64,000 bases of DNA from Gemmatirosa kalamazoonensis (GTDB lineage Bacteria > Gemmatimonadota > Gemmatimonadetes > Gemmatimonadales > Gemmatimonadaceae), in NCBI RefSeq assembly GCF_000522985.1, contig NZ_CP007128.1:310001-374000 (forward strand). Direction: 5' to 3'. This document shows, piece after piece, positions 1 through 64,000 of this stretch; within the stretch, counting starts at the first letter, position 1, and the number at the start of each line of letters is the position of its first letter. The notes under the pieces are model-generated. The model saw nothing but the letters and a program-made list of their open reading frames with translations. It did no database searches and was not told where the DNA came from. The translations under genes were made by a program, and so were the position numbers.

Positions 1-1
1 G

Positions 2-1492
2 AGCGCGGTGGCGGTGTTCGCGTGGCTCGCCACGCTGTGGGACGGCCAGCCGTGGTATCCCGCGGCGATGAAGTTCATGCTCGGCTTCATCGCGCTGTTC
101 GTCATCGGCGGCGTGAGCGGCGTGATGACGGCCGCCGTCCCGTTCGACTGGCAGCTCACCGACACGTACTTCGTCGTCGCGCACCTGCACTACGTGCTCG
201 TGGGGATCAACGTGTTCCCCGTGGTCGCCGGCGTGTACTACTGGTTCCCGAAGTTCACCGGCCGGCTGATGGACGAGACGTTGGGCACGTGGAACTTCTG
301 GACGATGTTCGTCGGCGCGAACCTCGTGTTCTTCCCGATGCACATCGTCGGGCTGTTGGGCATGCCGCGGCGCATCTACACGTATCCGGCGGGGCTCGGG
401 TGGGACGCGTACAACACGGTGGAGACGGTCGGCGCGTTCCTGTTCGCGCTCGGCGTGGTGCTGTTCGCGGTGAACGTGCTGCGCAGCCGCCGCGGCGGCG
501 CGCTGGCGGGCGCGAACCCGTGGGACGCGCCGACGCTCGAGTGGAGCGTGCCGTCGCCGCCGCCGCCGTACAACTTCGCCGTGCTGCCGACGATCGGCAG
601 CCGGCATCCGCTATGGGAGAGCCGCCTCGAGGAAGGCTCGGCGCGCTCGGTGCTCGACCGCGGTCCCGTGCTCGCCGACGGCCGCGAGACGTTCGCCACG
701 ACGCCGCTCGACGCCGAGGCCACGGCGGTGATGCGCATGCCCGAGGACTCGTACGCGCCGGTGCTGCTCGCCGCCTCGCTCGGCGTCGTCGCGTACGGAC
801 TGCTGTTCTCGCTGCTCTGGCTCGCCGCGTTAGGCACCGTGGGCACGGCGGCGTGCGCGATCGCGTGGCTGTGGCCCGATGCGGCGACGGCGTTCGTCGG
901 CACGGAGGTCACGTCGTTCGGAGAGCTGCCGGTAGGCGCGAGCGGGCGCCGGAGCGTCGGGTGGTGGGGGATGGCCGGGGCGGTGGCCACCGAGGGCGCC
1001 TTCTTCGCCTACCTGCTGTTCTCCTACTTCTATCTCGCGTCGATGTCGGGGAACGCGTGGCCGAGCGCGATGCCGGGATTCGGGCTGCCGCTGCTGAACA
1101 CCGCGATCCTGCTCGCGTCGAGCGTCGTGGTGTGGTGGGCGGAGCGCGGCGCGCGCGTGGGCGCGACCGCGCGGCTGCGCACCGGCCTCGCCATCGCGAT
1201 CGCGCTCGGCGTGGCGTTCCTCGCGCTGCAGGCCGTGGAGTACGGCCGCGAGCGGGCATCGGCGACGCACGACGCGTACGGCTCGCTGTTCTACACCATC
1301 ACCGGCTTCCACGGCGCGCACGTGCTCGTGGGGCTCGTCATGCTCGCGGTGGTCCTCGTGCGCGCGCTGCGCGGGCACTTCGCGGCGCGGCGGCACGAGG
1401 CGGTGACGAACGTCGCGCTGTACTGGCACTTCGTGGACGCGGTGTGGCTCGCCGTGTTCACGTCGCTCTACGTGAGCCCGCACCTGAGGTGA
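2..1492 (+). CDS. Cytochrome c oxidase subunit I-III fusion, C-terminal part
   Basis: The frame is open at the window edge, so the N-terminal part of subunit I is missing. The first ~190 residues are the end of the haem-copper subunit I, with HLHYVLVG carrying the two histidines expected to bind haem a3 and haem a, followed by two or three membrane helices. A soluble linker rich in Pro (about residues 185-240) leads into a complete subunit III: several membrane helices, the signature TGFHGAHVLVG and a terminal WHFVDAVW. Fused I/III chains are known in caa3-type oxidases such as those of Thermus. The enzyme reduces oxygen at the cytoplasmic membrane and pumps protons. The next small membrane gene starts 3 bases after the stop, so the two are probably one operon. 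Confidence 0.9.
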   Translation, partial: SAVAVFAWLATLWDGQPWYPAAMKFMLGFIALFVIGGVSGVMTAAVPFDWQLTDTYFVVAHLHYVLVGINVFPVVAGVYYWFPKFTGRLMDETLGTWNFWTMFVGANLVFFPMHIVGLLGMPRRIYTYPAGLGWDAYNTVETVGAFLFALGVVLFAVNVLRSRRGGALAGANPWDAPTLEWSVPSPPPPYNFAVLPTIGSRHPLWESRLEEGSARSVLDRGPVLADGRETFATTPLDAEATAVMRMPEDSYAPVLLAASLGVVAYGLLFSLLWLAALGTVGTAACAIAWLWPDAATAFVGTEVTSFGELPVGASGRRSVGWWGMAGAVATEGAFFAYLLFSYFYLASMSGNAWPSAMPGFGLPLLNTAILLASSVVVWWAERGARVGATARLRTGLAIAIALGVAFLALQAVEYGRERASATHDAYGSLFYTITGFHGAHVLVGLVMLAVVLVRALRGHFAARRHEAVTNVALYWHFVDAVWLAVFTSLYVSPHLR

Positions 1493-1495
1493 GCG

Positions 1496-1966
1496 ATGGC
1501 GACGGCAGCGCACGATGGATCGGGCGACGCGCATCCGGCCCCGGCGCGCGCACGCGCGGGACTCGCGGCGCTCGCGTTCGGCTTGTTCGGCGGACCGGCG
1601 GCATGGAGCGTCCAGACGCTCGTGAATCTCCCCGTCGCCGCGCACGGCTGCTTTCCGCGGCTTGCGCCGCTCGCCGGTGCGGCGAGCGGCGTGCGCGGGG
1701 TGGCGCTCGCGGTGAGCGCGGCGGCGATCGTCGTCGCCGCGGCGGCCGGCGCGGTGGCGTGGCGCACGTGGGCGCGGACGCGCGAGGAGCACCAGGCGGG
1801 GGCCGGCCGGGGCGCCGCGCACGCGCCGGAGACGGCGCTGCTCGAGACGGGTGAGGGCCGCACGCGGTTCCTGGCGCTGGCCGGCGTGCTCACCAGTCTC
1901 ACGTTCCTCCTGGTGAGCGTCGCCCACGCGGGGGCCGTGCTGTTCGTCCCACCGTGCGGCGTCTGA
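1496..1966 (+). CDS. Small membrane protein of the oxidase operon
   Basis: A 156-residue protein that I cannot assign to a named family. Three hydrophobic segments are visible: residues ~20-45, ~60-85 and ~122-148, separated by Arg/Glu-rich loops. A start at 1496, three bases after the oxidase stop, implies translational coupling. Oxidase operons often end with small poorly conserved membrane proteins (subunit IV-like or assembly proteins), and that is the best guess from context only. Two cysteines, one in the middle and one near the C-terminus, do not form a recognisable metal motif. Confidence 0.7.
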   Translation: MATAAHDGSGDAHPAPARARAGLAALAFGLFGGPAAWSVQTLVNLPVAAHGCFPRLAPLAGAASGVRGVALAVSAAAIVVAAAAGAVAWRTWARTREEHQAGAGRGAAHAPETALLETGEGRTRFLALAGVLTSLTFLLVSVAHAGAVLFVPPCGV

Positions 1967-2104
1967 GTCACCCGGCCCTTGCCCGCGCGGCGCCGTCTGA
2001 CATCTTGGCAGGCAACCACGGCACGGCACCGGCGTGTCGATTCGGGGTAGATTCCGTTGGAACGGACAGCACGGTTACACCAATTCAGGCGAGGCATTCA
2101 CGTC

Positions 2105-3691
2105 ATGCGTGGTACTCTGCTCTCCCGCGCGACCGCCTCTACCGCGGTGCGCGTAGTCGCCGCCACGGTGCTCGGTGTCGGCGGCACGCTCGCGTTCAAG
2201 TACGCTCCGGCGCAGATCGCGTCGATGACCGGCCAGACGCCGGCGACCCTCACCGCCCCGGCGGCGACGCCCGGTGCCGGCGGTCCACAGGATTCCGGCT
2301 TCGTGAAGATCGCCCGGCAGGTGACGCCGGCGGTCGTCTACATCGAGAACGAGGGCGCGCCCCGCGTCGCGTCGCGCGACAACGGCGGCGGCGACGTCCC
2401 GCCGGGGCTGCGCGACCTGCTGCCGCGCGGCTTCCAGCTCGTGCCGCCGGGCGGGCGCGGCGGCCGCGCGCCGATCCAGCGCTCCTCCGGCTCGGGGTTC
2501 ATCGTCTCGTCGGACGGTGAGATCCTGACGAACAACCACGTCGTCGAGGACGCGAACCGGCTCCTCGTCACGCTCTACGACCGGCGCATCTACCCGGCGC
2601 GCGTGATCGGCCGCGACCCGTCGACCGACGTCGCGCTCATCAAGATCGACGCGACGGGGCTGCCGACGCTGCCGCTCGGCGACGACGCCGCGGTGCAGGT
2701 CGGCCAGCCGGTGCTCGCGATCGGCGCGCCGCTCGGCCTGCGCTCCACGGTGACGTCGGGCATCATCAGCGCGAAGGAGCGCGGGGGCGACCTCTCGAAC
2801 CTGTTCAGCTCCCAGCTCGCGATTGCCGACTTCCTGCAGACCGACGCCGTCATCAACCCCGGGAACTCGGGCGGCCCGCTGCTCGACATGGACGGGCGGG
2901 TGATCGGCATCAACAGCGCGATCGAGAGCCCCACCGGCGTGTACGCGGGCTACGGCTTCGCCGTGCCGGCCTCCATCGCGCGCATCGCGATGGACCAGTT
3001 CCACAAGTACGGCCGCGTGCGGCGCGCCATCCTCGGCGTCTCCATCACGGACGTGAAGGCGGAGGACGCGCTCGCCGCCGGGATGAAGGAGATCCGCGGC
3101 GCGCTCGTGAGCGGCTTCCAGGAGGGGAGCCCGGCGGAGAAGGCGGGGCTGAAGCAGGGCGACATCATCGTCTCGGTCGACAACAAGCCGATCTCCAGCG
3201 TCGCCGCGCTGCAGCGCACGATCTACGGCTACCAGCCCGGCCAGACGGTGACGCTCGCCTACGCGCGCTACGGCACGCAGGGCACGGCGCGCGTGCCGCT
3301 GCAGGAGGCGCCGCCGGAGAAGGAGACGGTCGCCGCCAACGACGCCGGCGAGCCGCGCAGCAACGCGACGCCAGCGGGACGTCTTGGCGTCTCGGTGGAA
3401 CCGCTCACCCCCGAGCTGGCGACCCAGGCGCGCGTCACGAACAGCAGCATTCACGGCCTGCTCGTGAGCGAGGTGAAGGAGACGGGCCCCGCGCGCGGCC
3501 ATCTCATCGAGGGCGACGTCATCGTCGCGGTGATCGGCCGCGGCGGCGTCCAGCGGCAGATCACGTCGGGCGCGCAGCTCAAGGACGCGGTCGACAACGC
3601 GCCGGGCGTCATCAGCCTGCTCGTCTACAACTCGCGCCTCAGCGTCGGCGCGGCGGGCACCCGCGTGGTGAACGTGCCGCTGAACCAGTAA
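2105..3691 (+). CDS. htrA: HtrA/DegP-family periplasmic serine protease
   Basis: A trypsin-like protease with two PDZ domains, which would degrade or hold misfolded envelope proteins. I chose ATG 2105 because it opens directly into a basic stretch and a hydrophobic signal anchor; an in-frame ATG at 2057 would add 16 residues. Numbered from 2105, the catalytic triad is visible as H145 in NNHVVED, D175 in STDVALI and S255 in NPGNSGGPL. PDZ1 spans roughly residues 310-400 and PDZ2 about 430-528, giving a 528-residue protein of usual DegP/DegQ length. A low-complexity segment rich in Gly/Arg/Pro before the protease domain matches the flexible LA-loop position. It appears to be a single-gene unit ended by a strong hairpin. 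Confidence 0.93.
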   Translation: MRGTLLSRATASTAVRVVAATVLGVGGTLAFKYAPAQIASMTGQTPATLTAPAATPGAGGPQDSGFVKIARQVTPAVVYIENEGAPRVASRDNGGGDVPPGLRDLLPRGFQLVPPGGRGGRAPIQRSSGSGFIVSSDGEILTNNHVVEDANRLLVTLYDRRIYPARVIGRDPSTDVALIKIDATGLPTLPLGDDAAVQVGQPVLAIGAPLGLRSTVTSGIISAKERGGDLSNLFSSQLAIADFLQTDAVINPGNSGGPLLDMDGRVIGINSAIESPTGVYAGYGFAVPASIARIAMDQFHKYGRVRRAILGVSITDVKAEDALAAGMKEIRGALVSGFQEGSPAEKAGLKQGDIIVSVDNKPISSVAALQRTIYGYQPGQTVTLAYARYGTQGTARVPLQEAPPEKETVAANDAGEPRSNATPAGRLGVSVEPLTPELATQARVTNSSIHGLLVSEVKETGPARGHLIEGDVIVAVIGRGGVQRQITSGAQLKDAVDNAPGVISLLVYNSRLSVGAAGTRVVNVPLNQ

Positions 3692-3711
3692 GGCCAGGGC
3701 AGGAGGGCACG

Positions 3712-3758
3712 AGGGCAGGAGGGCAGGAGAGCCCGAAGCTCTCCTGCCCTCCTGCCCT
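3712..3758 (+). terminator. Terminator hairpin built from GGGCAGGA repeats
   Basis: A perfect 21-bp inverted repeat (3712-3732 with 3738-3758) with a 5-base loop CCGAA lies 20 bases after the htrA stop and is followed by TTT. The arms are tandem copies of GGGCAGGA. Further copies on both sides (3695-3708 and 3760-3775) can form a second, outer stem. It ends only 20 bases before the next start codon. Confidence 0.85.
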
Positions 3759-3778
3759 TTCTGCCCTCCTGCCCTAAT

Positions 3779-4471
3779 ATGTGCCCCATGCCCGAGCACT
3801 ACGTCTCGAACGCCGACGTGTCCGTGCGGATGTTCCGCAGCGGGTTCCTCGAGCGGTTCAGTCACGTGCATCCGGCGGTGCCGCACGTGATCTACGTGCC
3901 GCTCGTCGCGGGGCTGCTGTGGACGGCGCGGACGACGCGAGGGACGACGGCGCTGCTGTTCGTCGCCGGCCTGCTGCTGTGGACGCTCGCCGAGTACCTG
4001 CTGCACCGGCACGTCTTCCACGCGCCGGACCACATCATGGCCGAGACGCACGACGTGGTGGCGCGGCTCGCGCCCGACGAGCCGGTGCTCCCCGCGCTGC
4101 CGAGCTGGCGCCACCGCTCGTACTTCATCGCCCACGGCGTGCACCACGAGTATCCGAGCGATTCCAGCCGGCTCGTCATGCCGCCGGGGGCGAGCGTGCC
4201 GATCGCGATCGGGACGTGGCTGCTGTTCCGCGCGGTCCTCGGCCCGCTGCACGCGCCGGCACCGTTCGCCGGCTTCGTCGCCGGGTACCTCGTGTACGAC
4301 ACGACGCACTACGCCGTGCACCACTTCGGCATGCCGACGCCGTGGGGCCGCTACCTGAAGAAGCGCCACGCCCGGCACCACTACGTCGACACGGACAGCG
4401 ACTACGGCGTGAGCTCGCCGCTCTGGGACGTCGTGTTCGGGACGTTCACCCGCTTCGAGCGGCGACCCTGA
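3779..4471 (+). CDS. Fatty acid hydroxylase / sterol desaturase family protein
   Basis: A 230-residue integral membrane di-iron hydroxylase. The four histidine clusters of the family are readable in order: LHRHVFH, HGVHHEY, HYAVHHF and KRHARHHY, which would hold two irons at the cytoplasmic face. About four membrane helices lie between them. The layout matches the short fatty-acid 2-hydroxylase (Scs7/FA2H-like) branch better than sterol desaturases. Likely substrates are membrane lipid acyl chains, possibly sphingolipid-like, but substrate is not determined by the sequence. Starts at ATG 3779 or 3788 are both possible. It stands alone between a terminator and the GGDEF-EAL gene. Confidence 0.87.
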   Translation: MCPMPEHYVSNADVSVRMFRSGFLERFSHVHPAVPHVIYVPLVAGLLWTARTTRGTTALLFVAGLLLWTLAEYLLHRHVFHAPDHIMAETHDVVARLAPDEPVLPALPSWRHRSYFIAHGVHHEYPSDSSRLVMPPGASVPIAIGTWLLFRAVLGPLHAPAPFAGFVAGYLVYDTTHYAVHHFGMPTPWGRYLKKRHARHHYVDTDSDYGVSSPLWDVVFGTFTRFERRP

Positions 4472-4529
4472 CCCCGTAGCAGCGTCGCAGCCTCAAGGTC
4501 GTCGTCGGACCGGCCGATGTTAGTACACG

Positions 4530-7259
4530 ATGCCCGCGCCGTCCGACGTCCCCGCCACGCGCCACGCCCCGGTGCGCGACCGCCTCGGCGCGGCGTTCCA
4601 GGCGGTCGTCGTCGCCACGGCGGCCGCGGCGCTCCTGCTCTGGGGCTGGCGGTTCGCTCCCGGCGGCGATGCGGCGGCGAAGGCGCAGCTCTGCGCGAAC
4701 GCGCTCGTGCCGCTCGGGGTCGGCCTGGTCGTCGTGCTCTGGCTCGCGCCGCGCCGCGCGGACGTGGATCGGCGGGCGCGGCGGGCGTGGCGCGACCTCG
4801 CCGCCGCGGTGACGGTCTGGTGGCTCGCCGGCGTGCTGTGGGAGCTGCTCGGCCGCCCGCCGCTCTCCGCCGCGGACGGCGTGCAGCTGCTCTTCTTCCC
4901 GCTCGTCCTGCTCGGCGTCCTGCGCTTTCCCGCGGCGCCGCTCGAGCGCGAGGAGCGACTGCGCGTGTGGCTCGACACGGCGATGGTGCTGTCGAGCGGC
5001 GCGGCGGTGGTGTGGTACCTCGCGCTCTGGCCGGCGATCGCGCGCGGCGACGACCTCGCGCAGCTCGTGGTCAACACGCTCTACCCGCTCGGCGACGTCG
5101 TGCTGCTGTTCGCGGCGTACGTGGCCCTCCGCCGCGGCGGCGGCGCGACGCGCGGCGCGGTACGCTGGGCCGCGGCCGGCCTGCTTTCGCGCTTCGCGGG
5201 CGACCTGCTGTACCTGCGGCAATCATTCACCGGCGCGTACGACCCGGGTGGGCTCAGTGACCTGATGTGGCTGCTGGGATGCCTGATGCTCGCCGCCGGT
5301 GCGTGCGCGCAGCGGCGCGCCAGCGAGCCCGCCGCCGAGGAGCGCACCGCGCCGCAGACGCGCGCGAGCCTGCTGCCGTACGTCAGCGCGGTGCTGCTGC
5401 TCGTGTTCTTCGCCGTCGCGGTCGGCGGCGCGTGGACGCCGCGCACGCTGGTGCTGCTCGCAGCCACGATCGTCGTCACGTCGCTCGTGTTCGTGCGCCA
5501 GTACATGGTCGGGCGCGAGCACGTGCGGCTGCAGGGCGCGCGCGTGCGGCTCGAGGCGGAGCGCGCGGGCGAGGCGCGGTTCCGCACGCTCGTGCAGAAC
5601 TCGTCGGACCTCATTCTCATCGTCGACGGCCGCGGGATCGTGCGCTTCGCGAGCCCGTCGCTCGAGCGCATGCTCGGCGTGCGCCCGGAGGACGCGGAGG
5701 GGCAGCCGCTCGTGACGTTCGTGCACCCCGACGACGCGGCCGACGCGGCGGAGGCGCTGGCCGTGACGCGCAGCGAGCACCGCACGTTCGGCCCGTCGCA
5801 GTACCGCGTGAGCGGCGACGGCGCGACGTGGCGCGCCGTGGAGTGCATGGCGGAGAACCTGTACGACGATCCGGCCGTGCGCGGAGTGCTGATCACGGTG
5901 CGCGACGTCACGGAGCGCGCGCGGCTCGAGGCGCAGCTCATCCACCAGGCGTTCCACGATCCGCTCACGGGGCTCGCGAACCGCGCGCTGTTCCGCGACC
6001 GCGTGGAGCATGCGCTCGCGCGCGAGGGGCGCGACCCTCACGGCGTGGTGGCGCTGTTCCTCGACCTCGACGACTTCAAGACGGTGAACGACTCGTTGGG
6101 CCACCGCGAGGGCGACCGTCTGCTCGCCGTCGTCGCCGACCGGCTGCTGAACGCGACGCGCGGCTGCGACACCGTGGCGCGACTCGGCGGCGACGAGTTC
6201 GGCGTGCTGCTCGAGAACGCGCACGCCGACGCCGACGCGGTGATCGTCGCCGAGCGCATCGTGAACTCGGTGCGCGTGCCGATCACGCTCGCCGGGCAGG
6301 ACGTGAGCGTGGGGGCGAGCGTCGGGATCGCGCGTGCACGCTCGACCGACGGCGCCGAGGAGCTGCTTCGCAACGCCGACGTCGCGATGTACCGCGCGAA
6401 GCAGCGCGGCAAGAGCACGTACGAGATCTTCGCGCCCGCGATGCACGCCGCGGTCGTGGACCGGATGGAGCTGGAAGGCGATCTGCGCCGCGCCGTGGCG
6501 GACGACTGCGCGGAGATGCGCGTCCACTACCAGCCGATCGTGGAGCTGGCCGACGGCAAGGTGGCGGGGCTCGAGGCGCTGGTGCGCTGGCAGCACCCGC
6601 GGCGCGGGCTGGTGCAGCCCACGGTGTTCATCCCCGCGGCGGAGTCCACGGGGCTCATCGTGCCGTTAGGCCGGTGGGTGCTGCGCGAAGCGTGCGCGCA
6701 GGCGGCGCGGTGGCAGGCCGCGCGGCACGCCGCCGACCCGCTGGCGCCGCCGCTCACCATCACGGTGAACCTCTCGGCGCGGCAGCTCCAGGACCCATCG
6801 CTCGCCGACGACGTGCGTGCCGCGCTCGACGACGCGGGGCTCCCGCCGCACGCGCTGGTGCTGGAGATCACGGAGAGCGTGATCATCGCCGAGCCGTCGG
6901 CCGCGCTCGCGACACTGGCCGCGGTGAAGGCGCTCGGCGTGCGGCTCGCGATCGACGACTTCGGCACCGGCTACTCGTCGCTCGGCTACCTCCAGCAGTT
7001 CCCCGTCGACGTGCTGAAGATCGACAAGGCGTTCGTCGACGGCGTGACCCGCGGCGGCCCGCGCGCGGCGCTCACGCGCACGATCGTGGCGCTGGGCGAC
7101 TCGCTCGCGTTGCACTGCGTTGCCGAGGGGATCGAGGACGAGCTGCAGCGCCGCCACCTGCAGGCGCTGGGCTGCGGCTACGGGCAGGGGTTCCTGTTCG
7201 CGCGGCCCCTGCCGGCGGACGAGATCGAGGCGATGATCTGCGACGGCGTGGCTGCGTAG
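4530..7259 (+). CDS. Membrane PAS-GGDEF-EAL cyclic-di-GMP enzyme
   Basis: A 909-residue signalling protein. The N-terminal ~330 residues hold about ten hydrophobic segments, forming an integral membrane sensor that I cannot name. A PAS domain follows (about 345-460, with an NSSDLILIVDG opening), then a GGDEF domain with intact motif GGDEF at residues 553-557, then an EAL domain with E682-A683-L684 and a DDFGTGYSSL metal/loop-6 segment. Both catalytic signatures look intact, so the protein could both make and break cyclic-di-GMP, with the membrane and PAS parts choosing the direction. The last codons run directly into the GTGGCTGC repeat that forms the terminator. Confidence 0.92.
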   Translation: MPAPSDVPATRHAPVRDRLGAAFQAVVVATAAAALLLWGWRFAPGGDAAAKAQLCANALVPLGVGLVVVLWLAPRRADVDRRARRAWRDLAAAVTVWWLAGVLWELLGRPPLSAADGVQLLFFPLVLLGVLRFPAAPLEREERLRVWLDTAMVLSSGAAVVWYLALWPAIARGDDLAQLVVNTLYPLGDVVLLFAAYVALRRGGGATRGAVRWAAAGLLSRFAGDLLYLRQSFTGAYDPGGLSDLMWLLGCLMLAAGACAQRRASEPAAEERTAPQTRASLLPYVSAVLLLVFFAVAVGGAWTPRTLVLLAATIVVTSLVFVRQYMVGREHVRLQGARVRLEAERAGEARFRTLVQNSSDLILIVDGRGIVRFASPSLERMLGVRPEDAEGQPLVTFVHPDDAADAAEALAVTRSEHRTFGPSQYRVSGDGATWRAVECMAENLYDDPAVRGVLITVRDVTERARLEAQLIHQAFHDPLTGLANRALFRDRVEHALAREGRDPHGVVALFLDLDDFKTVNDSLGHREGDRLLAVVADRLLNATRGCDTVARLGGDEFGVLLENAHADADAVIVAERIVNSVRVPITLAGQDVSVGASVGIARARSTDGAEELLRNADVAMYRAKQRGKSTYEIFAPAMHAAVVDRMELEGDLRRAVADDCAEMRVHYQPIVELADGKVAGLEALVRWQHPRRGLVQPTVFIPAAESTGLIVPLGRWVLREACAQAARWQAARHAADPLAPPLTITVNLSARQLQDPSLADDVRAALDDAGLPPHALVLEITESVIIAEPSAALATLAAVKALGVRLAIDDFGTGYSSLGYLQQFPVDVLKIDKAFVDGVTRGGPRAALTRTIVALGDSLALHCVAEGIEDELQRRHLQALGCGYGQGFLFARPLPADEIEAMICDGVAA

Positions 7260-7296
7260 CTGCGTGGCTGCGTGACGGCTCAACGCAGCCACGCAG
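7260..7296. terminator. Bidirectional hairpin of GTGGCTGC repeats
   Basis: A perfect 14-bp stem (7260-7273 with 7283-7296, 9-base loop) made of mirrored GTGGCTGC units sits between two convergent genes. The repeat begins inside the last codons of the upstream gene and copies extend on to 7313, almost touching the stop of the minus-strand gene at 7315. It can serve both genes. The same unit is used at 28644-28707 and 29211-29248. Confidence 0.75.
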
Positions 7297-7314
7297 CCAC
7301 GCAGCCACGCAGCG

Positions 7315-8151
7315 TCACTTGCTCGTCAGCAGCTCCTCGAACAGCGCGAGCGCGCGCGGGTCCTGCGAGCGGCCGAGCCAGAACAGCGCCGAGCGGCGCG
7401 TGGCCGGGTCGCGGTGCGTGCGGGCGATGCGGATGAGGGCCGGCACGCCCTCCTCGCTCGGGCGCCGGGACAACGCGAACACCGCCTGATCGCGGATCTC
7501 GCGCTCCGGGTCGTCGGCGAGCTCCGTGAGCCCCTTCGTCGCCGCGTCACCCGCCGCCTGGCCGAGCCAGAACACCGCCTGCGAGCGCGTCTCGCGCTCG
7601 GCGCGGTCGTCGCGCGCGAGGCGGAGCAGCGCGGGCCACACCGTCACGCTGTCGACGAGCGTGCTCGGGAACACCGCGTCGCGCGACGCGCGCCCGCTGC
7701 CGCGCTCCGCGAGGCCGAGCAGCAGCCCCGCCGCCTGCGGCGCCGGCACCTGGCCGAGGTCCGTGACGTCGGACCCCGCGGCGCGCCACCGGCCGCCGAC
7801 GTAGAAGCGCACCGCCTGCACCTGGCCGCCGCTCACGTCCATCGCGAGCCGGCCGGGGCCCGTCTGACAGTCGTCGTCCCACTCGACGTCGCGCGAGCGG
7901 CGCCACGAGTCGTCGCGGTAGGTGCGCGTGCGGTCGTCGCCGTCGCGGCGGATGTGGATGTTGCTGCCGTTGCCGCAGACGTCCGGGCGCACCGTGAACG
8001 TGAGGCGCACCGTGCCGTCGCGCACCGCCGCCACGCGCTGGGCGAGCGGCGCGCCGCGCGACGACAGGTCGGCCTGCGCGAGCGCCGGGCGCGCGACGAG
8101 GGTGCCTAACAGCAGTGCGGTCGTGATCGAGGGGCGGAGCATGGAAGTCAT
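7315..8151 (-). CDS. Exported HEAT-repeat protein (short)
   Basis: A 278-residue protein with a clear signal peptide (hydrophobic ~10-22, cleavage near ALAQ). The middle holds a small domain with a cysteine pair and many charged residues. The last ~130 residues are HEAT-like repeats with recurring motifs such as SQAVFWLGQ, DQAVFALSR and RSALFWLGR. It starts 7 bases after the stop of the longer HEAT protein and shares its repeat style, so they are likely paralogues expressed together. HEAT repeats bind other proteins; placed behind an ECF sigma and anti-sigma they are plausible envelope-stress sensors or outputs. That role is inference. Confidence 0.85.
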   Translation of the reverse strand: MTSMLRPSITTALLLGTLVARPALAQADLSSRGAPLAQRVAAVRDGTVRLTFTVRPDVCGNGSNIHIRRDGDDRTRTYRDDSWRRSRDVEWDDDCQTGPGRLAMDVSGGQVQAVRFYVGGRWRAAGSDVTDLGQVPAPQAAGLLLGLAERGSGRASRDAVFPSTLVDSVTVWPALLRLARDDRAERETRSQAVFWLGQAAGDAATKGLTELADDPEREIRDQAVFALSRRPSEEGVPALIRIARTHRDPATRRSALFWLGRSQDPRALALFEELLTSK

Positions 8152-8158
8152 CCTCCGG

Positions 8159-9763
8159 TCACTTGTTGATGATGTCCTCGATCAGCTTGGCGACGCGCGG
8201 GTCCTTCGAGCGCGACAGCCAGAAGATCGCGTCCTTGCGGACGTCGGCGTTCTTCTCGGTACGCGCGATGTCGAGCAGCTTGTCGAACGCCGGCCCGGTG
8301 CCGCGCTGCTGATACACGAACACGAGCTGCTTCTTCATCTCGGGGTCCGTCGTCTTGTCGTAGAGCCCCACGAGCTGCTCCACCGGCGCCCCGCCCTGCC
8401 CCGCCCAGAACAGCGCCTGCTTCCGGAGCTCGATCGTCTCCTTCGGGTCGTTCGCGACGTCGAGCAGCCACCCGCCGCTCCCACGCCGGCGCGACGCGGC
8501 GAACAGCACCTTGTCCTTGAGATCGCGGTCCGTGAGCTTCGGGTAGAGCGTCCGCAGGAAGTCCATGTCCTCGGCCGTGCCGCGCTGACCGAGCCAGAAG
8601 ATCGCCTCGCCGCGGATCTCCGCGTCGACGTTCGACGTGGTGGCGATCTGGCGCAGCGTCTCGCGCCCGGCGGGCGTGTTCGACTGCGAGAGCGAGAACA
8701 CCGCCTGCTTCCGCACCTCGACGTCGCCGGAGTTCAGCGCGACGTCGCGCAGGAACTCCGCGGCCTTGTCGCCGCTCACGCGCGACAGCCAGAACACGGC
8801 CTCCTTGCGCACGTCGGTGTCGGGATCGTTGCGCGCCGCGTCGACGAGCATGTCGGCCGCCTCGGGCGTGTTCTTCCGCGCGATGAGGAAGACGGCCTTC
8901 TTGCGCAGCACCTCCGAGCACTTCTCGCGGTTCGCCATCACCTTCTTGAGCAGCGGCAGCGCGCGGTCGGCGTCCATCTGCATCAGCGCGTTCAGCGCGA
9001 TGACCTTCACGTCGTCGTCGTCGTCCGCGCAGTCGCTCGAGCGGCGCGACGACGAGCGGCCCATCGTGCGCGACGTCTCGCGCATGGCGCGGTCGGCGTC
9101 GCGCAGCGCGTCGCTCGTGGCGCGCACGCCCTCGTCGATGCCGGCGCGCGTCGCGGCGGCGGCGGTGGAGCGCGCCTCGGCGAGCGCCGCCTGCACGCTC
9201 GGGTCGCGCAGCGCGTCCGCCGTGGCCGCGGTCGCGGCGCGCGCCGCGTCGGCCGCGACGGCGGTCGCCGCGCGCACCACGTCACCGACCGCCGCAACGA
9301 TGCCGAGGCTGTCCGCGCGCTTCTCGACCGTCTCCGCGCACTGCGCGTCGCCGCGCCGCGCGAGCTCGCCGCAGATGCGCGTGTCGAGCGACGCCGACTG
9401 GCTGCGGTACGCGTCGCTCCCCTTGTCCTTCAGCCGCGCGAGCGCGGCGCGGGCGCTCCGCAGCTCGTTCGTGCCGCCGACGCGGTAGAGCGCGAACGCC
9501 CGCCAGTAGAGCGCGTCGCTCGCCTGCGACGAGCCGGGGAAGCGCTCGTCGATGCGCTGCAGCAGCTCGGCGGCGCGCTTGTAGTCGCCGCGCGCGATCG
9601 CGTCGCGGCCCGCGCGGTAGAGCGCATCGGCGGAATCCTGCTTCGCGTGCGGCGCGACGATCGCGCGCGGCGCGCTGGCGTTAGGCGCGCTGGCGGCCGC
9701 CGGTGCGGGCGCTCCCGCGAGCGCCAGCGCGCCAGCCGCGACGAGGTGGGTCAGCAGCATCAT
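8159..9763 (-). CDS. Exported HEAT-repeat protein (long)
   Basis: A 534-residue protein with an N-terminal signal peptide ending around PAAASA. Residues ~45-115 look like tetratricopeptide-type helices (a YRAGRDAIARGDYKRAAELL segment). An Ala-rich helical region follows (150-240), and then a run of HEAT repeats from ~270 to the end, with recurring AVFWLSR, AVFSLSQ, AIFWLGQ, ALFWAGQ and AIFWLSR motifs. It is transcribed after the anti-sigma gene with a 42-base gap and before a shorter HEAT paralogue. No enzyme motif is present. Protein-protein binding outside the cytoplasmic membrane is the likely job. Confidence 0.87.
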   Translation of the reverse strand: MMLLTHLVAAGALALAGAPAPAAASAPNASAPRAIVAPHAKQDSADALYRAGRDAIARGDYKRAAELLQRIDERFPGSSQASDALYWRAFALYRVGGTNELRSARAALARLKDKGSDAYRSQSASLDTRICGELARRGDAQCAETVEKRADSLGIVAAVGDVVRAATAVAADAARAATAATADALRDPSVQAALAEARSTAAAATRAGIDEGVRATSDALRDADRAMRETSRTMGRSSSRRSSDCADDDDDVKVIALNALMQMDADRALPLLKKVMANREKCSEVLRKKAVFLIARKNTPEAADMLVDAARNDPDTDVRKEAVFWLSRVSGDKAAEFLRDVALNSGDVEVRKQAVFSLSQSNTPAGRETLRQIATTSNVDAEIRGEAIFWLGQRGTAEDMDFLRTLYPKLTDRDLKDKVLFAASRRRGSGGWLLDVANDPKETIELRKQALFWAGQGGAPVEQLVGLYDKTTDPEMKKQLVFVYQQRGTGPAFDKLLDIARTEKNADVRKDAIFWLSRSKDPRVAKLIEDIINK

Positions 9764-9805
9764 GGGGACGGTCTCCCGGAATTGGATACGGTGTCGTGTC
9801 GATCG

Positions 9806-10729
9806 TCAGTCGGTGCCCGCGGGCACCAGGGTGCGAAGCCGCGGCAGCAGCTGGGCGCTGCGCAGCGTGCCGTCGATGAGCTGCCGCTCGGTGCGGCGCG
9901 ACGGCGGGCCGGCGACGGAGTCGCGTCCCGCGATGTCGTTGGGCGGCGCGAGACGCGCCACCTCGGAGAGCACCAGCTCGAGGTCCTCGAGCAGCCGCCG
10001 CCGCCGCGGATCGCTCGCCGCGGGCGAGTCGAGCAGCAGCCGCGTGTCGCCGAGCAGCGGGCGGGCCCACGCGGCGAGCCGCGTGTCCATGGCCGCGTCC
10101 ACGGTGTCGGCGCGGTACGAGACGAGCAGCGCCTCGGCCTGCGCGAAGTGGCGCAGCACCGCGACGTCGTAGGCGTCGGAGACGGCGCGATCGTCGCCGG
10201 GCGAGCGGCCCGGCGTCCGGAGCGTGGCCGTCGCGAGACGCGTCGTGCGCGGCGCGTCGGCCGACGGCTCGGTGGCCGTGTCGGGTGCCGCGGTCGCCGT
10301 GTCGGGCGTCGCCGTGTCGCGGGCCGCGCTCGGCGTCGACGTCGGCGCCGTGCTGGCGACGCGCGTCGCGGTCGAGTCGCCGCTCGCGACCTGTCCCTGC
10401 CCCCACCACCGACCGATGCCGACGCCGGTGGCGAGGAAGATCGCGGCCGCGGCCGCGACGGCCCACAGCCCGCGGCGACGCGCCGCGCGGTCAGCGCGGA
10501 CGTCGGCGAGGCGAATCACGTCCACCGCCGGGGCGGGCGTGGTGTCGACGGCCTGCGGCGCGCGGGCGGCCACGATGGCCTGCCACATCGCGTCGCGCGG
10601 CACGGTCGGCGGGGGAGCGTTGTACTCGCGCGCCGTGTCGGCGATCAGGCGATCGAGGCCGTCGCTCGGCCACGCATCGCCGCCGCCGAAGTCGGGCGCG
10701 TCGGAGCTGGTGTCGTCGTTCCACGTCAT
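9806..10729 (-). CDS. Putative anti-sigma factor, single membrane helix
   Basis: A 307-residue protein whose start codon overlaps the sigma-factor stop (ATGA), the typical arrangement of an ECF sigma and its anti-sigma. Residues 1-85 are cytoplasmic, one membrane helix spans about 88-106, and ~200 residues lie outside, beginning with a Thr/Ala/Ser-rich stretch and ending in a helical region. The zinc-binding HxxxCxxC motif of ZAS anti-sigma factors is absent; the cytoplasmic part has no cysteine. The assignment therefore rests on position and topology. An upstream extension of this frame through the sigma gene is a shadow. Confidence 0.75.
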   Translation of the reverse strand: MTWNDDTSSDAPDFGGGDAWPSDGLDRLIADTAREYNAPPPTVPRDAMWQAIVAARAPQAVDTTPAPAVDVIRLADVRADRAARRRGLWAVAAAAAIFLATGVGIGRWWGQGQVASGDSTATRVASTAPTSTPSAARDTATPDTATAAPDTATEPSADAPRTTRLATATLRTPGRSPGDDRAVSDAYDVAVLRHFAQAEALLVSYRADTVDAAMDTRLAAWARPLLGDTRLLLDSPAASDPRRRRLLEDLELVLSEVARLAPPNDIAGRDSVAGPPSRRTERQLIDGTLRSAQLLPRLRTLVPAGTD

Positions 10730-11268
10730 GAGACCCACTCTCCCGCGAAGTCCGCGAGTGCGGTGCGGAGCTTCGCTCTGGCTCTGAACAGCTGCGCCTT
10801 CGACGTCCCCGGCTGGATGCCGAGCGTCTGGGCGATCTCCTCGTGCGTGTAGCCTTCCACGTCGTGCATCACGAACACGGTGCGGTAGCCCTCGGGGAGC
10901 GCGTCGACCGCTTGGCGGAGCCGCTCCTTGAGGTCCGGCTCCGACGTGCGAGCCGTCGTCCCGACCGTCAGCGCGTCGTCGAGCTGGGTCTCGCGCGAGC
11001 GCCACCGCTTGACCTTGCGCAGCCCGTTCAGGGCGACCGACACGCCGATGGCGTGCAGCCACGTCCCGAGCGACGAATCGCCGCGGAAGCTCCCCAACCG
11101 GTCGAACGCCCGCACGAAGGTCTCCTGGGTGAAGTCGCGCGCCAGCTCCTCGTCCCCCGCCAGCCGGTAGGCCAGTCGGTAGACGCGGTCGACGTGCTGG
11201 TCGTAGAGGGCGCGCTGGGCCGCCATGTCGCCGGCGACGGCGCGCGCGATGAGGTTCGGTTCGGTCAC
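10726..11268 (-). CDS. ECF RNA polymerase sigma factor (RpoE type)
   Basis: A 180-residue sigma-70 family protein of usual ECF length. Region 2 is visible at about residues 15-80 (LYDQHVDRVYRLAYRLAG, then DFTQETFVRAF) and region 4 at about 120-175 (LPEGYRTVFVMHDVEGYTH, then the helix-turn-helix IAQTLGIQPGTSKAQLFRAR). It leads an operon with a membrane anti-sigma and two exported HEAT proteins, which suggests an envelope signal. A possible ECF-type promoter lies about 50 bases upstream, which would give autoregulation. Confidence 0.95.
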   Translation of the reverse strand: MTEPNLIARAVAGDMAAQRALYDQHVDRVYRLAYRLAGDEELARDFTQETFVRAFDRLGSFRGDSSLGTWLHAIGVSVALNGLRKVKRWRSRETQLDDALTVGTTARTSEPDLKERLRQAVDALPEGYRTVFVMHDVEGYTHEEIAQTLGIQPGTSKAQLFRARAKLRTALADFAGEWVS

Positions 11269-11318
11269 TCGACCCTGGCTGGGATGGGGCCGCTCCTCTC
11301 GGTAGCGGCCGACCCTCT

Positions 11319-11345
11319 GACACGAGGGGCCCGGAAACGGTTGCG
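11319..11345 (-). promoter_or_regulatory. Possible ECF-type autoregulatory promoter
   Basis: On the minus strand the sequence reads GCAACC, then 14 bases, then CGTGTC. The AAC core at -35 and CGT(G)TC at -10 resemble ECF promoters, although the spacing is a little short. It lies about 50 bases before the sigma start. A 7-bp hairpin (11288-11294 with 11304-11310) falls between it and the start codon. This is pattern matching only. Confidence 0.35.
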
Positions 11346-11569
11346 CGGCGCGGCCGGCGGGGCCAGAGGCGGGCGCGCGGGGTGGGACGCGCGTCGACGT
11401 GGTCAGGCGCGCGTTCGAAAGGTACGACGGCGGCGCGGCCCGGGTGTCACGCGCGAGGCGGGGGGAGACGCGAAGGGCGGCGACGTCGTTCGCGTACGTT
11501 CACGCGTCGACGTGCCGCCCCTCTCGTTGTTTCTACTCTACGCGAGCCGTCTACCTAGTGCTCCGGTCG
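11346..11569. other. Intergenic stretch with an imperfect long stem
   Basis: No convincing gene is present. A bulged inverted repeat pairs GGGCGGCGACGTCG (11476-11489) with its near complement at about 11504-11520. It lies 3' of the decayed secreted-protein copy and resembles the perfect stem downstream of the intact gene (12281-12317), so it appears to be the duplicated version of that terminator. Confidence 0.5.
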
Positions 11570-11608
11570 CGGCGGGCGCACCGACACAGCTTCGGTGCAC
11601 GCCCGCCG
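11570..11608 (-). terminator. Hairpin directly after the decayed gene
   Basis: CGGCGGGCG with CACCGA (11570-11584) pairs with TCGGTGCACGCCCGCCG (11592-11608), leaving a two-base bulge and a 7-base loop. It begins 2 bases beyond the stop of the minus-strand frame at 11610. Confidence 0.65.
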
Positions 11609-11609
11609 A

Positions 11610-11972
11610 TCAGAACCCGAGCTCGGTACAACCTGGCCCGTAGTTCTGGCCGGGCTCCGCCGAGTTATCGAACCCGTGCAGGAACGTCACCACGGTGGTG
11701 GTCGCGACGGCGATCGAGGTGGTCACCGAGTTGGTGCCGCCCTTCGGGAGGTAGACGTTCACGTTGGCCCCCGGGAGCGGCGTCGCGCCGTAGACGCACA
11801 TCAGCCAGACGTCCGACGGGTGCGTGTTGTCGATCTGCAGCGGCCCCGTGGAGATGGTTTGGTCGGTGCAGTTCGCCGCGTTGCCGGCGTCGGGGATGTT
11901 CTCGTCGTAGGGGTTCACGTCGCCGGCGAGGTGGATCGCGCCGAGGGGGCTGCCATGAAAGGCGGCGGTCAT
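11610..11972 (-). pseudogene. Decayed copy of the secreted lipoprotein gene
   Basis: A 120-codon frame from ATG 11972 that lines up with the second half of the neighbour at 12387-13046: VWLMCVYG against IWLMCFNG, IPDAG..NCTD against IPDGG..NCND, and VVTFLHGFDNSA against TVTMMYGRDNTA. The frame stays open upstream to a TAA at 12084-12086 and reads LRICVANGSN, matching LRVCVANGTP. The part that should encode the lipoprotein signal and the N-terminal domain is missing and there is no good start codon. A shared CGCAAGGGTC block precedes both genes. I read it as a tandem duplicate with an internal deletion; a short intact secreted fragment is less likely. Confidence 0.65.
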
Positions 11973-12083
11973 GTTGCTGCCGTTCGCGACGCAGATCCTG
12001 AGCGTGCCCGACGGCTGGTCACGGTGTTGGTGACATATGAACCACGCAAGGGTCAGTCGAGATTCTTCCTCTGAGCTTGCACG

Positions 12084-12280
12084 TTAGGCGTTAGGCGGTC
12101 TCTGCCGTCCTGTCACGGGCGTGGCTCGCGATCCAGGTGCCGAGGTCGCCGCTGGTCGCGATCACGACCGCCGGCCTGGGGCATGTGCCTAACGACGGCC
12201 GGCGGAGCCGCGGAAGCTCGTGCGCCGGGACGCCGGGCGATTACCGCGTCGGACTGCGCGCAGCAGACGCCGGCGAACGC
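12084..12280. other. Intergenic stretch with tandem octamer
   Basis: No gene is seen. Two overlapping copies of CGTTAGGC (12082-12096) stand at its left edge, the only place in the window where the dispersed octamer is tandem. A further copy in the opposite orientation lies at 12187. Confidence 0.6.
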
Positions 12281-12317
12281 GAGAGGCGGCGACGTCGTGT
12301 CGACGTCGCCGCCTCTC
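12281..12317 (-). terminator. Perfect 17-bp hairpin after the lipoprotein gene
   Basis: GAGAGGCGGCGACGTCG (12281-12297) pairs perfectly with 12301-12317 around a TGT loop, about 70 bases past the stop of the minus-strand gene. No T-tract follows, as is common in GC-rich genomes. Confidence 0.75.
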
Positions 12318-12386
12318 CAGCCAGCCCGGGACTCGCCCGGGACTCGGTCCGGACCGTCCGCGCGCTCTACGCGCGCGAACGACGCG

Positions 12387-13046
12387 CTACAGGAAGCACT
12401 GTCCGATGTCGGCCGTGTTGTCGCGGCCGTACATCATGGTCACCGTGGTGGTGTTCCCAGCGGTCACGTTGGCGCTCACCGTGGTCGGGCTCGAGTCGTG
12501 GTAGACGCCGTTGGGGCCCGACACGAGGCTCCCGCCATTGAAGCACATCAGCCAGATGGAGCTGCCGTCCGGATCCCCCGTGACCTCGGCCGCGCCGACG
12601 GAGACGACCGCGTCGTTGCAGTTCGTGCCGCCAACCGCTCTGCCGCCATCGGGGATGCCAAGGCTGAACGCGCCGGCGTCACCGGTGAAGGCGACGTTCC
12701 CGAGTCCGCTGCCTGCCGGCGTGCCGTTCGCCACGCAGACCCGCAGCGTGCCGGTCTGGACCGTGGGGCTGCACGGCCCCATGAAGTCCAGCTCGTGTCC
12801 CGCCTTCGGCGTGCCGTTGTTCAGGAAGTGCCCATTGAGCCCGCCGACGGCGATCGTGAGCTCGATGTAGTGCGTGGTGCCGGCGCGGCCGGCGGCGTGA
12901 CAGATCGTGACCTTTGGTGCTCCGCCGGCGGCGAGCGATGCGGCGCCGGGCTGGAGGGTCGGGGGTGAGACCGAGTCACCGCACGCGACGGTGATGGCGG
13001 TGGCTACGGCGGAGAGCGCGTAGAGGGCGAGTCGGACGGGACGCAT
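12387..13046 (-). CDS. Secreted lipoprotein with ICH-type repeat domain
   Basis: A 219-residue exported protein. The signal peptide ends at a lipobox-like TVAC, so residue 22 or so would be the lipidated cysteine. Residues ~45-90 hold a KVTICHAAG segment ending in GPC, a motif known from many secreted bacterial proteins of unknown function. A second domain with LRVCVANG, NCND and WLMCFNG cysteines follows, plausibly two disulphides. The C-terminal part is rich in Thr/Val beta strands. I know of no enzymatic role. A truncated tandem copy lies just downstream, and a 25-base hairpin sits in the leader. Confidence 0.8.
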   Translation of the reverse strand: MRPVRLALYALSAVATAITVACGDSVSPPTLQPGAASLAAGGAPKVTICHAAGRAGTTHYIELTIAVGGLNGHFLNNGTPKAGHELDFMGPCSPTVQTGTLRVCVANGTPAGSGLGNVAFTGDAGAFSLGIPDGGRAVGGTNCNDAVVSVGAAEVTGDPDGSSIWLMCFNGGSLVSGPNGVYHDSSPTTVSANVTAGNTTTVTMMYGRDNTADIGQCFL

Positions 13047-13077
13047 CGGTGGGACCTCCAGCGGGGTGGGGACCTCT

Positions 13078-13102
13078 GCGTCGCACCGGGGAGGTGCGAC
13101 GC
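13078..13102 (-). promoter_or_regulatory. Leader hairpin upstream of the lipoprotein gene
   Basis: A perfect 10-bp stem, GCGTCGCACC (13078-13087) with GGTGCGACGC (13093-13102) around a 5-base loop, lies 31-56 bases before the start codon. A regulatory or mRNA-stabilising role is possible; the sequence does not decide. Confidence 0.45.
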
Positions 13103-13206
13103 CACAGCGCGTCGGACATCGACTTCATGACGGTAGCGTGACGGTGTCAGCCATGCGCGAAACCCGCAAGGGTCGGCTGAGCCCGCGTTAGGCAGCCCCA
13201 GCCATA

Positions 13207-14658
13207 TCAGGGGCGGAGCTGCCCCCGCGCCCGCGCCGCCGCGTCGAGCGAGTCGTAGACGGCCTTCCGCCACAGCGTACGCGGCGCGATCTCGGGGCCG
13301 AGCTCGAGCAGGGCATCCGTGGCCCGATCGTAGCGCGGCCAGCGCGGCAGCCGACCCCCGTTCGGCGGCCCGTTCGGGTCGGCGCTCGTCGCGAAGCTGA
13401 CCCAGTAGTCGCTCATCGCCTCGGCGAGCGTGGAGTCGTATGCGGCGCGGCCGGCCGAGGCCTGCAGCGGATGCGGACGGCCGAACACGAACGTGATCTC
13501 CGAGCTGTGGTACGCGCCGCGCGCCCGGCTCGCGCTGTCCTCGCCGACGCGCGAGTAGATGTAGAGCCACGTCGGCACGCGCGTCGACGCGAGGCGCCCG
13601 AACGTGCGCGAGGGCGCGCCCATCCACTCGTCCCCCTCGTCGCGGTTGCTGCCGACGATCACGGGCACCCGGTTCGCCGTGCCTAACGACAGCGCCGAGT
13701 CCACCGGGTGCGGCAGCACCCAGCCATCGACGACCGGCCAGTGCACCGGCGTGCCGGGGCGCGCCAGCCGTCCCGACGCGGCGAGCACGCTCTCGGCGCT
13801 CGCCGCGCGGAGCCGCGCCAGCGCGTCGGCGCCGTCGCCGTGGATGCCTAACGAATCGGCGAGCTGCCGCCCGGTCGCCTCGCCCTCGCTCAGCCGCGAG
13901 ATGCCGACGCCGACGCCGGTGCCGCTCTCCATGATCGCGCGCTGGAACAGCCCCGCGGCGAGCGGCGACGCGACGAGCGACCCGACGCTCATGCCGCCCG
14001 CGCTCTCGCCGAAGATGGTGACGCGCGACGGATCGCCGCCGAAGCGCGCGATGTTGCGCTTCACCCACTGCAGCGCGGCGATCTGGTCGAGCAGCCCGTA
14101 GTTCCCCGCGCTGTGATGCGGCGACTCCGCGGCGAGCGCCGGGTGCGCCATGAAGCCGAACGGCCCGAGGCGGTAGTTCAGCGTGACGACGACCACCCCC
14201 TTCCTGGCGAGCGGCGCGCCGTCGTGTCGCTCCTCGCCGCCGAAGCCGGCGAAGAAGCCGCCGCCGTGGATCCACACCATGACCGGCCGGCGGCCGCCTA
14301 ACGACGTGGTCCACACGTTGAGGTACAGGCAGTCCTCCGACACGCCCGCCGCGTACGGGTCGATGTCGGCGTAGGGCTGCCCCTGCATGCAGTTGTGGCC
14401 GAGCCGGTCGGCCTTGCGCACGCCGGTCCACCGCGCGGCGCGCCGCGGCGGCCTCCAGCGGCCCGCGCCGACCGGCGGCGCGGCGTACGGCACGCCGCGG
14501 AACACGAGCACGTCGCTCGCCGAGTCGACGGTACCTTCGAGCACGCCGGTGTCGACGGTGACGCGTGGGGCGGGTGCGGCGAGCGGACGCGCGGCGATCG
14601 CGAGGCACGCGGCGATCGGCGCGAGGGCGACGGCGAGGCGGCGGTGGGAGGTGCGCAT
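13207..14658 (-). CDS. Type-B carboxylesterase, exported
   Basis: A 483-residue alpha/beta hydrolase of the carboxylesterase/cholinesterase family. ATG 14658 was chosen because it opens a good signal peptide; the frame extends upstream but only through unlike sequence. The nucleophile elbow is GESAGG (FGESAGGMSVGSL), the oxyanion-hole HGGGF lies before it (VMVWIHGGGFF), and a SEDCLYLNV signature is present. The acid and histidine are most likely in the SNRDEGDEW and later YHSSE regions. It would hydrolyse esters outside the cytoplasm. It is divergent from the truncated haemoglobin gene with only 67 bases between. Confidence 0.9.
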   Translation of the reverse strand: MRTSHRRLAVALAPIAACLAIAARPLAAPAPRVTVDTGVLEGTVDSASDVLVFRGVPYAAPPVGAGRWRPPRRAARWTGVRKADRLGHNCMQGQPYADIDPYAAGVSEDCLYLNVWTTSLGGRRPVMVWIHGGGFFAGFGGEERHDGAPLARKGVVVVTLNYRLGPFGFMAHPALAAESPHHSAGNYGLLDQIAALQWVKRNIARFGGDPSRVTIFGESAGGMSVGSLVASPLAAGLFQRAIMESGTGVGVGISRLSEGEATGRQLADSLGIHGDGADALARLRAASAESVLAASGRLARPGTPVHWPVVDGWVLPHPVDSALSLGTANRVPVIVGSNRDEGDEWMGAPSRTFGRLASTRVPTWLYIYSRVGEDSASRARGAYHSSEITFVFGRPHPLQASAGRAAYDSTLAEAMSDYWVSFATSADPNGPPNGGRLPRWPRYDRATDALLELGPEIAPRTLWRKAVYDSLDAAARARGQLRP

Positions 14659-14725
14659 GCGGTCATGCTGCACGCCGGTGCGACGCTCCACAAGCCGGCG
14701 CGACGACGTGGTATGTTTCGACAGG

Positions 14726-15118
14726 ATGAACACATCGACTGCCACGCACTACGAGTTGCTCGGCGGCGACGCCGGCGTCCGCCGCCTCGTCGACCGCTTC
14801 TACGACCTGATGGACACCGCCCCCGAGGCGGCGACGATCCGCCGGCTCCACGCGGCGAGCCTGAAGGCGTCGCGCGAGAAGCTGTACATGTTCCTCACCG
14901 GGTGGACCGGCGGACCGCCGATCTACGCCGAGGCGCGGGGTCACCCGCGGCTCCGCATGCGGCACTTCCCGTTCTCGATCGGCGCGAAGGAGCGCGACGA
15001 GTGGCTGTGGTGCATGGACCGCGCGCTCGACGAGCAGGAGATGCCGGGCGAGGTGCGCGAGCACCTGCGCGGGCGGCTGCACGCGCTCGCCGATCACATG
15101 CGCAATCGAGAGGAGTGA
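14726..15118 (+). CDS. glbO: Truncated haemoglobin, group 2 (trHbO-like)
   Basis: A 130-residue protein of normal length for group 2 truncated haemoglobins. Recognisable pieces are the N-terminal ELLGGDAGVRRLVDRFYDLM, the YMFLTGWTGGPPIYAE segment and HPRLRMRHFPFSIG, in which the histidine before FPF is the probable proximal haem ligand, followed by the DEWLWCMDRAL helix. Group 2 globins are linked to oxygen or peroxide/nitrosative chemistry. Its stop is three bases from the stop of the convergent regulator gene, with no room for a terminator. Confidence 0.93.
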   Translation: MNTSTATHYELLGGDAGVRRLVDRFYDLMDTAPEAATIRRLHAASLKASREKLYMFLTGWTGGPPIYAEARGHPRLRMRHFPFSIGAKERDEWLWCMDRALDEQEMPGEVREHLRGRLHALADHMRNREE

Positions 15119-15121
15119 CGC

Positions 15122-18100
15122 CTAACGCTGCGCGGCGAGCCATCGCCGCGCGGCGTCGTAGCGCGGGCGCAGGAACGGGTCGGCCGAGCGCCATGCGCGC
15201 TCCACGGCGGCGTAGTGCACCGCGGCGCTGTCCGTCCGTCCCGCCGCGTCGAACAGGCGCGCGAGCAGCTCGTGCAGCTCCGTGCGCGTGACGTACAGCC
15301 CCGGCCCCTCGAAGCCGCCGTGCAGCGAGGCCTGCACCACGCCGATCGCGTCCGCCGGGCGGCCGAGCGCGAGGAGACCGCGACCGAGCTCGTAGTTGAT
15401 GCGCGAGTACCCGAACGTCGGCGACGACATCGCCGCGCGGAGCTCGCGCACCGCCGACTCCTCGCGTCCCGCGCGCGACTCGAGCAGCCCGCGCACGAAG
15501 TGGTGCAGCGGCGGGTCGCGCGGGAACAGGCTCCGCCGGCCGTAGTACTGGATGCTGTCGACGAGGTGGCGCGCCTGGAGCGTGTCGCCGCCGGCGACGG
15601 CCGCCGTGGCGGTGAGCGCGAGCACCCACGCGGCGTAGCGCGCCCGATGGCCGGCGCGGGACGGCCTCGCGTCCGGATCCATGTCCGGTCGATAGATGGC
15701 GTGGAACTCGCGCGCCGCGAGCAGCGGGTAGCCCGCCTCGAGATCGACGATCGCCTGCGCGTACGGGTCCGCCGGCCACCGCGACCGCACGACCGTGGAG
15801 CGCGGCAGCAGACCCTCGTGCATCAGCGCGCGCGCCTCGCGGTACCGCCCTTCCATGCGCAGCGCGATCGCGCAGTACCAGCGGAACTGCCCGAACGCCG
15901 CGCTGTCCGACGTCGGGAGCCCCGTGGTGCAGGCGCTGTCGGCGGCGGGCAGATCGTCCAGCCGGATGGCGGTGACGAGGTCGCCGAGCCGCGAGCGCAC
16001 CGTGGGGCTGCCTAACGCTTCGGCGCGGCGCGCCGCCTCGTCCGCTTCGGCGCGCCGCCCGAACCCGACGAGCCAGTCGGCCATCACGCGCCACGGCATC
16101 GGATCCGTCGGCCGGATCGCGCGCCACCGCGCGAGCGTGCGGAACACCGCGTCGCTCGAGTCCTCCGCCTCGTAGCGGCCCGTCAGGTTGTGGAGCGCGT
16201 CGCACAGCCGGCACGGTGTCGCGGCGTCGCGCCCGAGGCCGGCCGCGGAATCGAGCGCGATCGACCGATCGTACAGCTCCACCGCGCGCGGCAGGTCGGT
16301 CGTGACGTCCGCCGCGCGCACGAGCGCCTCGGGGTCGCGCGGGTAGCTCGTCGCGAGCGTCTCCGCGGTGGCGCGGGCTCGCGGATCGGAGAGGACGCCG
16401 CCGAGGTGCGTGACGATGATGAGTCGATCGTGCGGCGTGGCGCGCGACGAGAGCGCGAGCGCGCGATCGGCGAGCGGCCACGCCGCCGCGTCGTCCGAGC
16501 CCTGCGCCACGCGCCACGCGTAGTACGTCGCCATCGCGAACGACGAGTCCTCGCGGATCGCCGCCGTGAACAGGCGGTAGGCGGCGCCCGCGTCGTACTG
16601 GTACAGCGCGCGGAGCCCCTCCTCGTAGAGTCGATAGGCGAGCGGCGAGCGGGTGCTCACCTCGGCGAGCGATCCGTTAGGCGCACCGACCTCGAGGTCG
16701 AGCGCGATGAGCGCGGTCACGCTGTCGAACAGCGCGAAGCGGTCGACCCCCGCGACGCGGTAGCCGCCGCGCACGAGACCGCGCGCGAGGTCGACGCGCC
16801 GCACCTCGAGGCGGAGCTTCCCGCCCGAGAGCGGGATCAGCTCGCCCTCGACGATCTCGGTGGCGCCGGCGCGGCGCGCCGCGTCGGTGAACGCGGTGCG
16901 CGTGGTGTCCGCGTCGCGCGGCGTCAGCTCCACCATGCGCGAGTTCGCGACGACCTGCAGGTCGCTCAACCGGCCGAGGCTCGTGGCGAGCATCTCGCTC
17001 AGCACCGCGCCCGGCGCCGCCGAGTCGGGAGCGGCGAGGTCGTGGATGCGGCCGACGGCGAGGATGGGCCGCGCGGGGGCGCGCGTGGCGGCGGCCCACC
17101 GCCAGCCGAGGGCCGCGAGCACGGCGAGCACCGCGACGGCGACGACCGAGGCAGCGACCGTCATATGCGACGCGCGGCGACGGGGCGCGTTAGGCGGCGC
17201 GGCCGGCGGCGCGGTCGGCGGCACGTCGGGCGGCTCCTCGACCTCGGCGGGCGCGGGCGGCGCGTAGACCGTGGTCGCGGGCGGCGAGGCGACGGCGGCG
17301 TGCGCGCCGGTGACGTGCAGCTCGCGCAGGCGCGTCATGAGCCGCGCGATCGCGGAGTGCGGCTCCGCCTCGTAGTCGCGTCGCAGCAGCTCGGCGTGGG
17401 CGCGGCCGTGGGCGAGCGCGGCGGCGCGGTCGCCGAGCGCGGCGAGCGCCTCCATGTACGACGCCGCGAGGCGCGGGTCGGCGGGGTCGAGGCGCGTCAG
17501 CCGGTGCCAGTGCTCGGCGGCCTCGTCGAGCCGGCCGGCCTCGGCGCACGCCTTCGCGACGATCTCGATGGCGCGAATGCCGGCGGTGGCGAGCGACGCC
17601 CGCTCGGCCTCCGCCCATCGCTCGAACTCGGGGGCGTCGGCGAGCTGGAAGCCGTCGAGGAACGGCCCGACGTAGAGCCCCGCCGCGACGTCCCACTCCT
17701 TCGCCGCGACCGCGTCCCTCAGCTCGGCGACGTCGCTCGTGATCCGCGCCGGATCGAGGCGGAGCGTCGGCGCGGCGAGCACGACGTCGCCGCGAAGGTC
17801 GCGTCGGAGGTTGTAGAGCGCCTGGGAGAGCGCGTGGCGCGCCCGGTCCTCGTCGGCGTCGGGCCACAGCACGGCCATCGCCCGCTCGCGCGGCAGGCCT
17901 CGAGCACCGGCGGCGGCCAGGATGGCGAGCAGGGCCAGCGTGCGCGGGCGCGCGCCCACGTCCGCGTCGCCGCCCGGCCGATCGATCGACAGCCCGCCGA
18001 AAGTCCTGAGCCGCAACGCGTTGGACACCGTTGACGCGCTGATGAAGCGGGCGTGACGCGCCGTTGAGGGCGTGGTGACGTCCGAGGGCGAGGTTGGCGC

Positions 18101-18148
18101 CCCGATTCTACCCGCCGCCCCGGACGCCAACAAGCACGACGCATCCAC
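15122..18148 (-). CDS. Membrane-anchored BTAD (SARP-like) regulator with TPR output
   Basis: A ~1000-residue regulator. The N-terminal winged helix (LRLRTFGG onward, DNA binding) and the bacterial transcriptional activation domain (to about residue 285) are as in SARP activators. A Pro-rich linker and one membrane helix (about 335-355) follow. Outside, a TolB-like/FlgO-like fold begins with ILAVGRIHDL, and about 500 residues of TPR-like helices run to the end. The frame's GTG 18148 is possible, but GTG 18028, just before the conserved fold, is a better start. The stop TAG is formed by the dispersed octamer. It is divergent from a beta-propeller gene. A ToxR-like mode, sensing outside and activating DNA inside, is inference. 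Confidence 0.85.
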   Translation of the reverse strand: MDASCLLASGAAGRIGAPTSPSDVTTPSTARHARFISASTVSNALRLRTFGGLSIDRPGGDADVGARPRTLALLAILAAAGARGLPRERAMAVLWPDADEDRARHALSQALYNLRRDLRGDVVLAAPTLRLDPARITSDVAELRDAVAAKEWDVAAGLYVGPFLDGFQLADAPEFERWAEAERASLATAGIRAIEIVAKACAEAGRLDEAAEHWHRLTRLDPADPRLAASYMEALAALGDRAAALAHGRAHAELLRRDYEAEPHSAIARLMTRLRELHVTGAHAAVASPPATTVYAPPAPAEVEEPPDVPPTAPPAAPPNAPRRRASHMTVAASVVAVAVLAVLAALGWRWAAATRAPARPILAVGRIHDLAAPDSAAPGAVLSEMLATSLGRLSDLQVVANSRMVELTPRDADTTRTAFTDAARRAGATEIVEGELIPLSGGKLRLEVRRVDLARGLVRGGYRVAGVDRFALFDSVTALIALDLEVGAPNGSLAEVSTRSPLAYRLYEEGLRALYQYDAGAAYRLFTAAIREDSSFAMATYYAWRVAQGSDDAAAWPLADRALALSSRATPHDRLIIVTHLGGVLSDPRARATAETLATSYPRDPEALVRAADVTTDLPRAVELYDRSIALDSAAGLGRDAATPCRLCDALHNLTGRYEAEDSSDAVFRTLARWRAIRPTDPMPWRVMADWLVGFGRRAEADEAARRAEALGSPTVRSRLGDLVTAIRLDDLPAADSACTTGLPTSDSAAFGQFRWYCAIALRMEGRYREARALMHEGLLPRSTVVRSRWPADPYAQAIVDLEAGYPLLAAREFHAIYRPDMDPDARPSRAGHRARYAAWVLALTATAAVAGGDTLQARHLVDSIQYYGRRSLFPRDPPLHHFVRGLLESRAGREESAVRELRAAMSSPTFGYSRINYELGRGLLALGRPADAIGVVQASLHGGFEGPGLYVTRTELHELLARLFDAAGRTDSAAVHYAAVERAWRSADPFLRPRYDAARRWLAAQR

Positions 18149-18156
18149 CCCCTGCC

Positions 18157-19149
18157 ATGAGACTCCGGACCTCGCTCCAGATCGGCCGGCTCGCGCTGCG
18201 CGGCGCGCGCCTCACCGCGCTCCTCCTCTGCCTCGTCGCCGCGATGGGCGCGGCGCGACGCGGCGTCCGCTCGCTCCGCGCGGCGAACACCGCGCCGTCG
18301 TACTCGGGTGTGCTCACGTTCTCGTCGCCCGGCAACGGCGACCCGTTCCACCCGGCGACGATCCTCGACATGGACCTCGCCACCGGCGACGTGACGGTCC
18401 GCTTCAATGGGCTCGACGGATCGGTCGCGCGATCCGGCGAGACGGCGTTCCTGCAGCGCGTCGGCGGTGGCCTGTACGCCGACCACGCGGTCGTCGTCGC
18501 CGACGCGCGCGGCGTGCCCGGCCCGCCGCTGTTCGTGTGCCGCGAGTTCCGGTGGAGCGACAACCGGGTGTGCCGCACGCCGAAGGTGGCGCCGAACGGC
18601 CGGCTCGTGGCGTTCAGCGCGATGGGCGGCGGCGGCACCGTGTGCCGCGACAACTACGACATGTACTTCGGGTCGTTCGTCATCGTGCGCGATCGGCGCG
18701 GCGCCGAGCTCGCGCGGTACGAGGGGTTCTACGACCCCGAATGGATGCCCGACGGCCGGCTGCTGATGATGGGCAGCGGATGCCGCAACGCCGGCGTGTG
18801 GGTCACCGACGCGGCGCTGCGCGGGCCGTCGCGCGTCGACGGCGGGCAGGTGGCCACGCCGGCGAGCGCGCCGGTCGTGAGCCCCGACGGACGCCGGCTC
18901 GCGTTCGTGTGGAACCAGCAGCTGTGGGCGATGCCGCTCGTCGGACGCCCCGAGCTGACGCAGCTCACGCGGCTCGGCAAGTCGGTCACCGCCGGCGCGT
19001 GGTCGCCGGACGGCCAGTCGATGGCCGCGGTGACGTACGACGTCTCCATGCCCATGCGCCTGGTCGTGCTGTTCCGGCCGGGCGACCCGCAGTCGGCGGT
19101 GGTCCGCCAGCTCTCCGTCTACCCCTACGGGCCGCTCTCGTGGCGTTAG
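18157..19149 (+). CDS. Exported TolB-like beta-propeller protein
   Basis: A 330-residue protein with a membrane/signal segment at residues ~12-32 after a basic start. The body shows WD40-like PD40 repeats of the TolB type: VVSPDGRRLAFVW and GAWSPDGQSMAAV are clear, with weaker ones earlier. Several cysteines (CREF, CRTP, CRDN, GSGC) suggest disulphides outside the cytoplasm. It is divergent from the BTAD regulator 9 bases past that frame's furthest start, so common regulation is plausible. The stop codon TAG lies inside a copy of the dispersed octamer. Confidence 0.75.
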   Translation: MRLRTSLQIGRLALRGARLTALLLCLVAAMGAARRGVRSLRAANTAPSYSGVLTFSSPGNGDPFHPATILDMDLATGDVTVRFNGLDGSVARSGETAFLQRVGGGLYADHAVVVADARGVPGPPLFVCREFRWSDNRVCRTPKVAPNGRLVAFSAMGGGGTVCRDNYDMYFGSFVIVRDRRGAELARYEGFYDPEWMPDGRLLMMGSGCRNAGVWVTDAALRGPSRVDGGQVATPASAPVVSPDGRRLAFVWNQQLWAMPLVGRPELTQLTRLGKSVTAGAWSPDGQSMAAVTYDVSMPMRLVVLFRPGDPQSAVVRQLSVYPYGPLSWR

Positions 19150-19184
19150 GCGCCGCGATCACGCTCTCACTCGAGGCAGATCCC

Positions 19185-19682
19185 ATGACGACGATTCTCA
19201 TCGCGGCGGCCGTGCTCCTCACCGCTGTGTCGCCGCTCGGCACGGTGCGCGCGTCGGGCGGCGTGTACGGCGGCGTGCTGCACGGCTACGTCGCGCAGGG
19301 CGGCTGGCGGCAGTGGGACGTGCGGCTGCGCGACGGCACGCACGTCGACGCGAACCCGCTCGGCGCGCCCGACGACACCACGCTCGCCGTCTCCGTCGGC
19401 GGACTCACGTCGCGCGGCCGGACGCTCCCGCGCGCGCGCGTCCGCTACGTCGCCGCGCGGCCCGCCGCCGGCGAGACGCTCCCCGCGGCGCCGACGGGGC
19501 GCGTGCTTGACGACGTCGTCGTGCGGCGCGACGGGCGCCGCACCGTCGGGCGCGTGACGCTGACGCGAGTCGCGTTCTCGGAAGGGGTCGTGACACAGCA
19601 TGGCGTCGAGATCGACCTGCACGACGTCGCGTACATCGTGTTCGCGGCGCAACGACACACTCGCGAGAGGGCGAGGCCGTGA
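19185..19682 (+). CDS. Small exported protein of unknown function
   Basis: A 165-residue protein with a signal peptide (MTTILIAAAVLLTAVSPLG, cleavage near VRA). The rest is predicted beta-rich with VRLRDGTHVDA and VVVRRDGRRTVGRVT segments and no family I recognise. It starts 35 bases after the propeller gene and precedes the DUF418 gene, so it may share their transcript. Confidence 0.65.
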   Translation: MTTILIAAAVLLTAVSPLGTVRASGGVYGGVLHGYVAQGGWRQWDVRLRDGTHVDANPLGAPDDTTLAVSVGGLTSRGRTLPRARVRYVAARPAAGETLPAAPTGRVLDDVVVRRDGRRTVGRVTLTRVAFSEGVVTQHGVEIDLHDVAYIVFAAQRHTRERARP

Positions 19683-19728
19683 GGCAGACACCCGCCCGCG
19701 GACACCGAGCGCCCCACACCCGAGACAC

Positions 19729-20931
19729 ATGCCTCTCCACACGACACGTCCGCCGCGATCCGCGGGCTACACCCCCGCGTCGGACTCCGCACCGCCCCTC
19801 CCGACGCGCGTCGGGCCGCTCGCCGCGTCGGAGCGGCTCGCGTTCGTCGACGCGCTGCGCGGCGTCGCGATCCTCGGCGTCCTCGTCGCGTACACGATGT
19901 GGAACCTCGGCTCACCGCCGCCCGAGACGTGGACCTCGGCGGAGCGCGCCGTGGACACGGTGTTGAGCATCCTCGTCGACGCGAAGTTCCTGACGATGTT
20001 CGCGTTCCTGTTCGGCGTCGGCACGGCGCAGCACTGGCGGCGCGTCGAGTCGCACGGGTGGGATCCGACGGCGGTGCACGTGCGGCGCATGCTGTTCCTG
20101 CTGGCCGTCGGGATCCTGCACGCCGCGCTGCTGCGCAACGGCGACATCCTCGCGAACTACGCGATCCTCGGGCTCCTGCTGCTCGTCGCGCGCCGGTGGC
20201 CGGCGCGTCGGATCGTCGGTGCGGCGGTGGTGCTCGCGATGGTGCCGTACGCGGTGGAGCTCGCGCTGCGCGCCGCACACTGGCGTCTCGCCCAGCGACC
20301 CGTCGCGGTACCGGACGTGTCGTGGCGCCACTACTGGGCCGACAATCTCGCGTGGCTCCGGTACTGGTACGTGACGTCGCCGTGGCTGTCGTGGCCGCGG
20401 ATCCTGGCGGTCATGCTCGTCGGGGTGCTCGCCGACCGCGCGCGGTTCCTCACGCGTCTCGCCGCCGACCGGCGGCTGGCGCTGCGCACGCTCGCCGTCG
20501 CGCTGCCGGCGGCGATCGCGAGCCGCGCCGCCGTGGCGCTGCTCCCGGCGTGGTGGGGGCCGGGGCACGCGTCGGCCGCGCGCGACATCGTGCTGAACCA
20601 GACGTACTGGATCTCGGCGTGGAGCCTAACGGCGACGTACGTCGCGGCGTTCGCGTTGCTGCTCCGGCGCCCCGCGTGGTCGGCGCGGCTCGCGTGGCTC
20701 CGCGCCGTCGGACGGATGGCGTTCACGAACTACCTGCTGCAGGCGGTGCTCGTCGTGCCGGCGTGCCTGGCGTTAGGCCTGTTCGACGCCGTGACGCCGA
20801 CGCGCGGCGTGCTGCTCGCCCTAGGCGTCGCATCGGTCGAGATCCCGCTCAGCGTGTGGTGGCTGCGGCGGTTCCGGTACGGGCCGGTGGAGTGGCTGTG
20901 GCGACGCGCGACGTACGGGGCGCGCTTCTGA
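19729..20931 (+). CDS. DUF418 (YeiB-like) integral membrane protein
   Basis: A 400-residue polytopic membrane protein. It opens with RLAFVDALRGVAILGVL, has a FLTMFAFLFGVG segment, and ends with a DUF418 domain containing WLRAVGRMAFTNYLLQ and a final RRFRYGPVEWLWR. These are the standard signatures of the YeiB/DUF418 family, related to acyltransferase-3 membrane proteins; the biochemical role is unknown. ATG 19729 gives a short Pro-rich cytoplasmic tail before the first helix. It may be co-transcribed with the two genes upstream. Confidence 0.9.
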   Translation: MPLHTTRPPRSAGYTPASDSAPPLPTRVGPLAASERLAFVDALRGVAILGVLVAYTMWNLGSPPPETWTSAERAVDTVLSILVDAKFLTMFAFLFGVGTAQHWRRVESHGWDPTAVHVRRMLFLLAVGILHAALLRNGDILANYAILGLLLLVARRWPARRIVGAAVVLAMVPYAVELALRAAHWRLAQRPVAVPDVSWRHYWADNLAWLRYWYVTSPWLSWPRILAVMLVGVLADRARFLTRLAADRRLALRTLAVALPAAIASRAAVALLPAWWGPGHASAARDIVLNQTYWISAWSLTATYVAAFALLLRRPAWSARLAWLRAVGRMAFTNYLLQAVLVVPACLALGLFDAVTPTRGVLLALGVASVEIPLSVWWLRRFRYGPVEWLWRRATYGARF

Positions 20932-20970
20932 GCCATCGCCGGGCGGCGTGGTAGCGCGACGACGCAGCCA

Positions 20971-23145
20971 TCAATGCGCGAGTGGGTCGGGCCTGAGCTG
21001 GAAGTGCAGCACCTTGCTCGTCGTTCCCTTCCCGGTCTCCATGTGGAACGGCGCGCGCGTGCTCACCGTGGCCCAGAGCCCGCGCCCCTTCCAGCCGGCG
21101 TTCGGGTCGTCGATGCGGCCGTCCATCCACTTCGTGTAGAAGCCCAACGGATACGGCACGCGCAGGACGACCCACTTCCCGTCCTTCAGCGCGAGCAGCG
21201 CCTCCGACTCGTTGCCGGTGTCGATCGGTGTGTTGCGACCGAGGCCCAGCGCGTCGAACTGGTCGACCCACGTGTAGTAGCTCCCTTCCGCGCTCCCGGG
21301 ATCGCTCACGCCCTGGAGCTGCGGCAGCGGCTCGGCCCAGAACGTCCATCCCTCGGGGCAGTGCTGACCGGTGGCGGTGGGGCCGTTCAGCGGGCCCTTG
21401 CACTTGCGGCGGTCGAACGACGCCATGTGCCCGCTCGCGAGCGCCGCCCACACCACCCCGTCGCGGTCGACGTCCATGCCGCGCGGCGAGAAGCCGACGT
21501 TGCGCATGCCGGGCTGGCCGTACGGGAGCTCGTACAGCTCGGCGAGTGCGGTGGCGGGAGGATTCGCGCCCGGCACGAGGCGCACGACGGCGCCGGGGAA
21601 CCCGAGCGACGAGCCCCACACCGAGCCGTCGGGCGCCGGCGAGACGGCGTAGAAGCCGGCGGCGATGCGCTTGTCCTTCGTCGGGTCGAGCGGCGCGTTA
21701 GGCTCGACGTACTCGTCGCGCCGGCCGTTGCCGTTCGCGTCGAGGACGAGCGCCGTCCACCCCTGCGCCTTCTCCTCGTCGCCGGTCTCCTCGAACAGCT
21801 TCGTGTTCAGCCACCCCACGACCGGTCCGCCGCCGCTCGTCCACAGCGTGTTGTTCGCGTCCTCGGCGAACATGAGGTGGTGCGTGCCGAAGCACGTCGA
21901 GATGTGCGTGAGCTTCTTCGTCGACGGATCGTACATGGCGAGCTGGCGTCCCGAGCGCGCGAGCGGGAACAACAGCGCCGACGGATGTCCGGAGCCGGCC
22001 TTGCAGAACGCGGGGTTGTCGGGCCCGCGCACGGCCGACGTGATCCACACGCGGCCCCGCGCGTCGAGCATCGGGTTGTGGACGTTGTTGCGGCTCGTCC
22101 AGAGCACGGTGTCGGCCCAGTACGCGGAGCGCGCACCGCGCACGTTGCCGGCGGCGATCGGCGTCTCGGGGTCGCGCGTGGTGAGCGGCACGCGGTCGGT
22201 CTCGTTGCGGCGCGGGTCGAGCACCGGCAGGTAATCGGCGCTCAGCTCCAGCGCGCCGTAGATCTTGCCGTACGCGTTCACCGTCGGGTTGCGCCGGTCG
22301 GTGGAGACCTCGTCGTGCAGGTACGCTCTCGGATCGGCCCAGTCCCACTCGGTGATCACGACGTTGCGCTCGATGCCGCGCGGCCGCGGCGGCGCCGGCG
22401 GCACGGCGCCGGCCGCGATGCGATCGGTCCAGTCGGCGAACATGGCGAGCGCGCGCTGGTGCCCGAGGCCGTCGATCGTGGACAGCATCTGCGCGCCCGC
22501 CTGCCCCGACTGCACGCGCCGCTCCCACGCCGCGAACGACGACGGGAACTTGCCCAACGACGGCGGGATCCGCCGCGTGCCCATGCTGCCGAGCTGGTGG
22601 CACGCCATGCAGCCGCCGGACTTCACCACGCGGATCCACTCGGCCTGGCTCTTCATGTTCGGCGAGATGCCGTTGCCCTCGGGGCCCGTGCCGGGGAACT
22701 CGCGCTTGTCGGGCACGCGCAGCAGCGACAGCCAGTACCCCGCGGGGTAGTACTCGGCCGCCGCCTGCGCGTTAGGCGCGACGACGGCGCGCAGGTTCAG
22801 CGTGGCACCCGGCGCGGCGTTCCGCTTCGGCGAGTCGACGAGGCCGTAGCCGCGCACCCACACGCTGTAGCCGGCGCGCGGCAGATCGGGGATCAGATAC
22901 CGTCCGGCGTCGTCGGTGACGACGATGCGCACGAACTTCGTCGGCAGGTCGCTCGTCTCGGCGATCACCCACACGCCGGCCTCGGGACCCTTCGGCCCGG
23001 TGACGACGCCGCCGATGTCGGTCGGGCCGACGTGCACGGTCGATCGCTCCACGATCGCGTCGCGCGTGTCGGGGAGTGCCGCGGCCGCGACGATCCCCGC
23101 GGCGATCGTGACGGCACCGATCATCAAGGCGCTGCGGATGCGCAT
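20971..23145 (-). CDS. Exported protein: carboxypeptidase-like, haem-c, propeller domains
   Basis: A 724-residue exported protein starting at ATG 23145 with a signal segment (ALMIGAVTIAAGIVAAAAL). Residues ~45-120 form a carboxypeptidase-regulatory-like beta sandwich (GGVVTGPKGPEAGVWV, then DDAGRYLIPDL). A single c-type haem motif CMACH lies near residue 185. From ~290 on, repeated RGRVWITS, NTLWTSG, GSVWGS and DGVVWAAL elements indicate an NHL/streptogramin-lyase-like propeller. Such hybrids are known as large uncharacterised secreted proteins. Electron transfer or redox-coupled carbohydrate/aromatic metabolism is possible but not shown. It is a single transcription unit on the minus strand. 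Confidence 0.8.
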   Translation of the reverse strand: MRIRSALMIGAVTIAAGIVAAAALPDTRDAIVERSTVHVGPTDIGGVVTGPKGPEAGVWVIAETSDLPTKFVRIVVTDDAGRYLIPDLPRAGYSVWVRGYGLVDSPKRNAAPGATLNLRAVVAPNAQAAAEYYPAGYWLSLLRVPDKREFPGTGPEGNGISPNMKSQAEWIRVVKSGGCMACHQLGSMGTRRIPPSLGKFPSSFAAWERRVQSGQAGAQMLSTIDGLGHQRALAMFADWTDRIAAGAVPPAPPRPRGIERNVVITEWDWADPRAYLHDEVSTDRRNPTVNAYGKIYGALELSADYLPVLDPRRNETDRVPLTTRDPETPIAAGNVRGARSAYWADTVLWTSRNNVHNPMLDARGRVWITSAVRGPDNPAFCKAGSGHPSALLFPLARSGRQLAMYDPSTKKLTHISTCFGTHHLMFAEDANNTLWTSGGGPVVGWLNTKLFEETGDEEKAQGWTALVLDANGNGRRDEYVEPNAPLDPTKDKRIAAGFYAVSPAPDGSVWGSSLGFPGAVVRLVPGANPPATALAELYELPYGQPGMRNVGFSPRGMDVDRDGVVWAALASGHMASFDRRKCKGPLNGPTATGQHCPEGWTFWAEPLPQLQGVSDPGSAEGSYYTWVDQFDALGLGRNTPIDTGNESEALLALKDGKWVVLRVPYPLGFYTKWMDGRIDDPNAGWKGRGLWATVSTRAPFHMETGKGTTSKVLHFQLRPDPLAH

Positions 23146-23235
23146 CGCTCGTCTCCGGTGGAGAGTCCGCACAAGGGTATCCCTGGATCTCGGCGCGGGA
23201 CAGGGCGTGAATCCGAACCACAGAGAACACCTTAT

Positions 23236-23311
23236 GAACCGCAGAGGACGCAGAGGGCCGCAGAGGACTGCACTTGGTGTCCTCTGCGGCCCTCTGCGTC
23301 CTCTGCGGTTC
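23236..23311 (-). terminator. 33-bp perfect hairpin of CAGAGG-type repeats
   Basis: The arm at 23236-23268 (units such as GAACCGCAGAGGACGCAGAG) pairs perfectly with 23279-23311 around a 10-base loop. The distal arm overlaps the first base or two of the CPBP stop codon at 23310-23312. The same family recurs at 31851-31939 and 35907-36064. Confidence 0.85.
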
Positions 23312-26300
23312 AACGCACGGCACACGCCCGCCAGAGCACCCACGCGAGCCCCGCCGCCGTCGCCGCGCCGAGCAGCGCGGAGATGGCATCGGCGACCGTC
23401 TCGCCGCCTAACGCGCCGCGCAGCGATGCGGCGAACGTGGCGGCGAGCGCGGCGAACACCCACGACGCGCCGCTCGTCGCGCCGAACCCGCGCGCGAGCG
23501 CGACCACCGCGGCGAGGGCCACGACCGCGACGGCGGCGCTCTCCACCGGCCGCTCGGCACCCGCGCCGGCCATGGTCGCCGCGCAGGCCGCGGCGAGGGC
23601 GAGCGCGCTCCACCACGCGGCGGGGCGTCGAGCGACGACGGCGAGCGCGAGGCCGACGATCGCCGCGGTGGGCGCGACGAGCGCGGTCGGCAGCACGCCG
23701 ATCGCACCGCCGGCCCATGGCAGCAGCTCGGCCGCCGCGGTGCCGCGCGGCACGGGCCATCCGACGACGGCGAGCCGCGCCGCCGCGAACTGCACGGTCG
23801 TGACGCCGATGCCCAACGCGATGCCGTGCAGCGCGGCGACGCGTCGCTCGACGGGGCGCGGCCAGAACGGGATCGCGGTGCGGCGGCGCAGCGCGTCGGT
23901 GAGCGTCCACAGCGCGGCGACGAGCACCGCCGTCGCGCCGCCGAGGATCGCCGCGGACAGCGCGGCCTGCGCGAGGTACGTCGTCCACGGCTGCTCGGTC
24001 GGCCACGCGGCGAGTATCGAGGGGAGTCCGTTCGCCCACGCGCCGATCGACGCCAGCGCCGCGGCGGCGCCGAGCGCGAGGCCGACGCGACGGTCGACCA
24101 GGCGCGGCGCGTCGGCGAGCAGCGGCCGGCGCAGCGCACCGAGGATGAGCCCCACGACGAGCGCGAACAGCGCGATGCCGGCGAGCGCGAGGACGAGCGC
24201 GCGTCGGCTCGCCCGCTCGCGCTCCGCACGCTCGAACGTCTCCGGCAGCCGCACCAGCCGCCTAACGGACACCGCCTCGTCGCCGGCGAGCACCACGCGC
24301 ACGCGTGCCGTCGCCCCCGCCGGCAGCCGCGCCGACGGGTCGTCGTACTCCAGCCGCGTGTCGAGCCGCGCCGGGCGCGGCGTCTGCTCCAGGTCCGCCT
24401 CCCGGAGCGTCACCAACGCGATGCGCGCGCCGGCGAGCGCACGGCGGGCGATGGCGCGCGCGGAATCGGCGGACGGCGCTGCGCCGGCGCGCGCCTCGGG
24501 CACGACCCGCACGACGTCGAGCACGCGCCCGTCGGGGAGCACGCGCACGCGCCACTCCTCCGCGCGCTCGGCGACCGTGCCCGCGGTGCGCGCGTAGCGC
24601 ACGTGCCACCAGCTCGTCGGCAGGTACGTCGTCGCGAGCACCTCGACGGCGCGCGCCGCCGCGTCGCGCCCCTCCGCGCGCAGCAGGAAGCGGCGCACGT
24701 CGCCGTGGGCATCGCCATCGGTGGTGACGAAGCGCCGCAGTCGCGCCGGATCCGCGCCGAACGCGCGTGCCGCGGAATCGGCCGCCGCGATCGCGCGCGC
24801 GGCCGGCGCGCTGAACGCGGGGCCTAACGGCGTCGGGCGGGGCCAGAGCACGCGCGCGAGCAGGCCGACGACGGCGATCGCCAGCGCGGCTCGCGTCACC
24901 ACGGGCGCGGCGCGCGACCGCGCACCGACGGGCGCCTCCGCCGGCACCGGCTCGGGCGCATCCTCGGGCGGCGCCGGACGCCAGTCGCCGAGACGCGGCG
25001 GATCGGGGAGCACCGCGCCCGCGGCGAGCGCGCGGCGGCGCACGAGCCATCCCTGCGCGACGGCGAGCGCCGGCGCCAGCAGCGAGGCGAGGACGACGAG
25101 GAACGTCACGCGGTACGCAGCGCCGCTGCCGTGCAGCGAGAACAGCCCGAACCACGTGAGGTCGTACAGCGCGTGCGCGACGATCGTCGTCGGCAGACCG
25201 ACCCGCACGTAGAGCACCGCCCACAGCGCCGCCTCGAGGAACAGCTCCGCGCCGCGCGAGTACGCGGGCCACGACTGGTAGTTCGCGTGCCCGAAGCCGA
25301 AGACGAGCGCGGTGACGACGATGCCCGACGCCATCCACCGTGCGCGGTGCGCGCGACGCGCGGCCCACAGCGCGAGGAGCGCGAGCGGCACGGCGCGGAA
25401 GATCGACTCCTCCCACGTGCCGGCGAACGTGGCGAGGCCAAGCGCCGTCGCCCACGGCAGCGGCGACGCGATCTGGTTCGGGTCGTCGAGCGTGCCGGTG
25501 GGCACCCACCAGCCGAGCAGCGCGCGGGTCGCGACGTAGAACAGCGTGACGTACGCGAAGCCGAACGTGGCGAGCGCGTAGCCGCCGAGCACTCGGCGCG
25601 CGATCGGCGGGGCGCCGCGGTGGCGCCAGTAGCTCCACCAGTCGTAGTGCGCGGGGAACGCGCGCCGCGTGAGCAGCTCCGCCGCCGCGACGACCCCGGC
25701 GACGAACAGCCCCGCGCCGACGCCGGCCGTGAGCGCCTCGAGCGTGAGCTGCACGACGAACGTCGTCGGCGACGTCGCGGTGTCGTAGTCGAACCAGGCG
25801 CCCGGGATCTGATCGAGCCCCGCGGCGAGGAACAGCACACCGACCACCGCGCCGAGCACCGCCGCGGGGCGCCAGCGGATGCCGTGCTCGCGCAGCTTCA
25901 CGAGCGCGGCGAACGCGGCGACGAGGAAGATCCCCATCGCCGGGATCGTGAGCGACGCGAGGAAGTCGTTCGCCGAGCGCATCTCGCCGTAGCGCCGGAG
26001 GAACGCCTCGGGGATCTCCGCGTACACGCGCACGCCTAACGGCGCGGCGCGCGTGGCGTCCACGCTGTCGCCCGTCACGGTCACCTCGGCGCGCACCGGC
26101 GCCGCGCCCACCCGCGCGCCCGGCCCGCCCGCGACGCGCTCGTACGTGTACGTGCGGTCCACGCGCCCGCTCCTCGGCCGCGTCACGTAGCTCGCGGAGA
26201 CGAAGCGCCAGCGCGCGGGGTCGCCGCCGCCCCAGCGGGCGAGCGTGGTGTCGGCGGTGGCGCGGCCGACGGCGTCCTGCACGGTGGGGCGGCGCTCGTC

Positions 26301-26693
26301 CTGGGCGAGCGTGCGGTCGACGCCGACGAGCCGTCCGTCGGGCGCGAAGCGCACCACCGTCTCGCGCGGGCTGCCCGGCTCGAACAGGCGCACCGCCCAC
26401 GTGTAGACGGCGAGCTCGCGGCCGCGCACGAGCGCGCGGAGCGCATCGGGACCGCCGGCCGCGAGGTCGACGTAGGTGGAGAGCGTGTCGTTCGACTCGA
26501 AGCGCGCCGCGGCGCGGGCGGCTGGCGGGGCGAGCCGGTCGCGCGCCGCGAGGGTGCGTGCGCGCGCAATCGCGTCTTCGCGGTCGAGGCGCAGCCCGAC
26601 GTCGACGAGGGGGTAGGCGCGGTCGAACAGGGCGAGCGTGACGGCGACGCAGACCGCGGCGAGCGCGGCGACGACCAGGGCGCGGCGTGGCAT
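23310..26693 (-). CDS. Very large CPBP intramembrane protease with duplicated ectodomain
   Basis: A 1127-residue membrane protein. After one N-terminal helix there is an extracytoplasmic domain (about 30-230) with PepSY-like features such as FAPDGRLVGVDR. A multi-helix CPBP/Abi core follows, with motif 1 EESIFR, motif 2 FGFGHANY and motif 3 HALYD, the Glu/His residues that define this glutamic-type protease family. A second helix and a second ectodomain similar to the first (RVLPDGRVLDVVRV) occupy about 690-880, and 6-7 further helices end the chain. CPBP proteins are usually 200-300 residues. ATG 26693 was preferred over an upstream TTG at 26765. Substrate is unknown. Confidence 0.82.
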   Translation of the reverse strand: MPRRALVVAALAAVCVAVTLALFDRAYPLVDVGLRLDREDAIARARTLAARDRLAPPAARAAARFESNDTLSTYVDLAAGGPDALRALVRGRELAVYTWAVRLFEPGSPRETVVRFAPDGRLVGVDRTLAQDERRPTVQDAVGRATADTTLARWGGGDPARWRFVSASYVTRPRSGRVDRTYTYERVAGGPGARVGAAPVRAEVTVTGDSVDATRAAPLGVRVYAEIPEAFLRRYGEMRSANDFLASLTIPAMGIFLVAAFAALVKLREHGIRWRPAAVLGAVVGVLFLAAGLDQIPGAWFDYDTATSPTTFVVQLTLEALTAGVGAGLFVAGVVAAAELLTRRAFPAHYDWWSYWRHRGAPPIARRVLGGYALATFGFAYVTLFYVATRALLGWWVPTGTLDDPNQIASPLPWATALGLATFAGTWEESIFRAVPLALLALWAARRAHRARWMASGIVVTALVFGFGHANYQSWPAYSRGAELFLEAALWAVLYVRVGLPTTIVAHALYDLTWFGLFSLHGSGAAYRVTFLVVLASLLAPALAVAQGWLVRRRALAAGAVLPDPPRLGDWRPAPPEDAPEPVPAEAPVGARSRAAPVVTRAALAIAVVGLLARVLWPRPTPLGPAFSAPAARAIAAADSAARAFGADPARLRRFVTTDGDAHGDVRRFLLRAEGRDAAARAVEVLATTYLPTSWWHVRYARTAGTVAERAEEWRVRVLPDGRVLDVVRVVPEARAGAAPSADSARAIARRALAGARIALVTLREADLEQTPRPARLDTRLEYDDPSARLPAGATARVRVVLAGDEAVSVRRLVRLPETFERAERERASRRALVLALAGIALFALVVGLILGALRRPLLADAPRLVDRRVGLALGAAAALASIGAWANGLPSILAAWPTEQPWTTYLAQAALSAAILGGATAVLVAALWTLTDALRRRTAIPFWPRPVERRVAALHGIALGIGVTTVQFAAARLAVVGWPVPRGTAAAELLPWAGGAIGVLPTALVAPTAAIVGLALAVVARRPAAWWSALALAAACAATMAGAGAERPVESAAVAVVALAAVVALARGFGATSGASWVFAALAATFAASLRGALGGETVADAISALLGAATAAGLAWVLWRACAVR

Positions 26694-26776
26694 GCGCGGG
26701 AGAAGGCGTTCGAAACGAGGGGCGGCGCGTCGGAATGGTACCGTCTTCGCGTTCCGTCCCAGCAACCATGGGCGAA

Positions 26777-26793
26777 GGGGGGGGAGCCCCCCC
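26777..26793. repeat. G8-AG-C7 homopolymer hairpin
   Basis: Eight G, then AG, then seven C lie in the 135-base divergent gap between the CPBP and GH15 genes, 35 bases before the GH15 start. Such a tract is prone to slippage and could fold in the GH15 leader. Confidence 0.6.
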
Positions 26794-26828
26794 AGGACCT
26801 AGTCCCCGCGAGAGCCACTCCCGACGTC

Positions 26829-28637
26829 GTGACTGCCAGGATCGAAGACTACGCGCTCATCGGCGACTGCGAGACCGCTGCCCTCGTCTCGCGCACCGGC
26901 TCCATCGACTGGCTCTGCTGGCCGCGCTTCGATTCCGGCGCCGTGTTCGCCGCGCTGCTCGGCCGCCCCGAGAACGGGCGGTGGCACCTCGCGCCCGCCG
27001 ACGCCGGCGCGCGCAGCACGCGCCGGTACCGCGAGGGGACGCTCATCCTGGAGACCGAGTTCGAGACCGCCGACGGCGCCGTCACGCTGGTCGACTTCAT
27101 GCCGCCGCGCGGCACCACCTCCGACCTGGTCCGCATGGTCGTCGGCAAGCGCGGACGCGTGGCGATGCACATGGAGCTCGTGCTGCGCTTCGGCTACGGG
27201 GCGCTCGTGCCGTGGGTGAGCCGGCTCCCGGACGGTGCGCTGCGCGCCATCGCCGGCCCGGACATGGTCGTGCTGCGCACCGAGGTCCCGGTGCGCGGCG
27301 AGTCGCTCACCACGGTCGCTGACTTCGAGGTCGGCGAGGGCGAGACGCGGTCGTTCGTGCTCGCCTACGGGCCGTCGCATCTCGACCCGCCGAACCATTG
27401 CGAGCCGCAGTCGGCGCTCGCCGACACGCAGACGTTCTGGAACGACTGGGATGCGCGCTGCACCTACGACGGCGACTGGAAGGAGGCGGTGCGCCGGTCG
27501 CTCGTCACGCTGAAGGCGCTGACGTTCCGGCCGACGGGCGGCATCGTCGCCGCGCCGACGACGTCGCTCCCCGAGCAGCTCGGCGGCACGCGCAACTGGG
27601 ACTACCGCTACTGCTGGCTGCGCGACGCGACGCTCACGCTGCTCGCGCTCATGGGCGCCGGCTACTACGACGAGGCATCGGCGTGGCGCGACTGGCTGCT
27701 GCGCGCGGCGGCGGGCAGCCCGTCGCAGCTGCAGATCATGTATGGCATCGCGGGCGAGCGGCACCTCATCGAGTGGACGGCGCCGTGGCTTCCCGGCTAC
27801 GAGAACTCGAAGCCGGTGCGCGTCGGCAACGCGGCGCACGCGCAGCGGCAGCTCGACGTCTACGGCGAGGTGCTCGACGCGCTGCATCAGGCGCGGCAGG
27901 GCGGCATCGCGTCGGACGCCGACGGCTGGTCGCTCGAGTGCGCGCTCGTGAAGTACGTCGAGCAGATCTGGACGCAGCCCGACGAGGGGATCTGGGAAGT
28001 GCGCGGCGGGCCGCAGCACTTCACGCACTCGAAGGTGATGGCGTGGGTCGCGGTGGACCGCGCGCTGAAGAGCGCCGCGCAGTTCCATCTCGAAGCGCCG
28101 GTCGACCGGTGGCGCACGCTGCGCGACGCGATCCACGCCGACGTGTGCCGCCACGGCTACGATGCGTCGTTAGGCAGCTTCGTGCAGGCGTACGGCTCGC
28201 ACCAGCTCGACGCGAGCCTGCTGCTGCTGCCGATCGTCGGCTTCCTGCCGCCGGAGGATCCGCGGGTGCGCGGCACGGTCGCGGCGATCGAGCGGCGGCT
28301 GCTCGTCGACGGCGGCGTCGTGATGCGCTACGACTCCGAGCACACCGCCGACGGGCTGCCGCCGGGCGAGGGCGCGTTCCTCGCGTGCAGCTTCTGGCTC
28401 GCCGACAACTACGTGCTGCAGGGGCGCCGCGACGACGCGTGCCGCCTGTTCGAGCGGCTGCTCGCGCTGCGCAACGACGTCGGCCTGCTGGCCGAGGAGT
28501 GGGACCCGCGCACGCAGCGCTTCACGGGCAACTTCCCGCAGGCGTTCCCGCACGTGGCGCTCGTCGGCACCGCGATGAACCTGTCGCGCCGCGAGGAGCA
28601 GCCGCAGAAGCCGGTGGAGCAGCGGGCGAGCACGTGA
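26829..28637 (+). CDS. Glycoside hydrolase family 15 protein (glucoamylase/trehalase-like)
   Basis: A 602-residue cytoplasmic enzyme starting at GTG 26829. The N-terminal segment IEDYALIGDCETAALVSR, followed by SIDWLCWPRFDS, and the central RNWDYRYCWLRDATLTL are classic for the bacterial GH15 group that includes mycobacterial-type trehalases and dextrin glucosidases. The (alpha/alpha)6 catalytic half runs from about residue 220 to the end. A late EGAFLACSFWLADNY segment probably carries the second catalytic acid. It hydrolyses alpha-glucosidic bonds; trehalose versus maltodextrin cannot be told from sequence. It is followed by the GCGTGGCT repeat array. Confidence 0.92.
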   Translation: MTARIEDYALIGDCETAALVSRTGSIDWLCWPRFDSGAVFAALLGRPENGRWHLAPADAGARSTRRYREGTLILETEFETADGAVTLVDFMPPRGTTSDLVRMVVGKRGRVAMHMELVLRFGYGALVPWVSRLPDGALRAIAGPDMVVLRTEVPVRGESLTTVADFEVGEGETRSFVLAYGPSHLDPPNHCEPQSALADTQTFWNDWDARCTYDGDWKEAVRRSLVTLKALTFRPTGGIVAAPTTSLPEQLGGTRNWDYRYCWLRDATLTLLALMGAGYYDEASAWRDWLLRAAAGSPSQLQIMYGIAGERHLIEWTAPWLPGYENSKPVRVGNAAHAQRQLDVYGEVLDALHQARQGGIASDADGWSLECALVKYVEQIWTQPDEGIWEVRGGPQHFTHSKVMAWVAVDRALKSAAQFHLEAPVDRWRTLRDAIHADVCRHGYDASLGSFVQAYGSHQLDASLLLLPIVGFLPPEDPRVRGTVAAIERRLLVDGGVVMRYDSEHTADGLPPGEGAFLACSFWLADNYVLQGRRDDACRLFERLLALRNDVGLLAEEWDPRTQRFTGNFPQAFPHVALVGTAMNLSRREEQPQKPVEQRAST

Positions 28638-28643
28638 GTGGGT

Positions 28644-28707
28644 GCGTGGCTGCGTGGCTGCGTGGCTGCGTGGCTGCGTGGCTGCGTGGCTGCGTGGCTG
28701 CGTGGCT
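28644..28707 (+). repeat. Eight tandem copies of GCGTGGCT
   Basis: Eight exact 8-base units begin 6 bases after the GH15 stop and are followed by a degenerate ninth. The complementary array stands at 29211-29248, on the other side of the four-helix gene, so the two form inverted arms around it. Confidence 0.9.
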
Positions 28708-28776
28708 GCGTGGGCTCGGACGACTCGTGCGTCGGAATGACTCTGTTCGCACGGCCGCGCACGGGACCTTGCAGGC

Positions 28777-29208
28777 ATGGATATTCGCCTACCCTCGCTC
28801 GAGCAGTGGCTTGCCGGACCACGTGCCGATGTCCGCGGCGATCCGGTTTGGCGTCTTCCGGCATACCAGAACGCGCTCTTTGCCGCCGACGTCGCATGGC
28901 CCGACGTGTTGCTCCTCTCGAAACATCCAGTCACTGCGCCGATCGCAGGACAGCTTTACCGCGCACTCGGTTCAGTCGGTGCCAACCTGAGTGAGGGCTA
29001 CAGTCGCAGCTCGGGTCGCGACCGCGTTCGGCTGTACGAGTACTCGCTCGGCTCGGCACGAGAGAGCGTCGTCTGGTATCGTCTCGGCCTGCCGCTACTC
29101 GGTCACGAGATCGTGCAGCATCGTCAGGACACGCTCGAGCGCATCATACGCATGCTGCTCATCACCATTCCGCGCGAGAGGCATCGCAACCTCGGCCGCG
29201 ACTCGTGA
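28777..29208 (+). CDS. Four-helix bundle protein (S23 / 23S IVS family)
   Basis: A 143-residue protein of the four-helix bundle family first seen in 23S rRNA intervening sequences (related in fold to Avd). The diagnostic part is LYRALGSVGANLSEGYSR, then an ESVVWYRLGLPL helix. It differs from its surroundings: its GC content is about 62% by hand count, clearly lower than its neighbours, and it is bracketed by inverted arrays of an 8-base repeat. No reverse transcriptase or variable repeat accompanies it, so a diversity-generating role is unsupported. Function is unknown; it looks like an acquired cassette. Confidence 0.8.
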   Translation: MDIRLPSLEQWLAGPRADVRGDPVWRLPAYQNALFAADVAWPDVLLLSKHPVTAPIAGQLYRALGSVGANLSEGYSRSSGRDRVRLYEYSLGSARESVVWYRLGLPLLGHEIVQHRQDTLERIIRMLLITIPRERHRNLGRDS

Positions 29209-29210
29209 CG

Positions 29211-29248
29211 CCACGCAGCCACGCAGCCACGCAGCCACGCACCCACGC
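29211..29248 (-). repeat. Inverted array of AGCCACGC units
   Basis: Three exact and two partial units complementary to the array at 28644-28707 lie between the four-helix stop and the stop of the convergent M28 gene. They can serve as terminator sequence in both directions or pair with the distant array. Confidence 0.85.
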
Positions 29249-29249
29249 T

Positions 29250-30929
29250 TCACTGCCGACACGGCGCATTCGGGTCCGGCTTCGGCGCATCGAGCGGCGG
29301 GCGCGCGTCGGCGTTCGCGATGGAGCCCGCCGCGTCGTACACGAGGCGCGACACCCGGGCGAGGTCGCGATAGCTGATGTACTGCGCCTCGTCGGTCACC
29401 TGGTGATAGTCCTGGTGCTCGCCGCGCGACATCGCGAGCGACGGGATGCCATAGCGCGCGTAGCTGTAGTGGTCCGCCCGGCAGTAGTACTGCAGCGGAT
29501 GCCCCGGCTGATCGTAGGTGTAGTCGAACACGAACGGGATCGGCTGGCGCGCGTTCGCCGCCTCCACCATCTCGCCGAACGCGCGCGACAGCCGCTTCGC
29601 GCCGACCACCTCGAGGTACGCGTCGCCGCCGGCGCCGGTGCCGCCGCGCGGGAAGTCGTGCACCGTGCCCCGCCCCACCATGTCCTGGTCGATCTCGGCC
29701 ACGATGGAGTCGCGCGGCACCGTCGGATGATCGGCGAACCAGCGCGAGCCGAGCAGACCGGCCTCCTCGCCGGTGTGGCTCACGAACAGGATCGACCGCC
29801 GCGGCCGCTGCTCCGGCGTGCCGCGGGCCATGCGCTCGGCGATCTCGAGGATCGACACGGTGCCGGAGCCGTCGTCGTCGGCGCCGTTGCGGATCGAGTC
29901 GGGGCGCGCACGGTTCGCGCGACGCAGGCTGTCGAGGATCGTGTGGATGCGCCGCCACTCCTCGGCCGTCGGCTCGCGCGGCGGCGAGTCGGCGCCCATC
30001 GGTCGCACCACGGTGTTGAACGCGCGCAGCGAGTCGTGGTCGACGGGGCTGTGGTCGAACCCCACGTGGTCGTTGTGCGCGGTGAGCGACACGTACTCCC
30101 CGCGCAGCGACGGGTCGCGCCCGCGCAGCACCGCGACGACGTTGCGCGCCGGGAACGCGACGGGCGTGCGCGCGATGTCGAAGTGGCCGCTGAGGGCGCG
30201 CCCGGATGCGCCCGGCGCCGAGGGCGCCGAGGTGCCTAACATCGCTCCCGCCGCGGCGCGCGAGATCCAGAGCACGGGGACCACGCGCGGGTTGCGCGCG
30301 GTGTCGGCCACGGGGCGCCCCTCGCGCAGCCGGGCGATCGTCTCGGCGCCGATCTGCTCCAGCGCGACGAGCGCCACGGCCCGCGCGTCGCGCCAGTTCG
30401 CGGTCATGAATGCGAGGCCGCGCATCGACACGCCCGGCGGCAGGTCGAGCACGACGACCTTGCCCGCGGCCTGCTCGGCCGAGATCCAGCGCGCGGGATC
30501 GTTCGCCGGTCCGCCGTAGACGACCGGCGCGCCGTCGAGCACGCGCGGCGCCGCGCCGATGCTCGCCGGCACGAAGTCGCGGCCTAACGTCAGCGCGACG
30601 CCGCCAGCATCGAGTCGCGACGTGGCGTCGATCGCGGCGCGCCAGAACGGGACGGTCTGGAAGTACGTGCCGTTCTCCCCGGCGGGCTCGAGCCCGAGCC
30701 GACGGAACTCCGCGGCGATGTACTCGGCGGCCTGGTACGCGCCCGCGCTGCCCGTCTCGCGGCCCATCAGCGAGTCGTCGGCGATCAGGAAGAGGCGGCG
30801 CCGCAGATCGGCCTCGGTGATGTCCGGCGACGTCGCGGTGACAGGAGCGGGCGCGCGGGGGTGCGCGCAAGCGGCGAGCGAGTGAAGCGCGAGGAGCGCG
30901 ATCGTGGCGGCGCGGCGCGGCAGGGACAT
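29250..30929 (-). CDS. M28-family zinc aminopeptidase lipoprotein
   Basis: A 559-residue exported peptidase. The signal peptide ends in a lipobox-like LAAC, so it is probably anchored to a membrane. A PA-type insert domain sits around residues 140-230. The M28 zinc and catalytic residues are readable: H and D in TAHNDHVGF, D in NGADDDGSGT, the Glu pair in SHTGEEAGLL, a later Asp in IDQDMVGRG, and H in EHQDYHQV. It would remove N-terminal residues from peptides outside the cytoplasm. It ends convergent to the four-helix cassette. Confidence 0.92.
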   Translation of the reverse strand: MSLPRRAATIALLALHSLAACAHPRAPAPVTATSPDITEADLRRRLFLIADDSLMGRETGSAGAYQAAEYIAAEFRRLGLEPAGENGTYFQTVPFWRAAIDATSRLDAGGVALTLGRDFVPASIGAAPRVLDGAPVVYGGPANDPARWISAEQAAGKVVVLDLPPGVSMRGLAFMTANWRDARAVALVALEQIGAETIARLREGRPVADTARNPRVVPVLWISRAAAGAMLGTSAPSAPGASGRALSGHFDIARTPVAFPARNVVAVLRGRDPSLRGEYVSLTAHNDHVGFDHSPVDHDSLRAFNTVVRPMGADSPPREPTAEEWRRIHTILDSLRRANRARPDSIRNGADDDGSGTVSILEIAERMARGTPEQRPRRSILFVSHTGEEAGLLGSRWFADHPTVPRDSIVAEIDQDMVGRGTVHDFPRGGTGAGGDAYLEVVGAKRLSRAFGEMVEAANARQPIPFVFDYTYDQPGHPLQYYCRADHYSYARYGIPSLAMSRGEHQDYHQVTDEAQYISYRDLARVSRLVYDAAGSIANADARPPLDAPKPDPNAPCRQ

Positions 30930-31006
30930 GGCGGGTGTCGTCGAGAGCTCGGATGCACTACACCCACTACGCAACACGCGATCGCGCCGTCCGCAATGCG
31001 CGCTCG

Positions 31007-31807
31007 TCACTCCCGCATCGGATGCCCCTCGAAGAACGCCCAGATCGCGCCCGTCGCGTCGAGCGGCGAGGCGCGCACGGCGGGGTCGGACGGGTCGCCG
31101 GGCCAGCCGTGGCCGACGGTCCACAGCACGTCGAGCACGACGTCGGCGCCGGCCGCGCAGCCGCCCCACGCGCGCGTCGTCACGCCCGGCCCCTGCACCG
31201 CCGCCGGCGACGGCGCGCAGCCATTGCGCGCGGTCCACGAGGCCACCCAGCCCTCCGCCGCCGACACCGGCGCGAGCCGGTCGCGCGCGCCGTGGATCGC
31301 GAGCACCGGCACCGGCTGCGACGCCGCGCACGTCGCGTCGACGCGGTAGACGCCGGCGACGGTCGCGATCGCGGCGAACAGGTCGCTCATCGCGCACCCC
31401 GCACGCTCGGCCATCGTCGCGCCGTTCGACACGCCGGTCGCGTACACGCGCCGCGGGTCGATGCGCACGCGCCGCTCGACCTCGGCGACGACCGCGCGCA
31501 CGAACCGCTCGTCGCCGTCGTCGGCCCGCCAGTGCCGTGCGCGCCCCTCGGGGTACACGACGACGAATCCCTCGCGGTCGGCGAGCGCGGAGAGCCCGCT
31601 CGCCCGCTCCTGCCGCTCCGCGCTCGACCCCGCGGCATGGAACGCGACGACGAGCGGCAGCGGCTCGTTAGGCGCCCCGCGCGGCACGTGCAGCCGGTAG
31701 CGGCGCTCGATGCCGTTCACGCGCACCGTCGCCATCGTCGACGTCGTGACGTCGGCCGCGGCGCGGGCGCTCGGCACGGCCGCGAGCGCGAGCAGGAGCA
31801 CGAGCAT
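31007..31807 (-). CDS. Secreted PHB-depolymerase-like esterase
   Basis: A 266-residue alpha/beta hydrolase of the LpqC/poly(3-hydroxybutyrate) depolymerase family. ATG 31807 gives a signal peptide (LVLLLALAAVPSARA). The nucleophile motif is TGVSNGAT, an early AFHAAGSS forms the oxyanion region, and VLAIHGARDRLAPV plus VGHGWPGD supply the Asp and His. It has several cysteines that could form disulphides. Related enzymes include feruloyl esterases, so polymer or plant ester substrates are both possible. Its start is flanked by the nested palindrome at 31811-31983. Confidence 0.88.
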   Translation of the reverse strand: MLVLLLALAAVPSARAAADVTTSTMATVRVNGIERRYRLHVPRGAPNEPLPLVVAFHAAGSSAERQERASGLSALADREGFVVVYPEGRARHWRADDGDERFVRAVVAEVERRVRIDPRRVYATGVSNGATMAERAGCAMSDLFAAIATVAGVYRVDATCAASQPVPVLAIHGARDRLAPVSAAEGWVASWTARNGCAPSPAAVQGPGVTTRAWGGCAAGADVVLDVLWTVGHGWPGDPSDPAVRASPLDATGAIWAFFEGHPMRE

Positions 31808-31810
31808 GCT

Positions 31811-31983
31811 CACGCGGAGCCGCGGAGGGCGCGGAGAACTGCCGCTTCGAATCGAACCGCAGAGGACGCAGAGGATCGCAGAGGAGCACCACTTGCTGTT
31901 GGTTTCCTCTGCGGCCCTCTGCGCCCTCTGCGGTTCGATCGCACGGCAAAGACAGCTCTCCGCGTGCTCCGCGGCTCCGCGTG
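31811..31983 (-). terminator. Two-layer nested palindrome
   Basis: An outer inverted repeat (31811-31841 with 31953-31983, CACGCGGAGCCGCGGAG family, about three mismatches) encloses an inner one (31851-31885 with 31905-31939, CAGAGG family, 35 bp with about three mismatches). It lies just 3' of the aldo/keto reductase gene and abuts the start of the esterase gene. Confidence 0.8.
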
Positions 31984-31995
31984 AGACGAAACGAG

Positions 31996-32880
31996 TCACG
32001 CCGCGCCCACCTCGCGCGAGAGCGCCTCGACCTCGTCGGCCGACAACTGCAGCGACGCCGCGGCGACGTTCTCGTCGAGGTGCGCGACCTTCGACGTGCC
32101 GGGGATCGGCAGCATCACCGGCGAGCGCTTCAGCAGCCACGCGAGCGCGACCTGCGCCGGCGTCGCGCCTAACCGTTCGGCGGCGCGCGCCAGCGTGCTG
32201 CCGGGCTGCGCGAGCTTGCCGGTGAGCAGCGGGTACCACGGGATGAACCCGATCCCCTCGCGCTGGCAGTACTCGAGCACGTCCTCCGACTGCCGCTCGG
32301 CGAGGTTGTAGCGGTTCTGCACCGTGGCGATCGGCACCACGCGGCGCGCCGCCTCGATCTGCTCCACCGTCACCTCGCTCAGGCCGACGTGGCGCACCTT
32401 CCCCTCCTGCACGAGCTCCGCGAGCAGCCCGAACTGCTCGTCGGCGGGGACGTCCTTGTCCACGCGATGGAGCTGGAACAGATCGATGCGCTCGACCTTG
32501 AGACGCGAGAGACTCCCCTCGCACTCCGCGCGCAGGTACGCCGGATCGCCCTTCGGCGTCCACCTCCCCGGTCCCGGCCGCTCGAGCCCCGCCTTCGTGG
32601 CGATGACGAGCCCCTCGGGATACGGGTGCAGCGCGTCGGCGATAAGCATCTCGCTCACGTGCGGGCCGTACGAGTTCGCCGTGTCGATGAAGTTGACGCC
32701 GAGCTCGGGAAGGCGGCGCAGCACGCGCAGGCATTCCTCCGGATCGGCCGGCATCCCCCAGATGCCGGGCCCGGTGATCTGCATCGCGCCGTAGCCGAGG
32801 CGGTGGATCGGGAGGTCGCCGCCGAGGGCGAAGGTGCCGCTCGCTGCAGCGGTCGGAGTGGTGGGCAACGTGGAAGTCAT
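31996..32880 (-). CDS. Aldo/keto reductase
   Basis: A 294-residue NADPH-dependent reductase with a (beta/alpha)8 barrel. The catalytic tetrad is present in outline: D and Y in [11 protein letters not shown] in IATKAG, and H in LFQLHRVD. The C-terminal [14 protein letters not shown] is the usual cofactor-phosphate loop. Its length and the [10 protein letters not shown] opening match the AKR11/YdbC-like group acting on aldehydes or pyridoxal. It is divergent from the aminotransferase operon with 142 bases between. Confidence 0.92.
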
Positions 32881-33022
32881 ACCCGTCGGTTGGGCAAGGC
32901 GCGCGCCGGCCGGACTTCGTACACGAAAACAACTATTGCGTGGCGCATTGCATTCGTGGACGGGATCGGACAGCGTGCGAGACGAGGATCGTCATCCACC
33001 GTGTCCCCAGGCCCACCACACG

Positions 33023-34273
33023 ATGCCTTCCCACGTCCTCGACCACATCTCGCTCGGCAAGATCGTCCAGATCCGCGAACGTCTGCTCGACGCGCAGGCC
33101 GCCGGCGCGAAGGTGTACCGCTTCGAGTCCGGCGACCCGAGCTTCTCCGTCGCGCCGCACATCCTCGCCGCGCTGAACGACGCCGCGGCGCGCGGGCAGA
33201 CGCACTACGTCGCCACCTCCGGCATCCCCGCGCTGCGCGCGGCGATCCGTCGGAAGCTCGAGCGCGTGAACGACATCCCGCTCGCGAGCGACGACGCGGT
33301 GTTCGTGACCAACGGCGCGATGCACGGGCTGTTCGTCACGTTCGAGGCGCTGCTCGATCCGGGCGACGAGGTGATCCTGCCGGATCCGATGTGGACCGAG
33401 GTCGCGGAGCACGTGCGCCTCGCCGGCGGCTACGCGGTCGGCGTGCCGCTGCACGAGGGCGACGGCTACGTGTACGATCCCGACGCCGTCGCGCGCCACG
33501 TGACGCAGCGCACGAAGGCGATCTTCGTGAACACGCCGCACAATCCGACGGGCGCGGTGCTCGATCGCGAGCGGCTGCGCGCGATCCTCGAGATCGCCGA
33601 CCGCAAGGGGCTGTGGGTCGTGAGCGACGAGGCGTACGAGGACGTCATCTATCCGCCGAACGCGCACCACTCCGCCGCCGCCGTCGCGCGCACGGTGTCG
33701 CGCGACCTCGCCGAGCGCGTGGTGAGCGTGTTCTCGTTCTCGAAGAGCCACGCCATGAGCGGCCTGCGCGTCGGCTACGTCGCGACGCCGAGCGCGCAGC
33801 TGCAGGAGCGGCTGCCGAAGGTGCTCCGCTGCTCGATCAACGGCGTGAACTCCGTCGCGCAGTGGGCCGCCACCGCCGCGCTCGAGGGTCCGCGCGACCA
33901 TCTGGAGGCGATGCGCGCCGAGTATCTCGTGCGGCGCGACATCCTGCTGGGCGCGCTCAAGGGCATCGACGGCGTGCGCCCGTTCACACCGCAGGGCGCG
34001 TTCTACCTCTGGGTCGCGCTCGACCCGTCGGTGTACCGCCGGCTCGGCGTCGGCGACGCGAACGAGCTGTCCGACACGCTCGCGTCGTTAGGCGTCGGCT
34101 CGGCACCGGGCGAGGCGTTCGGCGAGCACGCGAAGGACGCGATCCGCTTCGCGTACTCGTGTGACACGACGATGGTGCGCGAGGGATCGGCGGTGCTGCG
34201 CGCGCTGCTCACCGGCGAGCGTCCGCTGAAGCCGAGCGCCGACCGCGGGGCGGTCGCGGCGACGGCGGGATGA
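33023..34273 (+). CDS. PLP-dependent class I aminotransferase
   Basis: A 416-residue fold-type I aminotransferase. The cofactor lysine is in SFSKSHAMSGLRVGY, the NPTG loop is VNTPHNPTGA, and the Asp binding the pyridine nitrogen is in VVSDEAYED. A long frame upstream is shadow sequence; ATG 33023 gives a proper N-terminus. It overlaps the methyltransferase gene by four bases (ATGA), with an omega-amidase third. Pairing of an aminotransferase with an omega-amidase is known for methionine or glutamine transamination (YbdL/YafV type), which suggests a 2-oxo acid plus glutamine reaction. Confidence 0.92.
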   Translation: MPSHVLDHISLGKIVQIRERLLDAQAAGAKVYRFESGDPSFSVAPHILAALNDAAARGQTHYVATSGIPALRAAIRRKLERVNDIPLASDDAVFVTNGAMHGLFVTFEALLDPGDEVILPDPMWTEVAEHVRLAGGYAVGVPLHEGDGYVYDPDAVARHVTQRTKAIFVNTPHNPTGAVLDRERLRAILEIADRKGLWVVSDEAYEDVIYPPNAHHSAAAVARTVSRDLAERVVSVFSFSKSHAMSGLRVGYVATPSAQLQERLPKVLRCSINGVNSVAQWAATAALEGPRDHLEAMRAEYLVRRDILLGALKGIDGVRPFTPQGAFYLWVALDPSVYRRLGVGDANELSDTLASLGVGSAPGEAFGEHAKDAIRFAYSCDTTMVREGSAVLRALLTGERPLKPSADRGAVAATAG

Positions 34274-35064
34274 CCGCGGGCGGGGCCTACGACGTCGTCC
34301 CGGAGGTCGGAGCCCTCTACGACGCCGTCCCCGCATACGGTGCGCGACGCGACGTCGCGTTCTACGTCGAGGAGGCGACGCGCGGCGGTGGGCCGGTGCT
34401 GGAGCTCGGCTGCGGCACCGGCCGCATCACACTGCCGATCGCGCGCGCCGGCGTCGCCGTCGCGGGGCTCGACGCGTCGGAGGGGATGCTCGCGCGCTGC
34501 CGGACGAAGCTCGACGCGGAGCCCGGCGCGGTCCGCGAGCGCGTCACGCTCCACCGCGCCGACGCGCGGGACTTCTCGTTAGGCACCACGTTCGCGCTCG
34601 CCATCGCGCCGTTCCGCATCCTGCAGCATCTCGTCGGCGTCGACGACCAGCTCCGGTGCCTGGCGAGCGTGGCGCGTCACGTCGTGCCGGGCGGCCGGCT
34701 CGTGCTCGACGTCTTCAACCCGAGCTTCGCCGCGCTGACGCGGGACCGCGCCGCCGAGCAGGAGGACACGACGGTGACGCTCCCCGACGGCCGCGTCCTG
34801 CGGCGCACGGTGCGCATCCCGCGCGTCCGGTGGACCGAGCAGGTGAGCGAGACGGAGCTGATATACTACGTGGGCGCGCCCGGCGACCCGCCGCGGCGGG
34901 TCGTGCAGGCGTTCGACATGCGCTGGTACGTCCGCGCGGAGCTGGTCCACCTGCTCGCCCGCACGGGCTTCGCCGTGCGCGAGATCCTCGGCGACTTCGA
35001 CCGGTCGCCGCTCACCGACGGCGCGCCCGAGATGATCGTGCGCGCCGAGCGCCTAACGACGTGA
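34270..35064 (+). CDS. Class I SAM-dependent methyltransferase
   Basis: A 264-residue enzyme with the SAM-binding motif I LELGCGTGRI, motif II GLDASEGML and a later VPGGRLVLDVFNP. The C-terminal half (MRWYVRAELVHLLARTGF) is typical of small-molecule methyltransferases. It is translationally coupled to the aminotransferase and followed by the amidase after 10 bases. The acceptor is unknown; the operon suggests an amino- or oxo-acid. Confidence 0.9.
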   Translation: MTAGGAYDVVPEVGALYDAVPAYGARRDVAFYVEEATRGGGPVLELGCGTGRITLPIARAGVAVAGLDASEGMLARCRTKLDAEPGAVRERVTLHRADARDFSLGTTFALAIAPFRILQHLVGVDDQLRCLASVARHVVPGGRLVLDVFNPSFAALTRDRAAEQEDTTVTLPDGRVLRRTVRIPRVRWTEQVSETELIYYVGAPGDPPRRVVQAFDMRWYVRAELVHLLARTGFAVREILGDFDRSPLTDGAPEMIVRAERLTT

Positions 35065-35074
35065 CGGGGGAGAG

Positions 35075-35881
35075 ATGAGCGAGACCACGCTGCGCATCGC
35101 GCTCGTGCAGATGGCGGTGGCGGACGGCGCGCCGGAGCGCAACGTCGCGCGCGCCGAATCGCTCGTCGGCGACGCAGGGCCGGCCGACCTGTACCTGCTG
35201 CCCGAGCTGTGGACGACCGGCTACGCGCACGGTACGTGGCGCGACGTCGCGCGTCGGCACACGCCGGCCGCGGTGGCCGCGATGCAGCGCCTCGCCGACG
35301 CTCGAAACGCGTGGGTGGGCGGCAGCGTGATCACCGAGACGGCGAGCGGCGCGCTCGCGAACCGGCTGTGGCTCGCGCAGCCCGACGGACGTGCGCCCGT
35401 GTGCTACGACAAGGCGCACCTGTTCGCGGCGATGGACGAGCCGAAGCATCTGACCGGCGGCGCGCAGCGCGTGCGCGCATGCATCGGCGACGGCGCGCGC
35501 GCGATCGACTCGGCGCTCAGCATCTGCTTCGACCTGCGCTTCCCCGAGCAGTACCGCCGCGACGCCGTCGACGGTGCGCAGCTGTTCGTGGTGTCGTCGG
35601 AGTGGCCGCATCCGCGCGGCGAGGCGCTGCGACTGTTCGCGCGCGCACGTGCCGCCGAGAACCAGGCCTACCTCGCGCTCTGCAACCGCGTCGGCCCGGC
35701 CGCCGACGGCGCCGTGTTCTGCGGCGGCTCGTGCCTCGTCGCGCCGAACGGCGAGGTGCTCGTCGACGCGGGCGACTCCGACGAGACGGTCGTGGTGGGA
35801 GAGGTCGACCGCGCGGTCGTCGACCGGTACCGGGCGGAGTTCCCGGTCGTGCCGCTGCGCGTGGAGGGCGTCGACTACTGA
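35075..35881 (+). CDS. Carbon-nitrogen hydrolase, probable omega-amidase
   Basis: A 268-residue nitrilase-superfamily enzyme. The Glu-Lys-Cys triad is visible: E in LPELWTTGYA, K in CYDKAHLF and C in SICFDLRFPEQYR. The short length and the CFDLRFPE motif match YafV/NIT2 omega-amidases, which hydrolyse 2-oxoglutaramate or 2-oxosuccinamate made by glutamine transaminases. This fits the first gene of the operon. A GGGGAGAG ribosome binding site precedes the ATG. Confidence 0.9.
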   Translation: MSETTLRIALVQMAVADGAPERNVARAESLVGDAGPADLYLLPELWTTGYAHGTWRDVARRHTPAAVAAMQRLADARNAWVGGSVITETASGALANRLWLAQPDGRAPVCYDKAHLFAAMDEPKHLTGGAQRVRACIGDGARAIDSALSICFDLRFPEQYRRDAVDGAQLFVVSSEWPHPRGEALRLFARARAAENQAYLALCNRVGPAADGAVFCGGSCLVAPNGEVLVDAGDSDETVVVGEVDRAVVDRYRAEFPVVPLRVEGVDY

Positions 35882-35885
35882 GTGG

Positions 35886-36104
35886 CACGCGGAGCCGTGG
35901 AACGGCATTGAACCGCAGAGGACGCAGAGGGCCGCAGAGAACGTCAACAGCAAAGACCTGGGGATGAAAGGATCCCAGGATCCCTCAGGATCCTTTCATC
36001 CCCAGATCGCTTGCTGTTCGAAGAGGCAGTCCTCTGCGGCCCTCTGCGTCCTCTGCGGTTCAATTCAAAGGACCCGTTCTCCGCGTGCTCCGCGGCTCCG
36101 CGTG
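35886..36104 (+). terminator. Three-layer nested palindrome after the amidase
   Basis: From outside in: CACGCGGAGCCG (35886-35897) with 36093-36104; a perfect 33-bp CAGAGG-family stem (35907-35939 with 36032-36064); AACAGCAA (35946-35953) with 36011-36018; and an 18-bp stem CTGGGGATGAAAGGATCC (35958-35975) with 35988-36005. It begins 4 bases after the stop and fills most of the 287-base gap. Confidence 0.85.
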
Positions 36105-36168
36105 AGCCTTCTGGGAACCATTCTCGCCTGCCCGGCATTCAGGCAGCGTCGCCTCCGAGGAAGCCGCC

Positions 36169-36912
36169 ATGCCTGAGACGCGGGTCCGCCACCACTGGGT
36201 CGTCAGAGTCACGCACTGGGCCGCCGCGCTCGCGGTCGGCCTCATGATCACGTCCGGGCTGCGCATCTTCAACGCGTATCCCGCGTTCCACCGCAAGGGG
36301 CAGACGTTCTGCTGCTACCCGTTCGAGGGGCACCCCATCCCGAAGTGGCTCACGTTCGGCGGCTGGCTGGCGGGCGCGCGGCACTGGCACTTCGCGGCGA
36401 TGTGGCTGCTCGTCGCCGCGGGCGTCACGTACGTGATCTTCAACTTCCTGCACGGCGACTGGCGCGACCTCGTGCCGCGGCGCGGCGACGGCCGGCGCGC
36501 GGTGGAGATGATCCGCTTCTACCTCGGCCTGCGCCGCGACCACCCGCGGCAGGGGAAGCACAACACGCTGCAGAAGCTCACGTACTTCACGCTGCCCGTC
36601 GTCACCGCGCTCGTCGTGCTCTCCGGGCTCGCGATCTGGAAGCCGGTGTCGTTAGGCTGGCTCACGAGCCTGTTCGGCGGCTACGTGTGGGCGCGCTACT
36701 GGCACTTCGTCGGCATGGTGCTCGTCGCGCTGCTCGCGGTGGGGCACGTCTTCATGGTGCTCGCGGTGGACCCGTACGCGCTGCGGTCGATGACGACGGG
36801 CGGCTACGACGAGCGGCTGTCGCCGGAGTCGCGCAACGCGCGGCCGTTCCACCACCTGCTGCCGAAGTGGGCGGGCACGCGCCCGGCGCCCGACATGGAG
36901 AAGGCATCGTGA
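36169..36912 (+). CDS. b-type cytochrome (b561/Ni-hydrogenase-like)
   Basis: A 247-residue membrane protein with four helices. It begins VRHHWVVRVTHWAAAL, the usual first helix of the cytochrome b561/NiFe-hydrogenase b family, and has ARHWHFAAMWLL, a KLTYFTLPVV helix, and ARYWHFVGMVLVALL with GHVFM, which supply haem-ligand histidines. It would move electrons between the quinone pool and a periplasmic enzyme. It overlaps the next gene by four bases, so the pair acts together. Confidence 0.9.
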   Translation: MPETRVRHHWVVRVTHWAAALAVGLMITSGLRIFNAYPAFHRKGQTFCCYPFEGHPIPKWLTFGGWLAGARHWHFAAMWLLVAAGVTYVIFNFLHGDWRDLVPRRGDGRRAVEMIRFYLGLRRDHPRQGKHNTLQKLTYFTLPVVTALVVLSGLAIWKPVSLGWLTSLFGGYVWARYWHFVGMVLVALLAVGHVFMVLAVDPYALRSMTTGGYDERLSPESRNARPFHHLLPKWAGTRPAPDMEKAS

Positions 36913-37712
36913 GCCGCGACCTGCGCATCCTCGCCGCGCAGCTCGTCGACCGCGCGGCGCACCGTCTGGAGACCGAGGCCTCGCTCGACCGCCGCGCGTT
37001 CCTCGCGCGCGGCACGTCGCTCGCCGCGGCGCTCGCCGGCGCGGCGCTCGCCGCGTGCGACTCGCAGGGCCCGCGCGCCGCGCAGCGGCTGCTGCGCTTC
37101 GCCGAGCGAAAGAACGAGGGCGTGGAGCGGTGGCTGCTGCGCCACACCGCGATGGACCACGCCCGCCGCGGCGCGCACGCCGCCGGGATGGCGTTCCCGT
37201 CGTACCACGTCGCGCGCGCCGTGCCGACGTGGGACGCGGCGGCACGCGGCCCGTGGGCGCTCGAGGTGTCGGGGCTCGTGCGCACGCCGCTCCGCCTGTC
37301 GCTCGAGCAGCTCGTCGCGCTGCCGCAGACGCAGCAGCGCGTGAACCACTACTGCGTGGAAGGATGGAACGCGGTGGCGACGTTCTGGGGCGTGCGGCTG
37401 CGCGAGCTCGCGCGGCTCGCCGGTGCGCTGCCCAACGCGCAGTACGTCGACTTCCAGAGCTTCGACGTCGACGGCGACACGCCGTACCACGAGAGCTGGG
37501 ACGTCGAGAGCGCGACCCATCCGCAGACGCTCGTCGTCTACGCGAAGGACGGGCAGTTCCTCTCCCCGGCCTACGGCGCGCCGGCGCGCGTGCACTCGCC
37601 GATCAAGCTCGGTTACAAGAACACGAAGTACCTGACGCGCGTCGTGTTCATGGCCCAGCGCAACGGCGGCTACTGGACGGACGCGGGCTACGAGTGGTAC
37701 GGAGGGACGTGA
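36909..37712 (+). CDS. Tat-exported molybdopterin oxidoreductase (sulfite-oxidase fold)
   Basis: A 267-residue protein starting at GTG 36909 inside the previous stop. The N-terminus has a Tat-like RRAFLARG followed by a hydrophobic stretch and LAAC, so it may also be a lipoprotein. The central NHYCVEGWNAV carries the cysteine that ligates molybdenum in the YedY/sulfite-oxidase family, and ends with a SPIKLGYKNTKYL segment. Electrons would go to the b-type cytochrome upstream. Substrate is not evident: YedY-like enzymes repair oxidised methionine, others oxidise sulfite. Its 3' end overlaps the convergent kinase gene by 25 bases. Confidence 0.9.
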   Translation: MSRDLRILAAQLVDRAAHRLETEASLDRRAFLARGTSLAAALAGAALAACDSQGPRAAQRLLRFAERKNEGVERWLLRHTAMDHARRGAHAAGMAFPSYHVARAVPTWDAAARGPWALEVSGLVRTPLRLSLEQLVALPQTQQRVNHYCVEGWNAVATFWGVRLRELARLAGALPNAQYVDFQSFDVDGDTPYHESWDVESATHPQTLVVYAKDGQFLSPAYGAPARVHSPIKLGYKNTKYLTRVVFMAQRNGGYWTDAGYEWYGGT

Positions 37713-40054
37713 GTGCGGAGTGCCGCCTCTTTCACGGCGGCCACCAGCGTCTCCGCCGTGAACGGCTTCACGATGATGTGCTGGCCGTCGCGCACGAGGT
37801 GCTGTGAGAGCAGGTCGTCGGTCGTGTAGCCCGACATGTAGAGCACCGGCAGGTCGGGGAAGCGCGCCGCGATGCGGTCGCCGAGCTCGCGGCCGCCGAG
37901 GCCCGGCATCTGGACGTCGGTGAGCACGACGTGCGGCAGCGTACCGCGCGTCGCGTCGGTGGCGAGCAGCGCGAGCGCGGACTCGGCGCCGTCGGCGGTC
38001 GTCACCGCGAAGCCGCCCTGCTTCAGGATGCGCTGGGTGATGCGCCGCACCGCCGGCTCGTCGTCGACCACGAGCACGCGATGGCCCCCGGCCGTGGTCG
38101 GCGCGCCGGCGGGATCGGCGGGTGGCGCCGGCTCGGGCGCGAGCTGCGGGAAGTAGATCACGAACGTCGTCCCCTCGCCGGGGCGCGACGCCACGGTGAG
38201 GTGGCCCCCCGACTGCTGCACGATGCCGTAGACCGTCGCCAGGCCGAGGCCCGTGCCGCGTCCGCGCGGCTTCGTCGTGAAGAACGGCTCGAAGATGCGC
38301 GCGAGCGTCGCCTCGCTCATGCCGACCCCCGTGTCGCGCACCGTCAGCATGCTGTACGTGCCCGGTGGCACCACGCCGTGGACGTGCGGCGTGCCCCGCG
38401 TGAGCGTCACGGCCGTCGTCTCGATCGTCAGCGTGCCGCCGTCGGGCATCGCGTCGCGCGCGTTCACGGCGAGGTTGATGAGCAGCTGCGAGAGCTGCGT
38501 CGCGTCGGCGCGGATGCCGCCGGCGTCGGGGCAGAGCCGGATCTCCAGACGCACCTGCGGGCCCACCGCCTGCTCGAGCAGCCGCTGGATCGCCGGCACG
38601 GCGGCGCTCAGCTCCACGCGCGCCGGACGCAGCACCTGCCGGCGGCTGAACGCGAGGATCTGCCGCGTCAGGCCCTCCGCGCGATCGGCCGCGGCGACGA
38701 TGTCGCCTAACGCCTCGCGCGCCGCGTCGTCGGCGGGCAGATCGGCCAGCACGGCGTCCGCGTTGCCGCGGATCACCATGAGGAAGTTGTTGAAGTCGTG
38801 CGCCATCGAGCCGGCGAACTGACCGAGCGCCTCCATCTTCTGCGCCTGGCGCAGCTGCTCCTCCGCCTCGCGCCGCGCCGTGATGTCGCGCGCCACCCAG
38901 AGCACGGTGCCGTCGCCGAGGGGCGAGCACGTGGCGGCGAACCACGTACGGCCGCGGGGCACGTCGAGCGCGTACTCCAGCGTCGCCGGCGCACCGGAGA
39001 CGAGCGCGGCGTGCACCACGCCGAGCACCGCCTCGGCGACGTCGCGCGGCAGCACGTCGTGCACCTTACGGCCGATGAGCGTCTCGGGCGGCGCGATGTA
39101 CAGCTCGTAGCACGCCGGCACGGCGCGCAGGTACGTGCCCTCGGCGTCGAGCACGAGGACGACGTCGGCGAGCGCGCCGAGCAGCGTCCGCAGCTCGCGC
39201 TCGCGCGCGGCCAGCTCCGCCTCGGCGCGCTTGCGCTCGCGCAGATCGCGCATGACCGCGGTGAAGCGTGGCACCTCGTCGGTGCCGCCGATGCCGGGAT
39301 GCGGCACGATCACCATCGACACCGGGATGCGCTCGCCGGTCAACGAGAGCAGCTCGCCCTCGCCCGTCCACGTCTCGCCGCGCTCCACGGCCGGGAACGC
39401 CTCGCGCAGCAGCAGCGCGATGGTCTCCGGCGGATGGAGATGCGGCGCGAGAATCGTCGACAGATCGTCGCTCGGCGCGATGCCGACGAGTCGGCGACCG
39501 GCGTCGTTCAGGAACAGGATGCGGCCGTCGTGGGAGCTCATCCCGACGAAGTCGGGGGTCGCCTCCATCGTCTTCGCGAGTCGCGCGCGCATCGCCTCGG
39601 CGCGGCGGTCGGCCGTGACGTCGCGGTAGGCGGCGCGCGTGCCGACGCAGATCCGGCGGCCCGGCATCGCGGGATCGTCGACCATGATCGGGACGGCGCG
39701 GCCGCGGCAGACGACGCGGTGACCGTCCTTCGCCACGAGCACCGCCTCGAACTCCTCGATCGTCTCGCCGGTCACGAGGCGCCGCCCGACGTCCATGTAG
39801 CGCCCGCGGTCCTCCGGGGCGACGAGATCGGGCGCCGACAGCGACGCGGCCTCGTCGGCCGTGTACCCGAGCGTGCGCTGCCAGGCGCGGTTCACGAACG
39901 TCAGCCGCCCGTCGGGGGTGGCGGCGCAGACGAGATCGGTGCTGGCGTCGAGCAGCTCGCGGAGCATCCGCACGTCATCGGCCTCGGTCACGGGCGCGAG
40001 GCCCGGTACGGCGACGCGACGCGACTCGATCAGGAGCGAACCGGAGATCGACAT
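37688..40054 (-). CDS. Soluble PAS-rich hybrid histidine kinase
   Basis: A 788-residue sensor with no membrane helices. Three PAS domains are readable (around residues 30-140, 155-270, 285-400), each opening like STDLVCAATPDGRLTFVN. The HisKA box is AHDFNNFLMVIRG (phospho-accepting His), the ATPase domain has NLAVNARDAM and GTGLGLATVYG, and a C-terminal receiver has VVDDEPAV, the phospho-Asp in VVLTDVQMPG, and a terminal Lys in VKPFT. This is the NtrB-like class with FNN. No separate regulator is adjacent. Confidence 0.92.
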   Translation of the reverse strand: MSISGSLLIESRRVAVPGLAPVTEADDVRMLRELLDASTDLVCAATPDGRLTFVNRAWQRTLGYTADEAASLSAPDLVAPEDRGRYMDVGRRLVTGETIEEFEAVLVAKDGHRVVCRGRAVPIMVDDPAMPGRRICVGTRAAYRDVTADRRAEAMRARLAKTMEATPDFVGMSSHDGRILFLNDAGRRLVGIAPSDDLSTILAPHLHPPETIALLLREAFPAVERGETWTGEGELLSLTGERIPVSMVIVPHPGIGGTDEVPRFTAVMRDLRERKRAEAELAARERELRTLLGALADVVLVLDAEGTYLRAVPACYELYIAPPETLIGRKVHDVLPRDVAEAVLGVVHAALVSGAPATLEYALDVPRGRTWFAATCSPLGDGTVLWVARDITARREAEEQLRQAQKMEALGQFAGSMAHDFNNFLMVIRGNADAVLADLPADDAAREALGDIVAAADRAEGLTRQILAFSRRQVLRPARVELSAAVPAIQRLLEQAVGPQVRLEIRLCPDAGGIRADATQLSQLLINLAVNARDAMPDGGTLTIETTAVTLTRGTPHVHGVVPPGTYSMLTVRDTGVGMSEATLARIFEPFFTTKPRGRGTGLGLATVYGIVQQSGGHLTVASRPGEGTTFVIYFPQLAPEPAPPADPAGAPTTAGGHRVLVVDDEPAVRRITQRILKQGGFAVTTADGAESALALLATDATRGTLPHVVLTDVQMPGLGGRELGDRIAARFPDLPVLYMSGYTTDDLLSQHLVRDGQHIIVKPFTAETLVAAVKEAALRTHVPPYHS

Positions 40055-40137
40055 CGGAGGGCGCGGAAGGGGCGGGGTCGCGTCGGGCGGGGGAGACGCG
40101 ACCGGTGAGAGACGAGCGATCGCTGGCGTCGTAACGG

Positions 40138-41559
40138 TTACGGGTGCGTCACGTTAGGCCGATCGAGCTCGCGGATCGTGGCGGCCGATGCGGGGCGCGA
40201 CCGGCGCAGCCGCGCCGAGACGGCCTCTGCCTCGCGCAGCGCGCGGAGCACGTTGCCGCTCGCGAGCTTCGCGAGGTCGGCGTCGGACCAGCCACGGCGA
40301 GCGAGCTCGACGAACAGCATCGGATACGACGTCACGTCGGTCATCCCTTCGGGCCAGTCGGAGTTGCCGTCGTAGTCGCCGCCGAGCCCCACGTGGTCGA
40401 TGCCCGCGACCTTGCGCACGTGCTCGACGTGGTCGGCGACGTCCTTCACCGTCGTCTTCGGCTCCGGGTGCGAGGCTTCCCACTCACGCACCGCGGCGCG
40501 CGCCGCCGCCGTGTCGCCGTTCGCCCGCCGGCGCGCGTCGGCGACCGCCGCCTCGCGCGTCTTCTGCCAGTCGTAGACGGCCTGCGAGATGAAGCTCGGG
40601 ACGAACGTCACCATCACCACGCCGCCGTTCTTCGGCAGCCGCGCGAGGATGGAGTCGGGGACGTCGCGCGGGTGGTCGGCGATCGCGCGCGCGGAGGAGT
40701 GCGAGAAGATGACCGGCGCCTCCGTGACGTCAAGCGCGGAGCTCATCGTTCCCGGCGACGTGTGCGAGAGGTCGACGAGCATGCCGAGGCGATTCATCTC
40801 GCGCACGACCTCGCGGCCGAACGGCGTGAGCCCGCCGTGCTTCGCGGTGTCGAGCGCCGCGTCCGCCCAGTCGAGCGTCACGTTGTGCGTGAGCGTCATG
40901 TAGCGCACGCCGAGGTCGTAGTACGTGCGGAGGAGCGAGAGCGAGTTGTCGATCGCGTGCCCGCCCTCCATACCGAGGAACGACGGGATCTTGCCGGCGC
41001 GGAACGCGGGCATGACGTCGGCCGCCTTCGTCGCGAGCACCATCTTGTCCGGGTAGCGCGCGATGATGCGCCGCGCGACGTCGATCTGCTCGAGCTGCAC
41101 GGCAGCGTACCCGGGCCGGTCGGTCACCGCGCCGTCGCGCGCGTACGCGGGGTCGGTCGGCTCGCCGGGGATGTAGACGGACCAGAACTGCCCGGCGAGG
41201 TGTCCCTGGGCCATGCGCGCGAAGTCCGTCTGGCCGGTGGTGTGCTGGCGCAGGTCGTAGCCCTCGACGTCGAGCGTGCCGTGCTTCCCTGCCCGGTCGC
41301 CGGCCTCGCGGATGGCCCACGGGAGGTCGTTGTGCCCGTCGATGAGCGGCGTGGACTTCAGCAGCCGCTCGACGCGGGCGCGGAGCGCGGCATCGGACGG
41401 CTGGGCGGCGGGCTGGGCGTCGGCGGCGGTGGCCACGAGAGCGGCGGCGAGCAGGAGCCGCGCGGCGAGGGGGGGGCGGGTCGCATGGCGGTCGGTGGGG
41501 GGAGACGCGGACGAACGTCGAAAGGTACACGCGGGGACCGCGTTCGATGGGGCGCGCAT
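40138..41559 (-). CDS. Exported M19 renal-dipeptidase-like enzyme
   Basis: A 473-residue metallopeptidase. ATG 41559 gives a long N-terminus before the hydrophobic LAARLLLAAALVATAADA signal. Zinc ligands are visible: H and D in LIDGHNDLPWA, E in SFLGMEGGHA, and H in VDLSHTSPG and FSHSSAR, plus D in GLGGDYDG. The family cleaves dipeptides including some beta-lactams, in the periplasm. The gene is closed by no strong hairpin; its divergent partner is the PadR gene, 84 bases away. Confidence 0.92.
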   Translation of the reverse strand: MRAPSNAVPACTFRRSSASPPTDRHATRPPLAARLLLAAALVATAADAQPAAQPSDAALRARVERLLKSTPLIDGHNDLPWAIREAGDRAGKHGTLDVEGYDLRQHTTGQTDFARMAQGHLAGQFWSVYIPGEPTDPAYARDGAVTDRPGYAAVQLEQIDVARRIIARYPDKMVLATKAADVMPAFRAGKIPSFLGMEGGHAIDNSLSLLRTYYDLGVRYMTLTHNVTLDWADAALDTAKHGGLTPFGREVVREMNRLGMLVDLSHTSPGTMSSALDVTEAPVIFSHSSARAIADHPRDVPDSILARLPKNGGVVMVTFVPSFISQAVYDWQKTREAAVADARRRANGDTAAARAAVREWEASHPEPKTTVKDVADHVEHVRKVAGIDHVGLGGDYDGNSDWPEGMTDVTSYPMLFVELARRGWSDADLAKLASGNVLRALREAEAVSARLRRSRPASAATIRELDRPNVTHP

Positions 41560-41616
41560 CCGTTCGTCCCTCCGCGCTGTCGGATGTCTTGACGGCGCGG
41601 GGAGCGGGGCGCATGG

Positions 41617-41639
41617 TTCCCCGGAACATTTCCGGGGAA
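41617..41639 (+). promoter_or_regulatory. Palindromic operator over the PadR ribosome binding site
   Basis: Ten-base arms TTCCCCGGAA and TTCCGGGGAA flank CAT, ending 4 bases before the PadR start. The right arm contains the GGGGAA ribosome binding site. A weak promoter, TTGACG (41589-41594), 17 bases, CATGGT (41612-41617), lies upstream. Binding by PadR itself is the likely role. Confidence 0.65.
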
Positions 41640-41643
41640 ACCG

Positions 41644-41979
41644 ATGGGGACCGCCGACCTCGATCTGCTGCAGGGCACGCTCGACGTGCTCGTGCTGAAG
41701 GCGCTGATGTTCGGGCCGCGCCACGGGTACGCCGTGGCGCGGTGGATCAAGGGGACGTCGGACGAGGCGCTGACGGTGGAGGATCGCGCGCTGTACGTGG
41801 CGCTGCATCGACTCGAGGCGCGCGGCTGGGTGGTGGCCGAGTGGGGGCTCTCGGAGAACAACCGCCGGGCGAAGTACTACCGGCTCACCGCGGCCGGGCG
41901 GCGGCAGCTCGGCACCGAGACGGCGCGGTGGACGCGGTATGCGGAGGCGGTGTTCAAGGTGCTCGGGGCGACGACGTGA
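41644..41979 (+). CDS. PadR-family transcriptional regulator (first)
   Basis: A 111-residue regulator of normal short PadR length. It opens DLDLLQGTLDVLVLKAL and has a winged helix with HGYAVARWI, ALYVALHRLEARGWV and a EWGLSENNRRAKYYRLT wing, then a C-terminal helix for dimer formation. It is near-identical in layout to the PadR at 52786-53121. Both lead an ADOP permease gene, which is the standard pair in Acidobacteriota and Gemmatimonadota. Confidence 0.93.
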   Translation: MGTADLDLLQGTLDVLVLKALMFGPRHGYAVARWIKGTSDEALTVEDRALYVALHRLEARGWVVAEWGLSENNRRAKYYRLTAAGRRQLGTETARWTRYAEAVFKVLGATT

Positions 41980-41999
41980 TACCACGGTACCGATCACGC

Positions 42000-42160
42000 G
42001 GTTCTGGAACGGCGGTTCTGATACGGCGGTTCTGATACGGCGGTTCTGATACGGCGGTTCTGATGCGGCGGGCTGCCGCTGCACGGGCCCCGCGGCCCCG
42101 CCGTCTCCGCCCCTCCCGCCGTGTCAGAACCGCCGTTCCAGAACCGCCCTTCCAGACCGG
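42000..42160 (+). terminator. Mirrored 14-base repeats (ATACGGCGGTTCTG family)
   Basis: About four to five tandem units ATACGGCGGTTCTG run from 42000 to 42072. Complementary, less regular units with CAGAACCGCCGT follow at 42120-42155, around a GC-rich centre that itself can fold. It lies between the PadR stop and the ADOP start. Related units occur at 53181-53312 and 59888-60015. Confidence 0.7.
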
Positions 42161-42194
42161 CCGTGAAGGAACCGCTTTCCCAGGCACGACACCC

Positions 42195-44840
42195 ATGCCT
42201 AACGACTCCCCGCGCCGCCTCTTCCGCCTCCCCTGGTCCCCGCGCCAGATCGACGACGACGTCGAGACCGAGGTCGCCTTCCACCTCGACGCACGCGTGC
42301 GCGAGCTGACGGCCGCCGGCGCGAGCGCTGACGCCGCCCGCGACCAGGCGGCGCGCGAGTTCGGCGACGTGCGCGCCGCGCGGGCCGAGCTCCGCGCGAT
42401 CGACCGTGCGCGCGTGCGCCGCGTGCGACTCGGCGACTGGTGGGACGGGCTGCGCCAGGACCTGCGCTTCGCCGCGCGCTCGCTCCGCCGCCGGCCGCTG
42501 TTCCTCGCCTCCGCCGTGCTCACGCTGGCGTTGGGCATCGGCGCGAACGCCGCGATCTTCAGCGTCGTCGACGGCGTGCTCCTGAAGCCCCTGCCCTACG
42601 CCGCGCCCGGCCGCCTCGTGCGCGTGTGGCCCACCGGCAAGGTGCCGTTAGGCATCTACGACCTCCTCGTCGCGCAGTCGCGGTCGTACCGCGGGCTCGC
42701 CGGCGCGGAGACGGGGCGCGAGGTCTCGGTCACCGACGAGGGGGAGCCGGCGCGGCTCGTCGTCTCGCTCGTCACGCCGAACGCGTTCGACGTCCTCGGC
42801 GTCAGGCCGGCGTTGGGCCGCGCGTTCGCGCCCGACGCGCGCGACCCCGGACGCGGGCACGCGGTGGTGCTCTCCGACGCGCTCTGGCGCACGCGCTACG
42901 GGAGCGACCCGCGCGTCGTCGGCCGCACGATCCGGCTCGACGGCGTCGCGCACACGGTGCTCGGCGTCATGCCGCGCGACTTCCGCTTCCCGAACGGCGA
43001 CGTCCAGCTGTGGTCCGTGCCGACCGCGACGCGCGCGTCGCCGGACTACTGGTGGGGCACGTACCTCGCGCTCGTCGGCCGCCTCGCGCCCGGCGTCACG
43101 CCCGCCCAGGCGCGCGCCGAAGCGAACGTGCTGCTCGACCGCGCGCGATCCGCGTTTCCCGTGCGCATGCCCGACGGCTGGGGACACGACGTCGACGTCG
43201 TGCCGCTGCGCGACGCGGTCGTCGGCTCGGCCCGACCGACGCTGCTCGTCCTGCTCGGCGCCGTGTCGCTCGTGCTGCTCGTGGCGTGCGTGAACGTCGC
43301 GACGCTGTACGCGGAGCGCGCCGCCGGCCGCACGCGCGAGATCGCGGTGCGCGCGTCGCTCGGCGCGGGACGGCGGCGCATCGCGAGGCAACTGCTCACG
43401 GAGAGCGTGCTCGTCGCGTCGTTGGGGGCCGCGGCGGGATTCGCGCTCGCCGCGCTCGCGGTGCGCGGGCTCGTCGCGCTGCTGCCGCCGGGCGTGCCGC
43501 GCGTCGAGGAGATCGGCATCGACCTCCGCGTGCTCGGCGTCACGGCCGCACTGGCGACGCTGAGCGGGCTCGCGTTCGGGCTGCTCCCGGCGCTGCGCGC
43601 GTCGCGGCAGGACGCGCAGGCGGCGCTGCGCGGCGGGGCGAGCGGTCACGCCGCGGCGGCGAGCGCGCCGCGGGCGCTCGTCGTCGCCCAGGTGGCGCTC
43701 GCCGTCGTCCTCGTGTCGTCGGCGGGGCTCCTGATGAAGAGCTTCTGGCGCCTGCGGCAGGTGGAGCTCGGCTTCCGCACCGAGCGCGTGCTCACCGCGA
43801 CGGTGCCGAACCCGATCGTCGCGTCGGACACGCTGGCGCGCGTGCGCGCGTTCTACGATGCGGCGCTCGAGCGCGTGCGCGCGGTGCCGGGCGTGCGCGC
43901 GGCGGCGTTCGCGAACGGGCTCCCGTTCGGTGGCGGCGCGTACTTCACCGCGATGGCCGTCGAGGACCACCCGACGCCGCCCGGCGTCGAGCCCCCGCTC
44001 CCCGTGGTGACGTGGTCCACCGGCGACTACCTGCAGGCGTTAGGCATCCCGCTCCTCCGCGGCCGGGCGCTCGCGCCGACGGACCGCGAGGGAACCCCGC
44101 GCGTCGGGCTCGTCGACGAGGAGGCCGCGCGCCGGTTCTGGCCCGGCGAGGATCCGATCGGACGCCGCGTTCGTTACGTGTGGGATCCGACGAGCTGGAT
44201 CACGATCGTCGGCGTCGTCGGCACGGTGCGCCGCGACAGCCTGAGCGCGGCGGCCGCGCCGTCGCTCTACGTGCCGATGCGCCAGGCGATCGCGCGGCCG
44301 ATGCGCCTCGTCGTGCGCGCGCAGGCGTCGACCGATCCGGCGACGCTCGCCCGCGCGCTGCGCGCCGCGGTGGCGTCGGTGGATCCGTCGGTGCCGGTCG
44401 GCGAGGTGACGACGCTCGACGACGTCGTGTCCGACTCCGCGGCGCGTCCGCGCTTCACCATGACGCTGCTCGCCGCGTTCGCGCTCGTCGCCGTGCTCCT
44501 TGGCGCCGTCGGGATCTACGGCGTCGTGGCGGCGGGGGTCGCGCGCCGCCGGCGCGAGATCGGTGTGCGTCTCGCGTTAGGCGCATCGGCCGGCCGCGTG
44601 CGCGGCATGGTGCTGCGCGAGGGCGGCACGCTCGCCGCGGCCGGCGTCGTCGCGGGGCTCGTCGGCGCGCTCGCCGCCGGTCGGCTGCTGCGCGGCCTGC
44701 TGTTCGGCGTCGCGCCGGCCGATCCGCTCGTGCTGCTCGCCGTGCCGGTGGTGCTCGCCGTCGTCGCCCTCGCGGCGACGGTCATTCCCGCGCGTCGCGC
44801 GGCGCGCGTGGAGCCGCTGGTGGTGATGCGCGACGCGTGA
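42195..44840 (+). CDS. ADOP-type ABC transporter permease (first)
   Basis: An 881-residue permease of the acidobacterial duplicated orphan permease group. A soluble N-terminal segment (1-75, [15 protein letters not shown], then [12 protein letters not shown]) is the prefix domain often found with PadR. Then come two copies of a MacB periplasmic core plus FtsX helices: helix [14 protein letters not shown], three helices around 345-440, a second core, and three helices at the end with [13 protein letters not shown]. No ATPase is encoded nearby, as is usual. ATG 42195 starts directly on the dispersed octamer (Met-Pro-Asn). Export of peptides or antibiotics is inferred from MacB. Confidence 0.92.
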
Positions 44841-44858
44841 CTCGGGGCGCCCGGCAGG

Positions 44859-44986
44859 GCTCCACGTACGTGTGTTCGTTGGACTGAAGAAGGACTGAAG
44901 GAGGACTGAAGAAGGACACTTGAAAGGTTCCTTCTTCAGACCTCCTTCAGTCCTTCTTTAGTCCTTCAGAAACTCGTACGTGGAGC
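44859..44986. repeat. Dispersed palindromic element, copy A
   Basis: Outer inverted repeat GCTCCACGTACG (44859-44870) with CGTACGTGGAGC (44975-44986), and inner 36-bp arms of GACTGAAGAAGGACTGAAGG type (44881-44916 with 44929-44964, two mismatches). It fills the gap between convergent genes and its last base is the first of the kinase stop codon triplet on this strand. A second copy in the opposite orientation is at 58866-58978. Confidence 0.85.
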
Positions 44987-46857
44987 TAGGCGAGCGGCAG
45001 CCGCAGCGTGAAGCACGACCCCTCGCCGACCGTGCTCTCGACGGTGAGGTCGCCACGCATGCCACGCGCGAGGTTGCGGCTGATCGCGAGCCCGAGCCCG
45101 ACGCCCTCCTGCGGCGAGAACGCGCGCGCCCCGATCTGCACGAACGGCTCGAACACGCTCTCCAGCCGGTTCGCGGGGATGCCGATCCCGGTGTCGCGCA
45201 CGCGCACGACGGCCGCGTCGCCGTCGACGCCCGACTCCAGCGTGATGCGGCCGCCCGCCGGCGTGAACTTGATGGCGTTCGTGAGCAGGTTCAGCACGAT
45301 CTGCTGCACCTTCTCGCGGTCCGCGTACACGTTCGTCGCGTCGGCCGCCGCGCCGACCTCGCACGTGAGCGCGCCCCCCTCCAGCAGCGGCTCGACCATG
45401 GCGCGCATCTCGGCGAGCAGCGACTCGAGCGGGAGCGATTCCGCATCGTACTCGATGCGGCCGCTCTCCACGCGCGCCAGGTTCAACACGTCATTCACGA
45501 GCGACAGCAGGTGCCGCTGGCTGCGCTGCACGCGGTCCAGCGCGTCGCGCTGCGCGTCGGTGAGCGGCCCGTGGATGCCGAGCTCCATGAGCTGCACGTG
45601 GCCGCCGATCGCGTTCAGCGGCGTGCGCAGCTCGTGGCTCATCATCGCGAGGAACGCGCTCTTCGCCTGACTGGCGCCCTCGGCCTCGCGCCGCAGCGCC
45701 TCGGCGCGCGCGAGCAGCGCCTCGCGCTCGGTCTCCGCGGCGTGCAGCTCGGTGACGTCGCGCGTGAAGCAGCGTGTGTACTGCAGCTCGCCGTCGCGCC
45801 AGAGGCAGTTCGAGTTGATCAGCACGTGGCGAATCTCGCCGTCCGGTCGGCGCAGGCGCGCGGCGCGGTTGTGCAGCGTCTCGCCGCGGCGGAGGCGCGC
45901 GAGGATGTCGGCGATGACGTGCGCGTCGGCGTGGAAGTCGTTGATCGACCGACCGAGGTACTGCTCGCGCGTGCAGCCCAGCAGCTCCAGCTCCGCGCGA
46001 TTCGCCCACAGGATCGTCCCGTCGGCGGCGACGAAGTGGATCCCCTCGGCGGCGTTCTCGAGGAAGTCCTTCAGCTCCTGCTCGCTCGCCCGCACGGCGG
46101 CCTCGGCCCGCTCGCGCGCCGCCAGCTCCGCACGGAGCTGGCGCTCGAGCCGCTCGCGGCGCGCCACCTCCGCTTCCAGCGCGGCGGCACGCTGCTGCAG
46201 GCGCGCGATCTCGCGCTGGCGCGCCGTCGCGTCGGCGTGCGGGTACGTCTCGGCCGGTACGACGTGGTCGTGCGCCGCGCACAGCTCGGCGAACGCCTCG
46301 GCCTGCGCGGCGTCGCCGAAGCGCGCCATGGCGTACGCGCAGAGCAGCGTGAAGTGGTGCGTCGACGCGAGCTCGTTCCACAGCGCCTCGAGCCGCAGCG
46401 CGCCGTGGACGTTCTCCTCGCCCCACAGCACGTCTACCATCTCGCCGTACGCACGGACGACGGCCCGAGGCCGTCCGTGGGCCAGGCGCGCGATCGCGGC
46501 ACCCACGACCTCGCGGAAGCGCGCCGGATCGGGGACGCCGCCCTCCATGAACGTGTCGAGCATCGCCTGCGCGTCGAGCAGCCGCAGGTCGCCGCGGCGC
46601 TGCAGCGCGTCGACGTCGTGGGTCGCGGCGAGCGCGCGCGTGATCGCCGCGCGGTGCGCTGCCGTGGCGATGATCAGCGCGGGCTCCCCGGCCGCCAGGC
46701 CGTCGCTCACGAAATCGCTCACCACCCGCGCGAGGAAGTCGTCGCGCTCGTAGAACTGCACGGCGTGCCGGTGGCCCGGCGCGTGCTCGTCGCGCCTGCG
46801 TACGAAACGCTCGGCGGGTTCGTGGGACGAACCCGACTCGATCGGCTGCATCGTCAT
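44986..46857 (-). CDS. MEDS-domain histidine kinase
   Basis: A 623-residue soluble sensor kinase starting at ATG 46857. Residues ~25-195 are a MEDS/DcmR-type sensory domain (HAVQFYERDDFLARVVSDFV, typical opening). A coiled-coil of Arg/Glu/Ala (200-260), a PAS domain (265-385) with CTREQYLGRSINDFH, and a kinase core follow: the His box MMSHELRTPLNAIGG, the N box VLNLLTNAIKFTPAGG, and GVGLGLAISRNL. MEDS domains are linked to one-carbon or hydrocarbon sensing, but the ligand here is unknown. No receiver domain is fused or adjacent. It sits between the two PadR-ADOP modules. Confidence 0.9.
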   Translation of the reverse strand: MTMQPIESGSSHEPAERFVRRRDEHAPGHRHAVQFYERDDFLARVVSDFVSDGLAAGEPALIIATAAHRAAITRALAATHDVDALQRRGDLRLLDAQAMLDTFMEGGVPDPARFREVVGAAIARLAHGRPRAVVRAYGEMVDVLWGEENVHGALRLEALWNELASTHHFTLLCAYAMARFGDAAQAEAFAELCAAHDHVVPAETYPHADATARQREIARLQQRAAALEAEVARRERLERQLRAELAARERAEAAVRASEQELKDFLENAAEGIHFVAADGTILWANRAELELLGCTREQYLGRSINDFHADAHVIADILARLRRGETLHNRAARLRRPDGEIRHVLINSNCLWRDGELQYTRCFTRDVTELHAAETEREALLARAEALRREAEGASQAKSAFLAMMSHELRTPLNAIGGHVQLMELGIHGPLTDAQRDALDRVQRSQRHLLSLVNDVLNLARVESGRIEYDAESLPLESLLAEMRAMVEPLLEGGALTCEVGAAADATNVYADREKVQQIVLNLLTNAIKFTPAGGRITLESGVDGDAAVVRVRDTGIGIPANRLESVFEPFVQIGARAFSPQEGVGLGLAISRNLARGMRGDLTVESTVGEGSCFTLRLPLA

Positions 46858-46934
46858 GCCTCGGCGCCTCCGCGGACCGGCCGAGTGGTGGCACACCGCT
46901 CCACTCCGTCCCCGCCCCTCCCGAAGGATAACAC

Positions 46935-46974
46935 ACGGGGCACGCCCCGTGCCGCCGACACGGCGCGGCACGGG
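46935..46974 (-). terminator. GC-rich hairpins after the second ADOP gene
   Basis: ACGGGGC (46935-46941) pairs with GCCCCGT (46944-46950), and alternatively CCCGTGCC (46946-46953) with GGCACGGG (46967-46974). They lie just beyond the stop at 46986 on the minus strand. Confidence 0.6.
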
Positions 46975-46985
46975 CCGAGGCTACC

Positions 46986-49718
46986 TCACTCGCCCTTGAG
47001 GCTCGTCGCCGGGTCGATCCGCGCGGCGCGATAGCCGGGCACGAGGCTCGCCGCGACCGCCGCGGCGACGAGCACCACGGCCACGACGCCGATCGTCGTC
47101 GGGTCGTGCGGCGAGACGCCGAACAACAGGGCGCCCATCGCGCGCCCTGCCGCGAGCGCGAGCGCCACGCCGGTCGCGACGCCCACCGCGGCGAACGCGA
47201 CCCCGCGTCGCACGACGAGCCGCAGCACGTCGCCGGCCCGCGCGCCTAACGCGAGCCGCACGCCGATGTCGCGGCGCCGCTGTGCGACGTCGTACGCGAG
47301 CACGCTGTAGAGGCCCACCACGGCGACGAGCAGGCCGAGCGCGCCGAACGCGGAGAACAGCGTGGCGCCCACCATCCACGGCCGCAGCTCGGGAGCGACG
47401 AGGTCCGCCATCGCGTGCACGCTCACGTATGCCGCGCCCGGCGCGAGCGGCTGCAGCGCCCGCTGCACGGCGAGCATCTGCTGCGCGGCATCGCCCCGCG
47501 TGCGGATCACGAGCCCGCTCATGTCGAACCACCGTGGGACCTCCGGGCGCGGCACGTAGAACCCCGGCACGCCGGGCTGCCGCGGATCGCCGCGCCGCAC
47601 GTCCGCCACCACGCCGATGATCGGTCGGCACGGTGCGGGGTCGTTCTCGGCCACGATCACGCACCGGCCCACCACGTCGTCGGTCCCGAACACGAGCTTC
47701 GCGAGCGCCGCGCTGAGCACCACCGCGTCGGTGTCCGCGGCCGGGGTACGCGGATCCCACACCCGGCCGCGCAGCACGCGCGTGCCCATCGCGCGGAAGT
47801 AGTCGAGCCCCACGGTGTTGCCGTGCACCTCCGCGTTCCCCGTCACCGAGTCGCGCCCCGGCACGCGCACGCGGTCGGTCGTGAACCCGCGGTAGTACGG
47901 CAGCTCGAACGTCGTGCCCACGGTCTCCACGTCGCGCAGCTCGCCGGCGCGCTCGGCCAGGCGCGCGTACAGCGTCGCGGTGCGCACGCTGTCGAGCCGC
48001 TCGCCGCGCAGCTGCACCGACGCGTACAGCACCCGCGCCGGCTCGAACCCGAAGTCGACGGCGTGCGCGTTGCGCAGCGATCGCACGAACAGCCCCGCGC
48101 CGACGAGCAGGACCGCCGACAGCGAGGCCTGCGCGAGCACGAGCGCCGCGCGCGTGCGGCCGTGACGCTCGCCGCCCTCGCGCGCACCGCCGCGCAGGCG
48201 GGTGACGAGGTCGGGGCGCAGCGCGCGCAGCGACGGCGCGAGCGACGCGAGCAGCCCGGCCGCCATCGCGATCGCCGCCGTCACGGCGAGCGTGCGCCCG
48301 TCGGCGAGCGCGTCGCCGAACGCGATGTCGGGGATCAGCACGCGCGTGACGAACGCGCCGCCCACGCGCGCGAGCAGCAGCCCCGCCACCGCGCCGAGCG
48401 CGGCGAGCAGCGCGACCTCGGTGAGCAGCTGCCGCGTGAGCCGCGCGCGCCCGACGCCGAGCGCCACGCGCACCGCCACCTCGCGCTCGCGTCCCACCGC
48501 GCGCGCGAGCAGCAGGTTCGCGACGTTCGCGCAGGCGACGAGCAGCACGATGAGCGCGACCCCCGCCACCCACACGGCCACGCGCGCGCCGTCCGTCGCC
48601 TTCGGGCCGCGGTCGAGCAGCACGGAGTACATCGCCGCCTTCGGCTGCAGCGACGCGAGCGGCACGTGCGCGATGCGGGCGGTCGGCTGCACCGCGATGC
48701 GCCGGCGCAGGCTCTCGACGTAGGCGCGCGTGAGCAGCGCGTTCGCCCGCGTCTCGCTCACGCCGGCGCGGCGCATCGCCACGAGCTCGAACCACGACAT
48801 GTTGTAGCGCGACGCGAACTCCGCCCCGATGGAGCTCGCCGAACCGGCGGTGAGCGGCACCCACACGTCGACGAGTCGCAGGCCGACGCCGGTGAAGCCC
48901 TTCGGCGCGACGCCGACGACGGTGAACGTGCCGCCGCCGACGCGCAGCGGGCGCCCGAGCACCGACGGATCGCCGCCGAGCTCGCGCCGCCAGTACTCGT
49001 AGCCGAGCACCGCGGCCGGCGCGCCCACCGGGAGCCGGTCGTCCTGCGGCCCGAAGAAGCGGCCTAACGCGGGCCGCGCGTCGAACAGCGACCACAGCTC
49101 GCCCGACGCCATGCCCACGTGCGCCGTGCGCGCCGACACACCGTCGCCGACGATCCCCTCCCCCGTCGACACGCCGACGACGTCCACGGCGCCGCGCGTC
49201 CCCTCGCGGATGTCCCGCAGGAACGCGTAGCCGACGTTGTCGTAGGTGTCCGTGGACCCGTCGAGCGTGCGGGTGAAGAAGATGCGTCCCGTGCGCCCCG
49301 CGTCGCGCAGGTACGCGGGCGGCCGCAGCAGCAGCCGGTCGACGATGCCGAACATCATCGCGTTCGCGCCGATGCCCAGCGCGAGCGTGACCACCACCAC
49401 GGCCGCGAAGCCGGGCGAGCGGCGGAGCGTGCGGGCGCCGAGTCGCACGTCGCTCGCGAGCCCCTGCAGCCACTCCGTCGACCGCCGTGCGCGGTCGTGC
49501 CGTTCGTCGATGCGCCGGAGCTCGGCGCGCCGCGCATCGACGTCGCCGAAGCGGCGCCGCGCCTCGTCCCGCGCCGCCTGCGGCGACAGGCCGCGGCGCT
49601 CGAGCTCCGCTGCCGTCATCTCGAAGTGGAACGCCAGCTCGGCGTCGACGTCGCGGGCCACGTCGGTGCGCCGCGTCGCGAGGCGGAAGAAGCGGCGCAG
49701 TCCTGGGATGTTAGGCAT
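46986..49718 (-). CDS. ADOP-type ABC transporter permease (second)
   Basis: A 910-residue ADOP permease. It begins MPNIPGLRRFFRLATRR with the prefix domain (DVDAELAFHFE, then RDEARRRFGDV), followed by two MacB-core/FtsX halves: first helix [15 protein letters not shown], the middle helices around 380-480 with EVALLAALGAVAG, and a terminal set with [13 protein letters not shown] and RIDPATSLKGE. It is a close paralogue of the gene at 49911-52625: same start, same prefix and near-identical upstream leader (from ATGAGGCTCGTGGGG). A tandem duplication is the simplest reading. Transport substrate is unknown. Confidence 0.92.
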   Translation of the reverse strand: MPNIPGLRRFFRLATRRTDVARDVDAELAFHFEMTAAELERRGLSPQAARDEARRRFGDVDARRAELRRIDERHDRARRSTEWLQGLASDVRLGARTLRRSPGFAAVVVVTLALGIGANAMMFGIVDRLLLRPPAYLRDAGRTGRIFFTRTLDGSTDTYDNVGYAFLRDIREGTRGAVDVVGVSTGEGIVGDGVSARTAHVGMASGELWSLFDARPALGRFFGPQDDRLPVGAPAAVLGYEYWRRELGGDPSVLGRPLRVGGGTFTVVGVAPKGFTGVGLRLVDVWVPLTAGSASSIGAEFASRYNMSWFELVAMRRAGVSETRANALLTRAYVESLRRRIAVQPTARIAHVPLASLQPKAAMYSVLLDRGPKATDGARVAVWVAGVALIVLLVACANVANLLLARAVGREREVAVRVALGVGRARLTRQLLTEVALLAALGAVAGLLLARVGGAFVTRVLIPDIAFGDALADGRTLAVTAAIAMAAGLLASLAPSLRALRPDLVTRLRGGAREGGERHGRTRAALVLAQASLSAVLLVGAGLFVRSLRNAHAVDFGFEPARVLYASVQLRGERLDSVRTATLYARLAERAGELRDVETVGTTFELPYYRGFTTDRVRVPGRDSVTGNAEVHGNTVGLDYFRAMGTRVLRGRVWDPRTPAADTDAVVLSAALAKLVFGTDDVVGRCVIVAENDPAPCRPIIGVVADVRRGDPRQPGVPGFYVPRPEVPRWFDMSGLVIRTRGDAAQQMLAVQRALQPLAPGAAYVSVHAMADLVAPELRPWMVGATLFSAFGALGLLVAVVGLYSVLAYDVAQRRRDIGVRLALGARAGDVLRLVVRRGVAFAAVGVATGVALALAAGRAMGALLFGVSPHDPTTIGVVAVVLVAAAVAASLVPGYRAARIDPATSLKGE

Positions 49719-49740
49719 GAGGCTCGTGGGGTTCGGGCGC

Positions 49741-49905
49741 CGCGCACGGCGCGGGCGATACTGCGCGGGCGATACGGCGCGATGGGGCGCAGACGACGCT
49801 CACACCGCTGAACCGCGCGGTACAGCGCAGTGCCGCGGTGTGAGACGGGGTTTGCGCTTCACAGCGCACCATCGTCAGCGCCGTATCGCCCGCGCCGCCA
49901 CCAGC
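49741..49905 (-). terminator. Complex inverted repeat between ADOP genes
   Basis: CGGCGCGGGCGATA (49747-49760) pairs with 49884-49897, and CACACCGC (49801-49808) with 49835-49842. The 60-base right part, 49838-49897, is the near-exact inverse of 52653-52712 next to the PadR gene. It lies 3' of the third ADOP gene. Confidence 0.7.
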
Positions 49906-49910
49906 GCCGT

Positions 49911-52625
49911 TCATTCGGCCCTCAAGGCGGTGTTGGGATCGACCCGCGCCGCCCGCCAGCCGGGAACGAGACTCGCCAGCAGCGCGACGGCGCCGAGCAC
50001 CCCCACGACGCCGAGCAACGTGAGCGGATCGTGCGGCGTGACGCCGAACAGCAGGTTCGCGACGGCGCGCCCCGCGACGAGCGCGAGACCGAGACCGAGC
50101 GTCAGCCCGCCGAGCGCGACGCCGAGCCCGCGGCGCAGCACGAGCCGCAGGACGTCACCGCGCAGCGCGCCTAACGCGAGACGGATCCCGTAGTCGTGCC
50201 GGCGCTGCGCGACGTCGTGGGCGAGCGCGCCGTACAGCCCGAGCGACGCGACGAGCAGGCCCAGCACCCCGAACGCGCCGAACAGCGTCGCTCCGGTCTC
50301 CCACGGGCGCAGCGCCGACGCCGTGTCCTCGTCGAGCGAGCTCACCGCGAGGTATGCCGGCGATGGCAGCAGCGGGACGAGCGCGCGGCGCAGCGTCTGC
50401 GCCTCCGCCCGTGCCGGGCCACGCGTGCGCACCACGATCGCGCCGATCCCGCTCCCCTCCGTCGGCGCGGCGGGACGATAGACCGACGGCTCGAGCGGAT
50501 CGCGCGGGTCGGCCGCGCGCACGTCCTCCACGACGCCGATCACCTCACGGCAGGTCGGGTCGGGGCCGACGACGAGGCAGCGGCCTAACGGGCTCGCCGT
50601 CGGCCACACGGCGCGCGCGAGCCGCTCGCTCACCACGATCGTCGCCGCGTCGCGCGCCACGGCGTGCCGATCGAACGCGCGGCCGCGCACGAGGCGCGTG
50701 CCGACGGCGCGGAAGTAGTCGCCGCCGACGACGTTGTCGCGCACGCCGTGGTCGCCGAGCTCCACGCGATCGCCGTTCGCGAGGCGCACGTCGCGCGCCC
50801 GCCGGCCCAGGTGGAACGCGAGCGCGGTCCCAACCTCCTCCACCGCCGGCAGCGTCCGGGCCCGCTCGGCGAGCCGCTCGTACAGCGCCGCGCGCGCCGC
50901 CGAGTCGAGCGGCACGTCGCGCAGCTCCACCCACGCGTACAGCACGTGCGGCGGATCGACGCCGAGTCGCACCGCGCGGGCCTTCTGCAGCGAGCGCACG
51001 AACAGCCCCGCGCCGACGAGCAGCAGCACCGACAGCGCCGCCTGCGCCACCACGAGCGCGCCGCGCAGCCGGCCGTGGCGCGCGCCGGTGCCTCCCTCGC
51101 GCGCACCACCGCGCAGCCGCCGCACGAGCGTGGGACGCAGGGCGTGCAGCGCCGGCGCGAGCGACGCGACGAGCGTGCTCCCCAGCGCGATCGCGCCCGT
51201 GACGGCGAGCGTGCGCGCATCGACCGGCGCGCCCTGCCACACGCTGCCCGTCGGACGGACGCCGCCGAATCCGGTGCTCGGCACGAGCGCGCGCGCGACG
51301 AGCAGGCGGCCCACCCACGCGAGCGCCAGCGCCGCGGCGGCACCGAGCGCCGCGAGCAGCGACGCCTCCACGACGAGCTGCTTCACGAGCCGCCCGCCGC
51401 TCACGCCGAGCGCGAGGCGCACCGCCGTCTCCCGCTCGCGCTGCAGCGCGCGCACGAGCAGCAGGTTCACGACGTTCGCGCACGCGACGATCAGCACGAT
51501 CACCGCCACGCCCGTCGCCCACAGCGTCACGCGCACGCTGTCGCTCGCGCGCGGCCCGCGCTCGCCGGCGACCGGGTACAGCGCCGCGCGCACGGTCGAC
51601 GCGGTGCCGGTGGTGTCGTGGCGTGCCGCGCTCGCGCGCAGGGCGGCGGTGAGCCGCGCGTCGGCCACCACCGCGCTCACGCCGGGGCGGCGGCGGGCGA
51701 CGGCGGTGAACCAGTCGCGGTCGTAGGCCGTCGCGAACGTCGGCCCGAGCGCGTCGGCGGCCCCCGCGGTGAGCGGCACCCACACGTCGACCGGTCGCAG
51801 GCCGAGGCCCGTGAACCCCGGCGCGGCGACGCCGACGACGGTGAAGCGGTGGTCGCCGACGTAGAGCTGCCGGCCGATCACCGCGGAGTCGGCGCCGAGC
51901 TCACGCCAGTAGTCGTGGCCGAGGACGGCGACGCGCGTACCGTTAGGCAGTCGGTCCTCGGCGTCGACGAACGGACGCCCGGGCGTGGGGCGCATGTCGA
52001 ACAGTCCCCAGAAGCTCGCGCTCGCGAGCCCGATCTGGGCCAGCCGCGCCCCCTCCCCCTCGCCCACGGGCGCCGTGTACGTCGTGACCGCGGCGACGTC
52101 GAGCGCGCCCGCGGTGGCCTCGCGCAGGTCGCGGAACGCGGGATAGCTCACGTCCGCGGTCGGCTCCGCGCCCGGACGGGTGACGAACACGCGCCCGGTG
52201 CGCTCGACGTCGCGCAGGTGGGCCGGCGGCCGCAGGAGCAGCCGGTCGATCACGCCGAACATCATCGCGTTCGCGCCCACGCCGAGCGCCAGGGTGAGCA
52301 CGATCGCCGCCGTCAGGCCGGGAGCGCGGCGGAGCGTGCGCGCGGCGAGCCGCACGTCGTGTCCGAGATCCTGCGCGCGCTCGACGAGACGGCGTCCGCG
52401 GTCGCGGCGCGCGTCGATGTCGTGGAGCCGGCGCCGTGTCGCCTGCAGGTCGCCGAAGCGCCGCTCCGCCTCGGCCCGCGCGGCGGCGGGCGCGACGCCG
52501 CGGGCCACGCGATCGGCGACGGCGCGCTCGAAGTGGAACGCGAGCTCGGCGTCGATGTCCTCGTCGATCGACGCGCGGCGCGTGGCGAGGCGGAAGACGC
52601 GGCGCAACCCTGGGATGTTAGGCAT
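49911..52625 (-). CDS. ADOP-type ABC transporter permease (third)
   Basis: A 904-residue ADOP permease, paralogue of the previous one. It starts MPNIPGLRRVFRLATRR, has prefix pieces DIDAELAFHFE and RAEAERRFGDL, and the same two MacB-core/FtsX halves: helix LTLALGVGANAMMFG, central LLVRALQRERETAVRLALGV, and terminal RRHDYGIRLALGA and RVDPNTALRAE. It is the first permease behind the PadR gene at 52786-53121, so it is the likely direct target. A hairpin separates it from the second ADOP gene. Confidence 0.92.
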   Translation of the reverse strand: MPNIPGLRRVFRLATRRASIDEDIDAELAFHFERAVADRVARGVAPAAARAEAERRFGDLQATRRRLHDIDARRDRGRRLVERAQDLGHDVRLAARTLRRAPGLTAAIVLTLALGVGANAMMFGVIDRLLLRPPAHLRDVERTGRVFVTRPGAEPTADVSYPAFRDLREATAGALDVAAVTTYTAPVGEGEGARLAQIGLASASFWGLFDMRPTPGRPFVDAEDRLPNGTRVAVLGHDYWRELGADSAVIGRQLYVGDHRFTVVGVAAPGFTGLGLRPVDVWVPLTAGAADALGPTFATAYDRDWFTAVARRRPGVSAVVADARLTAALRASAARHDTTGTASTVRAALYPVAGERGPRASDSVRVTLWATGVAVIVLIVACANVVNLLLVRALQRERETAVRLALGVSGGRLVKQLVVEASLLAALGAAAALALAWVGRLLVARALVPSTGFGGVRPTGSVWQGAPVDARTLAVTGAIALGSTLVASLAPALHALRPTLVRRLRGGAREGGTGARHGRLRGALVVAQAALSVLLLVGAGLFVRSLQKARAVRLGVDPPHVLYAWVELRDVPLDSAARAALYERLAERARTLPAVEEVGTALAFHLGRRARDVRLANGDRVELGDHGVRDNVVGGDYFRAVGTRLVRGRAFDRHAVARDAATIVVSERLARAVWPTASPLGRCLVVGPDPTCREVIGVVEDVRAADPRDPLEPSVYRPAAPTEGSGIGAIVVRTRGPARAEAQTLRRALVPLLPSPAYLAVSSLDEDTASALRPWETGATLFGAFGVLGLLVASLGLYGALAHDVAQRRHDYGIRLALGALRGDVLRLVLRRGLGVALGGLTLGLGLALVAGRAVANLLFGVTPHDPLTLLGVVGVLGAVALLASLVPGWRAARVDPNTALRAE

Positions 52626-52652
52626 GAGGCTCGTGGGGTGCGGGCGCCGGGA

Positions 52653-52780
52653 CGGCGCGGGCGATACGGCGCTGACGATGGTGCGCTGTGAAGCGCAAAC
52701 GGCGTCTCACACCGCTGAACGGCGCCGTACCGCGCGGTTCGAGCGCGGCGGGCGAAGCGCCGTCGACGCCGCTCATTCTC
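52653..52780 (-). terminator. Inverted-repeat region after the second PadR gene
   Basis: The first 60 bases (52653-52712) are an inverted copy of 49838-49897 with about two mismatches. Further CGGCGCC/GGCGCCG pairs follow. It occupies the gap between the PadR stop and the third ADOP start. Confidence 0.65.
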
Positions 52781-52785
52781 TGGTC

Positions 52786-53121
52786 TCAGGCGGTCTGCAG
52801 CACCTTGAACACGGCTTCGGCATAGCGCGTCCACCGCTGCGTCTGCGCGCGCAGCGCGCTGCGGCCGGCGGTCGTGAGCTGGTAGTACTTCGCGCGGCGG
52901 TTGTTCTCGGAGAGCCCCCACTCGCTCTCCACGAGCCCGCGCTGCTCGAGCCGGTGGAGCGCGGTGTACAGCGCTCCCTCGTCGACGCTCAGCGCGTCGT
53001 CGGTGGTCTCGGCGATCCAGCGCGAGACGGCGTAGCCGTGGCGCGGGCCCCACGAGAGGGTCTTCAGCACGAGCACGTCGAGCGTGCCCTTCAGGAGATC
53101 GAGGTCCGGCACGGGCGGCAT
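52786..53121 (-). CDS. PadR-family transcriptional regulator (second)
   Basis: A 111-residue PadR regulator, the same length as the one at 41644. It reads DLDLLKGTLDVLVLKTL, RHGYAVSRWIAETTDDAL, ALYTALHRLEQRGLVE and SEWGLSENNRRAKYYQLT, ending RYAEAVFKVLQTA. Only scattered positions differ from the first PadR, so they are recent paralogues with different operators. It heads the two ADOP genes on the minus strand. Two matching 17-base palindromes in its promoter suggest negative autoregulation. Confidence 0.93.
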   Translation of the reverse strand: MPPVPDLDLLKGTLDVLVLKTLSWGPRHGYAVSRWIAETTDDALSVDEGALYTALHRLEQRGLVESEWGLSENNRRAKYYQLTTAGRSALRAQTQRWTRYAEAVFKVLQTA

Positions 53122-53129
53122 TGGGAGTC

Positions 53130-53177
53130 CCCTCAGAATTTGAGGGCGAATATGCACCCCTCTGAGTTTGAGGGCAA
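53130..53177 (-). promoter_or_regulatory. PadR promoter with two palindromic operators
   Basis: CCCTCAGAATTTGAGGG (53130-53146) and CCCTCTGAGTTTGAGGG (53158-53174) are two copies of one operator, 28 bases apart. On the minus strand a promoter reads TTGCCC (53172-53177), 17 bases, CATATT (53149-53154). One operator covers the -35/spacer and the other the likely transcript start. The first begins 9 bases before the start codon. Confidence 0.75.
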
Positions 53178-53180
53178 GAC

Positions 53181-53312
53181 CTGATGCGGCGGCGCTGGAA
53201 CGGCGGCGCTGGAACCCCGGCGCTGATAACCCGGCGCTGAACACGCGCGGTATCAGCGCCGCCGTATCAGCGCCGAGGCATCAGCGCCGCCGTATCAGCG
53301 CCGCTGCATCAG
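53181..53312 (-). terminator. Mirrored 14-base repeats after the RND gene
   Basis: Units of the CGGCGCTGATACGG family run over the whole stretch. The outer arms 53181-53206 and 53287-53312 match over 26 bases with about three mismatches; the distal arm overlaps the RND stop at 53309-53311. It separates the RND gene from the PadR promoter. Confidence 0.75.
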
Positions 53313-56300
53313 TCTCCAGCCGGCTCCGCGGCCGGAGTCGCCACCCCGTGCGGTGCCGGTGCTCGACGCCGCAGTTTGGCGCCGAGGTAGGAGCGCCAGC
53401 CGTCGAAGATCTCGTACACCGTCGGGATCACGAACAGCGTCAGCAGCGTCGACGTGATCACGCCGCCGATCACCGCGCGGCCTAACGGCGCGCGGAAGTC
53501 CGCGCCCTCGCCGAGGCCGAGCGCGACCGGGATCATGCCGGCGATCAGCGCGAGCGTCGTCATGAGGATCGGCCGCAGCCGGATCGCGCCCGCCTCGATC
53601 AGCGCGTCGCGCAGCGGCACCGCGCTCTGCTCGCGCGTCCACTTCGCGAAATCGATGAGCAGGATCGCGTTCTTCGCCACGATGCCCATGAGCAGGATGA
53701 TGCCGATGAGACTCATGATGTTCAGCGTGTCGCGCGTCACGAGCAGCGCGAGCACGACGCCGATGAGCGACAGCGGCAGCGACATGAGGATCGCGAGCGG
53801 ATCCAGGAAGCTGCCGAACTGGATGACGAGGATCAGGTACATCAGCATCACGGCGATCAGCATCGCGATGCCGAAGCTCGAGAAGATCTCGCCCTGGCTC
53901 TTCACCTGGCCGCCGGGCACGATCTGGTAGCCCGCCGGCAGGTGCACGTCGCGCAGCGCGCGCTGCACGCCCTGCGTCACCGCGCCGAGCGGCCGCTCGA
54001 TGTTCGCGCCGATGACGACGACGCGCTGCCGCTGGTAGTGGTCGATCTGCGCCGGCCCCGCGCTCGGCGCGATGTCCGCCACCTGGCCTAACGGAACGAC
54101 GGCGGGCGCCCCGCCGGGGCCGCCGGCGCCGGGCAGCGCGAGCGGGATCCGCGCGAGGTCGGCCGCGTTCTCGCGCGAGCCCGCCGGGAGCCTGACGCGG
54201 ACGTAGCGCGTCTCGCCGCTCGGGTCCACCCAGTTCCCGGCGTCGACGCCGGCGAACGCGGGGCGCAGCGCCTGCGCGATCTGCCCGACGCTCACGCCGA
54301 GCGTGCCGGCGAGTCCGCGGTTGATCGTCACGCGCAGCTCGGGCTTCTGTCCCTTCGTCGACAGGCCGACGTCGACGGCGCCCGGCACGCTGCGCACCTT
54401 CCGCGCGATCGAGTCGGCGAGCGTGGTCAGCGTGCGCGCGTCGGGACCCTGGAGCTGGAGCTGGAACGGCTTCTGTCCGCCGCCCGGACCGCCCGCCTCG
54501 AGGAGGTACGCGTTCGCGCTCGCGAACCGCCGCAGCTCCTGCCGCAGCACGCGGCCGAACGCCGACTGCTTCAGGTCGCGCTGCGCCTTCGGCACGAGCC
54601 GCACGTAGATCGACCCCACGTCCACGGCGCCGGACCCGCTCGCGCTGCCCACGGTGGCGTACGTGTACGCGACCTCCTTGTGCGTGCGGATCCGCGCCGC
54701 GATCTGCTCGGTCTGCACGCGCGTGTACTCGAGGCTCGACCCCGGCGGCGCCTCCACCGTGACCGTGAGCTCGCTGCGGTCGCTGTCCGGCGTGAAGCCG
54801 AAGCCACCGAAGCGCACTTGGATGAACAGCGCGCCGAAGAACGTGAGCGCGGCGAGCGCCATCATCGTCCACCGGTGGTCGAGCGCCCACGCGACGCCCG
54901 ACCGGTAGCGGTTCGCCTGCCGGTCGAACCAGCGGTTGAACCGGTCGAGCGCGCGCGCGATCGGGTTGCGCCGCTCGTGCGCCTCGATCTGCGGGTCGGC
55001 CCAGTACGCCGAGAGCATCGGGTCGAGCGAGAACGACACGAACAGCGACACGAGCACGGCGAACGCGATGGTGAGCGCGAACGGCTTGAACCACTGCCCC
55101 GCGAAGCCGCTCATGAAGCCGACCGGCACGAACACCGCCACGATCGAGAACGTCGTCGCCGCGACGGCGAGCCCGATCTCGTCGGTGCCCTCGTGCGACG
55201 CGGTGAGATGGTCTTTCCCCATCTCCACGTGCCGGACGATGTTCTCGCGCACCACGATCGCGTCGTCGATCAGGATGCCGATGGCGAGCGAGAGGCCCAA
55301 CAGCGACATCGAGTTCAGCGTGAAGCCGAGCAGCCAGAGCGGCACGAACGACGCGAGCACGCTCACCGGCAGCGCGAGCCCCGTGATCACCGTCGAGCGC
55401 CACGAGTTCAGGAACAGGAACACGACGAGCACGGTGAGCAGCGCGCCCTCGAACAGCGTCTTCTCCACGTCCTCCACCGAGCGGTCGACGCGCTCGCCGG
55501 CGTCGCGCACGATCTCGATCGTCGTTCCCGCCGGCAGCGCCTTCCGCAGCGCCGGGAGTCGCTGTTTCACGCCGTCGGCCACCTGCGTCGTGCTGTAGCC
55601 CTTCGACTTCACGATGTCGATGCCGATCGCCTCACGGCCGTTGTAGAGCGCCGCCGAGCGCCGCTCCGCGGCTCCCGCCTCGACCGTCGCGACCTGGCCT
55701 AACGGGATCGCGACGCCGCCCCGCTGCGCGACGGTGAGGCGCGCGAAGTCCTCCGGCCGCTCCAGCCGTCCCTCGAGGCGGATCGACCGCTCGGTGATCG
55801 GCCCCGTCACCGAGCCCACCGGCGCGGCGAGGTTCTGCGACCGGAGCGCGTTCACCACCTGGTCGACGCCGACGCCGGTGGCCGAGAGCCGGTTCGGATC
55901 GAGGATCACGTTCAGCGTCGCGGAGTCGGCGCCGGCGATGTTCACCTGCGCGACGCCGGGGACCGCGCGCAGCTCGCCGCCGATCGTCTTGTCGGCGATC
56001 TCGGTGAGCTGCGGCGGCGTGAGCGTCGTCGACGTCAGCGCGAGCGACACGATCGGCTGCTGCGACGGGTCGAAGCGCTGGACGATCGGCTCGATGATCT
56101 CCTGCGGGAGCTGCGCGCGCACGGCGGAGATCGCGTCGCGCACGTCCTGCGTCGCCTCGTCGGTCGGCTTGTCGAACTTGAAGATGATGATGATCTGCGC
56201 GAACCCGTCGGTCGACGTCGAGCGCAGCTCGTCGAGACCGCTGATGCCGGCGATGCGGTCCTCGAGTCGGTCGACGACCTCGCGCTCCACCTGCTCGGGG

Positions 56301-56464
56301 GAGGCGCCCGGGTACGCGATGCCGACGAAGACGATCGGCGCGTCGATGTCGGGAAACTCGTCCGTCTGCAGCCGGCGCAGCGCGGCCAGGCCGAACACGA
56401 CGAGCGCGAGCATCACGACGACCGTGATGATCGGCCGTCGGATGGCGAAATCGGAGATGTACAT
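53309..56464 (-). CDS. HAE1-family RND efflux permease (AcrB-like)
   Basis: A 1051-residue RND pump. It starts at ATG 56464 with the usual FAIRRPIITVVVMLALVVFG first helix. Long periplasmic loops flank helices 1-2 and 7-8, and helices 4-6 contain SLAIGILIDDAIVVRENI, the conserved DD-containing proton-relay segment. The second half ends LRPILMTTLALIAGMIPVALG and a final VIPTVYEI. It exports drugs or lipophiles using proton motive force. No membrane-fusion or TolC-like partner lies on either side, so those must be encoded elsewhere. A long frame upstream of the ATG is shadow. Confidence 0.95.
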   Translation of the reverse strand: MYISDFAIRRPIITVVVMLALVVFGLAALRRLQTDEFPDIDAPIVFVGIAYPGASPEQVEREVVDRLEDRIAGISGLDELRSTSTDGFAQIIIIFKFDKPTDEATQDVRDAISAVRAQLPQEIIEPIVQRFDPSQQPIVSLALTSTTLTPPQLTEIADKTIGGELRAVPGVAQVNIAGADSATLNVILDPNRLSATGVGVDQVVNALRSQNLAAPVGSVTGPITERSIRLEGRLERPEDFARLTVAQRGGVAIPLGQVATVEAGAAERRSAALYNGREAIGIDIVKSKGYSTTQVADGVKQRLPALRKALPAGTTIEIVRDAGERVDRSVEDVEKTLFEGALLTVLVVFLFLNSWRSTVITGLALPVSVLASFVPLWLLGFTLNSMSLLGLSLAIGILIDDAIVVRENIVRHVEMGKDHLTASHEGTDEIGLAVAATTFSIVAVFVPVGFMSGFAGQWFKPFALTIAFAVLVSLFVSFSLDPMLSAYWADPQIEAHERRNPIARALDRFNRWFDRQANRYRSGVAWALDHRWTMMALAALTFFGALFIQVRFGGFGFTPDSDRSELTVTVEAPPGSSLEYTRVQTEQIAARIRTHKEVAYTYATVGSASGSGAVDVGSIYVRLVPKAQRDLKQSAFGRVLRQELRRFASANAYLLEAGGPGGGQKPFQLQLQGPDARTLTTLADSIARKVRSVPGAVDVGLSTKGQKPELRVTINRGLAGTLGVSVGQIAQALRPAFAGVDAGNWVDPSGETRYVRVRLPAGSRENAADLARIPLALPGAGGPGGAPAVVPLGQVADIAPSAGPAQIDHYQRQRVVVIGANIERPLGAVTQGVQRALRDVHLPAGYQIVPGGQVKSQGEIFSSFGIAMLIAVMLMYLILVIQFGSFLDPLAILMSLPLSLIGVVLALLVTRDTLNIMSLIGIILLMGIVAKNAILLIDFAKWTREQSAVPLRDALIEAGAIRLRPILMTTLALIAGMIPVALGLGEGADFRAPLGRAVIGGVITSTLLTLFVIPTVYEIFDGWRSYLGAKLRRRAPAPHGVATPAAEPAGD

Positions 56465-56596
56465 GCGGTGAAATCTGTCGCGGGAGCCGTGCCGGAGGCG
56501 ACTGCTACCTGTCACACGCGCGTGTGGATGGCGTCGTTGCGCCGACGTCCGGGCGGACGTAGCGTAGCGCGCCGCTCCCCTCCTCCCCGCCCCGCC

Positions 56597-57184
56597 ATGT
56601 CCCCAGACGAGCTCACCCGACGCCGCTTCCTCGGCGCGGTCGCCGGCGGTGCCGCGGCGCTGTGGCTCACCGCGCTCGACGCCCCGCCCGCTGCGGCCGA
56701 GCCTAACGCAACGGACACCGAGACCTATCGCGGCGAGCGGCTCGCGACGCTCACCGCGAGCCAGGCCGCGGACCTCGACGCGTTCGCGGCGCAGATCGTC
56801 CCCTCGGAGCCCGACGGACTCGGCGCGCGCGAGGCGGGCTCGGTGTTCTTCATCGACCGCGGGCTCGCGACGTTCGCGAAGGAGCAGCGCCCGCTGTTCA
56901 CGAAGGGGCTGGGCGAGCTGCGCGATGCGGCCGCGGCGCGCGGCGGGCGCTCGTTCGCCGCGCTGCCGGCCGCCGGACAGCTCGCGGTGCTGAGCGCGAT
57001 GGAGGAGGCGAAGTCGGAGTTCTTCGGCGCCGCGCGCGCTGCCGTCGTCGCCGGTCTGCTCGCGGACCCGAAGCACGGCGGCAACCGCGGCCGCGTGGGC
57101 TGGCGGCTCATCGGCTTCGAGAACCGCTTCCACTGGATGGCGCCGTTCGGCTGGTACGACGGGAGGACCACCGATGCCGACTGA
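56597..57184 (+). CDS. Tat-exported small subunit of a GMC dehydrogenase
   Basis: A 195-residue protein of the gluconate 2-dehydrogenase subunit 3 family. A Tat motif RRRFLGAV is followed by a hydrophobic AALWLTALDAPPAAA. The body shows LDAFAAQIVPSE and a final GWRLIGFENRFHWMAPFGW. The small subunit carries the folded flavoprotein subunit through the Tat system. It overlaps the GMC gene by 11 bases, supporting a heterodimer. Confidence 0.88.
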   Translation: MSPDELTRRRFLGAVAGGAAALWLTALDAPPAAAEPNATDTETYRGERLATLTASQAADLDAFAAQIVPSEPDGLGAREAGSVFFIDRGLATFAKEQRPLFTKGLGELRDAAAARGGRSFAALPAAGQLAVLSAMEEAKSEFFGAARAAVVAGLLADPKHGGNRGRVGWRLIGFENRFHWMAPFGWYDGRTTDAD

Positions 57185-58850
57185 GCGTGCGTCCCGACCC
57201 CGCGGCCCCCGGTACGCCGACGCCGACGCGGTCGACTTCGTGGTCGTCGGCTCGGGCGCGGCGGGCGGCGTGGTGGCGCGCGAGCTCTCGCGCGCCGGGC
57301 TGCGCGTCGTCGTGCTCGAGCAGGGGCCATATCTCACCGAGGCCGACTTCACGCACGACGAGCTCACGGTCATGCAGGGCAATGCGCTGACGAACGACGT
57401 CGCGCGCTCGCCGCAGACCGGCCGCCGCACCGCCGCCGACACGGCGACGCCGCGCAAGCTGCTCGTCTACGGCCGCGCGGTCGGCGGCGGGACGCTGCAC
57501 TTCACGGCGAACTTCTGGCGCTTTCACGAGATCGATTTCGTGGAGCGGTCGCAGAAGGGCCCCATCGCCGGCACGAGCTTCGACGACTGGCCGATCCGCT
57601 ACGCCGACCTCGAGCCGTACTACACGAAGGTCGAGTGGGAGGTCGGCGTCTCGGGCCAGGCCGGCGCGAGCCCGTTCGACCCGCCGCGCAGCCGCCCGTA
57701 TCCGATGCCGCCGCTGCCGAACCAGTCGCCCGGCGTGCTGCTCGAGCGCGCGGCGCGCAAGGTGGGATGGCACGCGTTCCCGGCGCCGCTGGCCATCGCG
57801 TCGGTGCCGTATCGCGGGCGCAGCGCGTGTCAGCACTGCGGCTTCTGCGAGTTCTTCGGCTGCGAGTTCGGCGCGAAGTCGAGCACGCTGGCGACGATGA
57901 TCCGCGAGGCCGAGCGCACCGGCACGTGCGAGATTCGGCCGAACAGCTACGCGCATCGCGTGGAGCACGACGCGCGCGGCCGCGTGACGGGCGTCGTGTA
58001 CTTCGACCGCGAGAAGCGCGAGCGCGTGCAGCGGGCGAAAGCGGTGGTGCTGTGCGCGAACGGCGGCGAGACGCCGCGGCTGCTGCTCATGTCGGCGTCG
58101 ACGCTGTTCCCGCACGGGCTCGCGAACTCCAGCGGGATGGTCGGGCGGAACCTCATGTTCAACGGCGCCGGCATCGGCGTCGGCGTGTTCGAGCATCCGG
58201 TGAACGGCTACCGCGGCGTCGCCGTGACGCGCGTCGTCCACGACACCTACGAGCTGGATCCGAAGCTCGGCCTGCACGGGGGCGGCGGCTTCGACTTCCG
58301 CTTCGACACGCCGCCGGTGATGTACGCGTTAGGCAGCCTCGATCCCGAGGCACCGACGTGGGGCGCCGACTTCAAGCGGCGGCTGCGCGAGTTTCCGCGC
58401 ACCGTGTACGCGTTCGGGCACACGACGTCGCTCCCCGTGCCGACGAACGACATCACGCTCGACCCGACGGCGAAGGACGCGTGGGGGCAGCCGGCGATCC
58501 GCGTGACGTTCCGCGAGCACGCCGAGGACCTCAAGCTGTATCACTGGTTCCGGGATCGCGCCGTGGATCTGCTCGACGCGGCCGGCGCGCAGCGGCGGTG
58601 GTCGTTCCCGATCGCCGACTTCCCCGACTACGCGAACCCCCACCTGCTCGGCACCTGCCGCATGGGAAACGATCCGGGCCACTCGGTGGTGAACGCGTGG
58701 CACCGCGCGCACGACGTGCCGAACCTGTTCATCGTCGACGGCTCGTCGTTCGTGACGAGCGGGCGCGGGCAGCCGACGATGACGATCATGGCGCTCGCGT
58801 TCCGCGCGGCCGACGGGATGATCCGGGCCGCGCGGCGCAACGAGATCTAG
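57174..58850 (+). CDS. GMC-family FAD oxidoreductase (sugar/alcohol dehydrogenase)
   Basis: A 558-residue flavoprotein. The FAD Rossmann motif is VVVGSGAAGGVVARELSRAG. A cysteine-rich CQHCGFCEFFGCEFGAK lies at about 218-236, as in gluconate/fructose dehydrogenase-like GMC enzymes. The C-terminal GMC signature is LFIVDGSSFVTSGRGQPTMT, with a likely catalytic His in NAWHRAHDVPN and an Asn/His pair nearby. A cytochrome c third subunit, common in this class, is not adjacent. It would oxidise a sugar or sugar acid at the periplasmic side. Confidence 0.9.
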   Translation: MPTERASRPRGPRYADADAVDFVVVGSGAAGGVVARELSRAGLRVVVLEQGPYLTEADFTHDELTVMQGNALTNDVARSPQTGRRTAADTATPRKLLVYGRAVGGGTLHFTANFWRFHEIDFVERSQKGPIAGTSFDDWPIRYADLEPYYTKVEWEVGVSGQAGASPFDPPRSRPYPMPPLPNQSPGVLLERAARKVGWHAFPAPLAIASVPYRGRSACQHCGFCEFFGCEFGAKSSTLATMIREAERTGTCEIRPNSYAHRVEHDARGRVTGVVYFDREKRERVQRAKAVVLCANGGETPRLLLMSASTLFPHGLANSSGMVGRNLMFNGAGIGVGVFEHPVNGYRGVAVTRVVHDTYELDPKLGLHGGGGFDFRFDTPPVMYALGSLDPEAPTWGADFKRRLREFPRTVYAFGHTTSLPVPTNDITLDPTAKDAWGQPAIRVTFREHAEDLKLYHWFRDRAVDLLDAAGAQRRWSFPIADFPDYANPHLLGTCRMGNDPGHSVVNAWHRAHDVPNLFIVDGSSFVTSGRGQPTMTIMALAFRAADGMIRAARRNEI

Positions 58851-58865
58851 TCGCGCCTATCCGGA

Positions 58866-58978
58866 CTCCACGTACGAGTTTCTGTAGGACTGAAGAAGGA
58901 CTGAAGGAGGACTGAAGAAGGACCAACAACAGTCCCTCTTCAGTCCTTCTTCAGTCCAACGAAAACACGTACGTGGAG
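58866..58978. repeat. Dispersed palindromic element, copy B
   Basis: CTCCACGTACG (58866-58876) pairs with CGTACGTGGAG (58968-58978), and GACTGAAGAAGGACTGAAGG arms lie inside. Reverse-complemented, it aligns with 44859-44986 nearly base for base at both ends, including the AGTTTCTG and TTCGTTGG flanks inside the terminal repeats. It starts 15 bases after the GMC stop. Confidence 0.85.
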
Positions 58979-59063
58979 CTCAGGTCCGCCGCTCCGCGCG
59001 AAGCAAACCCTTGGCGCGCGGCCGCTGTCTGACCGTCGGCCCCATCACCAGAGGACACTGCTC

Positions 59064-59885
59064 GTGTCGATCCGCCGCCTCGCTCTCGCCGCTCTCGTCG
59101 CTCTCGTCGCCGCCGCCGCGGCGTCCCCCGCCGCCGCCCAGCGCGACGAGTCCATCGCCGACTGGCTCGTGCGCTGCGAGAATCAGCGGTGGGGCGACGA
59201 CCGCGCGCACGCGTGCGACGTGAAGGAGCTGACGATCCCCGCCCGCAGCCGGCTGCGCGTCGACGGCCGGGAGAACGGCGGCGTGTCGGTGGTCGGCTGG
59301 GACCGCAGCGAGATCAAGATCGTGGCCCGCATCGAGGCCCAGGCGCGGAGCGAGGCCGACGCCGGCGATCTCGTGGAGCAGGTGAAGATCGAGACGTCGC
59401 CCGACGTGCGCGCGACGGGGCCGAGCACGCGGTCGCGCGAGGGCTGGTGGGTGAGCTACACCGTGTACGTGCCGCGGCGCACGGACCTCGACCTCGTGAC
59501 GAACAACGGCGGCATCCGCATCGCCGACGTCGAGGGGAGCATCCGCTTCGATGCGGTCAATGGCGGTGTGCGGCTCACGGGCCTCTCGGGCGACGTGCAC
59601 GGCGCGACGGAGAACGGCGGCGTGCAGGTCGCGCTCGACGGCGACCGGTGGCGCGGCGCGGGGCTCGAGGTGCGCACCCAGAACGGCGGCGTCACGCTGG
59701 AGGTGCCGGAGCGCTACAACGCGGACCTCGAGACCGGGACGGTGAACGGCCGCATGGACCTGGACTTCCCGGTCACGGTGAGCGGTCGGCTCGGCCGGAC
59801 GATCACGACGCGGCTCGGCGCGGGTGGGCCGCCGGTGCGGGTGCGGACGACGAACGGGGGCGTGCGGGTGCGGCGGCGGGGCTGA
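59064..59885 (+). CDS. Exported DUF4097-like beta-repeat protein
   Basis: A 273-residue exported protein starting at GTG 59064 with a signal peptide ending near PAAAQ. The body repeats NGGV/NGGI units (NNGGIRIAD, NGGVRLTG, NGGVQVAL, NGGVTLEV, NGGVRVRR) about every 20 residues, the pattern of DUF4097/DUF4098 beta-helix proteins. Two cysteines near the N-terminus of the mature part could pair. Family members are often linked to envelope-stress or signalling operons; here it ends convergent to a two-component system. Function is unknown. Confidence 0.82.
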   Translation: MSIRRLALAALVALVAAAAASPAAAQRDESIADWLVRCENQRWGDDRAHACDVKELTIPARSRLRVDGRENGGVSVVGWDRSEIKIVARIEAQARSEADAGDLVEQVKIETSPDVRATGPSTRSREGWWVSYTVYVPRRTDLDLVTNNGGIRIADVEGSIRFDAVNGGVRLTGLSGDVHGATENGGVQVALDGDRWRGAGLEVRTQNGGVTLEVPERYNADLETGTVNGRMDLDFPVTVSGRLGRTITTRLGAGGPPVRVRTTNGGVRVRRRG

Positions 59886-59887
59886 TC

Positions 59888-60015
59888 GGAACGGCGGCGC
59901 TGATACCTCGGCGCTGTCGAGGCGGCGCTGAAACGGCGGCGCTGGAACCGCGCGCTTTCAGAGCCGCTGTTCCAGCGCCGCCGTTTCAGCGCCGAGGTAT
60001 CAGCGCCGCCGTTCC
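59888..60015. terminator. 29-bp perfect hairpin of 14-base repeats
   Basis: Arms 59888-59916 and 59987-60015 are perfect complements (GGAACGGCGGCGCTGATACC start), and a 25-bp inner set (59924-59948 with 59969-59993) continues the stem. It stands exactly between two convergent stop codons (59885 and 60021), so it can end both transcripts. Confidence 0.88.
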
Positions 60016-60020
60016 AGTCG

Positions 60021-60716
60021 TCACGCCAACCGGTACCCCGCCTTCCGCACCGTCAGCAGGTGCCGCGGGTTCGACGGGTCCGCCTCCAGCTTGCGCCGCA
60101 GCTCCAGCACGTGCGTGTCGACCGTGCGGCTGTTGACGCTCGGGTCGTAGCCCCACACCTCGCGCAGCAGCTCGTGCCGCGCCGCCACCGCGCCCTCGCG
60201 GCGCAGCAGCGCGACGAGCAGCTCGTACTCCTTCGGCCGCAGCGGCACCGGCCGCCCCGCGCGCGTCACGTCGTGCGTCGCGAGGCACACCGCGACGTCG
60301 CCGAAGCGCACCGTCGTCGCGCCCGTCGCGCGCGCGGTGCGCCGCAGCAGAGCCTCGACGCGCGCGAGCAGCTCCATGAGCCCGAACGGCTTCGTGACGT
60401 AGTCGTCCGCGCCGACGCGCAGCCCGCGCACCTTGTCCGCCTCATCGCCCAGCGCCGTGAGGACCAGCACCGGGGTCGCGTCCCCCGCGGAGCGCAGCGC
60501 GCGCAGCACGCGGAAGCCGTCCGCGTCGGGGAGCATGAGGTCGAGGATGATGAGGTCCGGCGTGTGCCGCCGCGCCGCCGCCAGCCCCGCCGCCGCGTCG
60601 CCCGCGACGTACGCCTCGTAGCCCTCGAACTCGAGGTTGTTGCGCAGCCCCGCCGCGAGCGCCTCGTTGTCCTCCACCACCAGGATGCGCGCCGCGCGCG
60701 CCGCCGCCTCGCTCAC
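60021..60716 (-). CDS. OmpR/PhoB-family response regulator
   Basis: A 231-residue regulator. The receiver (1-120) has VVEDNEALA, the phospho-Asp in LIILDLMLPDADG, the Thr/Ser switch in VLVLTALG, and Lys in YVTKPFG. The DNA-binding winged helix (about 130-231) has LRPKEYELLVALL, RHELLREVWGYDP and RTVDTHVLELRRKLE. Its start overlaps the kinase stop (ATGA), so kinase and regulator are coupled. Confidence 0.95.
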   Translation of the reverse strand: MSEAAARAARILVVEDNEALAAGLRNNLEFEGYEAYVAGDAAAGLAAARRHTPDLIILDLMLPDADGFRVLRALRSAGDATPVLVLTALGDEADKVRGLRVGADDYVTKPFGLMELLARVEALLRRTARATGATTVRFGDVAVCLATHDVTRAGRPVPLRPKEYELLVALLRREGAVAARHELLREVWGYDPSVNSRTVDTHVLELRRKLEADPSNPRHLLTVRKAGYRLA

Positions 60717-62383
60717 GCGCGCCCCCGCGCCAGGTCGCCGTTAGGCACCTCGCCGTCGGGCACCTCGCCGTCGGGCACGTCGCCGTTAGGCAGCTCGACG
60801 ACGAACCGCGCCCCGCCCCCCGGCGCGTCCTCCACCCACACGCGCCCGCCGTGCAGCGCCACGAGGTCGCGCACCACCGCGAGCCCCAGCCCGCTCCCCG
60901 GACGCGACGCCTCGCCGTGGTCGCGCGCCACGCGGTCGCGCGCGAGACGCACGAACGGCGCGAAGATTCGCTCGCGGTCGCGCGGCGGCACGCCCGGGCC
61001 CTGATCGTCGACCCACAGCCGCACCGCGCCGCGCGCGGCGTACGCCCCGCCGACGCGCACGACCTGGCCGGGCGGGCCGTAGCGCACGGCGTTGTCGAGC
61101 AGGTTGAGCAGCACCTGCCGCAGCGCACCCGCCTCGGCCCGCACCGAGAGCGCGCCGGGCAGCGCCACGAGCACCGTCGCGCTCGCGGCCGCGGCGAGCG
61201 GCGCGAACCCCGCCGCCACCTCGCCGACGAGCGGCGCGAGCGCGAGCGTGTTCGGCGACACGCCGTTCGCCCGTCGCTCGGCGCGCGCCACGTGCAGCAC
61301 GTTCTCCACCATCTGCATCAGCCGGCGCGCCTCGCGCACGATCGTCTCCGCGGCGGCGCGCCGCTCGCCGTCGCTCCGCGCGCGGCCTAACGCGAGCGTC
61401 TCGCCGTAGAGCAGGATCTGCGCGAGCGGCGTGCGCAGCTCGTGCGACACGCTCGACGTGAAGTCGGCGCGCAGCCGCACGAGGTCCTGCTCGCGCCCGA
61501 GCTGCGCGAGCGCGAGGAACGCGAGGGACGCGGTGACGGCGGCGAGCACGCCGAGCAGCGCGAGCCGCGGCCCGCTCCCACGCCGCACCACGAGCCGGCG
61601 CTGCGCGCCCGGCCCCGCCCACGCGCGCACCTCCAGCCCGCCGACGCGCGCGCGCGCCACCGGCGCCGCGGCGTCCTCGTGCCCCACGCCGTCGTCGCCC
61701 GCCGTGAGCACGAGCAGCGAGTCGGCGAGCGTCGGCGCGAGCGCGGCGTTCGCGCTCGCCGCGCGCGCCACGAGCGCGGGGCCGAGCGCCGCGGCGCACG
61801 TCACCACACCGTAGACCGCGATCGGCGCGTCGAACGGCGCGCGCTTGACGCCATACACCACGGCGCGCCCCGCGCCCGGGCCGGGCCCGCGGCCGAACAC
61901 GATGCCCACCGGCATCCCGCCGGGCGTCGCCGCGCGCGCCTCGCCGTTCGTCACCACGGCAGTGAGCGTGTCGTGCAGCCACCGCGCGAGCGTCGAGTCG
62001 CGACCCGGAGCGCCGGTGGCGGCGAGCGTGCCGTCGCGCAGGTCGAGCCGCGCGAACGCCGTCGCGCCGTCCGTCGGACAGGCGAGCGGCGTCGCCGTCG
62101 GGCGCGCGAGCACCTCGGGCGGCGGCAGCAGGTCGTACGGCGAGCTCGCGCGCGGGCCCGCCGCCGGCGCGAGCGCGACCGTCGCCTCCGCCGTCGCCGC
62201 GTCGGCTACCGCGTCCACTGCGTCGCGGCCGGCGACGGCGAGGTAGTCGCGCATCGCCCGCTCCGCCGTCGCCCGGTGCGCGCCGACGTCCCCCTCGGCC
62301 TCGATCGCGGCGAGCGCCGCGACGGCGAGGGTGGCGAGGAGCAGCAGCATGAGCTGGGGCGCGCGCAGCGCGGCGGTCTTCAT
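60713..62383 (-). CDS. Membrane sensor histidine kinase
   Basis: A 556-residue kinase. Membrane helix 1 is at about 8-28, a ~250-residue extracytoplasmic domain follows, and helix 2 is at about 280-300. The His box is SVSHELRTPLAQILLYG, the N box VLLNLLDNAVRYGPPG, and the G box GSGLGLAVVRDLVALHGG. The C-terminal tail is a short tandem repeat of PDGEV/PNGD encoded by a 15-base DNA repeat. Its upstream region lies between two mirrored heptamer arrays. It pairs with the regulator next to it; the stimulus is unknown. Confidence 0.93.
   Translation of the reverse strand: MKTAALRAPQLMLLLLATLAVAALAAIEAEGDVGAHRATAERAMRDYLAVAGRDAVDAVADAATAEATVALAPAAGPRASSPYDLLPPPEVLARPTATPLACPTDGATAFARLDLRDGTLAATGAPGRDSTLARWLHDTLTAVVTNGEARAATPGGMPVGIVFGRGPGPGAGRAVVYGVKRAPFDAPIAVYGVVTCAAALGPALVARAASANAALAPTLADSLLVLTAGDDGVGHEDAAAPVARARVGGLEVRAWAGPGAQRRLVVRRGSGPRLALLGVLAAVTASLAFLALAQLGREQDLVRLRADFTSSVSHELRTPLAQILLYGETLALGRARSDGERRAAAETIVREARRLMQMVENVLHVARAERRANGVSPNTLALAPLVGEVAAGFAPLAAAASATVLVALPGALSVRAEAGALRQVLLNLLDNAVRYGPPGQVVRVGGAYAARGAVRLWVDDQGPGVPPRDRERIFAPFVRLARDRVARDHGEASRPGSGLGLAVVRDLVALHGGRVWVEDAPGGGARFVVELPNGDVPDGEVPDGEVPNGDLARGRA
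60739..60791 (-). repeat. Four 15-base coding repeats with alternate octamer forms
   Basis: Four units of a GGCACCTCGCCGT(TA/CG)G type lie at the end of the kinase gene. Two read CGTTAGGC (60739, 60784) and two read CGTCGGGC. On the coding strand this changes Pro-Asn-Gly to Pro-Asp-Gly. Confidence 0.8.
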
Positions 62384-62392
62384 TCCGAGGGG

Positions 62393-62434
62393 CGGGATTC
62401 GGGACTCGGGACTCGGGACTCGGGACTCGGGACT
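62393..62434 (-). repeat. CGGGACT array upstream of the kinase gene
   Basis: One degenerate and five exact 7-base units lie 10 bases before the kinase start. Together with the complementary array at 62527-62589 they enclose a 92-base gap that must hold the kinase promoter. Confidence 0.85.
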
Positions 62435-62526
62435 CGGCGGCCTCCGTCGTCATCTGCGCCGCCGCACCGCGAGGTGCAAGGGAGCGGTGACGCATTGACG
62501 AGACTCTGACGCGAACCGCCCCGTCA

Positions 62527-62589
62527 CCCGAGTCCCGAGTCCCGAGTCCCGAGTCCCGAGTCCCGAGTCCCGAGTCCCGAGTCCCGAGT
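62527..62589 (-). repeat. Nine CCCGAGT units after the receptor gene
   Basis: Nine exact tandem 7-base units, the complement of those at 62393-62434, run up to the receptor stop codon. They can act as the receptor gene's terminator by pairing across to the other array. Confidence 0.85.
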
Positions 62590-64000
62590 CAGTACAGCAG
62601 CTTGTACACGAGACTCACGTTCCGCCCCGGGTTCGCCGTGAAGCTCTTGATCCGGCTCGACGCGTCGAAGTAGCGCGTGTCGCCGGCGTTGTCGACGCGC
62701 AGCGTCACCGAGTGACTCAGCCCGCGCACGAGCCACGTCGCGCCCGCGTTCAGGTTGAGCAGCGTGTACGCCGGCGTCGGCACGTCCACGCACGGCGTGT
62801 CGCTCGTCGGATCGCTGGGCAACGCGCCGCCGGGGCCGAGCCGCGCCCGGTCCGCCGGCGCGCATCCCGGCTGCGACACCTGCGACTGGGCGAAGCCGTG
62901 GCGCACGTCGCCGCCGAGGAAGAAACGCCCGGTGTCCCACCGCAGCGAGCCGCCGAGGCGCCCCGACGGCAGGAACGGCAGCGCGCCCCCCGAGGTGAAC
63001 CGCCCCCGCACCACGTCGCCGACCGCGCCCACCACCAGGTGCCTGACGACTTCCGCCTCGAGCTGTCCCTCCACCCCGTGCATCGCCGCGTCGCGCTGGG
63101 CGTACACGTTGAGCGGCACCGTGCCCTCGTCGGCGAGCGTCGTGTCGCGCACGAGGTTCGGCGCGATGAAGTTCGCGATCCGGTTCGCGTACGCCGAGAC
63201 CTGCACCGAGGTGCGGCCACTGCGTGCGCGCACGATGCCGTCCACGCCCGTGTTCACCTCCGCCCGCAGGCTCGGGCTGCCGACGTCGTACGTGCCGACG
63301 GCGGCGTGGAACGCGTTCGAGTACAGTTCCTCCACCGTCGGCGCGCGGAACGCGCGGGACGCGCTGCCGCTCAGCGTCACGTACCTGCCCAGCGGCGCGC
63401 TCGCGCCGAGCGAGCCGGAGACGTTCGTGAACGTCGTCGTGCGCCCGGGGCCGAACTTCGCGTCCCCGGCGATCGACCGGATGCGGTAGACGTCGTAGCG
63501 GCCGCCGAGCTGCAGGTGCGCGCGCCGCGACTCGGCCGTCGTGTCCGTGACCACGGTGCCTAACGGGATCTCCTGATAGACGAACAGACCGCCGCTGGTG
63601 CTGTTCGCCGCCGGCGTCAGCGCCTCCTCGCCGGTCGACGCGTACTGCTTGAACAGCCCCGACAGGCCGAGCGCCCCCTTGAACCCCGGCGCCCACAGCG
63701 TGCGGGCGGTGGCGTTCATCGTCTGCGTCGCGAGGTCGAAGCTCGTCCCCACCGCGCCGGTGTTCTCGACCTCGTCGTGCCGGTACCACTGGGCCGTGCC
63801 GTCGAGGCGCACGGTCTCGACGCCGGCGCGGTTCACGTTGAGATCGAACCGCCCGACCCCCTCGCTGCGCTGGCCGCGGATGTGGCCGCCTTCCTCCGGG
63901 TCGCCCGCCGCCGTCGGCAGCCCGTAGTCGAAGCGCTGCCCGCGATACGCCAGCCCGCCCGTCGCGTCGACGCCGACGTAGCCGAGGCCGAGCACCGCGC
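62589..64000 (-). CDS. TonB-dependent outer-membrane receptor, C-terminal part
   Basis: The frame is open at the window edge, so the plug and the first barrel strands are missing. The ~470 visible residues are beta-barrel: ALGYVGVDATG-type strands, a FRAPTVEELYSNAFHAA segment typical of siderophore/cobalamin receptors, repeated aromatic strand ends, and a final YKLLY ending in an aromatic as needed for BAM insertion. It imports a ligand across the outer membrane using TonB. The ligand (iron complex, vitamin or glycan) is not decided. Confidence 0.92.
   Translation of the reverse strand, partial: AVLGLGYVGVDATGGLAYRGQRFDYGLPTAAGDPEEGGHIRGQRSEGVGRFDLNVNRAGVETVRLDGTAQWYRHDEVENTGAVGTSFDLATQTMNATARTLWAPGFKGALGLSGLFKQYASTGEEALTPAANSTSGGLFVYQEIPLGTVVTDTTAESRRAHLQLGGRYDVYRIRSIAGDAKFGPGRTTTFTNVSGSLGASAPLGRYVTLSGSASRAFRAPTVEELYSNAFHAAVGTYDVGSPSLRAEVNTGVDGIVRARSGRTSVQVSAYANRIANFIAPNLVRDTTLADEGTVPLNVYAQRDAAMHGVEGQLEAEVVRHLVVGAVGDVVRGRFTSGGALPFLPSGRLGGSLRWDTGRFFLGGDVRHGFAQSQVSQPGCAPADRARLGPGGALPSDPTSDTPCVDVPTPAYTLLNLNAGATWLVRGLSHSVTLRVDNAGDTRYFDASSRIKSFTANPGRNVSLVYKLLY

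Follow-up and report, generated by a model that had tools for sequence, protein, structure and literature searches.

Two copies of one repeat in the window

The window analysed here is a 64,000-nt stretch of the Gemmatirosa kalamazoonensis genome, bases 310001-374000 of a 5.31-Mb contig (genome 7.48 Mb, 4 contigs). Copy 1 of a palindromic element separates convergent genes for a MacB/FtsX-type permease and a MEDS/PAS histidine kinase, and copy 2 lies between genes for a GMC oxidoreductase and a DUF4097-domain protein. The features are listed below, with gene products assigned by Pfam.

42063..44840, + strand: MacB/FtsX-type permease gene, 5' of copy 1 (Pfam MacB_PCD, FtsX; TGA 19 nt before copy 1; start possibly as late as 42195)
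44844..44859, + strand: degenerate outer motif, copy 1 left (family consensus approximately GNCGCGCCNKKCANGR, from the profile of 196 ends)
44860..44985, no strand assigned: copy 1, element between terminal repeats (126 bp; fold z = -14.3)
44860..44870, + strand: terminal inverted repeat CTCCACGTACG, copy 1 left end (exact match)
44881..44917, + strand: copy 1 left arm, three 11-bp units of GGACTGAAG plus 2 (direct repeats, 11-bp spacing)
44929..44967, - strand: copy 1 right arm, inverted 11-bp units (inverted repeats I2-I5)
44975..44985, - strand: terminal inverted repeat CTCCACGTACG, copy 1 right end (exact match)
44986..46971, - strand: MEDS/PAS histidine kinase gene, convergent (TAG adjoins copy 1, 0 nt; start uncertain)
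57174..58850, + strand: GMC oxidoreductase gene, 5' of copy 2 (TAG 15 nt before copy 2)
58851..58865, + strand: degenerate outer motif TCGCGCCTATCCGGA, immediately 3' of the TAG stop and before copy 2
58866..58978, no strand assigned: copy 2, element between terminal repeats (113 bp; fold z = -10.6)
58866..58876, + strand: terminal inverted repeat CTCCACGTACG, copy 2 left end (exact match)
58886..58923, + strand: copy 2 left arm, three 11-bp units
58930..58957, - strand: copy 2 right arm, about two inverted 11-bp units
58968..58978, - strand: terminal inverted repeat CTCCACGTACG, copy 2 right end (exact match)
59064..59885, + strand: DUF4097-domain gene, 3' of copy 2 (85 nt beyond copy 2)

Both copies share one layout. 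Inward from CTCCACGTACG, a short variable stretch leads to GGACTGAAG arms with an 11-bp period and then to a short centre. Folding as single-stranded DNA gave -55.3 kcal/mol for copy 1 (z = -14.3) and -43.7 kcal/mol for copy 2 (z = -10.6). The first-pass annotation had read these two spacers as copies of one element with common inner arms, and this description holds: the arm sequence that it named, GACTGAAG, is present, and the left arm of either copy holds three of the 11-bp units. Its shared terminal repeats are exact at all four ends in the form CTCCACGTACG, although the leading G is not conserved: across 196 ends, A and G are about equally frequent at position -1, and copy 2 has an A there on its left side. 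Its placement of both copies just 3' of a stop codon is likewise correct, copy 1 lying 19 nt past TGA and copy 2 15 nt past TAG. An opposite orientation of the copies had also been proposed. The base after the terminal repeat bears it out, being T on the left and A on the right in one copy and the reverse in the other. However, the copies are near-palindromic, their centres differ, and phase tests found the orientation markers unlinked across the family, so that orientation carries little meaning here. The 11-bp-unit arms, the degenerate outer ends, the stop-codon anchoring and the many co-resident hairpin families had not been described.

Anatomy and size of the family

Across the whole 7.48-Mb genome, the exact end CTCCACGTACG occurs at 213 sites, compared with 6 for the reversed control pattern. 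Further copies thus lie outside the window; their absence would have told against the first-pass reading. The total of about 100 copies is an estimate from these 213 ends; from loci picked by exact end match and fetched, 98 paired copies were read, at 98 separate places. The repeated, palindromic and non-coding character and the inverted ends proposed from the two window copies are therefore borne out at genome scale. Strain KBS708 carries replicons of 5,312, 1,106, 1,041 and 21 kb with 72.6% GC (PMC3974934), and the copies are dispersed over all three large ones. The family is missing from a sampled 400-kb block (C2:3.3-3.7 Mb), though other hairpin families are present there. Unpaired ends, as listed for a subset of the 213, resemble chance matches in coding sequence or copies that are truncated or carry slight mutations, apart from two palindromes that lack units. 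These two are fused ends, CTCCACGTACGTGGAG, at two further places (G000:C2:1217369-1217384 and G000:C2:1705065-1705080).

The conserved end block reads CANGRCTCCACGTACGWGT, and the arms are arrays of the 11-bp unit (GGACTGAAG plus 2) inverted to each other. Three units in each arm are found in 60 of 98 copies; the remainder show 3+2, 2+3, 4+3 and other arrangements. As expected from unit number, sizes tend to step by about 11 bp (62, 73, 84, 95 and so on to 148 bp), with short forms at 62, 73, 84 and 95 bp that differ by 11 bp each. With terminal repeats included, the 98 paired copies measure 43-149 bp, most commonly 124-139 bp, and most reach about 130-170 bp once the degenerate outer motifs are counted.

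The outer motif, similar to GNCGCGCC, extends outside the end block to about position -16 on both sides in the profile of 196 ends. It is found equally on the stop and non-stop sides of copies, and this independence from the gene stop indicates that it is either part of the element or a mark of the element's target preference. Another origin, in which the outer flank represents half of a pre-existing hairpin, was rejected: its left and right variable bases show no covariation, and joining the flanks produces no inverted repeat out of the ordinary (a single best score of 13, compared with 9 for random pairs).

Position relative to genes

Gene context was read from the calls of a purpose-written codon-usage script (90% coding), which is not a curated annotation and gives rough starts. 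On these calls, seven copies overlap a called gene, and the other 91 occupy 35 convergent, 48 tandem and 8 divergent junctions, compared with 153, 594 and 150 among all junctions. Convergent junctions are thus enriched (Fisher P = 2e-7) and divergent ones depleted (P = 0.04). Over 113 gene ends, terminal repeats most often begin 14-22 nt past the stop codon, so that the outer motif frequently starts right at the stop. Of 52 copies in tandem gaps, 51 have the upstream stop as their nearer neighbour and the downstream start as the more distant one.

A canonical intrinsic terminator was considered and rejected; the hairpin is present, but a U-tract or T4 run beyond it was found at 0 of 196 ends. 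Within 20 kb of window sequence, the number of terminator-like sites with a U-tract was likewise about that expected by chance (2 vs 3.4). Rfam covariance models gave no gathering-score match to a known structured RNA in the window and ten further loci.

Distribution in other genomes

BLAST found no match to the family in 58 other genomes of the same family and order. In 84,980 species genomes, neither an end followed by a unit nor three successive units occurred as an exact pattern, and the end-plus-unit pattern was absent from IMG/VR; close relatives of this genome were possibly left out of both collections. A plasmid collection, which excludes records of this genome, returned no useful record. 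Comparison of flanking gene pairs with the DNA of relatives yielded one pair with nearby matches, and these overlapped, leaving no readable empty site. The absence from the 58 relatives, the species genomes and IMG/VR suggests that the family spread in this lineage. As far as the searches reach, it appears to be restricted to G. kalamazoonensis, and for that reason it may serve as a strain marker.

Repeats in this chromosome have been counted before. The main text of a 2024 mBio study (PMC11237797) reports 90- and 150-bp repeats at about 11 per 100 kb, 471 in total and less dense in a strand-biased region, and gives counts with no sequence, structure or gene context. Considering the same organism and the size class of about 150 bp, those repeats very probably include the hairpin family. 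The study also assigns the 150-bp repeats to strain Gma. bact. 138 (PMC11237797), a genome possibly outside the 58 searched here. The present analysis adds the anatomy, the size ladder of nearly 11 bp, the anchoring to stop codons, an apparent restriction to one species and the broader range of hairpin families.

Age, conservation and pairing

The most similar pair of copies is at most 90% identical, and the median nearest neighbour stands at 84%. Conservation is uneven along the element: terminal repeats are 96-100% conserved and unit positions 84-100% (mostly above 95%), while adjoining positions fall to 40-70%. Loci were chosen by exact ends; nevertheless, unit arrays that lack an intact pair of ends number only four in 1.13 Mb, which argues that the constraint is not merely a selection artefact. 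Such unevenness suggests that copies are constrained where they lie or have been homogenised with one another. The copies are, by this reading of their sequences, probably old and under position-specific constraint.

Exact pairing is not strictly kept. At paired variable arm positions, compensation was weak at spacer 1 (41 of 60, 32 expected) and absent at spacer 2 (21, 25 expected). The subterminal 8 nt of the ends are less complementary than random pairs, with 3.14 matches against 3.83 (sd 0.13). Both results speak against perfect pairing as the full explanation. The subterminal non-complementarity could stem from an internal loop favoured by selection, or from an ancestor that was asymmetric and later underwent inversions.

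Other hairpin families

Scanning this 1.13 Mb for structure recovered 214 inverted repeats, of which 92 were later classified into the CTCCACGTACG-ended family. The others form about a dozen families, in which short tandem repeats of 7-15 bp make up most of the arms. Random sequence of matched trinucleotide make-up (500 kb) held no such inverted repeats, and two relatives yielded 6 and 16 in 400 kb each, with little tandem structure. B-type arrays are present in two other relatives and several C-type arrays in one; in the pieces fetched, some arrays of relatives form hairpins near gene ends. The junctions of the other families (67 tandem, 35 convergent, 8 divergent) show a similar gene-end bias.

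An apex of the form CCAAC...GTTGG recurs in family A (62/92), family B (16/34) and family L (3/7), compared with 7% of random windows. Families C-F are without it. Their loops are specific to the locus and their arms alike, which suggests that arms, rather than a whole mobile unit, may spread.

Origin and role

On balance, the sequence evidence favours a lineage-specific family of about 100 long imperfect palindromes that was formerly a non-autonomous mobile repeat and today persists as a set of gene-end structures. Dispersal, structure, the near size ladder, the position behind stop codons, the convergent enrichment, the lack of a U-tract and the uneven conservation are direct observations, whereas the earlier mobility, selection at the present sites and a role as terminator or at the 3' end are inferred. 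Some enzyme would have driven the spread. With a copy 3' of its stop codon, either neighbouring gene would have a transcribed strand able to fold into a long hairpin, and one symmetrical copy could serve two convergent genes. Candidate roles include a transcription end without a U-tract, a block to read-through, or a shield for the mRNA 3' end. The 11-bp units, each about one helical turn, would build the arms, with slippage altering their number. The matching bias of the other families counts in favour of this gene-end reading, whereas the eight copies at divergent junctions, the seven that overlap called genes, the loosely kept pairing and the 400-kb block without copies count against it. 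Gene-end position can also arise if insertions elsewhere are lost.

The closest competitor to the gene-end reading is a purely selfish MITE, in which non-autonomous copies of an IS are tolerated only in intergenic space and have no host function. We regard it as a minority prospect. The first-pass annotation had proposed a MITE-like, non-autonomous element, and part of that proposal stands: a MITE-like nature is possible, given terminal inverted repeats, no coding capacity and high copy number, together with species restriction and spread over three large replicons. The target duplication and the parent transposase were not found. Clean duplications, already unseen at the window copies, are lacking throughout the family: at offsets of 0-25 bp and lengths of 2-9, matches are no more frequent than with shuffled partners, although a MITE derived from a duplication-free IS would lack them too. 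Genes lying between the nearest pairs of copies checked specify ABC transporter, MacB/FtsX permease, HIT, zincin, dehydrogenase, HNH and PD-(D/E)XK proteins, with no transposase among them. A MITE with a living parent is not supported by these two results. Young, near-identical copies are absent as well (maximum identity 0.90). Neutral decay would not leave ends at 96-100% beside positions at 40-70%, and tolerance alone fails to explain the 51 of 52 tandem copies at the upstream stop.

A protein-binding array is less probable still. Here the 11-bp-spaced GGACTGAAG and near-palindromic ends (CACGTACGTG) would recruit a DNA-binding or nucoid protein, and the hairpin would be incidental. Unit cores and ends are indeed the best conserved parts, the 11-bp spacing places units on approximately the same helix face, and variable arm positions lack pairing compensation. 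However, the units almost always occur as two inverted arrays, and other gene-end families use units of 7, 8, 9, 14 and 15 bp, a variety that makes a single phased reader unlikely.

The REP/BIME assignment with mobilisation by a RAYT (an IS200/IS605-like Y1 transposase), also raised in the first-pass annotation, can be practically set aside: the family is palindromic, extragenic and found at gene ends and convergent junctions, as are REPs (PMC3733652), but Y1_Tnp (PF01797) has 0 matches in the genome (controls positive in 5/14 genomes), the aligned ends are CTCCACGTACG with no GTAG or CGTC tag, and the elements are 3-5 times longer than REPs of 20-40 bp.

If the gene-end role proves true, a GC-rich genome ends many transcripts by repeated hairpins rather than by U-tract terminators, with convergence of several unrelated repeat families on that position. 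The acquisition and exchange of transcript ends through repeat spread would then become directly testable in bacteria. A broader extension, which we offer only tentatively, is that Gemmatimonadaceae possess a turnover system of gene-end hairpins. In such a system, lineage-specific families of inverted tandem arrays (7-15-bp units) would settle behind stop codons and replace ordinary terminators as bidirectional transcript ends without U-tracts.

Comparison with known systems

REPs are 20-40 bp long, carry a GTAG/CGTC tag and occupy mostly convergent or codirectional gaps, in many cases under 20 bp away from the 3' end of a gene, so that gene-end placement itself is not new (PMC3733652). The present family resembles REP/BIME units as a set of dispersed extragenic palindromes in convergent and codirectional (tandem) intergenic gaps near gene 3' ends. 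It differs in its length of about 130-170 bp, its tandem-unit arms, its tagless ends and a genome without a Y1 transposase.

Intrinsic (Rho-independent) terminators likewise place a stable hairpin soon after the stop, and one palindrome could serve convergent genes. The family has no U-tract (0/196 ends), and its far longer stem is a dispersed repeat sequence.

ERIC, Correia/NEMIS and YPAL are MITE-like imperfect palindromes of 100-170 bp with inverted ends, no coding capacity and internal size variants. The family shares with them the size class, the imperfect palindrome, the inverted ends, the non-coding character and the internal size variants. It departs from them in the absence of target duplication, in its unrelated sequence, in the steps of about 11 bp set by unit number and in its strict anchoring to gene ends.

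Further hairpin families

Beside the main element, a near-palindromic hairpin, the window carries other inverted repeats:

23235-23312, 31851-31939 and 35907-36064: family B hairpins with CGCAGAGGACGCAGAGGGCCGCAGAGG arms, in tandem intergenic gaps
42003-42156, 53181-53312 and 59888-60015: hairpins built of 14-bp tandem units, of the GGCGGTTCTGATAC and GGCGGCGCTGGAAC types
62393-62586: GGGACTC arrays (7-bp unit) arranged as inverted repeats, found also at the fetched loci L096:14561-14650 and L044:1663-1771

Family B is also present in the relatives G013 and G033. The GGCGGTTCTGATAC- and GGCGGCGCTGGAAC-type hairpins constitute an additional gene-end family set. In the GGGACTC arrays, the enclosed loop differs from locus to locus. 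Two adjacent units give 589 matches in the genome, and one stretch comprises about 25 uninterrupted units (G000:C2:139849-140023, on contig C2 of the G. kalamazoonensis genome).

Distribution of the main element

Between two copies of the main element, a gene encoding a PD-(D/E)XK_3 protein stands by itself (L130:11205-11648). Among the matches listed, no copy falls within 3.02-4.09 Mb of C2, a region of approximately 1.07 Mb. In the block sampled there (3.3-3.7 Mb), genes are biased 241 to 105 between the strands; this block holds 25 other hairpins, chiefly of families with 7-8-bp units.

Octamer and other repeats

The octamer CGTTAGGC is approximately 20-fold over-represented, with 718 occurrences against 36 expected from base composition in the 1.13 Mb read, and is spread genome-wide (for example, L034:1624 and L039:7148). 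Within genes it lies mostly in frame, read as NCG TTA GGC, and it often supplies the TAG stop (53 cases). It is almost as common in the relative G030 as in G. kalamazoonensis; in G021, another relative, 400 kb contained none. The octamer may be a signal for recombination, uptake or a similar process.

G030, another Gemmatimonadota genome, also carries a repeated hairpin, GTCATCCTGAGCGCAGCGAAGGATC (for example, L189:17283 and L181:13140). In G. kalamazoonensis, a repeat containing ACCTTGGGCGAAGGGGGGGGAGCCCCCC occurs at 13 loci, including L034:2772, L049:3890, L063:6565 and L074:6050, and often adjoins tandem arrays built around GATCGTCCCGCCGTG. This repeat may correspond to the 90-bp class counted on the chromosome of this species (PMC11237797).
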